DNA from: a virus
Length of the DNA: 41,228 bases
Reading direction: 5' to 3' (one strand)
Virus record (IMG/VR): IMGVR_UViG_3300017593_000693
Span: 1-41,228 of that record
Part shown: piece by piece, positions 1 through 41,228 of the stretch
How the letters are laid out: every line of letters starts with the position of its first letter
How positions within the stretch are numbered: the stretch's first letter is position 1
Made by a program: the position numbers and the translations under genes
The notes under the pieces: generated by a model
Database searches by the model: none
Seen by the model: the letters and a program-made list of their open reading frames with translations, nothing else
Told to the model about the DNA's origin: nothing

Positions 1-65
1 CAAGTTAGATTAGAGAGGCCGTTTTCTAAATAAGAATACGTTGGACTCGACAGTCTTATTTTCAT
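1..65 (-). CDS. 5' part of a small late gene cut by the window edge
   Basis: An ATG at 65 is preceded by GGAG eight bases upstream, directly after the tail-fibre stop. It opens a frame that runs off the left end after 21 codons (MKIRLSSPTYSYLENGLSNL...). An ATG at 71 is possible but lies too close to the SD. The gene follows the fibre gene in the late operon. The right end of the window carries a C-terminal tail on the same strand (41166-41228), so the two may be halves of one small virion gene. Joined directly the frames do not match: a stop comes after six further codons. One or more bases would have to be missing at the junction. Function unknown. Confidence 0.5.
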   Translation of the reverse strand, partial: MKIRLSSPTYSYLENGLSNLT

Positions 66-76
66 TTTCATATCTC

Positions 77-1543
77 CTACTTAATATCATTTAAAACAGA
101 TGCAATGTAATTACTTCCGTCAAAATATAAAGCCAACAAGTCTATTGCATTTGGATTTGTTGTCAATGTTATGCCTGACCCTCCTGCTGTCAACATTGTT
201 GGTAAAGTTACTGAGTGCCCACCAGTTGCATCTTGTTCTAGCTTTAAAATCAGACTACATGCACCAGACGGATCTATGAATGACACTGTTATGTCTTCCG
301 TTACTGTTATTGTTTGCTTATTGCTTGTCCGCCAGTCAACAGTAACCGTTCCTGAAGAAATCGTATTATCTTTCTCAGCAAACACTATTGTATTCTCACC
401 TACATCATACTCTGTACCAGCACCGCCACGATTCAGAAACCTATCACTACCTAAGTTATTCAACTTAGCTGCATTAGCCGCCTCAGGAACAATGGTGCTA
501 CCATCTTCAATCTTTTCTACACGAGCTTCAACCTCATCTATTGCATCTTGAACATTTTCTGCAGACAAACTACTAGTAGTATTGTCATAACCAGTTTGTG
601 CTGCGACTACATTGTGCGGGTTACTTACATCTGCTACATGAGAAGCTATATTCGACTCAGCAGTATCCATACGACCATCCATCTCGTCGATTGCACTTTG
701 GACATTCGTAGCACTCAGTCCACTACTGGCATTGTCGTATTCGACGTCAGATGCCTCTGGAGCAGAGACATTGTCAAGTGCACTATCAAGCTCGTCAATT
801 GCAGACTGCACATTTGTTGCTGTAAGCCCAGAACTTGTATTATCATACTCTACAGACGACGCATCTGGCGTAGTTACATTATCAAGCCTATCGTCAATCT
901 CATCTATGGCAGCCTGAACGTTCGTAGATGCCAAACCAGATGTAGCATTGTCATATACAATGTTGCCAGCATCTTTATAAAAATCTGAGTCCTTTCCGTC
1001 AAACAAATCAGCATCTAAACCAGAACCAGCTCCGTCTACTTCCAACAGCTCGGCTAGAATATTTGAGCCACCGATCTGTGATGCAGTCACATTGTGTGGA
1101 TTGCTTGTGTTGCTGATATGCGAATCTAGATTAGAGCTAAGAGAGTCTACATTTCCATCAAGCTCATCTATAGCAGATTGTACACTAGTAGCTGACAAGC
1201 CAGAGGCTGTATTGTCATATACGATATTGTCTCCATTTCTGTAAAATGAGCTATCTTTGCCATCCAATGTAGCTGCGTCATCAGCAAGTCTCAAATATGA
1301 ACCACCAGTGCTATCCCAAATATATAAACTCCTAAAGTCTCTTGCAACATATATTGTGTCCGAAGACCCGGTTGCAGGAAAGTTACCAATGCTGTCACAA
1401 ATTTTAACTTTATCAAGAATTCTTAAGTCAACTTTCTTCGTCACATATCCACCAGAGCCGTCGTCCTCAGCAACTGCAACCAAAGTCTCTCTTGTAATTA
1501 TGTTTAGCAATGATGCAATTTCACTTATCTTAACTTCTGCCAT
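77..1543 (-). CDS. Tail fibre / receptor-binding protein with tandem repeats
   Basis: Protein of 488 aa. Residues about 50-90 carry the fibre-type segment IGNFPATG...IYVARD...YIWDSTGGSY. Two 'DGKDSxFY' motifs follow, at about 94-101 and 182-189. Five copies of YDNxxSxLxxxNVQxAIDE start near residues 109, 197, 233, 269 and 319; the middle three are spaced exactly 36 aa. Two SNPHNV motifs lie at about 147 and 307. The C-terminal domain (about 395-488) resembles the beta-rich end of many phage fibres (DATGGHSVTLP..., ALYFDGSNYIAS). Start ATG with GGAGGG upstream, immediately after the preceding stop. Role inferred: elongated trimeric fibre for host binding. The repeats are probably prone to recombination. 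Confidence 0.85.
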   Translation of the reverse strand: MAEVKISEIASLLNIITRETLVAVAEDDGSGGYVTKKVDLRILDKVKICDSIGNFPATGSSDTIYVARDFRSLYIWDSTGGSYLRLADDAATLDGKDSSFYRNGDNIVYDNTASGLSATSVQSAIDELDGNVDSLSSNLDSHISNTSNPHNVTASQIGGSNILAELLEVDGAGSGLDADLFDGKDSDFYKDAGNIVYDNATSGLASTNVQAAIDEIDDRLDNVTTPDASSVEYDNTSSGLTATNVQSAIDELDSALDNVSAPEASDVEYDNASSGLSATNVQSAIDEMDGRMDTAESNIASHVADVSNPHNVVAAQTGYDNTTSSLSAENVQDAIDEVEARVEKIEDGSTIVPEAANAAKLNNLGSDRFLNRGGAGTEYDVGENTIVFAEKDNTISSGTVTVDWRTSNKQTITVTEDITVSFIDPSGACSLILKLEQDATGGHSVTLPTMLTAGGSGITLTTNPNAIDLLALYFDGSNYIASVLNDIK

Positions 1544-1975
1544 TTAGCCCTCCGTAATTATATAGTCGCCTGACTCTGTCAGTAAAAAGTCTCCGTCTTC
1601 AGTCAATAAGAAGGCTGGTTCCTCAGGTGGTACGACAATTACAGTTTCTTGTCTTGGTTTTAACAAAAATCTACTCTCCTCTGTAGCAGCACGATGCTTT
1701 GTAAGACTGCTGTCTACAGCATCCATATAACCACCAAAAACAAGCATGCCACTTCTTAAGACACTTCCGTTTGTCATTATCCAAAGAAAAGTCTCTTGTT
1801 GGCTTACTTCCTGACTAAATAAGAATTTAAAAAATCCAGAGTTGCCTATCTCAGTACAAATATCTGAGTCGACAACAAGAGCATTGTCACTAAGTCTATA
1901 AATCGATACTGTTACAGTGTCACCACTAGTAAATTCACCAACAATATATGCCTGCTCTTGCCTGCTGTATCTCAT
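1544..1975 (-). CDS. Virion protein with C-terminal LLTEDGDF-type repeats
   Basis: Protein of 143 aa. Its start overlaps the stop of the upstream gene (ATGA), so the two are translationally coupled. The body is beta-rich (GDTVTVSIYRLSDNALVVDS). The C-terminus has three short imperfect repeats: FLLTEDGD, FLLTESGD, YIITEG. Such acidic short repeats close many small phage virion proteins. Located between the tail fibre and a 94-aa protein, so a fibre-base or tail-associated part is likely. No enzymatic motif seen. Confidence 0.6.
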   Translation of the reverse strand: MRYSRQEQAYIVGEFTSGDTVTVSIYRLSDNALVVDSDICTEIGNSGFFKFLFSQEVSQQETFLWIMTNGSVLRSGMLVFGGYMDAVDSSLTKHRAATEESRFLLKPRQETVIVVPPEEPAFLLTEDGDFLLTESGDYIITEG

Positions 1976-2256
1976 ATCAGCATACCCATTAAAACAACAT
2001 TTACACTTCCGCTAGATTCGATAGAAATCATACTACCATCAGACAAAAGTATCTTCTTATCCCAAATAAATGTATTTCCATCTGGTACACTATAGTCTTT
2101 CACAAAGGGAACACCATTGACTTTACATGTCACTGTAACCTCAGCACCACTCTCATTCTCCACTGTCAAAGTCACAATAACGTATGGCCCAGCACTCGCC
2201 TGTTCTTGAAACGAAGTTGTATTTGCAGCTGTGATTGTTTCTCTGTCTAAAGCCAT
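1972..2256 (-). CDS. Small beta-rich virion protein
   Basis: Protein of 94 aa with alternating hydrophobic/polar strands (PYVIVTLTVENESGAEVTVTCKVNG) and no predicted membrane segment. Start ATG has GGGAGC upstream. The stop overlaps the next ATG. Position among tail genes suggests a small structural or fibre-attachment protein; I do not recognise a family. Confidence 0.55.
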   Translation of the reverse strand: MALDRETITAANTTSFQEQASAGPYVIVTLTVENESGAEVTVTCKVNGVPFVKDYSVPDGNTFIWDKKILLSDGSMISIESSGSVNVVLMGMLI

Positions 2257-2259
2257 GTG

Positions 2260-2430
2260 TTAGCTCCCTAGAAGAAGGCTATATTTTATAGCCAGTTTTC
2301 TAGCTACTGGAGTTACAGACTGTTCTGTAGCATTTACAAAGGTTACACTCCAAGCTGTTTTCTTTTTATTTTTCTTAAGCTCTTTTTCAAGCATATGAAC
2401 TCTTGGCTTTAAGCCACCTATTTGTTTCAT
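2260..2430 (-). CDS. Small basic hypothetical protein (56 aa)
   Basis: Short frame filling the gap between two virion genes. ATG at 2430 overlaps the TGA of the 656-aa gene (ATGA), and TAA at 2260 lies just before the next start, so spacing is exactly operon-like. The protein is Lys-rich in its first half (KELKKNKKK), followed by TAWSVTFVNATEQSVTPVARKLA. Its 3' end supplies the SD (GGGAGC) of the following gene. Family not recognised. Confidence 0.55.
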   Translation of the reverse strand: MKQIGGLKPRVHMLEKELKKNKKKTAWSVTFVNATEQSVTPVARKLAIKYSLLLGS

Positions 2431-4397
2431 ACTGCAAACCCTATTCTTGGTTGCTGATTTGTTACAGATAAAGAGAAGCCTCCAAGCAAAGTGCCTATTG
2501 ACTTTGGTGCTGTTGCATCAAGCTTTATGTCTACAGCAACTGCCCAGCCACTAGGGCAATCTTTAAAAGTAAAGCAATTTATCGGATGTCTGTAAAGAGC
2601 AGCAATATTATCTACAGCTGTAGCCAAACCGCTTCCAAAAGTTATTTCACAAACAGGATTCTCTTCTTGACTTACAGAAGGAAACCGAACAGTTGCCTCT
2701 TTCCACTGGCTGTATGGTAACATCGCACCGTGTGTACTCCAGCCATCGATATTTGGACAGTCACAACAATAAAGCAATGTCACTGAGCCTGGCCCATTAC
2801 ATCCGCTATGAACAAGCATTCTATCAAATTGCGACGTCATACCACAGTTTACAGCCTTTGTTAAGACTTCAACTTCGTATGCTATAGGATAACCCTCTTG
2901 GCTTTCTGAAAAAGACTCGAAAGAAAGCTCGTAGAAGTGGCCATTTGTAAAAAGAGCATAGTCTCCGAATATTGTTATTAGCTCGCCATCATAAACCTCA
3001 TTTATCTCCCATGTTGTAGCCATCAGTCCGTTTAGCTGATAAGCAACATGAATACCTTCATTTTGCAAAGCCATCACTAGTAAGTTAAGTCTTCTATAGT
3101 AGCACAAAGTTGCCTTTACTGTTGGCTCTGCAACAAATGGATTTAGTATTGGCTTTCCTCCAAAGATAGACAATGTTCCTCCCCAGCTTAGAAATAGCGT
3201 ATCCTCTACAAATAAGAGACCATGTTGCCCACTAACTTTATAAGCCTTTTCATCAACACCTTCAAGCATATCTGGCCATGTTCCAGATATTATTGAACAC
3301 TTGCACTCACTGAATGCCAAGACATTGTTGTCTTTGCATGCAAGACCAACAAGCTGCAACCCAGTTCTAACGAACCCATCAAATACTCCAGGAAATAAAG
3401 GGTCTGAAGAGTAGACGTCTCCTTTTTCTTCTGCTATGAAAACTCTTCCTTGTCCGTATACACAAAATCCACCTTTTGGATGATGCGTTCCGTTTACATG
3501 TATATGCACATCGCTTCCAGTAATATGGCCAAGAAACTCTTTCTTTGTTAAGCATTTTTCTACATACAATTTCGTTTCGCCTGTAAAAGAAGGTGTTAAA
3601 TCATCGGTCTTCAATTTAAATTCAACGACATCTCCTGGTGCTAAAGGCACGTCGTCTCCAAGCTGAAACTCTACGGGATAATAAGCAGACTCACCAGATG
3701 GCAGTGTAGACTTCTTGTCTGGCAGACTTCCATAGTAAGCAACATCAATGGATGCTGCTTTGAATATACCGTTTACATAGACAACAAGAACTCCCTTGCC
3801 GAAAACATCTGGTTCACTACGTGACAGAAAGACCAATACCTTCGATAAGACACAGCTCTCGTCTACTTCAATTTTAGTGATAAGTGCTTCTTGTCCAACA
3901 TATGGAGAAATCTCAAGCGGTGGAGAACTGCTGGCTTCAGTATAAAGAATCGAGCCTCCTCTGTATACAGCTTTGTCTGTTAGATGAACCATAACTGGAG
4001 ACTCGCCTTCAATAGCCAAGAATGCATATCCACCACCAAAAGCAATTCCACAATCTGCTGCAGAGGCATGAATTGTTGCAACAGCACCTACAGTAAATAC
4101 TTCGTCCTGCAAGTCCTCTGTTTCATATAAGTAAAATCTATATGTGTCATTAAGAAACGTTACAAAGGCAAGATACCCACAATCAACACAAGCCATGACG
4201 ACTGTCTCGTCTTCGTTTTCTACAAGAGAACCTTTGTCAACAAATAAAGGTCTCCAGAGTGCCAGATATTGATTTGGAAGAAATGTGCAGTTCTTAGCCT
4301 TAACAAGAGAACCTTCTGGCAGAAGCATGCTGTCTGTCAGCGAGCGCACTGGAGCTTGCAAACCTTTAGTCGTTGTAATGTTTATGGGTTTAATCAT
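2427..4397 (-). CDS. Large virion/tail protein (656 aa), candidate tail hub or tail-tube protein
   Basis: Protein of 656 aa, beta-rich, with many short hydrophobic strands and WD/propeller-like turns (GYLAFVTFLNDTYRFYLYE; NGHFYELSF; HGLLFVEDTLFLSWGG). It begins MIKPINITTTKGLQAPVRSLTDSMLLPEGSLVKAKNCTF-like, resembling the N-termini of podovirus proteins that sit on the tail hub and list per-variable readouts. In other podoviruses a large protein of this size after the adaptor genes is a tail-tube B or tail-needle-side component; this is positional inference. Overlaps both neighbours by 4 nt. Contains an unusual number of Cys residues. Confidence 0.6.
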   Translation of the reverse strand: MIKPINITTTKGLQAPVRSLTDSMLLPEGSLVKAKNCTFLPNQYLALWRPLFVDKGSLVENEDETVVMACVDCGYLAFVTFLNDTYRFYLYETEDLQDEVFTVGAVATIHASAADCGIAFGGGYAFLAIEGESPVMVHLTDKAVYRGGSILYTEASSSPPLEISPYVGQEALITKIEVDESCVLSKVLVFLSRSEPDVFGKGVLVVYVNGIFKAASIDVAYYGSLPDKKSTLPSGESAYYPVEFQLGDDVPLAPGDVVEFKLKTDDLTPSFTGETKLYVEKCLTKKEFLGHITGSDVHIHVNGTHHPKGGFCVYGQGRVFIAEEKGDVYSSDPLFPGVFDGFVRTGLQLVGLACKDNNVLAFSECKCSIISGTWPDMLEGVDEKAYKVSGQHGLLFVEDTLFLSWGGTLSIFGGKPILNPFVAEPTVKATLCYYRRLNLLVMALQNEGIHVAYQLNGLMATTWEINEVYDGELITIFGDYALFTNGHFYELSFESFSESQEGYPIAYEVEVLTKAVNCGMTSQFDRMLVHSGCNGPGSVTLLYCCDCPNIDGWSTHGAMLPYSQWKEATVRFPSVSQEENPVCEITFGSGLATAVDNIAALYRHPINCFTFKDCPSGWAVAVDIKLDATAPKSIGTLLGGFSLSVTNQQPRIGFAV

Positions 4398-5188
4398 CTA
4401 CCACCTCCGCCTCCAATAGGTAACTCTCTGTCTTCCATACACAATCTATATAGCTCTTCTTGTGAAAGCTTTCTACTAAACATACGATACTGATCAAACC
4501 AGATAGAACCATCTACTTCTGGATGTGCATCCATATTAAACAAAAACTGTTCATCGCATAAGTATGGATATTCTATTAATGAAATGTCTGTGCTTTGTTC
4601 ATCAGCAATGTCTCCGTCAACAGTTAATACCCAATTTGTAATTCTAGTTGCCTCAACAGTTACACAGAAAAAATGCCACTCGTCGAGACTCGGCACAGAT
4701 GCTGACACATCATAATACTCCTGAGGATAGCCTTCGCTTAAATCCATAATCAGCTCTGTAACGAATAAGCTGCTTGCTTTATCAATAAAAATAGCATACT
4801 TCCAAGCATATTGCAAAACTCCAGATCTCGGAGCAGTTGTGAAGTTCCCAACACTACCAATCTTAATTACAGTATCTTCTGCAGCAGACATTTTAAACCA
4901 AAATGTCGACGTAATTGGTAGTGCATATGGCCTAAATCCAAAGCCTTCAATCCTAGGTAATGCAGCTATTTCATTATTAATGCAACCTCCAACAAATCCT
5001 CCAGCATAAACAGGGTCAGGAACATACGGATTCATATATTCCATATAATGCAAATTGCAGGAATCATCGTAGCTACCATCGAATCCCCACCACCCAATAC
5101 ACGAGCCATCATTGAAGACATCACAACCACAAAGTGGCTTTGTCCATTCTACCCATTCCTGTCTTCTGTATGGAATAAAGCATCCCAT
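4394..5188 (-). CDS. LamG/concanavalin-like lectin-fold virion protein
   Basis: Protein of 264 aa with LamG-3-like signatures: GWWGFDGSYDDSCN near residue 32, a central SLDEWHFFCVTVEATRITNWVLTVDG segment, and the terminal helix FDQYRMFSRKLSQEELYRLC near 230-250. This matches the usual 'R.LS.eEi..L' ending of phage LamG domains. It ends in a run of glycines (GGGGGR). Start directly overlaps the stop of the adaptor gene by one base. Role inferred: carbohydrate-binding or structural decoration on the tail. A second LamG protein is at 40386-41159. Confidence 0.75.
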   Translation of the reverse strand: MGCFIPYRRQEWVEWTKPLCGCDVFNDGSCIGWWGFDGSYDDSCNLHYMEYMNPYVPDPVYAGGFVGGCINNEIAALPRIEGFGFRPYALPITSTFWFKMSAAEDTVIKIGSVGNFTTAPRSGVLQYAWKYAIFIDKASSLFVTELIMDLSEGYPQEYYDVSASVPSLDEWHFFCVTVEATRITNWVLTVDGDIADEQSTDISLIEYPYLCDEQFLFNMDAHPEVDGSIWFDQYRMFSRKLSQEELYRLCMEDRELPIGGGGGR

Positions 5189-5823
5189 TATTTGCTACTC
5201 CCTAACATAGTCTGCTGTGTACTTGCAGCAAATATCTGTTTCTCAGCATCTGTCATAATCCCAAATCTGCGTCTCAATGTCTCCAGCTCAAGTTGATACA
5301 ATCCACCATATTGCTGAAGCATATCAACATTCTTTGTATAGGCTGCAGCATGCATCAATGCTTTATACTTGACCAAGCTATAAGCATTATTCAACAACCA
5401 GTTATCACTTGTGTTCTCGTCAACCTCAGCACTTCTTGCATAAAATCTAATCTCATAGCTAGTTCCTGCTGAAATTGGTGTAGCTGGTCTCCAATGCAAC
5501 CTATCATTCTCCAATCCATAGAACACATAACCACTTCCACCAAGAGCTATCTTACTAAACTCACTAAAAGGCTCAATTGGAGTAAGCTGCCTTCCAACAA
5601 TAAAAAAGTCGAAGACACGTTTAGGTCTGTCTGAAGACATATCTAATGGAGGCTGAATCTCACTAGCAGCAACCCCTTTCTTTATAGTAATCATATACTC
5701 CCAGTCCTCAATTGACTCAATATCCCTAATCGCTTGATTTATCCATGTCTTCACAGTATCAACGCTGCCTCTTACCTCAGGCACAAACATCAATATTTCT
5801 TTAATCAAGTCCTGTCCTGTCAT
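5188..5823 (-). CDS. Head-tail connector adaptor-like protein (second of two)
   Basis: Protein of 211 aa from the ATG at 5823, chosen because GGAGGT lies 7 nt upstream and it overlaps the previous TAA by one base (TAATG). A GTG nine bases further upstream would give 214 aa. The helical N-terminus (TGQDLIKEILMFVPEVRGSVDTVKTWINQAIRDIESIEDWEYM) matches the 'helix - NxAxxxI - W' layout of phage gp4/gp6-like adaptors that bind under the portal. A beta centre (LHWRPATPISAGTSYEIRFYAR) and a C-terminal helical bundle follow. Adjacent to a similar adaptor gene. Confidence 0.7.
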   Translation of the reverse strand: MTGQDLIKEILMFVPEVRGSVDTVKTWINQAIRDIESIEDWEYMITIKKGVAASEIQPPLDMSSDRPKRVFDFFIVGRQLTPIEPFSEFSKIALGGSGYVFYGLENDRLHWRPATPISAGTSYEIRFYARSAEVDENTSDNWLLNNAYSLVKYKALMHAAAYTKNVDMLQQYGGLYQLELETLRRRFGIMTDAEKQIFAASTQQTMLGSSK

Positions 5824-6440
5824 TAGAACCACCTCCTCACAGCATTCCTCATAAACCCAGTCTTCCTCTCCTTAATCCACTGACGCCTCTTAGAACTAAG
5901 CAACTCAACATATTGCTTCTCCCAAATCTGAATTCTCGAGTCAACAACACACATCAGCGCCCTCAGCACCAACAGCTCATAACAATGCAACAGTAATCTA
6001 TTCGTAGTCTCATCATCCCCAGCCTGTAACGAAGCATCCCTAAAGTCTCCAACAAACAGCACATCTTTTCCGTCTTCATTCGGAGCTGGATACAGCCATA
6101 ACTTCTGTTCTCCAACACTATAGACACAATACTCAGGCACATTTGAAACCTCGTTTTGTTTCGAGATTGGGTCACGCAGACGGCTTGGAGCTAGCGTTAG
6201 GAATGTGTCTTCGTCATAGATGCAATAGATTGGTCGAATTAGGAGAGAAAGCTCAGGGACGGAGTATTCGGAGACGTCAGCTGTCGTCAACAGAGAAATT
6301 TGTTGCTCTAACCAAGAGCCTGTAACATCCGCCCAAACTAGCTGCTCGGCACGTCGAATCATGTCTGGGATTGAGTTATTTAAGTCTGGGCGGTTAAGCT
6401 CTCTAGAAATTTCTGCAACTAGGTCATTGTAAGAGGGCAT
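5823..6440 (-). CDS. Head-tail connector adaptor-like protein (first of two)
   Basis: Protein of 205 aa. The N-terminal helix pair (YNDLVAEISRELNRPDLNNSIPDMIRRAEQLVWADV) and the motif LIRPIYCIYDEDTFLTLAPSRLRD, then KLWLYPAPNEDGKDVLFVGDF, fit the P22 gp4-like / phage adaptor family that docks to the portal and starts tail assembly. The C-terminus is strongly basic (SSKRRQWIKERKTGFMRN). Lies four bases after a small beta protein gene. The same fold seems to recur in the next gene, so the connector may have two stacked adaptor rings. Confidence 0.7.
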   Translation of the reverse strand: MPSYNDLVAEISRELNRPDLNNSIPDMIRRAEQLVWADVTGSWLEQQISLLTTADVSEYSVPELSLLIRPIYCIYDEDTFLTLAPSRLRDPISKQNEVSNVPEYCVYSVGEQKLWLYPAPNEDGKDVLFVGDFRDASLQAGDDETTNRLLLHCYELLVLRALMCVVDSRIQIWEKQYVELLSSKRRQWIKERKTGFMRNAVRRWF

Positions 6441-6443
6441 TTG

Positions 6444-6827
6444 TTACTCCAGCTCCGTTGTGACATAATAAAGGTCGACAACTATGGAAAAGTTGGCTGA
6501 AGTAGAAGCACTCTTGATTACAGCTTTGACGTCACGCTCTTCGGACTCGGATTTGGAGATGTTCGTTACGAGATAGTCATCGTCAATTGTAACGTCAGCA
6601 ACAGCAACATCGTCTCCGATTTTAATATCGGTCTTAGCGCTGCCGAGATTAGACTGTTTTATAGACAACTTAATTGGAGTTACGAAAGGTGGCAGCTTGC
6701 CAAGAAGAATCTCATCTCCATCAGCCAAGGCAGAAGTCCTGGAGAAAGTCATCCTTTCTACAAGAACATTACCACTGTCTGTAGAAAGAGACTGTGCATT
6801 ATAAGTATCTGCAGTAAAAACTGTCAT
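6444..6827 (-). CDS. Small virion protein downstream of capsid (127 aa)
   Basis: Protein of 127 aa, rich in Ser/Thr/Asp and beta-strand-like: LADGDEILLGKLPPFVTPIKLSIKQSNLG, IKIGDDVAVADVTIDDDYLV. The position right after the capsid gene fits a capsid decoration, head-fibre or tail-associated protein. Start ATG overlaps the TGA of the 55-aa gene; its SD is an AGAGGAGG tract inside that gene's last codons. No family named with confidence. Confidence 0.55.
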   Translation of the reverse strand: MTVFTADTYNAQSLSTDSGNVLVERMTFSRTSALADGDEILLGKLPPFVTPIKLSIKQSNLGSAKTDIKIGDDVAVADVTIDDDYLVTNISKSESEERDVKAVIKSASTSANFSIVVDLYYVTTELE

Positions 6828-6991
6828 TTTTTCCTCCTCTTATTGTCTTTATGCTTGCGTCTCCAAGTGGCATAAGCCACTGCAAGACGCTGTTTTCTAT
6901 CCTTGAACTCATCCTGCATTATAGCATTCTTCATGAAACGAGCTATGTAGTGCTCCTTCGTTTCTTTTTGCTTAGGTTTTGGTATTGGCAT
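6824..6991 (-). CDS. Small basic protein with phage RFMK...QRLAVAYATW motif
   Basis: A 55-aa frame between capsid and the 127-aa gene. The middle reads YIARFMKNAIMQDEFKDRKQRLAVAYATWRR. This 'F-M-...-F-x-D-x-x-Q-R-x-A-V-A-x-x-x-W' pattern recurs as a short motif in many phage head-gene clusters, alone or appended to other proteins. The rest is Lys/Arg-rich. Stop TGA overlaps the next ATG. Its function is unknown to me; the conserved motif and tight packing argue that it is real. Confidence 0.7.
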   Translation of the reverse strand: MPIPKPKQKETKEHYIARFMKNAIMQDEFKDRKQRLAVAYATWRRKHKDNKRRKK

Positions 6992-7003
6992 TAGTTAGCT
7001 CCA

Positions 7004-8113
7004 TTATATAGCATGAGGCAAAGTGATTACACCAAAGTCTTTTCCATTGAAGCGAGTCTTTTTGATGCCACAAATGAAGTCGATGTCGACGACTAAGACG
7101 TTTCCTCTGTCCTCCAGCTCTTCGTGCCAGTTATACTGAAATTCGTTTCCTGCATCACCCCAAGCGATAACTGCAGCTTGTGCTCCGAGGCACAGTGTTC
7201 TTGCAACAGTCACGTCACCAGTATTCTTGGTAATAGGAACTTTGCCATAATCATGCAATACAAACTTACCATAGCGTCCGAGAGCTCCTTTGAAGATTGG
7301 ATTGTCGCTTCCTTGAACACCAGCATTCTTCTGAATGTCCATCCAATCATTTGTACTTGTGCTTGTGCGGAGTTGTTTCTTAGCTGCGGAGTGCATTAAG
7401 ATTACATAGTAAGGTTCGTCCTTGTCATAAAGAGGCTGTGGTGCATTCTCCATCTGAGACAGCTTATAGTCAAGCTCCTCGAGATATGCAAGAGAGAACT
7501 TATCGTCTGCATCGATGTCGTCGATGTCACTAGTTATGCTTCCGTCATGAATGCCAAGAATATGGTCTTCATCAGGCGCTTGCAGAGGATTCCCACCAAA
7601 GCCGCTAAAACTAGTATCTAACAACCAGTTATTAGTTGCAATACCACGAGTCCCAGCTAAATAGCACATAATGCTCTCGTCATAAAACCTAGCAAGCCAA
7701 GTAACAAGCCTGTCTTTTGCAATCTTCCTCAAGTCATGAATTGTCCTTTTCTTGGACATTCTTCCACCAGTGTCAACACCGTGTCTTACCTGTTCAATCT
7801 TCACTTCGTCGGTATAGAACGTCAGCTTCTCTTCCTTACCCTTTAACTGATTGTCTCCGTATGTTGGCTGACCTCCCAACTGTGCTACCAAGTCAAACTT
7901 AATTGTATCACCTTGTGAAGACTCCAAGTCACGCAGCCTCTGAATAGGCATATTTGGACTTGTGCTTAAGTAAGACTGCTTTGTCCTCTGCTCGAAGTCG
8001 CTTGCAGAAAGCATTCCAACGAAGAAGCTCTGTCCAGCAAACTCCTTCGCAAGGAACGCAGAATAGATTACCTTGGCCTTTGGGTCACCTACAGGAATAA
8101 CAGTTCTTGCCAT
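7004..8113 (-). CDS. Major capsid protein, N4-gp56/DUF4043 family
   Basis: Protein of 369 aa with the characteristic run of the DUF4043 / N4-gp56 capsid family: MPIQRLRDLESSQGDTIKFD near residue 55, GQPTYGDNQLKGKEEKLTFYTDEVKIEQVRHGVDTGGRMSKKRT near 80-125, then LVTWLARFYDESIMCYLAGTRG. It forms the icosahedral head shell on the scaffold encoded just upstream. SD AAGGAGG is 7 nt before the ATG. Length is normal for the family. Confidence 0.92.
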   Translation of the reverse strand: MARTVIPVGDPKAKVIYSAFLAKEFAGQSFFVGMLSASDFEQRTKQSYLSTSPNMPIQRLRDLESSQGDTIKFDLVAQLGGQPTYGDNQLKGKEEKLTFYTDEVKIEQVRHGVDTGGRMSKKRTIHDLRKIAKDRLVTWLARFYDESIMCYLAGTRGIATNNWLLDTSFSGFGGNPLQAPDEDHILGIHDGSITSDIDDIDADDKFSLAYLEELDYKLSQMENAPQPLYDKDEPYYVILMHSAAKKQLRTSTSTNDWMDIQKNAGVQGSDNPIFKGALGRYGKFVLHDYGKVPITKNTGDVTVARTLCLGAQAAVIAWGDAGNEFQYNWHEELEDRGNVLVVDIDFICGIKKTRFNGKDFGVITLPHAI

Positions 8114-8125
8114 TGCTTTACCTCC

Positions 8126-8920
8126 TTACTGCATTAATAATTTTTGTTCTAGTTGTTTTAGTTTATCTAAGGGAAGCGACTCCAAATCGAAGCCGCTTAG
8201 CTTAGTCACATCAATAAAATTCTCCTTCTCACCAGCAACTCCACTAACATCACCAATAGAGCGAAACGCTGTGTCTAAACGCTTGTCATCATCCTTGTCT
8301 TTGTCTTCCTTCTTCTCCTCCAGCTTCCCAAGCTTCTTTGCAATCTCCTTCGCTTTCTTCTCAACCGTCTCAAGGTGCTTCCTCAAAGCCCCTGGAGATA
8401 GCTCCTTATAAGACGTAACACCAGCTTTCCTCAACAGCGTTCTCTCAATCCCCTCTACGATTCCAGCAAGCTCCTCATCTTTAAACAAATCCTCATTCTT
8501 CGCTGCCCACTCGTCTACAATACTCTCATGCACACTGGTCTTAGCCTCTCCTTTAACTTTCTCCAATTCCTCTCTATACAGCTGGTCTTGCAGCTCCATA
8601 AGCTTCAACACGCCCATCTGGCCATTCTGAGTTGCCCACTCCGCCCTCTCTGCTGGAGTCATTCTCTTCAGCCTCTCCAAAACCTCATCACTTTGCAACT
8701 TCGTTTTATCTTCAGCTTGCTGCTGTTGCTGCTGAGTTTGCAGTGTTTGGGTGATTAGGCTTTTTAGCTCATCGAGTTTCTTTAAGTATTCAGAGTCTTG
8801 TTGTGGAGCAGATTTCTGTTCTGGAGTTTTCTGTTCTTCGTTTTCGTTCTCTTTCTGCTCAGTCTCTCCTTCAAGCTGTTTTTCTAAATCTTCAAGAATT
8901 ATTTCCTCTGGTGTCTTCAT
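8126..8920 (-). CDS. Capsid scaffolding protein
   Basis: Protein of 264 aa, extremely charged and low-complexity: Glu/Lys/Gln-rich N-terminus (QLEGETEQKENENEEQ), a poly-Gln stretch (QTQQQQQQA) near residue 62, and long coiled-coil helices rich in K and E (KKAKEIAKKLGKLEEKKEDKDKDDDK). This composition and the portal-scaffold-capsid order identify an assembly scaffold that occupies the procapsid and is removed at packaging. ATG has GGAGGACAGAACA upstream; it overlaps the portal end by 29 nt. Confidence 0.85.
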   Translation of the reverse strand: MKTPEEIILEDLEKQLEGETEQKENENEEQKTPEQKSAPQQDSEYLKKLDELKSLITQTLQTQQQQQQAEDKTKLQSDEVLERLKRMTPAERAEWATQNGQMGVLKLMELQDQLYREELEKVKGEAKTSVHESIVDEWAAKNEDLFKDEELAGIVEGIERTLLRKAGVTSYKELSPGALRKHLETVEKKAKEIAKKLGKLEEKKEDKDKDDDKRLDTAFRSIGDVSGVAGEKENFIDVTKLSGFDLESLPLDKLKQLEQKLLMQ

Positions 8921-10640
8921 TGTTCTGTCCTCCTGTTGTTAGTCTTTGTAATAGTGCTTGTTGAACGACTGCGAGACGTTGCTTTATGGTGTCTTTGTCC
9001 TTGACGTCCGACAGGTCGACTACCATGTCTAGCATGAGTATTGCAGCCTCGGGCGGCATTGACTTCATTAGCTCCACGAGCTGCGTCATTGCGAGGCGAC
9101 GTTCGTTGACTGAGGGGCCGACCTCTACGGAGATGTCTGCGTCCAGAGACGCAATGTCATTGCGAAGGATAATCTCGCCTTCTGGAGTCTGTTGGACACG
9201 CAATGAGGCGGACATTGCTTGTGGATTGTCGTCTATGATTTGGGATACGAAGTCTGGTGTGTAGAACTGCTTTGCAAGAGCCAGCTCGATTTCTCCAAGA
9301 GCTTTGATGGCGGTAAGGCGATTTGAGAAGATGTCGGCGAGTGAAGCTTGTGTATTAGCTGTCCTTGTCTGAATGGCAACACCTGTTCTTGCGTTTGTAG
9401 GCTGACCAAAGGCATCTGGATAGATACCACTTATCTGCTGCATCTCGTTAGCTGCTTCTTGCATAATTGCAAAGTGCTCTCGGCCAAGTTGCATGTCGTT
9501 TTCGATCTGAACATTGTAACCTCTGCGATAGGTGAGGAAGGCATCTGGAGATGCCAATTCTTCCATGAAAGCATCTGGGTCATCTATGGCGTCGTCTTCC
9601 GCCAAGACACGGCGAGCAGTTAAGTAGTGTAAAGCTTTAGAACGACGCTTGTTTATTTCGTCCTGAGGGTCGATTAGATTTCGGACGACTCCATAAGGGA
9701 CGCCTTTTCTGTTTACATAGCAAATGTAAGGAATATACCAAAAGCGACCATGTAAATATGGCGAGGGCTCATCAAAGATTACATATGGGCCTACAAGGAA
9801 TGCGACACGAACTCTTGGGAGGCGCATCTTCAGAACCCAGCCTTTCCCAAGACGAACAGCAGCGTCATGGAGGCGAGAGCTATAGGGCTGTGCCCTCATT
9901 CCATCCCAAAAGACAAGACAATTCTCGAACTGTTTATATTGTAGCTCTACAAGAAGAACTCTCTTTCTTCGTCTGTCATACCAACCTTCTGTTAGCTTAA
10001 GTGGGAGGACGTCGACAGCTCTGTCGAAGAAAGACGTCCTGTAAGAGTAACCGACGTTTTCTATTATGTTTTTAGCCTCTGGAAACATCTCAACGGCAGC
10101 ATCCTCATCCAGCCACCTATAACGAAACAAAAACCGAGCGTCTTCGTAGCCAGGCTCTTTTGCATATGGGTCAACAAGAATTTCACGATAGTCAACCCAA
10201 CCAACTTTAATAGGGTCTCTAAATAACGTCAATCCCTTCCGAGCCTCCAGCCAACCGAGTCCTGTTATGACGCTGTCTTTAAACGCTCGAATGTCAGCTG
10301 TCCTCCAATCATTCACATCTTGAATGTAATCTAAAACACACGAAGCGACGAATGCGAGGTCAGCATCCGCCTTCCCTCTAGGCTTACAGCGAATAGAGAT
10401 GTCTTGCTGTGCAGCGACACCGACGAGATGATTAATCTTGCCTCGAATATGGTTAATCACGATTGCAGGTTGGCCTACAGCTTCCAATGCAGCTCTATCT
10501 TCTGGCGACCATTGGTCTCCGTCGTAGTATGCATAAGCTCTCTCTGCCCAATTAAAGAACTCACTCGAGACGTCAACCGCCTGCTGCCACCAAACATAAA
10601 ACTTATCTTCTGGTGTAACGAGCCTCGTCTTAGTTCTCAC
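8892..10640 (-). CDS. Portal protein, P22-like family
   Basis: Protein of 582 aa. Residues about 35-75 (AYAYYDGDQWSPEDRAALEAVGQPAIVINHIRGKINHLVG) match the start of P22-like portals (FYDGxQW ... GxPxxxxN.i...i..v.G). DVNDWRTADIRAFKDSVITGLGWLE and YREILVDPYAKEPGYEDARFLF follow, and the helical barrel (REHFAIMQEAANEMQQISGIYPDAFGQ...ARTGVAI) is typical too. It is the dodecameric DNA channel, motor docking site and connector anchor. Start codon is GTG, overlapping the preceding TAG by one base. Confidence 0.9.
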   Translation of the reverse strand: MRTKTRLVTPEDKFYVWWQQAVDVSSEFFNWAERAYAYYDGDQWSPEDRAALEAVGQPAIVINHIRGKINHLVGVAAQQDISIRCKPRGKADADLAFVASCVLDYIQDVNDWRTADIRAFKDSVITGLGWLEARKGLTLFRDPIKVGWVDYREILVDPYAKEPGYEDARFLFRYRWLDEDAAVEMFPEAKNIIENVGYSYRTSFFDRAVDVLPLKLTEGWYDRRRKRVLLVELQYKQFENCLVFWDGMRAQPYSSRLHDAAVRLGKGWVLKMRLPRVRVAFLVGPYVIFDEPSPYLHGRFWYIPYICYVNRKGVPYGVVRNLIDPQDEINKRRSKALHYLTARRVLAEDDAIDDPDAFMEELASPDAFLTYRRGYNVQIENDMQLGREHFAIMQEAANEMQQISGIYPDAFGQPTNARTGVAIQTRTANTQASLADIFSNRLTAIKALGEIELALAKQFYTPDFVSQIIDDNPQAMSASLRVQQTPEGEIILRNDIASLDADISVEVGPSVNERRLAMTQLVELMKSMPPEAAILMLDMVVDLSDVKDKDTIKQRLAVVQQALLQRLTTGGQNNEDTRGNNS

Positions 10641-11473
10641 TATTCAGCCCCTTTACGAAGTTCCTCGATTACAGTCTCTAAGACATCTTTATTTCCCTTT
10701 CTCGCCTTAAAGACAATCGACTCATAGTTTTTCAAGACTCTATCTATGTCTTCAGGCTTTACAAACTTCATATCTTTCATGGCTCTAATTGCCTCCATCG
10801 CATGTTCTCGACTTCTTGCTCCAGTCTCAATTTCACCTGCCATCCCAACTGCCTGACTCTCAGGCAACCCAAGCAATTCTCTCCCTCCAGCTTCCATAGT
10901 TCCATACTCTCCCGTAGTCACCGCCAAAGCCTTCGGCCGCATAAAATGCCGTCTTGCCATCGCAGACTCTACAGGCGTCTCTCGATAAAACACCGTTGCA
11001 GTTCGAGATGGTTGAGGAATGACTGTGGGCGTGGGGATGTTTTGTGGAGCTACAGCAGGGAGATTCTTTTCGGCTTCGCCGAGAGCTTTGGGTGCAGCTT
11101 CTTCTATCTTGCTGCCAAACTTCTTGGCTAGTTTTGCAGCTAGTTTCTCAGCAAGACTTGTGCGCTTCACGCCGAGATAGGCGAGAGCTGTTGCTATTGC
11201 TGTGCCAACAGCTACTGGGACATAGTGCTTCCAGGTTTTCTTCCGAGCTTTATGGAAGATGTCGTAGGTTTCAGCCAAGTAAGATGCAGCTAGTTCTGCA
11301 TCTGTGTCGTCCAACGTTTTGCCTGTAGACGCATGGTATTCTCTAAGTAAGAGTGGAGCGGCGTAGTCGAGGAATTCGTTCTTAGAGAGCTGTGGGAATG
11401 CAGACAACGTCTCTGCTCCTATTTTGCGAGCTACAAATTCCAGTGGACTGACTTTTGTCTCTTTTTTGCTCAT
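10640..11473 (-). CDS. Hypothetical protein between TerL and portal, with a hydrophobic segment
   Basis: Protein of 277 aa overlapping TerL by 4 nt and the portal start by one base. The N-terminal half is helical; a hydrophobic stretch (HYVPVAVGTAIATALAYLG) near residues 84-102 could span a membrane. It is followed by a Lys/Ala-rich helix and a Pro/Thr linker. The C-terminal part has two charged helices (REHAMEAIRAMKDMKFVKPEDIDRVLKNY). Its place next to the motor suggests a packaging or head-assembly accessory; function not recognised. Confidence 0.55.
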   Translation of the reverse strand: MSKKETKVSPLEFVARKIGAETLSAFPQLSKNEFLDYAAPLLLREYHASTGKTLDDTDAELAASYLAETYDIFHKARKKTWKHYVPVAVGTAIATALAYLGVKRTSLAEKLAAKLAKKFGSKIEEAAPKALGEAEKNLPAVAPQNIPTPTVIPQPSRTATVFYRETPVESAMARRHFMRPKALAVTTGEYGTMEAGGRELLGLPESQAVGMAGEIETGARSREHAMEAIRAMKDMKFVKPEDIDRVLKNYESIVFKARKGNKDVLETVIEELRKGAE

Positions 11474-12918
11474 GCTACCTTCCAGTTACGTTTTTTCCTT
11501 CTTCTTATTCGTCTTGCTGCAACGACTCGTGCAACAGCTGAGGCACGCTCCAAATAGCGTGTGCAGACTAGAGAGTCTGCATGGTCTGGAGAGCCGAAGC
11601 CTTTCGAGCGAAGTTCGTCCTTTGATTGAATCTTAATTCTTCCACTCTGCTCTTTGAAACTTGGTAGAGACAGCTCGTCTAGAAGCTCTGGATAGTCTGG
11701 AAGAGACCAGCGTATTTTCTCACATGCGTCTCTAGCTCTCCACCATAGCTCATCCCGAAGCAGATAGTAGAACTCTGGATGAAATGCCTTCCAAGCGAAG
11801 TTTACATCAAAAATCTTGCCTTTGAACCATCTGCGGAGGAGGTCTGCAGGCCCAGCTCCAATTCCTCCTGTTACATCTATAGCAACACCTACGAGGCGTC
11901 TTAGGTCTTCTTGAATATGCTCGGCTGCCCATTCTGCGACATCGACTCCATCCATGTGATACGTGACGAAAGGCGTTTGGACATATGGCCCAACGACTTT
12001 TGTCAAGACAGTCTGGTCGCTCCCAAATCTTGCAACGTCTAGGCCCCAAATAACAGGAAGACGCTCGTCGTCGATGTCTATGTCATCGAAGTCATATTCA
12101 ACGCACTGCCTCACCCAGTCAAGAGGAATAAGCACATTGTCTCCGCCTACAGGGAACTCACCTTTAACACGAACCTGGTAAACAGGATGATTTATACCAT
12201 ACTTCTTCCTATACCGTTCTACCCACTGCTTCGACACATTAGGACTCTTCTCAGAGTCCCAATGCAAACGATGCCATAGCTTAGCTATCGTCGGCACCTT
12301 GAAGACGTCATAGAAATAACCCCTAGCTCTCGTAGGGTTCGAAATCATTATGACTCGGTTGTTCTCCTTCGTAAGAAAGCTCTCAATAGGCAGAAACACT
12401 GGGTCTGGCACACCAGAAGCCTCGTCTATAATTGCTAAGAGATTGTCTTCGTGGTAGCCAGCAAGTGTCTCTGCCTGCTCCTCGGGAGATGCCTTCGCAG
12501 AAATAGAAACAAAGCGAAGCCACCAAGTTTCAGAAAAACCTTTAACAAAAATCTTATCCTTCTGCACTTCAAAAAGGTCTTTCAAGAGAGACTTCTTCAA
12601 CCACTTAACAACCTCAGATTTTAGAATATCATACAACTGCCTATATGTCGGAGCCGTAGCCACAACCCTAGCATTCGGCCAGCAGCAAAGAAAGTGCAGA
12701 ATAATCCAACTAGCACAACAATCTTTTCCTGTCCCGTGGCCACTTCGCACAGCAATCTGCTTATGCTTAACATAAGCTCGTAGCAACTCTTCTTGCTGCC
12801 ACGTTGGAGTCGCCCCAATCAAATCCTTCACAAATTCAACAGGACGCTCTCTATAGTAGGTCTTAAATCGCCTAAATACCTTAACCAAGTCCCTGCTGGG
12901 CATCTCCTTGAGCTCCAA
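11470..12918 (-). CDS. terL: Terminase large subunit
   Basis: Protein of 482 aa. Walker A RSGHGTGKD near residues 58-66. Coupling segment VVATAPTYRQLYD at about 85-97. Walker B NLLAIIDEAS near 159-168. The C-terminal RNase H-like nuclease starts at IWGLDVARFGSDQTVL with a second acidic strand AIDVTGGIGAGPADLL. It powers DNA packaging and cuts the concatemer. The longest frame starts at TTG (12918). An ATG at 12903 is also possible, but its AAGGAG directly abuts the codon with no spacing. It overlaps the preceding 54-aa gene by 38 nt, so coupling through that gene is likely. Confidence 0.93.
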   Translation of the reverse strand: MELKEMPSRDLVKVFRRFKTYYRERPVEFVKDLIGATPTWQQEELLRAYVKHKQIAVRSGHGTGKDCCASWIILHFLCCWPNARVVATAPTYRQLYDILKSEVVKWLKKSLLKDLFEVQKDKIFVKGFSETWWLRFVSISAKASPEEQAETLAGYHEDNLLAIIDEASGVPDPVFLPIESFLTKENNRVIMISNPTRARGYFYDVFKVPTIAKLWHRLHWDSEKSPNVSKQWVERYRKKYGINHPVYQVRVKGEFPVGGDNVLIPLDWVRQCVEYDFDDIDIDDERLPVIWGLDVARFGSDQTVLTKVVGPYVQTPFVTYHMDGVDVAEWAAEHIQEDLRRLVGVAIDVTGGIGAGPADLLRRWFKGKIFDVNFAWKAFHPEFYYLLRDELWWRARDACEKIRWSLPDYPELLDELSLPSFKEQSGRIKIQSKDELRSKGFGSPDHADSLVCTRYLERASAVARVVAARRIRRRKKRNWKVA

Positions 12919-13045
12919 CTCTTAAAAGACGGCTCTTAACCAACAGCTCTTGCCAACTCTTCATTAAGTCCGCATGCACAACAGGTTGCTGAGTCTGCAA
13001 CCCCGTTTTGTTTTCAGGTTTTGGTGTTTGGACTAATGGTTGCAT
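12881..13045 (-). CDS. Small protein between the HTH gene and TerL (54 aa)
   Basis: ATG at 13045 has a near-ideal SD (GAGGAGGAATAAC), and the frame begins right after the upstream stop. It runs 54 codons and overlaps the TerL start by 38 nt. The protein is Gln-rich (LQTQQPVVHADLMKSWQELLVKSRLLR) with one likely helix. Strong initiation signal and tight spacing make it a probable real gene or a translational coupler for TerL, whose own start signal is poor. No family recognised. Confidence 0.55.
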   Translation of the reverse strand: MQPLVQTPKPENKTGLQTQQPVVHADLMKSWQELLVKSRLLRVGAQGDAQQGLG

Positions 13046-13046
13046 G

Positions 13047-13406
13047 TTATTCCTCCTCATTGTCTTCTTCTAAGGCACGTAAGAGGGCATCTCCGAGAGA
13101 GAATGTCTCCGTGGACTTACCGAGGAAGAGGCGTGCTGTTTTGCTGACGACGGGGATGGCTCTAATTGTGTCTCCTGGTGTGAGTTCGCCACTGGAGATG
13201 GCATCTTCGAGATTATCAGCAAGAAGGGCGGAGAGTTTGAGGTAGCGTCTTCCGAGAAAGGCTTCTGCCTTCTCAGGGTCTTCGAATAGTTGCTGGACGT
13301 CCTCTGTCTCCATGCCTGTGTCTTCGGCGATCTTCTGAGCCAGTCTTCGTGGAGAGGTTGTCTCCGTCATGTGTCTCGCAGCGCTTTTCAAGAACTCCTC
13401 TAACAT
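13047..13406 (-). CDS. HTH-like protein, candidate small terminase subunit
   Basis: Protein of 119 aa, first gene of the late operon. Residues about 19-42 (PRRLAQKIAEDTGMETEDVQQLF) read as a helix-turn-helix. The remainder is helical and acidic, ending EEDNEEE. DNA-binding N-terminus plus oligomerising/acidic C-terminus directly before TerL fits a TerS that recognises the packaging site. This is inferred from position and composition, not a family match. SD AAGGAGCAAAGGC upstream. Transcribed from the promoter at 13438-13466. Confidence 0.55.
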   Translation of the reverse strand: MLEEFLKSAARHMTETTSPRRLAQKIAEDTGMETEDVQQLFEDPEKAEAFLGRRYLKLSALLADNLEDAISSGELTPGDTIRAIPVVSKTARLFLGKSTETFSLGDALLRALEEDNEEE

Positions 13407-13437
13407 GCCTTTGCTCCTTTTTTAGTTTCTAAGTTAC

Positions 13438-13466
13438 AAGGTAACAAAAGGCAAGAGAAATGTCAA
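13438..13466 (-). promoter_or_regulatory. Late (packaging/structural) promoter
   Basis: On the minus strand: -35 TTGACA (13466-13461), 17-nt spacer, -10 TACCTT (13443-13438) preceded by TGT, i.e. an extended -10. It lies about 30 nt upstream of the ATG at 13406 and would drive the whole late operon. The -10 is weak, consistent with an activator or a repressible promoter. The operator at 13474-13493 sits just upstream of the -35. Confidence 0.6.
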
Positions 13467-13473
13467 ATTGTTA

Positions 13474-13493
13474 TTGCCAACAATTGTTGGCAA
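13474..13493. promoter_or_regulatory. Perfect 20-bp palindromic operator upstream of the late promoter
   Basis: TTGCCAACAATTGTTGGCAA is a perfect 20-bp palindrome. It ends 7 bp upstream of the late -35. The same sequence with a changed last arm (TTGCCAACAATTGTCAA, 15863-15879) lies in the spacer and -35 of the promoter of the 112-aa gene. AACAATTGTT also abuts parS (15391-15400). Position upstream of -35 suggests activation at the late promoter, while overlap at the other promoter suggests repression: a lysogeny- or timing-type switch by one protein is plausible. Confidence 0.65.
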
Positions 13494-13500
13494 CGCTGAA

Positions 13501-13561
13501 CGGCTGCGTTTTAAACTTCGTTTTAAGCACAGCCGTTTTTGAAACTTCGTTTTAATTGCAG
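13501..13561. repeat. Imperfect inverted repeat plus half element of the AAAC-N3-GTTT family
   Basis: 13501-13516 and 13520-13535 form 16-nt imperfect arms around TTC (CGGCTGCGTTTTAAAC / GTTTTAAGCACAGCCG). A second copy of the core, GAAACTTCGTTTT followed by AATTGCAG, is at 13541-13561. The same composite organisation appears at 14142-14219. The core AAAC-N3-GTTT recurs across the genome. Confidence 0.75.
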
Positions 13562-13760
13562 TTGAGGTTTTTGTGCTGTGGTTTTGTTGTGTTTCAGTAG
13601 AGAGATTTAATAAATTTTTTCGTGTTTTTGTGTGCGTGCGTTTTGTTGTGTGGGTTTTTTGTAAAGAAACAAGTTTTAGTAAAAAATTTGCCGTGTGTTT
13701 TAGAGAGAGAAATTTTTGAGAGGGGGGGTCTTTATAATATAATATATGAGTGAGGGTCTT
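13562..13760. other. Non-coding, strongly G/T-rich strand segment
   Basis: The plus strand is G/T-rich; I count about nine C in 13561-13740. It contains runs such as TTTTGTTGTG and a G7 run (about 13722-13728), followed by TATAATATAATATA. Reading frames here have low-complexity, unlikely protein. Such skewed, AT-tract-flanked DNA could be an unwinding element or single-strand initiation site; no DnaA box was recognised. Confidence 0.4.
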
Positions 13761-14141
13761 AAGAGACATGCAAAAACTATGCCAAGCCTCACCCTGTTGT
13801 ATCGTGTCGTTCGTCGTTTGTAGCAATAGGCCGTGAGGCGCTACCAGTGCCAATTTAAGCCACCCTTCTCACGTTCCATGTGGTTTAGGTCACACGTAAA
13901 CAAACGCACGAAATAAGGCCAATTCTGAGCGTCTCAGCACCATGTGTTAATAATTCCAACACCTTACAACAAACGAAACACCAAAACAAACATGAGTGAG
14001 GGAACATAAAACCCGTTTCACTCCCAGCTCCACCATCCCAGCTTCCGCTCCCGCCTGACTCTAACACCGCCTAAATGGGTACGTTTTGTAACAAAACACG
14101 TTAAATGACCTAAAATTTCTTATTTTCCAACTACCTCGCAG
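13761..14141. other. Non-coding stretch, no gene seen
   Basis: About 380 nt without a credible gene. The plus strand becomes A/C-rich from about 13840. TGAGTGAGGG occurs at 13747-13756 and again at 13993-14002. ACGTTTTGT / ACAAAACACGT near 14081-14101 forms a small inverted repeat. I see no promoter or SD-led frame. Confidence 0.4.
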
Positions 14142-14219
14142 CTCCTAACAAAGCTGCTTTTTAAACTTCGTTTTAAACACAGCTGGAAATGAAACGAAGT
14201 TTTGTTTGCAGTTAGGAGG
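14142..14219. repeat. Nested inverted repeat (cruciform-capable) of the AAAC-N3-GTTT family
   Basis: Outer arms CTCCTAAC (14142-14149) and GTTAGGAG (14211-14218) enclose two inner elements. One is an imperfect palindrome, AGCTGCTTTTTAAAC-TTC-GTTTTAAACACAGCT (14152-14184). The other is a core in the other orientation, GAAACGAAGTTTT (14191-14203). The layout parallels 13501-13561, so this is a duplicated composite element rather than a chance hairpin. Confidence 0.7.
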
Positions 14220-14240
14220 GTGTATATGTAAGAATGAGCT

Positions 14241-14819
14241 TCATCACCTATGGTGATGGACGGCAGGAAGACAAAGACGCTACTTTCTCTCTGTATATAG
14301 GAATAAGCTTCAGCACCATAAGTGCTGTTAGGATGTAAGACGTGAGACGGAAGACGAAGGTATTTCTGAAGGAGACGTGGTTCTGATTTGCATCATGCGG
14401 CATGATGAAGTTGGAAGATAGATGCTTCAGCATCAGGGATGCTGCAAACCTGGCGACGAAAGACGCTCTCGCTTCTATGCAGTTTCGTATACTGGAAACG
14501 ACTGCTGAGTGTCCGACGCAGACGAAAGACGAAGCTTCTTCAACATGCCGTCCAGCATCTAAGGATGCTGAAGACGAAGCTTCAACATGTCTACATGTTG
14601 GACTGACAGAACACGGAAGACGAAAGACGAAGCTCCAACACGAATAGTGTTGGACGGCTGTGTCGAGCTTCATCTTTGCCAACACACGTTAACACGTGTT
14701 AACAAGTGCCAACCTCAAAGCTCCGTCATCATGTCTAAGTGATGCACTCCTGGCTCGAAGACTAAAGACGAAGCTCCTCTAGACACTCTGCTTACAGCCG
14801 TCCATCATGTCCCATGATG
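14241..14819. repeat. Array of about nine short hairpins with conserved flanks and compensating stems
   Basis: Hairpins (arms/loop): 14242-14258 CATCACC; 14311-14327 CAGCAC; 14391-14407 CATCATG; 14428-14444 CAGCATC; 14553-14570 CAGCATC; 14583-14600 CAACATG; 14634-14654 TCCAACAC; 14727-14744 CATCA (weak); 14803-14819 CATCATG. Each right arm is the exact complement, so bases vary in pairs. Flanks are shared: (GA)AGCTTC or AGCTC on one side and GGACGGC on the other, in direct orientation for several and inverted at 14553 and 14803. GAAGACGAAG tracts lie between units. No credible protein is encoded. Function unknown: structured RNA, packaging or replication signal, or a small mobile palindromic repeat. 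Confidence 0.75.
14688..14703. promoter_or_regulatory. Operator palindrome GTTAACACGTGTTAAC
   Basis: Perfect 16-bp palindrome containing TAACACGTGTTA, the 12-mer that also lies in the two plus-strand promoters at 16528-16539 and 20172-20183. Here it sits inside the hairpin array with no clear promoter: TTGCCA lies upstream at suitable spacing, but the -10 position reads TTAACA. It may be an auxiliary repressor site for looping. Confidence 0.6.
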
Positions 14820-15360
14820 AAGCTTCGTCATCTTCCCTACAAACACAGTCCTCCCACAAGAGCAAACCCACCGAAGATGAAAGCCAAAAAACGAAGCTCC
14901 CTCCCAAGTGTCTCTCTCAAAGCTCTCCCTCCAACATGAAGACGAAGCTCTAAAAACGCCGCCTCCCAAAAACGAAGCTTCTGCAACTTACCGACCGCCC
15001 GTTCACCGCCCAGCCAGCTCCTGTCTCTCCGCCCTTCTGCATCGAAGCCACTTCAAACGAGCCCAAACCGAAGATGCATCTAAAACGACGTTCCAAACGC
15101 AGCTCCTCGTCCTCCTCAACCTGCAATGCTCCCTCTCCTGCTTCAAACAAAACGTCGTTTCGAACGCAGCCACAACTTGTCGTACTGCAAATAAAACTCG
15201 TTTTATTTCGAGCTTCTCTTTCTCCTCTCCGTCTCCCATCACCGAGGCGTCGTCTCTCGTCTCCCTTTGAAACGGCGTTTCAAACACAGTCTTCTAGGAG
15301 ATGCTTCGTAAAATCTACCTCCGCAAATAGAGACCTTTATAGCTCCATAACACGTCCTGC
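14820..15360. other. Non-coding, pyrimidine-rich stretch with AAAC-N3-GTTT palindromes
   Basis: Plus strand rich in CTCC and ACGAAGCT tracts, no SD-led frame. Palindromes: AAAAC-GAC-GTTC (15082-15093), AAAAC-GTC-GTTTC (15149-15161), AAATAAAAC-TC-GTTTTATTT (15189-15208) and the perfect TTTGAAAC-GGC-GTTTCAAA (15266-15284). Three of these are followed by ACGCAG or ACACAG, as in the copies at 13501 and 14152. Longer open frames on either strand here are repeat-derived. Confidence 0.6.
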
Positions 15361-15378
15361 TTGGGGTCATGCCCCTGG

Positions 15379-15394
15379 TGTTTCACGTGAAACA
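15379..15394. promoter_or_regulatory. parS: Exact bacterial parS (ParB-binding) sequence
   Basis: TGTTTCACGTGAAACA is a perfect 16-bp palindrome identical to the canonical chromosomal parS consensus bound by ParB/Spo0J. A 16-mer match in a 41-kb sequence is expected about 1e-5 times by chance. It lies in the intergenic block, next to an AACAATTGTT element (15391-15400) and a small GGGG-TCATG-CCCC hairpin (15363-15375). The phage encodes a ParB-type N-terminal domain fused to a methyltransferase (26111-27382), but no ParA. Binding by host ParB, by the phage fusion protein, or by a repressor recognising CACGTG palindromes are the alternatives. Confidence 0.8.
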
Positions 15395-15420
15395 ATTGTT
15401 AACAGTGTGAACGATTTGCA

Positions 15421-15450
15421 CCAAAAGAAGGCCATCCGAGATGGATGGCC
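15421..15450 (-). terminator. Rho-independent terminator of the 112-aa gene
   Basis: Read on the minus strand: GGCCATCC, loop ATCTC, GGATGGCC (15450-15430), then TTCTTTT. It lies just downstream of the stop at 15460, isolating this small gene from the parS/hairpin region. Confidence 0.8.
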
Positions 15451-15459
15451 AAGACAGAT

Positions 15460-15798
15460 TTACTTACCGAGCTTTGCTAAGAAATCCCTTAAGACCTTAT
15501 CCTTATCCTCTTTATCCTCTTTTTTAGCTTTGCTTTGTGTTTTTGAATTCTTAATTCTTTTCTCAAGCTTGGTTAACTGATTTTCAAACCAGCTTTTCAA
15601 GTTTTCCAAAGCTTCTAGCTTACTTGCCAAGCTCGGCAAGTTAGCCAACAATTCACGACATGCAACAATTTCAGCTAGGTTTTCAGATTCGAAACTGCCG
15701 ATCTCTTTCTTAATCCCGTCAACATTGACGAAATAGGTCAGCTTATAGCTACCATTCACAAAGCTAATCCTGTTCTTTAAGATTTGTTTTTTAGCCAT
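15460..15798 (-). CDS. Lone small gene of the intergenic block, candidate regulator (112 aa)
   Basis: Has its own promoter (15851-15879), a strong SD (AAAGGAGAAGGAAA) and its own terminator, so it is a monocistronic unit. The N-terminus is basic, then a beta-hairpin-like part (ISFVNGSYKLTYFVNVDGIKKEIGSF) and a helix (ENLAEIVACRELLANL). Residues about 57-112 form a Lys/Glu/Asp-rich coiled coil (NQLTKLEKRIKNSK...KKEDKEDKDK). Its promoter overlaps an operator shared with the late promoter, so it may be an autoregulated DNA-binding protein. That is inference; no family is recognised. Confidence 0.7.
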   Translation of the reverse strand: MAKKQILKNRISFVNGSYKLTYFVNVDGIKKEIGSFESENLAEIVACRELLANLPSLASKLEALENLKSWFENQLTKLEKRIKNSKTQSKAKKEDKEDKDKVLRDFLAKLGK

Positions 15799-15850
15799 TT
15801 TCCTTCTCCTTTGTTAAACGTTAAACAATCCCTCAACCAAAACCAAAAGC

Positions 15851-15879
15851 ACAATATCAAACTTGCCAACAATTGTCAA
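15851..15879 (-). promoter_or_regulatory. Promoter of the 112-aa gene with embedded operator
   Basis: Minus strand: -35 TTGACA (15879-15874), 17-nt spacer, -10 TATTGT (15856-15851). This is one of the best sigma70/sigmaA-type matches in the window. The spacer and -35 contain GACAATTGTTGGCAA, a variant of the 20-bp palindrome at 13474-13493, so a protein bound there would block RNA polymerase. Flanked upstream by A/T tracts (15881-15911) resembling an UP element. Confidence 0.75.
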
Positions 15880-16514
15880 CTAAAAAATAAAAATTTTTTC
15901 CAAAAAATTTTAACCAAACATTTGTCCTTCCTCTCGCCATCCTAACCCAAACACCTCCACCCTCTCGCCTCGTTCTCTCTAAGCTTCTCCACTACGACCT
16001 TCTTCACCGCCAGCTGCGTTTCTATAGCTCTCTCACCACGACTGTAGCTAACACCTCGTTTTAAACGCAGCCTCTCCACTACGACTGCATTTAACGCCTC
16101 GTTTTAAAGACAGCTTCCCCGACACGACTTTCTCGAAGGAAGACGAGAGACGTAAGCTACACTTGCACGCTATGCGAGCCTCTTGCGACGGAAGCAACGA
16201 AGGTGGAGCTGTCTCTCTCACGTTGACGAAAGCTGCGTTTACAACTTCGTTTTAATGTTAGCTCTAGCATGCCATGCAGGCTTCTTGCGATGGGAAGACG
16301 CAGACAGAGCGAAAGCTGCATCTGAAACTTCGTTTTAAAGGGAGATTGTTGGTGCGTCTGCGGGCTTCTTGCCTCGATGGCGTGCCTGCACGACTCTTGC
16401 CTCGACTCCTTATGCAAATAAGCTGGAGCTTAGTTTGGGAGAGCGATGTTCAGCTGTGCTACCAAAACGCTGTTTCGTGTAACGACCTGTGCACAAACTT
16501 TTTTAAATTGCTAC
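15880..16514. other. Non-coding stretch with repeat units upstream of the early promoter
   Basis: No credible gene. Contains CTCGTTTTAAACGCAG (about 16056-16071) and CTCGTTTTAAAGACAG (about 16098-16113), the palindrome AGCTGCGTTTACAAC-TTC-GTTTTAATGTTAGCT (16231-16263), GAAAC-TTC-GTTTT (16324-16336) and AAAAC-GCT-GTTTC (16464-16476). A second motif, (G)GCTTCTTGC..GATGG or GAGCCTCTTGCGACGG, occurs three times (about 16176, 16278, 16364), the first two followed by a GCTGC...CGTTTTAA element. It looks built from duplications. Confidence 0.55.
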
Positions 16515-16543
16515 TTGCAATTGTTGCTAACACGTGTTATATC
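16515..16543 (+). promoter_or_regulatory. Early promoter with TAACACGTGTTA operator
   Basis: -35 TTGCAA (16515-16520), 17-nt spacer, -10 TATATC (16538-16543), about 65 nt before the first early ATG. The operator palindrome TAACACGTGTTA (16528-16539) covers the 3' part of the spacer and the first bases of the -10, so a bound protein would occlude RNA polymerase. GCAATTGTTGC at 16517-16527 resembles the other operator class. Confidence 0.65.
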
Positions 16544-16607
16544 TCTGTCAACAAAACTTGGCAAGGCAATCAAGACTTGTCATAAAGCTTAAACAAAGGA
16601 GGCAGAA

Positions 16608-17012
16608 ATGCAAATGTTTCTTAACCTCACTCCCCATCCAGTAAACGTTTATAGGGACGACGAGCTTGTCCTAATTATTCCTTCTGCAGGCACAATCCGC
16701 CTGCAGGAAAGAACTGAGCCATCAGGCACAGTTGCAGGCGTCTCTGTTGTCTCTAAGACAACAGACGGCATCTCAGTCGTCCTTTCAGAAGACCTTCCTA
16801 ATCTTACTTCGCCAACTGTCGTAATCGTCTCCCGTCCAGTTGGCGAAGCCTTAGCTCGTTCTCCACACCTTCGCACGAAGCTAATTCGCACTCTTATCCT
16901 AAAGGGTTTCAATGTCGACACCTTCGTCTGTCCAGACACAGGTGAAGACTCCGCCCTTAGAGATGAAAACGGAAACATCTATGGCGTAAGGCGCTTCTGT
17001 GTCTTTAAATAA
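16608..17012 (+). CDS. First early protein, phage family beginning LNLTPHPVNV
   Basis: Protein of 134 aa. The N-terminus MFLNLTPHPVNVYRDDELVLIIPSAGTIRLQE resembles short phage and actinobacterial proteins that start 'LNLTPHxvxv...IPPSGxxxR'; function unknown. Then TVVIVSRPVGEALARSPHLRTKLIRTLILKG and a Cys-containing tail (VCPDTGEDSALRDENGNIYGVRRF). SD AAAGGAGGCAGAA gives ATG 16608. As first gene after the early promoter it may act at infection onset; this is positional inference. Confidence 0.65.
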   Translation: MQMFLNLTPHPVNVYRDDELVLIIPSAGTIRLQERTEPSGTVAGVSVVSKTTDGISVVLSEDLPNLTSPTVVIVSRPVGEALARSPHLRTKLIRTLILKGFNVDTFVCPDTGEDSALRDENGNIYGVRRFCVFK

Positions 17013-17024
17013 AACGTTGTTTTA
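17010..17024. repeat. Palindrome TAAAACGTTGTTTTA between genes
   Basis: 15-bp palindrome (TAAAAC-GTT-GTTTTA) overlapping the stop codon of the upstream gene and just before the SD of the next. It is the exact reverse complement of 24048-24062, which has the same position relative to a stop and an SD. Confidence 0.7.
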
Positions 17025-17038
17025 AAAGGAGGCGAAAG

Positions 17039-17371
17039 ATGAATGTAAGAGAGACGGCTCTAGAATTGCAGCTTGAGGCTGCACAGTTTTTTATGAGCTG
17101 CGATGGACAGTGTTCTGATTGTCCTATGGCCAAGGGCAATGGTGAAAGCTGTTGGCCAAAGACAAGCTATGAGACTTTGAAAGAGTCTCGAGACCCAGCA
17201 GTCGTAATCGCTCTACGAGACGGAATGTCTCTTAAGGAAGCTTCTTCCTTCCTCAATGAGGTTCGTGAAGAAATAGAAGAAGCTATTGCAGAAGGAGATT
17301 TCTTTGATGCTGAAGAACACTGGATTAATTGCACAGGTCTCGAACTGGACTATTTAGAAAGCATTCTTTAA
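17039..17371 (+). CDS. Cys-rich small protein (110 aa)
   Basis: Residues about 20-39 contain CDGQCSDCPMAKGNGESC: four Cys in a Cx3Cx2Cx9C spacing that resembles the second half of the Cys motif in the three genes at 18133-19989. The rest is acidic and helical (SSFLNEVREEIEEAIAEGDFFDAEEHW). Probably metal-binding; function unknown. SD AAAAGGAGGCGAAAG. Member of the early operon. Confidence 0.65.
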   Translation: MNVRETALELQLEAAQFFMSCDGQCSDCPMAKGNGESCWPKTSYETLKESRDPAVVIALRDGMSLKEASSFLNEVREEIEEAIAEGDFFDAEEHWINCTGLELDYLESIL

Positions 17372-17382
17372 GGAGGTGAAAT

Positions 17383-18096
17383 ATGTTAGAATACGTTCCC
17401 GTATTAACAAAAAAGAAAGCCATCAGCGTTAGTGGCGTGAGCGAAGAGTTGAAGCTCTTCGTTTATGGCTTGCATCTTAGACCTTGCCAGGAGTCGCTTT
17501 GCTTCATCTGCGGCCTTAATGAGAAAAGACCGTCCCTGTCGCTACTTAACTTCTTTCCACATCTGTTGGAAAATCCTACGAAGACAGCCTACGGAGTTCT
17601 TATTGCAAAAATGGAAAAATGTCGTCAGCTTTCGTTGGAGGACGACGTTAGCTTTCTCAAAAGCTTTAGTCAAAGAGCCCTCGTAGCTGGGTGGGTTTAT
17701 AAATTGGTTTTTAAGACTAAAAGCGAGGCAGTTGAGTTTTGTGAGCTACATAAACTAGATGCCGTTCCTATCCGTCGTTGTGGAGAGTGGCGTTTGCTGG
17801 CGACAGAGGTTATAAACAAACTTTTGGCCGAAACTCTAACAAAGGAGGTAGCATTGAAGCAAGAAACAAAGAACTATCTTGAGAATGCAGCAAAGATAAT
17901 TAACCGTGGCAATGACATTGCGGACTGCATAGTTGCAGTCAAACGTCTTCCATCTGGAGGACACGTAGTCTTTGGAATAAGACATGACGGCAAAACCTTT
18001 AGTTACAAGCAGTTGCCTAAGCCGCCAGAAGAAGTTGAAGAAGGTGTATGGCAGATTATGGAGGTTTTTGAACAAGAAGGATTTGTAATAAGCTAA
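17383..18096 (+). CDS. Two-part early protein with an internal in-frame start
   Basis: Protein of 237 aa. The N-terminal part has CQESLCFICGL near residues 36-46 (a CxxC knuckle). The second part, from about residue 158, is AETLTKEVALKQETKNYLENAAKII... and ends VFGIRHDGKTFSYKQLPKPPEEV. The segment coding TKEVAL reads AAAGGAGGTAGCATTG: a full SD five bases before an in-frame TTG (17854), just like the authentic starts in this operon. Either a shorter 80-aa protein is also made, or two genes fused. Function not recognised. Confidence 0.65.
   Translation: MLEYVPVLTKKKAISVSGVSEELKLFVYGLHLRPCQESLCFICGLNEKRPSLSLLNFFPHLLENPTKTAYGVLIAKMEKCRQLSLEDDVSFLKSFSQRALVAGWVYKLVFKTKSEAVEFCELHKLDAVPIRRCGEWRLLATEVINKLLAETLTKEVALKQETKNYLENAAKIINRGNDIADCIVAVKRLPSGGHVVFGIRHDGKTFSYKQLPKPPEEVEEGVWQIMEVFEQEGFVIS
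17841..17856 (+). promoter_or_regulatory. Strong internal SD with in-frame TTG start
   Basis: AAAGGAGGTAGCATTG inside the preceding gene. GGAGG is five bases from TTG (17854-17856), which is in frame and would yield an 80-aa protein ending at 18096. Comparable in strength to SDs of all adjacent genes. Confidence 0.5.
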
Positions 18097-18098
18097 CA

Positions 18099-18120
18099 AG
18101 GGCAGGCGAATGCCTGCCCT
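18099..18120 (+). other. Intergenic hairpin before an SD
   Basis: AGGGCAGGC, loop GAAT, GCCTGCCCT: perfect 9-bp GC-rich stem immediately after a stop codon and before GAGGGAGG. No T tract, so not a classical terminator. One of four such hairpins in the early operon. Confidence 0.7.
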
Positions 18121-18132
18121 GAGGGAGGCATT

Positions 18133-18501
18133 ATGAAATATACAGAGAAGCTTATTGCTTTTATGAAAAACAAGGCGTCTTTTTGTAACGACTATTTCTG
18201 CAAAGAAGACGAACACGACTTGCGAAGTTTGACTGAGAACGAAGCCAAAGACATCTGGCTTAGGATAAAAGATGCCATCTTCAAGCGAAACGACTTTGGT
18301 TTATCTGCAGCTACGTGTCCATTCTGTTACTTATTTGACTGCAGTGATTGTCCTTATGGCGAGAGGCATGGTGAGCTTGGCTGTGAAACAAGACTTTTAA
18401 CAAATGAATGGTATAGAGAGACAATAAACAAAATAGAAAAAGAAGGAGACGACAATGAACAGCAAAGAAAAACTAATACTTTTGATGAAGGCGAAAGCTA
18501 A
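18133..18501 (+). CDS. Cys-rich zinc-finger-like paralog 1
   Basis: Protein of 122 aa. N-terminal helix KYTEKLIAFMKNK; NEAKDIWLRIKDAIFKR; then the Cys core FGLSAATCPFC-x5-CSDCPYGERHGELGC: CxxC, CxxC and a final HGxxxC. It shares this layout with 18455-18874 and with two copies in 19207-19989. Probably a metal-binding domain. Next gene starts inside its 3' end (47-nt overlap) with its own SD GGAGACGACA. Function unknown. Confidence 0.65.
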   Translation: MKYTEKLIAFMKNKASFCNDYFCKEDEHDLRSLTENEAKDIWLRIKDAIFKRNDFGLSAATCPFCYLFDCSDCPYGERHGELGCETRLLTNEWYRETINKIEKEGDDNEQQRKTNTFDEGES

Positions 18502-18874
18502 AGAGCTTTCTAATCTAGTTGATATTAAAGAGACCGCATATTTTGCTCCAGAAGACGAAGCCGCTCTTAACAATTTACCGATACATTTGTCAAGTCTTAT
18601 TTGGGAGGACATAGAAGATGCTATCTTGAACCGTGACAGCTGCGGTCTCGACTCGGACGTTTGTCCATTTTGTTTAGCTTATAGCAGCATTTGTTCTCGT
18701 TGCACCTATGCCAAAGTTCATGGGAATTGTCTTTCTCCATTCAGCGATTATGCCCAGATAATAAACAAACTTCGCAAGAAGTTTGGAGACGACGCCATTG
18801 CACTACCAAGCTCTTTCTACAAAGACATCATAAACCAAATAAACCAAAAGGAGTTGGAAAATGAAGCAGAATGA
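18455..18874 (+). CDS. Cys-rich zinc-finger-like paralog 2
   Basis: Protein of 139 aa. NSKEKLILLMKAKA, then IWEDIEDAILNRDSCGLDSDVCPFC-x6-CSRCTYAKVHGNC, then FSDYAQIINKLRKKFGD and PSSFYKDIINQIN. Clear homolog of the preceding gene, and the C-terminal 'YA...SFY..I...IN' part is shared with the 260-aa gene. Metal-binding inferred from CxxC/CxxC/HGxC. Start overlaps the upstream gene. Confidence 0.65.
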   Translation: MNSKEKLILLMKAKAKELSNLVDIKETAYFAPEDEAALNNLPIHLSSLIWEDIEDAILNRDSCGLDSDVCPFCLAYSSICSRCTYAKVHGNCLSPFSDYAQIINKLRKKFGDDAIALPSSFYKDIINQINQKELENEAE

Positions 18875-19244
18875 AATCTCCATCACAGATTTGTTTGACA
18901 AGGCTGTCATACTTAAGGCGGTCAGCCCAAGACTCTCTCGTGAATTCCTCACAGACTATCTTGACGGCGATGACTCCGCACTTGAAGTCATCATCTGTAG
19001 AGCTTACATCGTCATATTCCTTTGCAAGCAGATTGCGACTACGACTGGCCTTGTTCTCTCGACTGTCGGAGACATCCTAAACATCCGACCGCCAGAGCTT
19101 TTAGACAACTTTAGAACGAAGGCAAAAGACGACATCACTTGTCTTCAGACATTATGTAATCTTATTGACAGAGACATTTATGAATATGCAACAAAGGAGT
19201 TAGAAGATGAGGCAAATAACACGAGCCCAATTTCAACTAATTAA
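18861..19244 (+). CDS. Hypothetical early protein (127 aa)
   Basis: Helical protein without the Cys core of its neighbours. SRLSREFLTDYLDGDDSALEVIICRAYIVIFLCKQIATTTG contains a hydrophobic helix, followed by KAKDDITCLQTLCNLIDRDIYEYATKEL. Overlaps both flanking genes (14 and 38 nt), showing tight coupling. Function not recognised. Confidence 0.55.
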   Translation: MKQNEISITDLFDKAVILKAVSPRLSREFLTDYLDGDDSALEVIICRAYIVIFLCKQIATTTGLVLSTVGDILNIRPPELLDNFRTKAKDDITCLQTLCNLIDRDIYEYATKELEDEANNTSPISTN

Positions 19245-19989
19245 ATTTATGTATCTTAAACGAGAACGCCTCCGCAGTGAAGGCCTCGACCCATCAATCT
19301 ACTTCAACACTGCCGACTTCTATAACATCCTCCAGTTAAGACGCCCAGACAAACTCTTCTATACTCTCTGCCAAGTAGTCGACTGTGGCATTTGCGGTCT
19401 GCCTGGAGACGTTTGTCCTTTCTGCGGAGACACGATACGCAAGGCTTTGGTAGACTGTAGAGATTGCCTCTATGCCAAGACACATCGTAAATGTGGACAT
19501 CCTGCCTCTGACTTCGCCTTTGTCAAAAAATTTCTCCTCAAACGCTACCCAAAACGAGGCACGACTGCGGTCTTCACAGAAGACTTCTATCGCTTCATCC
19601 TCAAAAAGACTTTCAAAATCACCTACAACGACAAACTCGTCCTGTTCATGCTCTACAAAGCCCTCTGCCTAGACGACCCCACCCTCTATTTCACTCTTGA
19701 GGACGCCCATGCCATCTGGAACTGGCCGATGCAGGTCGCCAGAGCCGTTTGGTATAAGCTTCGTTCCTTTATTTTCTACGGCAGCTGTGGCCTAGACGGC
19801 GACACATGCCCTCCGTGCATCCATTGTGGTCTTTTGAATCTCTTTTGTGTCAGATGCTTCTACTCATCCAACCACGGTTGCTGCACCGATGCAGACTCTC
19901 ACTATGCTCAAAACTGTAGACATACAGCCAAGTTCACAAACTCCCTCTACCTCTCCATCTTAATCAAAATAAACAGAATAGGAGGCTAA
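19207..19989 (+). CDS. Cys-rich paralog 3, tandem double copy of the domain
   Basis: Protein of 260 aa built of two copies of the domain found singly at 18133 and 18455. Copy 1: CGLPGDVCPFC-x10-CRDCLYAKTHRKC, then SDFAFVKKFL and EDFYRFILKK. Copy 2: NDKLVLFMLYKA, VWYKLRSFIFYGSCGLDGDTCPPC-x9-CVRCFYSSNHGCC, then SHYAQN and NSLYLSILIKIN. Internal duplication or gene fusion. Start ATG follows GGAGTTAGAAG inside the previous gene. Likely metal-binding; role unknown, and clustered copies hint at host-takeover proteins (inference). Confidence 0.65.
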   Translation: MRQITRAQFQLIKFMYLKRERLRSEGLDPSIYFNTADFYNILQLRRPDKLFYTLCQVVDCGICGLPGDVCPFCGDTIRKALVDCRDCLYAKTHRKCGHPASDFAFVKKFLLKRYPKRGTTAVFTEDFYRFILKKTFKITYNDKLVLFMLYKALCLDDPTLYFTLEDAHAIWNWPMQVARAVWYKLRSFIFYGSCGLDGDTCPPCIHCGLLNLFCVRCFYSSNHGCCTDADSHYAQNCRHTAKFTNSLYLSILIKINRIGG

Positions 19990-19991
19990 CC

Positions 19992-20174
19992 ATGCAATCT
20001 TTAAACGAACTAGAAACCTTTGCAACAGACACGCTCCCAGAACTCTTCGAAACGGCTTTAAATGAAACGGAGTTTTATTCTGAGCTGCGTCAGCAACTCG
20101 AGAAAGAAGCCTTCTACGAAGACGAATGGAGTGACTGTGTTACGTTTTCAGAAAAATTAATACTTGACAATTAA
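19992..20174 (+). CDS. Small acidic protein (60 aa)
   Basis: SD AGGAGGCTAACC gives ATG 19992 two bases after the previous stop. Very acidic (ETALNETEFYSELRQQLEKEAFYEDEWSD), single-helix-like; small acidic phage early proteins often bind host factors, but nothing specific is recognised. Its last codons carry the -35 of the promoter at 20164. The coding sequence includes GAAAC-GGA-GTTTT (20064-20076). Confidence 0.5.
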   Translation: MQSLNELETFATDTLPELFETALNETEFYSELRQQLEKEAFYEDEWSDCVTFSEKLILDN

Positions 20175-20192
20175 CACGTGTTATGCTATGGT
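20164..20192 (+). promoter_or_regulatory. Internal early promoter with operator TAACACGTGTTA
   Basis: -35 TTGACA (20164-20169), 17-nt spacer, extended -10 TGC-TATGGT (20187-20192). The operator TAACACGTGTTA (20172-20183) fills the spacer, as at 16515-16543, so both should respond to one regulator. A small hairpin TATGG-TTG-CCATA (20187-20199) covers the -10/start site. It would drive the genes from 20222 on. Confidence 0.75.
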
Positions 20193-20221
20193 TGCCATAA
20201 CATTAAGCACAAGGGGAAGAT

Positions 20222-20530
20222 ATGAAGATAAAAGGCCAAATCAGAGATCTGATGGAGCAGGCAGTGCGGTTGGAGGACAATCAAATCCTCCAGCTGCAAG
20301 TCCCTTCGTTGTCTCAGGCAAAAAATCTGATGCGGCAGCTCAAGGCTGCCAGAAAAACCCTTGAAGACGAGGGGATTCTAGACGTCCCTTTGGAGATTAG
20401 ACAAGAAGAGCTCAATGGACGCTGGCTAATTCAAATATACAAAGAACGTCCTATCACAGTTGAACTTGTTGAAATTGATGAAACTGGAGACGCAGTTATA
20501 AAGGACTCTTATAACCTGGGCGAACGCTAG
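20222..20530 (+). CDS. Hypothetical early protein (102 aa)
   Basis: First gene after the promoter at 20164; SD AAGGGGAAGAT. Helical N-terminus (GQIRDLMEQAVRLEDNQILQLQVPSLSQAKNLMRQLKAARKTLEDEG) and a beta C-terminus (NGRWLIQIYKERPITVELVEID). The charged, Arg/Lys-rich helices could bind nucleic acid, but no family is recognised. Confidence 0.55.
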   Translation: MKIKGQIRDLMEQAVRLEDNQILQLQVPSLSQAKNLMRQLKAARKTLEDEGILDVPLEIRQEELNGRWLIQIYKERPITVELVEIDETGDAVIKDSYNLGER

Positions 20531-20540
20531 GAGGATAGAA

Positions 20541-20765
20541 ATGGCTATAACACAAAACCTAAGCTTCAAAGTGCTGGATTTGAATGTGCTGAAAGAAGAG
20601 GCAAAAGATATGGGCATACCAATGTCCAGCTACAATGAAGCTCTACTTTGCATTGCGTTAAATAAGCTAAATTCGCTGTCATCGGAACAGAGGACGCAGG
20701 AGCTCGCTCAAGCACTCTTGCAACCCAATGTTCCGAAAAAATATCTACAAAACAAAACTAAATAA
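20541..20765 (+). CDS. Small protein, possible ribbon-helix-helix (74 aa)
   Basis: A strand (NLSFKVLDLN) then helix (VLKEEAKDMGI) then helix (SSYNEALLCIALNKLNSL) resembles a ribbon-helix-helix order, which would make it a DNA-binding candidate for the operators seen nearby. The similarity is topological only. SD AGGAGGATAGAA. Confidence 0.45.
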   Translation: MAITQNLSFKVLDLNVLKEEAKDMGIPMSSYNEALLCIALNKLNSLSSEQRTQELAQALLQPNVPKKYLQNKTK

Positions 20766-20779
20766 AAGGAGGACAGATT

Positions 20780-21181
20780 ATGTCAGAAGCAAAAAGAGAC
20801 CAAATTTCTACTGAGGTTGAGGGACTTAATGTCAAGTTCAAAATCGCAGACGAAGTGTTGGAGCTCGACATCAACAAGTGCCCACAGGAGATCAAAAACG
20901 AGTTCATGGTCTTCGGAGCTAAAAGGAAGGTCATGAACGCAGCCGCAGGCAAAGACACTCAGACAGCTATCTCCAGAATGAAAGACACGATAGACGCACT
21001 TTACAACGGCGAGTGGAACACAAGGGCTACAGGGACGCAGGAAGCAGTAAAAGCCCAGACCGTCGCCATGCTCAAAGGCCTACCCGCCAACATCAGGAAA
21101 CAGGTCGCCAAGCAACTTGCTGACCAGATCCGTGAAGCTGGAATCAGTGAGAAAGAACTCGACGAAATCTTAAATGCTTAA
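20780..21181 (+). CDS. Conserved phage protein of unknown function (133 aa)
   Basis: EVLELDINKCPQEIKNEFMVFGAKRKVMNAAAGKDT...ALYNGEWNTRAT resembles a widespread small phage family with 'LxLdlxklPxevxxxxxxxGxxxKixdAa...W..R' organisation found near replication genes; its role is unknown to me. The C-terminus is helical (LPANIRKQVAKQLADQIREAGISEKELDEIL). SD AAAAGGAGGACAGATT. Confidence 0.6.
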   Translation: MSEAKRDQISTEVEGLNVKFKIADEVLELDINKCPQEIKNEFMVFGAKRKVMNAAAGKDTQTAISRMKDTIDALYNGEWNTRATGTQEAVKAQTVAMLKGLPANIRKQVAKQLADQIREAGISEKELDEILNA

Positions 21182-21191
21182 CTGGAACTAA

Positions 21192-21212
21192 GGCTGGAGC
21201 TTAGCTCCAGCC
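21192..21212 (+). other. Intergenic hairpin before an SD
   Basis: GGCTGGAGC-TTA-GCTCCAGCC, perfect 9-bp stem, between a stop and AAGGAG. No T tract. Confidence 0.7.
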
Positions 21213-21224
21213 AAGGAGTCAACT

Positions 21225-21461
21225 ATGAATAAACTCCAACTTTACATCGGGTGCAAAATCATCAGAGCCATTCCCATGACTCTAGGACGATTCGTGGCAG
21301 AGACTGCGAGGTGGCATCTCATGGAAGACACAAACTTCCATGAAGACACACGAGGCTATAAGGTAATCTACCCTGATGGCTACGTCTCGTGGTCTCCAAA
21401 AGATACCTTTGAAGCCGCCTACCGTCCAGTTACGGAAGACGAGTTAAGACTATTGTCTTAA
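21225..21461 (+). CDS. Conserved small phage protein, YPDGYVSWSPKDTFEAAYR family
   Basis: 78 aa. The pattern LYIGCKIIRAIPMTLG...GYKVIYPDGYVSWSPKDTFEAAYRPV closely follows a common phage protein of unknown function whose core is 'YIGTKxIxAxPMxxGxY...GYxVxYxDGYxSWSPKxvFExAYR'. Length is as usual for that family. Usually embedded in early or nucleotide-metabolism gene clusters. SD AAGGAGTCAACT. Confidence 0.8.
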   Translation: MNKLQLYIGCKIIRAIPMTLGRFVAETARWHLMEDTNFHEDTRGYKVIYPDGYVSWSPKDTFEAAYRPVTEDELRLLS

Positions 21462-21473
21462 ACCAAAAGCCTG

Positions 21474-21496
21474 GAGATGCAACCACGTTGCATCTC
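21474..21496 (+). other. Intergenic hairpin before an SD
   Basis: GAGATGCAAC-CAC-GTTGCATCTC, perfect 10-bp stem, extendable by further pairs, located 10 nt before AAAAGGAGG. No T tract. The centre GCAAC-CAC-GTTGC resembles the AAAC-N3-GTTT form. Confidence 0.7.
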
Positions 21497-21518
21497 TAGC
21501 TTAAAAAGGAGGATTGTT

Positions 21519-21734
21519 ATGTATCTGAATTTTAAAGTAAAACCAGAAATGGCTGGGATTGTAAGGAAGAACTTAGTTGATGCAATTATATTGCGTCAGA
21601 ATGATGTTGGAGAGTTTGTAATCTATGCTTGGTTGAAAGGAAGAGAGAAGCCTATCTCTCTAGGTGCGTATGACACATTTCGTCAGGCAGAGAGAAGACT
21701 AAGACTTTTTGAAAGGGAGTTGAACAATGGCTAG
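21519..21734 (+). CDS. Small hypothetical protein (71 aa)
   Basis: ATG 21519 chosen because AAAAGGAGGATTGTT lies just before it; a longer frame to 21477 would pass through the hairpin. Beta then helix: MYLNFKVKPEM, LVDAIILRQNDVGEFVIYAWLKG, AYDTFRQAERRLRLFERELNNG. Overlaps the next gene by 8 nt. Similar in size and shape to single-domain phage 'arrested' small proteins, but no family assigned. Confidence 0.55.
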   Translation: MYLNFKVKPEMAGIVRKNLVDAIILRQNDVGEFVIYAWLKGREKPISLGAYDTFRQAERRLRLFERELNNG

Positions 21735-21936
21735 GTTTATTGAAGTTGACAAAGGATGGCTTAATGTTGAAGCCCTTGTTTTCATTTCTATAACTAAGCA
21801 TGCAGAGACCAGCTACACTGTGAACTGTTGGGATTCTAGCGAGATGCCTATAACATTTTCTTTTAAGACAGAGAAAGAAGCTAAAGATTTTGTCAATTAT
21901 CTAATTTCTGGAGGAAAAGAATGTCCAGAGAATTAA
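21727..21936 (+). CDS. Small hypothetical protein (69 aa)
   Basis: Begins MARFIEVDKGWLNVEALVFISITKHAETSYTVNCWD, a beta-rich layout common in small bacterial/phage proteins that pair with YopX-like or other accessory genes; no function is inferred. SD AAAGGGAGTTGAACA. Overlaps the ligase start by 16 nt. Confidence 0.5.
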   Translation: MARFIEVDKGWLNVEALVFISITKHAETSYTVNCWDSSEMPITFSFKTEKEAKDFVNYLISGGKECPEN

Positions 21937-22751
21937 TTATGAAGGCTAAGAAGCTCTCTCCTGAAAAGCTGCAGAAACTACTAGCTAGGGAGAGACGCTT
22001 TTTCATACAACGCAAACTAAATGGCATTCGCTCCTTTTGGGACGGAGCCACTCTTGTAAGTGGAAGTGGGAAGATGACGTTTGACGTCTCTTGCGCCCAC
22101 ATTATAGATGCAATTCGTAGACTAGGAATGAACCTGAAGTTTGATGGAGAAATCTACAAGCACGGAGTCCCGTTGCAGAAACTTAGTGGCGACGTCAGAC
22201 AGCAGCAGCTTACGAAAGACTACTTAGAATTCCATATTTTCGACTTTCAGTCAAACCTACGTTTCTCAGACCGCATCTCTATTATTCGCAGCATTTCATC
22301 TGAAGTAAAACCCCCACTGAAACTTGTCCAGACCATTACATTTGACGAACACATTCCTCTCACCCAGGAAACCATCGATGCCTACTACGAAATGTTTCTC
22401 AATGAAGGCTATGAAGGCCTTATGTTGCGCTTAGACAAGCCTTATTGCTTTGGGCGAAAGGAAGGCTTCATGTATAAACTAAAACCTGAGAAAGAAATGG
22501 ACTTAATCTTGGTTGGCTTCAACCCAGCTACAACCTCAATGCACAAAGACACATTCGGCTCACTTCGCCTTCGCCACCCTAAGCATGGTTGGGAAGTTTC
22601 CTGTAGTGGCCTGGACGAAGAGACTCGTCGAACAATCTGGCTCAACCGAGATACCCTAATTGGCACTTACGTTGAAATCAAGTACGAAGAGCTCTCGAAC
22701 GAGGGCATCCCTCTTCGTCTTAAATTCTCACGACTAAGATTTGATAAGTAA
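21921..22751 (+). CDS. ATP-dependent DNA ligase
   Basis: Protein of 276 aa with nucleotidyltransferase motifs. Motif I is QRKLNGIRS near residues 32-40 (the catalytic Lys is K of KLNG; Asn replaces the more usual Asp). Motif III is KFDGEIYKHG near 74-82. Motif IV is EGYEGLMLRL near 168-176. Motif V is YKLKPEKEMDLILVGF. An OB-fold-like C-terminus (GTYVEIKYEELSNEGIPLRLKFSRL) completes a minimal phage ligase. Seals nicks during replication and repair. ATG has GGAGGAAAAGA upstream inside the previous gene. Confidence 0.88.
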   Translation: MSRELIMKAKKLSPEKLQKLLARERRFFIQRKLNGIRSFWDGATLVSGSGKMTFDVSCAHIIDAIRRLGMNLKFDGEIYKHGVPLQKLSGDVRQQQLTKDYLEFHIFDFQSNLRFSDRISIIRSISSEVKPPLKLVQTITFDEHIPLTQETIDAYYEMFLNEGYEGLMLRLDKPYCFGRKEGFMYKLKPEKEMDLILVGFNPATTSMHKDTFGSLRLRHPKHGWEVSCSGLDEETRRTIWLNRDTLIGTYVEIKYEELSNEGIPLRLKFSRLRFDK

Positions 22752-22762
22752 AGGAGCTTAAG

Positions 22763-22963
22763 ATGGTAGACTATAAGGTAGTAATAAAGACACCTGAGGC
22801 TTTACAGCAAGCCTTAAACCAGTGGAAACACAACTACGTCTTACAAGTCGAAACTGTCTTCCAGTGGGGAAGAGGCAACGTCTTCGCTTTAGTGAGACGC
22901 ATTGACAAAAAATTCTTCAGTACAGACAAGGAGTCTTCGAATGAAAAAACGGATAGAATTTAG
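22763..22963 (+). CDS. Small 'LNQWxHxY' protein, tandem paralog 1 (66 aa)
   Basis: KVVIKTPEALQQALNQWKHNYVLQVETVFQWGRGNVFALVRRI aligns by eye with the next gene (LNQW+HxY, a beta segment, VxRI). SD AAAGGAGCTTAAG. Small phage proteins of this ferredoxin-like form are widespread without known function. Confidence 0.55.
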   Translation: MVDYKVVIKTPEALQQALNQWKHNYVLQVETVFQWGRGNVFALVRRIDKKFFSTDKESSNEKTDRI

Positions 22964-23132
22964 AGTACTCCAAGGCAATGCCTCCAGTGTTCAGCAAAAG
23001 TTAAACCAATGGAGGCATCTATACGACATCGAAATTCATGGGATGTCTGCAACAGCAGACGGAGATGTTACAGTAATCCTAACAAGGATTTCAAAGGAGA
23101 CAAATAATGGACTTAAAGAAATGGATAGATAA
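22941..23132 (+). CDS. Small 'LNQWxHxY' protein, tandem paralog 2 (63 aa)
   Basis: ATG 22941 selected for AAGGAGTCTTCGA upstream. FRVLQGNASSVQQKLNQWRHLYDIEIHGMSATADGDVTVILTRI matches the previous gene in size and key positions, indicating duplication and divergence. Overlaps both neighbours. Confidence 0.55.
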   Translation: MKKRIEFRVLQGNASSVQQKLNQWRHLYDIEIHGMSATADGDVTVILTRISKETNNGLKEMDR

Positions 23133-24045
23133 CAGTAAGGCTGGTGCACTTGAGCGTTGCCCAAGATATTATTGGCTTCGCTACGTCGCCCACCTTACTC
23201 AACAACAGGAGAATGCCAAAATCCTCTTTGGCAAGTCCATTCACTATGCTTTCGAACAAACCTTTGACCAAATAATGCTCGGCGAGAATGACCTCCAAGT
23301 CCTCTCCGAAGTCTTCATTGAAAGCGGAATCCTCTACTGGAACAAATGTCTCGAGAACCTAGACCCTTACGACGCTCAAGAAACCTACTTCACTGAAGAC
23401 AGCTTCGTCCACATCGCCAACCTTTGGTTCTCCGAAACTTGGATGCTTCTTGCTCAGCAAATAGACAAAGTCTGCGGCACAGAACTAATCGTCAAGTTCC
23501 AGCTTCCAGAACCTGCAAAAGACTGGACATACATCTGCCGTGCTGACCTCGTCTTCAAAGACATCTCAGGAAACCTCTGCCTTATAGACCACAAAACAAC
23601 AGGTTGGTCTCCAAACATGCTATTAACAACTCTCGAAGCAGACACTCAACTCTCCTCCTACTGCATGGCTCTCTCACAAAAGTACAACAAACCAGTCTCT
23701 ATGGCCTATCTCAACATCATCCAGTACATCAGGCGGAAGGTCAAAAGCGGAGCTTTCGGCAAGCCGACTTGCAAAACACAGCTCGCCCCTGTAGTCATCT
23801 CCCCCTCTCGCCTTGAAATGATGCTCTGGCGATACGTCGCATGTGCCGTTGAAGTCGAACGCCGTCTTGAAGAAAACAATTGGGCTTGCCAGCCATCCGC
23901 ATGTGGCTTTCGTGGTGGAGTTTGCGAATTCCATCCTCTCCTAGACCGCATCTGGAAAGAGCCTCCAAGCGAGAGCCACATCGAAATGGCTCTCAACCTA
24001 GGCTACCGCATAGAGGAATGGCGTCCGTTTGAGCTTATAGCTTAA
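23107..24045 (+). CDS. PD-(D/E)XK (Cas4/RecB-type) nuclease
   Basis: Protein of 312 aa. N-terminal ALERCPRYYWLRYV helix with a Cys. LFGKSIHYAFEQTFDQ is the helix-His motif. The catalytic site is ADLVFKDISGNLCLIDHKTTGW (D...D-H-K) followed by the Q/Y helix ADTQLSSYCMAL. Cys of ERC plus the C-terminal CQPSACGFRGGVCEF supply four cysteines in a Cas4/AddB-like arrangement, so an Fe-S cluster is plausible. Exonuclease partner for recombination with the Sak-type ATPase downstream is likely. SD AAAGGAGACAAATA. Confidence 0.85.
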   Translation: MDLKKWIDNSKAGALERCPRYYWLRYVAHLTQQQENAKILFGKSIHYAFEQTFDQIMLGENDLQVLSEVFIESGILYWNKCLENLDPYDAQETYFTEDSFVHIANLWFSETWMLLAQQIDKVCGTELIVKFQLPEPAKDWTYICRADLVFKDISGNLCLIDHKTTGWSPNMLLTTLEADTQLSSYCMALSQKYNKPVSMAYLNIIQYIRRKVKSGAFGKPTCKTQLAPVVISPSRLEMMLWRYVACAVEVERRLEENNWACQPSACGFRGGVCEFHPLLDRIWKEPPSESHIEMALNLGYRIEEWRPFELIA

Positions 24046-24047
24046 CA

Positions 24048-24062
24048 TAAAACAACGTTTTA
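24048..24062. repeat. Palindrome TAAAACAACGTTTTA between genes
   Basis: 15-bp palindrome; exact reverse complement of 17010-17024 and likewise between a stop and an SD (AAAGGAGG). Confidence 0.7.
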
Positions 24063-24079
24063 AACAAAGGAGGAATGAC

Positions 24080-24292
24080 ATGGATATGACGGAAGACTTT
24101 AGTAAATTTGTTGACGATGCTAGGGCAGCATTAGACAGAATAGACAGAAGTGTCGGTAAAGGAATTTGCTTGTATGGAAACGAGGAGTTTACAAAGGAAC
24201 ATGTCGATAAGCTAATGCGTGCTGTTATAGTAGGTCTTTTATCTTTAGAACTTATGGCAAAAGTAGGAACAATTTGTGAAAAGGAGGATTAA
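24080..24292 (+). CDS. Small helical hypothetical protein (70 aa)
   Basis: DFSKFVDDARAALDRIDRSVGKGICLYGNEEFTKEHVDKLMRAVIVGLLSLELMAKVGTI: two amphipathic/hydrophobic helices. It resembles the 57-aa gene at 25227 in size, and both end in a hydrophobic helix. No membrane certainty; function unknown. SD AAAGGAGGAATGAC. Confidence 0.5.
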   Translation: MDMTEDFSKFVDDARAALDRIDRSVGKGICLYGNEEFTKEHVDKLMRAVIVGLLSLELMAKVGTICEKED

Positions 24293-24293
24293 G

Positions 24294-24494
24294 ATGCTTA
24301 GAGCAAAAACTATGATGAAAGCTGTAACGATTGGCTTCCAAATCTTAACTGCGTTAGAGTCTTTCTTGTTTGATGACAAGGCCGAGCTTGACCTCGACCC
24401 AATTACAGTAAGACGGCATGGTCACATTTACACACTACATGTAACAATAAAGAAAAACGAGGAGGCTAGTGATGTGGTTGACACAAGAAACTAA
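24294..24494 (+). CDS. Small hypothetical protein (66 aa)
   Basis: ATG 24294 chosen for AAAAGGAGGATTAAG upstream; a GTG start 18 nt earlier lies within the preceding gene. LRAKTMMKAVTIGFQILTALESFLF then acidic, then TVRRHGHIYTLHVTIKKNEE. Overlaps the ATPase start. Not recognised. Confidence 0.5.
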   Translation: MLRAKTMMKAVTIGFQILTALESFLFDDKAELDLDPITVRRHGHIYTLHVTIKKNEEASDVVDTRN

Positions 24495-25230
24495 ATCCGA
24501 TGACATCACGATAAAGTGCCTCGTCCTCGGAGACTACGGAAGAGGCAAATCGTGGTTCGCCTCCACCTTTCCAGACCCTATTGCCGTCCTTGATTTTGAT
24601 GACGGAAAATTGTCTTACATGCATGCAGCCAAAGAAGGCAAGAAGGTCTTCATTTACAACGAAATGCTAGACCCGAATACTCCTATTCAGACTCGTTGGT
24701 CAAAGCTAATCGCCTTTCTTGACGAAGCAATCACAACGAACAAGAACCAGTTCAAGACGTTAGTCTTAGACAGCACAACAACATGCAGCGAATGGTGTAT
24801 GGAGCAAGCTACCACAATCAAGCCACTACCACCGAACACTCCACCAATCTGGAACATCCATTACCCTCTTGTGAAGACCTATTTACATCAAATCCTTACT
24901 CGACTGAAGAAATTCAGCGGCAACGTTGTCTGCATCTCCCATGTCGAATATGACAAGGACGACATCACAGGCGAAATTAACGCCACTCCTTCTGTCAGCG
25001 GAAAACTGAAGGCAATCGTCCCAGGCTACTTCGATGAAGTCTATTTCGCAGACGTTCACCCTGTTCGCAAAGGCCAGACAACACAAAACGAGTACCAACT
25101 TCTACTTGCTCCACAAGGCTACAAGAAAGCTCGCTCTCGTCTTCGCTCTCTTTATCGCACCATTCCAGACACCATTCCAAATGACTATGCCGAGCTTCTT
25201 AAACACATGCAACAAGGAGACAAGAAATGA
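24472..25230 (+). CDS. RecA-like/Sak4-type phage ATPase
   Basis: 252 aa from ATG 24472 (GGAGG six bases upstream; a GTG three bases earlier is less likely). Walker A GDYGRGKSWFASTF near residues 21-34. Walker B-like TLVLDSTTTCSEW near 100-112. Sensor-like SGNVVCISHVEYDKDD. This P-loop family (AAA_24, Sak4) acts in single-strand annealing/recombination and usually sits next to an SSB-like gene, as here (25417-25887). Overlaps the 57-aa gene by 3 nt (ATGA). Confidence 0.82.
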   Translation: MWLTQETKSDDITIKCLVLGDYGRGKSWFASTFPDPIAVLDFDDGKLSYMHAAKEGKKVFIYNEMLDPNTPIQTRWSKLIAFLDEAITTNKNQFKTLVLDSTTTCSEWCMEQATTIKPLPPNTPPIWNIHYPLVKTYLHQILTRLKKFSGNVVCISHVEYDKDDITGEINATPSVSGKLKAIVPGYFDEVYFADVHPVRKGQTTQNEYQLLLAPQGYKKARSRLRSLYRTIPDTIPNDYAELLKHMQQGDKK

Positions 25231-25400
25231 TAGATAAACAAACAGTGGACAAGATTTTAGACCAAGTCAATCTTGCTTGCGATGCTTTGAATGATGCTTT
25301 AAATTTTGATTTTGACGAAGAAGGACAACTTTTGTCTTCTGAACGTTTAATGATTGCAACTGTAGCTCTCTTACGGGCTTTAATAAAACTAGCAAATTGA
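25227..25400 (+). CDS. Small helical protein (57 aa)
   Basis: ATGATAG start overlaps the ATPase stop. DKQTVDKILDQVNLACDALNDALNFDFDEEGQLLSSERLMIATVALLRALIKLAN: helical, ending in a hydrophobic helix. Between the ATPase and the SSB-like gene with tight spacing. Possible accessory subunit; not recognised. Confidence 0.5.
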   Translation: MIDKQTVDKILDQVNLACDALNDALNFDFDEEGQLLSSERLMIATVALLRALIKLAN

Positions 25401-25416
25401 TTTAAGGAGGTTTATT

Positions 25417-25887
25417 ATGAGCTTGTTAAAAGACTTAGCCCAAGACTTCAACGACGTATCCGAGAAAGCGCCAATCCTTCCAGCTGCAACCTATAACGCT
25501 CTCTTCACAGACTGGTATGAAGATGGCATGGATGGAGACTACCCACGCTTAACTCTCGTCTTCACTCTTCAAGACAATCCAACCTTTCAATTCCCAGACG
25601 GAACACCTGTCGACGGCAGCACAATCAACTACTCCCTCTTCCTTCCTCAAGAGGAAGACAAAACCAAGAAAGCTCGTTTTGGAAGAGGCACAGAGTGGGA
25701 AGTCCGCATCCGCCGTATCAAACAAACAATCAAACGCCTAGGAGGCGACCCAAACGGAGACCCAGCTGCAGAACTCGACTCTCTCAAGGGCAACGCATAT
25801 GTCTCCATCGATGTCATCCACAAAGTCGACAGTGAAACTGGCGATGTCTATGAACGCATCTCTCGTATTCATGGCGTAACTGCATAA
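25417..25887 (+). CDS. SSB-like / DUF669-type single-strand DNA-binding protein
   Basis: 156 aa. NALFTDWYEDGMDGDYPRLTLVFTLQD..., the strongly polar loop QEEDKTKKARFGRGTEWEVRIRRIKQTIKRLGGDP and DSLKGNAYVSIDVIHKVDSETGDVYERISRIHG match the beta-strand layout of phage DUF669-like proteins associated with Sak ATPases. It should coat ssDNA. SD AAGGAGGTTTATT. A hairpin (25893-25911) follows. Confidence 0.75.
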   Translation: MSLLKDLAQDFNDVSEKAPILPAATYNALFTDWYEDGMDGDYPRLTLVFTLQDNPTFQFPDGTPVDGSTINYSLFLPQEEDKTKKARFGRGTEWEVRIRRIKQTIKRLGGDPNGDPAAELDSLKGNAYVSIDVIHKVDSETGDVYERISRIHGVTA

Positions 25888-25892
25888 ACTCA

Positions 25893-25911
25893 GGCGGGCA
25901 ACAAGCCCGCC
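25893..25911 (+). other. Intergenic hairpin before an SD
   Basis: GGCGGGC-AACAA-GCCCGCC, perfect 7-bp GC stem, between the SSB stop and AAAAGGAGC. No T tract. Confidence 0.7.
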
Positions 25912-25926
25912 AAAAGGAGCTATAAA

Positions 25927-26130
25927 ATGCAATTAAAAGACATTCAACTCCCAGAATTCTTCACAATTGCAGCCATGAAAGAACGCTTTACGTTTGAAGC
26001 TGTAAGGAAAACGACGTTGCAAAAGAAGTCAAGAAAGAAGAAGACGAAAAAGAAAAGTCTTGTAGAGCAGATTGCTGCGTTGGCTGCAAAATTGCAGGAA
26101 GAAGGAGGAAATGAAGGTGAAGATTCTTAA
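25927..26130 (+). CDS. Small very basic protein (67 aa)
   Basis: MQLKDIQLPEFFTIAAMKERFTFEAVRKTTLQKKSRKKKTKKKSLVEQIAALAAKLQEEG: a central Lys/Arg cluster suggests nucleic-acid contact, with an acidic/helical C-terminus. The frame overlaps the methyltransferase start by 20 nt and its 3' end supplies that gene's SD. Possible partner of the ParB-methyltransferase; inference only. Confidence 0.5.
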   Translation: MQLKDIQLPEFFTIAAMKERFTFEAVRKTTLQKKSRKKKTKKKSLVEQIAALAAKLQEEGGNEGEDS

Positions 26131-27382
26131 ACTAAATCCAAACGAGATTATTGTAGAAGAACGCATGCGTAAAGAATTAGGCAACATCTCTGAGCTTGCC
26201 GCCAGCATTGAGCAAAATGGCCAAATTACACCTATTCTAGTCGAGGAACGAGATGGGAAGTTTTATCTTGTTGCTGGAGAACGAAGACTTCGTGCTTGTC
26301 AGAAGCTGGGACGCACTATCGAAGCTAAGGTTGTAAAGAAGCTTGACGGCTTGAGTGCAAAAGCTATAGAACTCGTAGAGAACATTTCCCGTAAAGACTT
26401 CACGCCAGTCGAGAAAGCCAAAGCCATTCGTGACATCCACGAAGAGCTTCGGAAGGGTAAGCCTAGGTGGACAGCTAGTGACACAGCCCGCAAGCTAGGC
26501 GTCTCCGTTACAACTATCAACGATGCATTGAAGATTACGGCTATGGTAGAGATCGACCCAGAGATTCAGAAACGTGCAGCAAAACTTACTCAAGCTCAAC
26601 TTCGTCAGATGGCCAGAACAAAGAATCGTGTCGAAGACGCCGTAAAGAAAGCCGTCCTTAGAGTCTCATCCTCCAATCAAAAGCTCGTAATCGAAAAGGG
26701 AGACTTCTTCACATATGACCTTCCGACAGACCACTTTCATGCTATCTTTACAGACCCTCCTTGGGGCATCGATGTAGAATCTTTAGGAGCAGCCAAGGTC
26801 GTTCAAAATGTAACAGGAACAGCTTACGACGACAAACCTTCTGTAGACCGAATAAATAAACAGCTCAAGATGTTCAAGCGTTTCTACGAGCTTCTTGCCG
26901 ATGACGGCCGTCTCATAACCTTCTGTGCAATCGACAACTTCTCGTTGTGGAAAGCATATGCTGAGGAGGCAGGCTTCGAACGCATCTACCGTGTCCCTAT
27001 GATTTGGGTCAAGGGTGTTGCAGGAGCTCAAAGTGCACCTCAATACTATCCATCTTCATGCTACGAGTTCATGCTTCTCGCCTACAAACGAAAGAACGCA
27101 ACCCTAGCTCGCAAAGGCAGAGGCAACGTGTTCAACGTCCCCAAAGTCCCCTCGAACAAGCTTCGTCATCCAGCCGAAAAGCCAGTCCGCTTGTGGGAGG
27201 AACTTCTCGAGACTTTCGCATATCCTGGCAAACCATTCCTCGACCCATTCTGTGGCGTAGGAGGCAGTCTCCGAGCCGCCTACAACTATGGCATGTCTGA
27301 AGTCTGGGGTCTCGACATTAACGAAGCTTGCATCCTACTAACTAGGGAACTCTTCGTTCCTTCAAAAGGAGTCAAGAAATGA
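26111..27382 (+). CDS. ParB-like CTPase/HTH domain fused to DNA adenine methyltransferase
   Basis: 423 aa from ATG 26111 (GGAGG just upstream). Residues 1-110: ParB N-domain with VAGERRLRACQKLG (GERR box, about 56-67) and IELVENISRKDFTPVEKA (ENxxR box, about 87-102), the two signatures of CTP-binding ParB clamps. Residues about 119-142: helix-turn-helix TASDTARKLGVSVTTINDALKI. From about 195: methyltransferase with DPPWGID (215-221; DPPW fits N6-adenine), HPAEKPVRL, then FLDPFCGVGG (376-385), i.e. beta-class motif order. Fusions of ParB-N with methylases are known in phages and mobile elements. What is special here is the exact parS at 15379-15394. Could mark DNA, block cleavage or aid segregation. 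Confidence 0.9.
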   Translation: MKVKILKLNPNEIIVEERMRKELGNISELAASIEQNGQITPILVEERDGKFYLVAGERRLRACQKLGRTIEAKVVKKLDGLSAKAIELVENISRKDFTPVEKAKAIRDIHEELRKGKPRWTASDTARKLGVSVTTINDALKITAMVEIDPEIQKRAAKLTQAQLRQMARTKNRVEDAVKKAVLRVSSSNQKLVIEKGDFFTYDLPTDHFHAIFTDPPWGIDVESLGAAKVVQNVTGTAYDDKPSVDRINKQLKMFKRFYELLADDGRLITFCAIDNFSLWKAYAEEAGFERIYRVPMIWVKGVAGAQSAPQYYPSSCYEFMLLAYKRKNATLARKGRGNVFNVPKVPSNKLRHPAEKPVRLWEELLETFAYPGKPFLDPFCGVGGSLRAAYNYGMSEVWGLDINEACILLTRELFVPSKGVKK

Positions 27383-29697
27383 ACATAACACTAGGTAGAG
27401 TTATACCACCAGTTGGCTCTGTCGTAGACACAGGCATACATGGCAAAATATACATTCTCGGCGAGGCTCCTGGGGAGAAGGAAGACCGTGCAGGCCAACC
27501 CTTCATCGGTGGCAGCGGCCATCTTCTCTTCAGCTCTCTCCAACGCTTCGGCGTGCTCAGAAAAAACGTCCGTATTGCCAACGTCTTCTGGCAGAGACCT
27601 CCAGCAAACCGCATTTCTGTCGTAAAGGACACTGTCCTATTCGAACAATACAGCCGTCAAGTCCGACAGGACATCGAAGCTACACAACCAGACGTAATCA
27701 TCGCCCTCGGTGCAACAGCTCTCGAGTGTCTCACTGGCGAGACAAGCATCAAATCTGCACGTGGCTACTGGACAGATTACAAAGGCATCCCAGTTCTCCC
27801 GACTTACCATCCTGCAGCTGTCCTGAGAGACTACCAACGCACCTATATCCCCTTTCTCTGTGACCTAAAGAAAGCCGTCTTAGGCTCAAAGAAAGGCAAA
27901 AAGGTTCTTAACTACCCAAAGCTCAAGCTTCACATTGACGACTTCGATACTTTCCAAGCCATCTGCAAAAATCCACCATCCACTCACATAGCCCTAGACA
28001 TCGAGGTCGACACAAAACGCATGGTCACAACAATTATCGGCCTCGCCTGGGACAGAAACAAAGCCGTCAATATCTCCCTAAATCCCGAAAACGTAGCCGA
28101 AGCAACCCATCTTCTCCACAAGCTGTGTTTAAAACGTGGTGTTGAGTTAATATGTCACAATGCAGCATTTGAGTTACAGTGGCTGTATATGCTACACCAG
28201 CTTGATATAGGCCTTCCTCATGACACGATGATAATGCATCATCTGTTACTAATGGAACAAGACAAGAGTCTTGGCTTTTGTGCAAGTATCTGGTTGGATG
28301 TGCCGAGATGGAAGTATCTGAGTGCTAGTGACCAGTTGACATATAATGCTCTTGACTGCACGACTACATGGGAGTTGTTTGGAGTGCTAGAGAAGGAGCT
28401 TAAAGAAAGCAACTTGTGGAATTACTATCTGATGCATAAGCGAAGAGAACTTCGTCCTGCAGTCCATGCTAGCACACTTGGGTTGGAACTGGATAGAGAA
28501 GCTCTTGGGAGACTGGTCGAGAAGAATTTGAATGAACAGGAAGTGTTGCTGAGCAAATTGAAGATGCTGACTGGGGAAGACTTCAATCCCAATTCACCTG
28601 TGCAGCTTAAGAAACTGCTGTATGACATCTGGCAACTTCCTGTTCAGAAAGAGAAAGGTAAGATTTCTACAGGTGCAAATGCAATAAAGAAGCTTGTAAG
28701 GAAGACTAAGAATCCTGCCTACAGAGAGTGGCTAAAAACCTATCAGGAGTGGAAGAAACTCAGTTCGCTGTATTCGAAAGAGCTGAAAATTGAACCTGAC
28801 CCACATACAGGTAGGATTCACACAGGCTATAATGTTGCTGGAACAGCCAGTTCTCGATGGTCGTCTTCAAAGCTATTCTTCCTCAGCAGCACAAATCTGC
28901 AGAATCGTAACAAGAAGCAGCGTATCATATTTCGACCACCAATCAAGAACTGGGTCTTCGTTGCTAGAGACTATAGCGGTGCTGAGGCACGAGTCGTAGC
29001 GTATCGCTGTAACGACACAGTCCTAATGGAAGCCTTTGAGAAAGGTATGGACATTCACAAGCTCACAGCGTCGTTGATGTTCGGCAAGTCTATAGAAGAA
29101 ATAGACGATGACCTCAGACAAATCGGAAAGCGGATGCGACATGCTGGTAACTATGACATGTCTTGGAAGACTGTTGCAGACCAGATGGAGATTAGTGCTG
29201 CTGAAGCTAAGACATTGCTAAATCGCTACCACGCAGCCAACCCCAAAATTAGGAATGTCTTTCATGCGAAGACTCGTGAGATTGTCATGAGAACACGCAG
29301 CCTAATAAATCCCTTTGGTCTGGTTCGTGTTTTCTCAGGACGCATAACAGACAACGAGACATTCCGTCAGGCATATGCTTTCTATCCACAGTCTACTGTT
29401 ACAGATGCACTGAACAAGTCGATAGTAGATTTCTATGATTGGACTGAAGACAAGAAGTGGGTGTCTTTCTGCTTACAAGTTCATGATGAAGCGATAGCTA
29501 TTTGCGAACCTGAAGCAGTTGCAGAGGTCTCTGAGACACTTCGTCGTTTCATGGAGTTCCCAATACCAATTGAGTGTCTTGAGACTGGCGAGACTCGTGA
29601 GCTAATTCTTCCAACCGACTGCAAAGTAGGCAGGAATTGGGGCAAGTATCACCCAGAAGACAATCCAGAAGGCATGAGGGAGTTCAAGGATGCATAA
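27379..29697 (+). CDS. Uracil-DNA glycosylase-like domain fused to DNA polymerase I (A family)
   Basis: 772 aa. Residues about 20-165: family 4-type UDG fold with GEAPGEKEDRAGQPFIGGSG (28-47) and TYHPAAVLR (142-150). The N-terminal and middle Cys of the usual Fe-S cluster are absent. 3'-5' exonuclease: ALDIEV (205-210), ICHNAAFEL (258-266), YNALD (322-326). Polymerase: motif A ARDYSGAEARV (529-539), motif B DLRQIGKRMRHAGNYDMSW (578-596), motif C LQVHDEA (699-705). All catalytic residues are present. It is the replicative polymerase. The same UDG-Pol architecture is known in SPO1-like phage polymerases. Overlaps the methyltransferase by 4 nt. Confidence 0.92.
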   Translation: MNITLGRVIPPVGSVVDTGIHGKIYILGEAPGEKEDRAGQPFIGGSGHLLFSSLQRFGVLRKNVRIANVFWQRPPANRISVVKDTVLFEQYSRQVRQDIEATQPDVIIALGATALECLTGETSIKSARGYWTDYKGIPVLPTYHPAAVLRDYQRTYIPFLCDLKKAVLGSKKGKKVLNYPKLKLHIDDFDTFQAICKNPPSTHIALDIEVDTKRMVTTIIGLAWDRNKAVNISLNPENVAEATHLLHKLCLKRGVELICHNAAFELQWLYMLHQLDIGLPHDTMIMHHLLLMEQDKSLGFCASIWLDVPRWKYLSASDQLTYNALDCTTTWELFGVLEKELKESNLWNYYLMHKRRELRPAVHASTLGLELDREALGRLVEKNLNEQEVLLSKLKMLTGEDFNPNSPVQLKKLLYDIWQLPVQKEKGKISTGANAIKKLVRKTKNPAYREWLKTYQEWKKLSSLYSKELKIEPDPHTGRIHTGYNVAGTASSRWSSSKLFFLSSTNLQNRNKKQRIIFRPPIKNWVFVARDYSGAEARVVAYRCNDTVLMEAFEKGMDIHKLTASLMFGKSIEEIDDDLRQIGKRMRHAGNYDMSWKTVADQMEISAAEAKTLLNRYHAANPKIRNVFHAKTREIVMRTRSLINPFGLVRVFSGRITDNETFRQAYAFYPQSTVTDALNKSIVDFYDWTEDKKWVSFCLQVHDEAIAICEPEAVAEVSETLRRFMEFPIPIECLETGETRELILPTDCKVGRNWGKYHPEDNPEGMREFKDA

Positions 29698-29815
29698 GAA
29701 CGCTTTTGCTAAATGTGCATTCATCTTTGCTGCTGCGTGGATATGCATTCATTTCGAATTTGTCCATGCAGCCGCTTTATTGTTGGTCGTTATTCTAATC
29801 TTACTTTTTGAGTAA
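29690..29815 (+). CDS. Tiny two-segment membrane protein (41 aa)
   Basis: ATG 29690 overlaps the polymerase stop by 8 nt, with GAGGGAG upstream. KCAFIFAAAWICIHFEFVHAAALLLVVILILLFE contains two hydrophobic stretches separated by H-F-E-F-V-H. Ends just before the dUTPase SD. Possibly an inner-membrane early protein; function unknown. Confidence 0.5.
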   Translation: MHKNAFAKCAFIFAAAWICIHFEFVHAAALLLVVILILLFE

Positions 29816-29826
29816 AGGAGACAAGT

Positions 29827-37449: not shown

Positions 37450-38373
37450 TTACTCTCCTTCCTGATAGCGTTTGAGATGTTTCATTAAAGACTCTGCCTC
37501 TTGCAGCCTTTTGTCCGTAGCATACATCCCCATTATGTTAAATGCACTTAGTGTTGTAGACAAGAAGTTGAGGTCTTCAAGTTCTTTAGACATAGACGGA
37601 GACTGAGAGGTTTGCTCTATAGCTGCAGCAAGTCGAGGGAGAACAGTTCTTATGGCTTTCGACATAGCCATGAGGTCGTCTCTTGTGTAGGACTGGAGGA
37701 CACTGTCCATTACAGACTTGTCGAAGAGGACGTCTGTTGCAGCTATCGACGCAGGTAAGTCTGGGTTAGCATCTAGGTAGATGTGTGCTCTTTGCTCGAG
37801 AGCATTTATTAGACCAAAGGCTTCTTGATATGACTTCTGGATGTCTTCGCTTGCAAGAGCTGCAAGAGACTGGTTAGACATAGAAACTTGAAATGTCTTT
37901 GCCAGTGTCTCTCTAAGAGTATCGAAACGAGACTTTATTTCATTATGCTTTGCTGTGTAGGCTTCTTGTTTCGTCTTTGCTATCGTAGCTTGAGTTTCCT
38001 GAATCCCATAGATGTCTTTTAGAGCTGCTATCTTCGTAGCAGTAATTTCTTGCTTAAGCTTCTCATTTTCTAGTACAGACTTTCTGTAGGCTTCATAGGT
38101 TGCACGCTGTTCGAGCTCTGCACGCTTCAGTTTCAGGACGACATCTATTGCGTCAGGAACAGAAACCAGACCTGTTTTTACCATCAGTCCAAGAGCATGC
38201 AGTGATGGAGTTTTGATTGCATCTTGCAACTCTGGAGTTGTTTCTACCATTCGGATAAAAGCTTCTGAGCCATATTCTTTTTGCATATGGTCGAACGCTC
38301 TATAGAGAGAGTCATAAGCAAGACGAAGTTCTGTATTTGCAGCACTCATTAAAGACGGAATTATGTTAATCAT
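37450..38373 (-). CDS. Helical/coiled-coil internal virion protein (307 aa)
   Basis: ATG at 38373 preferred because AAGGAGGAAGTA precedes it; a longer 312-aa frame starts at 38388. Nearly all-helical, Lys/Glu-rich with heptad patterns (RAELEQRATYEAYRKSVLENEKLKQEITATKIAALKDIY). Lies directly upstream of the large ejection protein and overlaps the gene before it by 8 nt. Probably part of the same internal core. Confidence 0.65.
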   Translation of the reverse strand: MINIIPSLMSAANTELRLAYDSLYRAFDHMQKEYGSEAFIRMVETTPELQDAIKTPSLHALGLMVKTGLVSVPDAIDVVLKLKRAELEQRATYEAYRKSVLENEKLKQEITATKIAALKDIYGIQETQATIAKTKQEAYTAKHNEIKSRFDTLRETLAKTFQVSMSNQSLAALASEDIQKSYQEAFGLINALEQRAHIYLDANPDLPASIAATDVLFDKSVMDSVLQSYTRDDLMAMSKAIRTVLPRLAAAIEQTSQSPSMSKELEDLNFLSTTLSAFNIMGMYATDKRLQEAESLMKHLKRYQEGE

Positions 38374-38920
38374 TACTTCCTCCTTCATTACTATAGCTAT
38401 GCAGGGTACTGTCGTAGTCTATGTTTGCTAGTGAATATGCTAAACTTTGGATTGACTGCGCTTGGTCGTGTATGCTTGAGACATAGTTTAGAGCATCCGT
38501 CTGTAGTCCAAGCTGTGCATCAAACTGCCTTTGGGACTCGGCAAGACTATTCTGGCTAGCCTGATATTGTAGAGCAGCTGCAGTTGTTGCTGCGTTTGCT
38601 CTTGCTGCAGCAGCTGCTACCGTTGCGGCTGCCATATCAGAACGTCCTGCATAGCCTAATCGTGCATTATACATACTAGCTTGCGCACTAAATATCGTAG
38701 CGTCTGCGTTCATAGCAGCCGCTCGTATTCGTGCATCTGCGTCAGCTAGGCCAATCATAGAATTGTAAGCTGTTGCTGCTGTCTGAAACATAGCTCTTAT
38801 AAAATCTCCTGCACCACGTGCATATAATGACCCTTGCTGGCCTGTTGCTATTGGGACTGCTTGGCTTAGGGACAATGTTGCAAACTCATCTAGTTTGTTA
38901 TAAATATATTGGTATTCCAT
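38366..38920 (-). CDS. Ala-rich internal virion protein (184 aa)
   Basis: Extremely Ala-rich helix (RSDMAAATVAAAAARANAATTAAALQYQAS) flanked by QFDAQLGLQTDALNYVSS and DSTLHSYSNEGGSND. Such proteins occur in podovirus internal cores and as ejection components. No catalytic motif. Confidence 0.65.
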   Translation of the reverse strand: MEYQYIYNKLDEFATLSLSQAVPIATGQQGSLYARGAGDFIRAMFQTAATAYNSMIGLADADARIRAAAMNADATIFSAQASMYNARLGYAGRSDMAAATVAAAAARANAATTAAALQYQASQNSLAESQRQFDAQLGLQTDALNYVSSIHDQAQSIQSLAYSLANIDYDSTLHSYSNEGGSND

Positions 38921-38923
38921 AAC

Positions 38924-39667
38924 TTAAAAACCTCCTGTTGGAACAGCAAACAGACTTGCATTTGCGCCTGCATTTGCAATCTCAGCATAACCCTGAAGTA
39001 CTGGTATACTAAGTAACTGATTCATTGCCTGAAGATAAGCTGATTCCCTGGCCACCTGTGTTTGTATAAGCTGCTTTTGTGTATCAGCAGCAAGCGAGCC
39101 AATTTTCGTTGCTGTTTCTCCAGCAATCTTTGCATAGGCACTCTCCGCAGCACTCGAGCCAAGTAAACCCCTTGCAGCTAACGAACTAGTAACTGTATGC
39201 ATTGCACTCTTCTGAGCTCGCATTAGTTCAGCTGTTCCAGCTTCCATTAGATTTCCAGCATCTCCAACAGGTCTGTCAATTCTTTGCTTGTAATAGTCAA
39301 GAAGCGATTCTTGCTGCTGCTCTACCCACTTTTGATGCTCTAGTCCTGCAGACACAGCTGTATCCATGATTTTGGTTGCATAGTTATTTGTAGGCTGTGC
39401 TTGCTCTTGTTGGTGCCGCACCTGTTCTAATTCCCTTTGGAGCTTAGATATCTTAGACGACAAATATTCTGTTTCGTCAAAGTCAGAGTGTATATTACCT
39501 GAATAATAACTTGGTGGTTTCGGCTGTGAACCGAAGAACTGCTGATTCATTGATGCAGCTACAGAGTTAAAATTAAATCCATAATAAACCGTATTTCCTG
39601 TTGCAGTATTTATAACACTGCCTTGCACCCCGCCTGTCCTCGGGTCAGGTATTGCTACAAAAGACAT
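38924..39667 (-). CDS. Virion/internal protein with coiled coil (247 aa)
   Basis: N-terminal GVQGSVINTATGNTVYYGFNF beta part, a Gln-rich coiled coil (ISKLQRELEQVRHQQEQAQPTNN), and a C-terminal small-residue-rich helical region (SSLAARGLLGSSAAESAYAKIAGETATKIG). The composition matches the small internal-core proteins of other podoviruses. SD GGGAGGATGTA upstream. Confidence 0.6.
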   Translation of the reverse strand: MSFVAIPDPRTGGVQGSVINTATGNTVYYGFNFNSVAASMNQQFFGSQPKPPSYYSGNIHSDFDETEYLSSKISKLQRELEQVRHQQEQAQPTNNYATKIMDTAVSAGLEHQKWVEQQQESLLDYYKQRIDRPVGDAGNLMEAGTAELMRAQKSAMHTVTSSLAARGLLGSSAAESAYAKIAGETATKIGSLAADTQKQLIQTQVARESAYLQAMNQLLSIPVLQGYAEIANAGANASLFAVPTGGF

Positions 39668-39966
39668 TACATCCTCCCTTTTAAAAATACAGTTTCAACA
39701 AGCATTGCCAAGCCAGCAACACCAAGGTATCCGCACATTCCACTGAGAAATAGCATCAGCTCGATGCTCGTCTTCGGCAATACAGCCTTTAGAAGAAGCC
39801 CCGCCATTAGACAGCTAAAGGCACTTACAATAGACTGAGCAACAATGTCTCTAAACCGAAGCTTTCCACCAAGAAGGACCTTCTGGCTTGACTTTACAAA
39901 GCCTACGAAAATACCTAAGATAGCAAGAACTGTTTCAAAAGAGCAGTTTTCAATTATACTTTTCAA
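39667..39966 (-). CDS. Holin (LydA/phage_holin_3-like), TTG start preferred
   Basis: 99 aa from TTG 39966, which has AAAGGAGGAACAG directly upstream and only 17 nt overlap with the DUF1353 gene. ETVLAILGIFVGFV (first TM), VLLGGKLRFRDIVAQSIVSAFSCLMAGLLLKAVL (conserved basic linker and second TM), FLSGMCGYLGVAGLAMLVETVFLKGR (third TM): the three-TM 'GGK...S..G...GY.G' pattern of LydA-type holins. An ATG at 40044 with GGAGG upstream would add 26 aa, a possible second product. Forms lethal membrane holes at lysis. Confidence 0.75.
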   Translation of the reverse strand: MKSIIENCSFETVLAILGIFVGFVKSSQKVLLGGKLRFRDIVAQSIVSAFSCLMAGLLLKAVLPKTSIELMLFLSGMCGYLGVAGLAMLVETVFLKGRM

Positions 39967-40375
39967 CTGTTCCTCCTTTGTATGAAGATTTTCCAAATCT
40001 TCTAACTGCCTTATACATGACATAACGTTTCCATTTTGCAACATTAAGCTCCTCCATGGCATGAAGAAATAACAAGTCACAAGTCTTTCTGTCAAATTTA
40101 CCATGTCTATATCCGTCATCATGAATTACAGCCGCCCAGCCATAGCGCCCCCAAGGAGGCAATATTGGCCATAAGATTCTTGGAATTGATGCAAAGTCTG
40201 TCATTGTTCCAGCTGACACACCAGTAGTTATTTCTAGCTTATTATCAACATAAACGAAGTCTTCACAAACTTTAAACTCGAAGACTAGCTTAGTATAAGG
40301 AATAAGCCAAAGAAACTTTTTCTTAACAATCTTTGGTGGCAACGGCTCTAGTAAAAGCCTTCCTACAAATGGCAT
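39950..40375 (-). CDS. DUF1353 protein
   Basis: 141 aa. ITTGVSAGTMTDFASIPRILWPILPPWGRYGWAAVIHDDGYRHGKF with the core G-x-x-TDFASIPR and HDxxY identifies DUF1353, a phage family often found at lysis/tail genes. The His-Asp pair could be catalytic, and a cell-wall or envelope role has been guessed by others. SD GGGAGGTATAG. Confidence 0.8.
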   Translation of the reverse strand: MPFVGRLLLEPLPPKIVKKKFLWLIPYTKLVFEFKVCEDFVYVDNKLEITTGVSAGTMTDFASIPRILWPILPPWGRYGWAAVIHDDGYRHGKFDRKTCDLLFLHAMEELNVAKWKRYVMYKAVRRFGKSSYKGGTVEKYN

Positions 40376-40385
40376 CTATACCTCC

Positions 40386-41159
40386 CTAAAAATTACATCC
40401 TAACAATGTTGTTGGGTTTGCAGCTGGAGTTTGCACTACACCAAAATCCACTAAATACCAATACTGTGGGTAAAGGAAGAAAGAGTAGGGTTCGTGGTAG
40501 AGTTGTTTTATTTCGAATTCAGAAAGGTTTCTTTTGTAAAAGAAAACATAATAAATATATCCATTCCAATGGCTTGAATTACTTAAATTCTTATGTGCTC
40601 CAAGTCTAATTTTACCGTTTACAAATTCAGTAGCATCTGTACTTGGCCCAGCAACCAAGTTACCTTCAAAATACAGTCTTCTTTCCACTCCATCTGTAGT
40701 AAGGGTTGCTGTATAATTCCTTCCCCTATACCATATAGGACCGCCTCTTAATTCTGAACCTCCTAGGTAAGTTGCTACTTGATTATAAGTCACATTTCTA
40801 TACAGTAAAGAACGCCCTGTACCAGTACCGTCTAACTGTTGTATTATAACCATATCTTCCGACTCTTCGTGTAACATACGAAACTTAGTGGCTACAGTCA
40901 ACGGTTCAGAATTTCCTATAGTAATAGCATCTAAATCCACATAATCATCAACGCCATCAAATTTCAATCCATTATTAGACCACTGAGCCCCGTTTAGTAA
41001 AGCACCGATATTTTTTGTAACTAAATTTAAAGGGATGCCACAATTTTCATTAAACAGCCAACATCCAACCAATCCCTCAGTAATTGGATTACTCCAATCT
41101 ATCTGAGCACCAAAAGGTGGCTTAATAGTAGGATTATTCCATCTAACCCATCTAGCCAT
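40386..41159 (-). CDS. LamG/concanavalin-like virion protein
   Basis: 257 aa. GLVGCWLFNENCG... then GLKFDGVDDYVDLDAITIGN is the classical phage LamG start (GLVgyW.f..g.G....gl.FdGvdDyv); HWNGYIYYVFFYKRNLSEFEIKQLYHEPYSFFLYP is the usual end. Resembles receptor/glycan-binding tail appendages. Homologous fold to 4394-5188 but different flanks. No clear SD: the ATG follows two TAA codons and a GTT. Confidence 0.8.
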   Translation of the reverse strand: MARWVRWNNPTIKPPFGAQIDWSNPITEGLVGCWLFNENCGIPLNLVTKNIGALLNGAQWSNNGLKFDGVDDYVDLDAITIGNSEPLTVATKFRMLHEESEDMVIIQQLDGTGTGRSLLYRNVTYNQVATYLGGSELRGGPIWYRGRNYTATLTTDGVERRLYFEGNLVAGPSTDATEFVNGKIRLGAHKNLSNSSHWNGYIYYVFFYKRNLSEFEIKQLYHEPYSFFLYPQYWYLVDFGVVQTPAANPTTLLGCNF

Positions 41160-41165
41160 AACTTA

Positions 41166-41228
41166 TTACACCGATTGATAGTAGAAAGGTTTTACTGTTA
41201 TCTTAACATCTATTGTATCAGTTGTGCC
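41166..41228 (-). CDS. 3' end of a late gene cut by the window edge
   Basis: Frame open from the right edge: GTTDTIDVKITVKPFYYQSV followed by two consecutive TAA stops, four bases before the LamG ATG. The ending KPFYYQS is of the sort seen in small phage virion proteins. It may be the other half of the gene starting at 65 (minus) if the molecule is circular. Confidence 0.5.
   Translation of the reverse strand, partial: GTTDTIDVKITVKPFYYQSV

Follow-up and report, generated by a model that had tools for sequence, protein, structure and literature searches.

An exact chromosomal-type parS site, apparently kept by selection, on a tailed phage with no recognised ParA gene

The window, by which we mean the whole stretch of DNA that was analysed, spans 41,228 bp and is listed as a virus record in IMG/VR. 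Matches to a terminase large subunit (TerL; 11470..12918, minus strand), a portal protein and a major capsid protein mark it as a tailed phage, which is what the preliminary description had taken it for. The genes lie in two blocks: that on the minus strand extends from 34539 across the record end as far as 13406, and that on the plus strand occupies 16608-34537. A relative with 95% nucleotide identity, L123 (41,448 bp), is circularly permuted: the ParB-methyltransferase is found at 9,677 there, the terminase at ~35.6-37 kb. This points to a closed or permuted map. No nucleotide match was found in annotated phages, and a search of 84,980 genomes of bacteria and archaea found no relative of the terminase. 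In the set of genes scanned, many of which had no match, no repressor, integrase, plasmid replication gene or initiator was recognised, so the gene content gives no independent sign of a latent state.

The replication module comprises a ParB-methyltransferase, a DNA polymerase A (27379..29697, plus strand) beside it, an AAA protein, a PD-(D/E)XK nuclease, a DUF3987 primase-like protein and a dUTPase. The polymerase is fused to a uracil-DNA-glycosylase-like domain (Pfam UDG, E 1.5e-21, 27379-29697), the dUTPase lies at 29827, and a dATP/dGTP diphosphohydrolase-like protein is encoded at 33697; together these possibly point to an unusual nucleotide metabolism. Also in the plus-strand block, at 18133-19989, is a run of related and apparently duplicated small proteins with the recurrent cysteine pattern CPFC...C..C.Y...HG.C, which had no Pfam match among those scanned.

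Between the packaging and structural genes on the minus strand and the early and replication genes on the plus strand lies a divergent, repeat-rich and largely non-coding region of 3.2 kb (13407..16607). GC skew in the window tracks gene strand and indicates no clear origin, and it is in this divergent control region that the parS site sits. The region holds a gene for a 112-aa protein (15460..15798, minus strand), which has 63-72% identity in relatives and is predicted to fold as beta-beta-beta-alpha plus a long helix; it had no family match, and a fold search gave no significant match. Its promoter-like sequence, TTGACA-17-TATTGT (15851..15879, minus strand), is inside a 30-nt invariant run, and a hairpin resembling an intrinsic terminator (15430..15450, minus strand) lies between the gene and parS. 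On the other side a short hairpin, GGGGTCATGCCCC (15363..15375, unstranded), adjoins parS and is invariant in all three phages compared. No Rfam match was found, and the block around parS folded no better than shuffles of it.

Several other repeats were observed in and around this region. Three AACACGTGTT palindromes occur at 14688-14703, 16528-16539 and 20172-20183, one of which overlaps a promoter-like sequence that precedes the early operon; they are possibly operators of a phage regulator. A 20-bp palindrome, TTGCCAACAATTGTTGGCAA, lies upstream of the packaging operon at 13474-13493, and a close copy of it covers the promoter of the 112-aa gene at 15863-15880; the two likely form a shared operator. 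At 14230-14830 there is an array of short hairpins whose stems differ and whose flanks are common (AAGACGAAGCTTC...; GCTTCAGCACCATAAGTGCTG, GCTTCATCACCTATGGTGATG and others), and this array evolves fast, with insertions and deletions between relatives.

The parS site itself is the exact 16-bp palindrome TGTTTCACGTGAAACA at 15379..15394 (unstranded). It is intergenic, 66 bp beyond the stop codon of the 112-aa gene; the packaging operon starts 1.97 kb away and the early operon 1.2 kb away. By sequence match it is a chromosomal-type parS, as the palindrome agrees with a consensus that is that of diverse bacteria and may not be that of the host. The same 16-bp consensus serves to locate chromosomal parS sites in diverse bacteria (PMC10197239). 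There is a single exact copy in the window; the second-best match is TGTTAAACGTTAAACA at 15812, with 3 mismatches, and no other sequence comes within 3. An order-2 Markov model of the window gives an expectation of 1.2e-5 exact copies, a figure that is valid only because parS was already known as a motif. If the sequence is left free, ~0.7 perfect palindromes of 16 bp are expected in the window, against 3 present, all of which fall in the divergent non-coding region. The preliminary description had reported a perfect consensus palindrome in an intergenic region, with a chance expectation of about 1e-5 for that motif, and each of these points holds.

Conservation was compared among three phages, namely the window and its two close IMG/VR relatives, L123 and L122, the latter with 86% nucleotide identity over the left part. 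A capsid-profile search returned the same two close relatives, after which identity drops to about 46%, and no further parS within 2 mismatches was found in 1.1 Mb. (Another contig, L124, which had come up as a relative, was set aside as an unrelated phage that matches only over a short terminase stretch.) The palindrome is at the same place in both relatives. L123 retains all 16 bases; L122 retains the 14-bp core, GTTTCACGTGAAAC (15380-15393, unstranded), with only the outermost base altered, despite a 12-bp insertion that abuts the site. Over the non-coding region as a whole, 54% of aligned columns are invariant among the three phages and 46% have changed. The preliminary description had held that loss of the palindrome between retained flanks in close relatives would tell against a function; what is found is the core in place in both.

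Two palindromes with a CACGTG centre, GTTAACACGTGTTAAC (14688) and TAACACGTGTTA (16528), are both broken in L122. The loss of these sister palindromes, with the parS core retained, suggests that parS is specifically kept. The conservation spans a block of ~107 bp around parS (15310..15416, unstranded), within which stretches of 15, 16, 15 and 34 nt are invariant among the three phages, so parS may not be the sole selected element there, and the block may have more than one job. Taken together, the comparison supports reading the site as a host-type parS that selection has kept on a phage with no ParA.

No ParA was found in the window: there was no match to AAA_31, while a control matched in 14/14 genomes, in agreement with the earlier remark that no ParA gene could be seen. 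The phage does encode a fusion of a ParB_N domain, a helix-turn-helix (HTH) and an N6/N4 DNA methyltransferase (26072..27382, plus strand), whose start is more likely the ATG at residue 14, as in relatives. Such fusions are reported to be commoner in phages than in bacteria (PMC12704722). In Caulobacter ParB the residues that contact parS bases include Q162, G170, K171, S172, R173, N178, G201 and R204 (PMC7383237). Aligned to Spo0J, the phage fusion has TASDTARKLGVSVTTIND against TQEQLAKRLGKSRPHIAN, with substitutions Q162->A, K171->V, R173->V and N178->D, and its HTH has GVSV where parS readers have GKSR. Of a complete ParABS system, then, neither a ParA nor a cognate ParB with a parS-reading HTH was found on this phage.

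Four distant phages share the ParB-methyltransferase and the polymerase (Desulfofustis phage LS06-2018-MD01, Microcystis phage Mel-JY34, Manatee Spring ctMlz233 and Vibrio phage VS-ABTNL-3), and none of the four has an exact parS. One of them has GGTTTCGCGTGAAACA, 2 mismatches from parS, in a non-coding gap; this sequence, at 39447-39462 of L131 (MW202489.1), lies in a 76-bp gap between minus-strand genes. In some relatives that carry the fusion the HTH alignment is lost altogether. Because the contact residues of the fusion are changed and the distant phages with the fusion are without exact parS, the likeliest reader of the site would be the ParB of the host, and the phage's own ParB-methyltransferase is not expected, judging from its residues, to read it. 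The preliminary description had proposed that the phage could load host ParB onto its own DNA and had offered the phage ParB domain as a further possible reader. The host ParB part stands as the best reading of a conserved host-type parS on a phage without ParA; the phage ParB domain, with GVSV for GKSR and with distant relatives that bear the fusion and no exact parS, is not supported as a reader.

To place the site among viruses in general, 2.9 million viral contigs in IMG/VR were scanned for exact 16-mers. Both TGTTTCACGTGAAACA and a second variant, TGTTCCACGTGGAACA, which we take to be a natural form of parS, as in Pseudomonas, gave at least 120 matches each. Two control palindromes with the composition of the first variant, neither of them matched to the second and with loci of slightly different GC content, gave 10 and 5 in the same scan. 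Sequence similarity divides the parS matches listed into 74 and 85 groups unrelated to one another, and the controls into 5 and 5. Among the matches listed, terminase was found in 33/82 parS records of at least 15 kb and in 4/11 control records; ParA was above the cut-off in 1/82 of those parS records, and ParB_N in 3/39 of the parS-bearing records tested. With ParA in 1/82 and a terminase rate like that of the controls, the enrichment is not accounted for by phage-plasmids with a full parABS. Some of the parS-bearing viral records possibly include host flanks, and the enrichment does not obviously stem from mis-filed chromosome ends. Intergenic placement was considered as functional evidence for viral parS and set aside, since the controls are intergenic too (8/10) and placement does not discriminate. 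The scan suggests that, set against control palindromes, the two parS variants are in strong excess among viral contigs, most of the records being without ParA. Three related viral contigs (L017, L044 and L053 in IMG/VR) have 3-5 exact parS within about 1 kb, unlike the single site here. Five annotated ParB-bearing phages, Lacachita not among them, have no parS within 3 mismatches.

Four other explanations of the site were weighed. In one, an unlikely reading which we still place ahead of the other three, parS would be the operator of a phage or host transcription regulator that matches parS by coincidence, with ParB uninvolved. Operators probably do exist in the divergent region, given its other palindromes, which share the same centre (14688, 16528) or lie in promoter-like places (13474, 15868), and the invariant hairpin and the 34-nt invariant run adjoin parS directly. 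But no promoter-like match overlaps parS, the other CACGTG palindromes are not kept in L122 as parS is, and a regulator's operator would have to agree with parS at 16/16 positions at a chance of ~1e-5 while two parS variants are enriched across viruses relative to controls. Pure chance resemblance, fixed by the common ancestry of three close phages, can point to there being just three close genomes known and to the ~0.7 palindromes of any 16-bp sequence expected in the window; it must contend with the expectation of 1.2e-5 for parS itself, with a 14-bp core retained perfectly where 46% of columns changed, and with the virus-wide enrichment over matched controls, and it is the least probable of the four.

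The two remaining alternatives keep a ParB at the site. The phage's own ParB-methyltransferase might be the reader, in a self-contained, ParA-free system whose task would be to mark or silence the control region. The fusion does retain ParB_N, its NTP-binding boxes (GERRLRA, ENISRKDFTP) and an HTH, and the Staphylococcus phage Lacachita is described as a temperate phage that has a ParB-like protein but lacks ParA (PMC10286716). We nevertheless consider this improbable, as most parS-contact residues are changed, exact parS is absent from relatives that carry the fusion, some of which have no alignable HTH, and viral parS sites mostly occur without a ParB_N gene. Somewhat more doubtful still is a decoy, in which replicating phage copies would titrate ParB off the chromosome and so disturb segregation or free ParB-repressed genes. 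The parS copies of SGI1 do destabilise its helper plasmid in a dose-dependent way (PMC10954446), but one site per genome is little, the gain is doubtful for a phage that kills its host, and titration does not need the invariant flanking block.

The best explanation, to which we give a probability of roughly 0.7, is that the site is a functional host-type parS able to load host ParB. That host ParB binds it is, taken by itself, quite likely. Once bound to parS, ParB closes into a CTP clamp and slides off, and the zone that it builds up locally engages ParA and SMC. Upon infection, host ParB would recognise the phage parS, load as CTP-bound clamps and slide over the adjoining control region. This would build a host partition complex on a ParA-less phage, able to contact host ParA and SMC-ScpAB. 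The likeliest gain would be that phage DNA is positioned or retained in the cell, either through segregation in a slow or latent infection or through SMC-assisted resolution of replicating copies. Among the possible downstream uses, segregation or retention is our first choice, a tentative one; SMC loading or SMC-assisted resolution comes second and is distinctly less likely, regulation of the divergent operons third and less likely again, and titration of host ParB fourth, with little in its favour. In P. aeruginosa, a single parS is reported to be potentially enough for segregation (PMC4368675).

The closest known parallel is SGI1: the ParB of the IncC helper plasmid binds its stolen parS sites, which stabilise SGI1 and expel the plasmid (PMC10954446). 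Like SGI1, the phage is a mobile element that carries a parS mimic without a parAB of its own; in SGI1 a helper plasmid supplies the ParB and the sites correspond to the parS of IncC (PMC10954446), whereas here the sequence is the chromosomal consensus, the carrier is a tailed phage, and binding by host ParB is what we infer. Compared with chromosomal parS (the Spo0J/ParB boxes), the 16-bp sequence is identical (PMC10197239), but it occurs as one site in the non-coding divergent control region of a ~41-kb virus genome with no linked parAB. Mycobacteriophage RedRock and its relatives also have centromere sites on phage DNA, and differ because they supply their own ParA and ParB and their own sites, in which an 8-bp motif recognised by the phage ParB is repeated (PMC7157519). 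Lacachita (PMC10286716) and the ParB-CTPase/methyltransferase fusions (PMC12704722) resemble the phage in having ParB_N and no ParA, here with the methyltransferase fused; the available text on Lacachita mentions no parS (PMC10286716).

In the literature searched, element-borne hijacking of parS was found only for SGI1 with its IncC plasmid, and no report was found of chromosomal parS on phages without parA. Hijacking of parS by a mobile element is thus already known, and a phage with a chromosomal parS would be a new form of it, in a pattern that is possibly general. We hold it an even bet that host-type parS without parA is a widespread, convergent strategy by which tailed phages bring in host ParB and, by way of it, ParA and SMC, with this phage as one conserved example. 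If host ParB does load on phage genomes, the chromosome-segregation machinery would be a phage host factor, and infection would be tied to ParA gradients, SMC loading and cell-cycle control. It would also account for how a phage that lacks ParA might be inherited or positioned in the cell.
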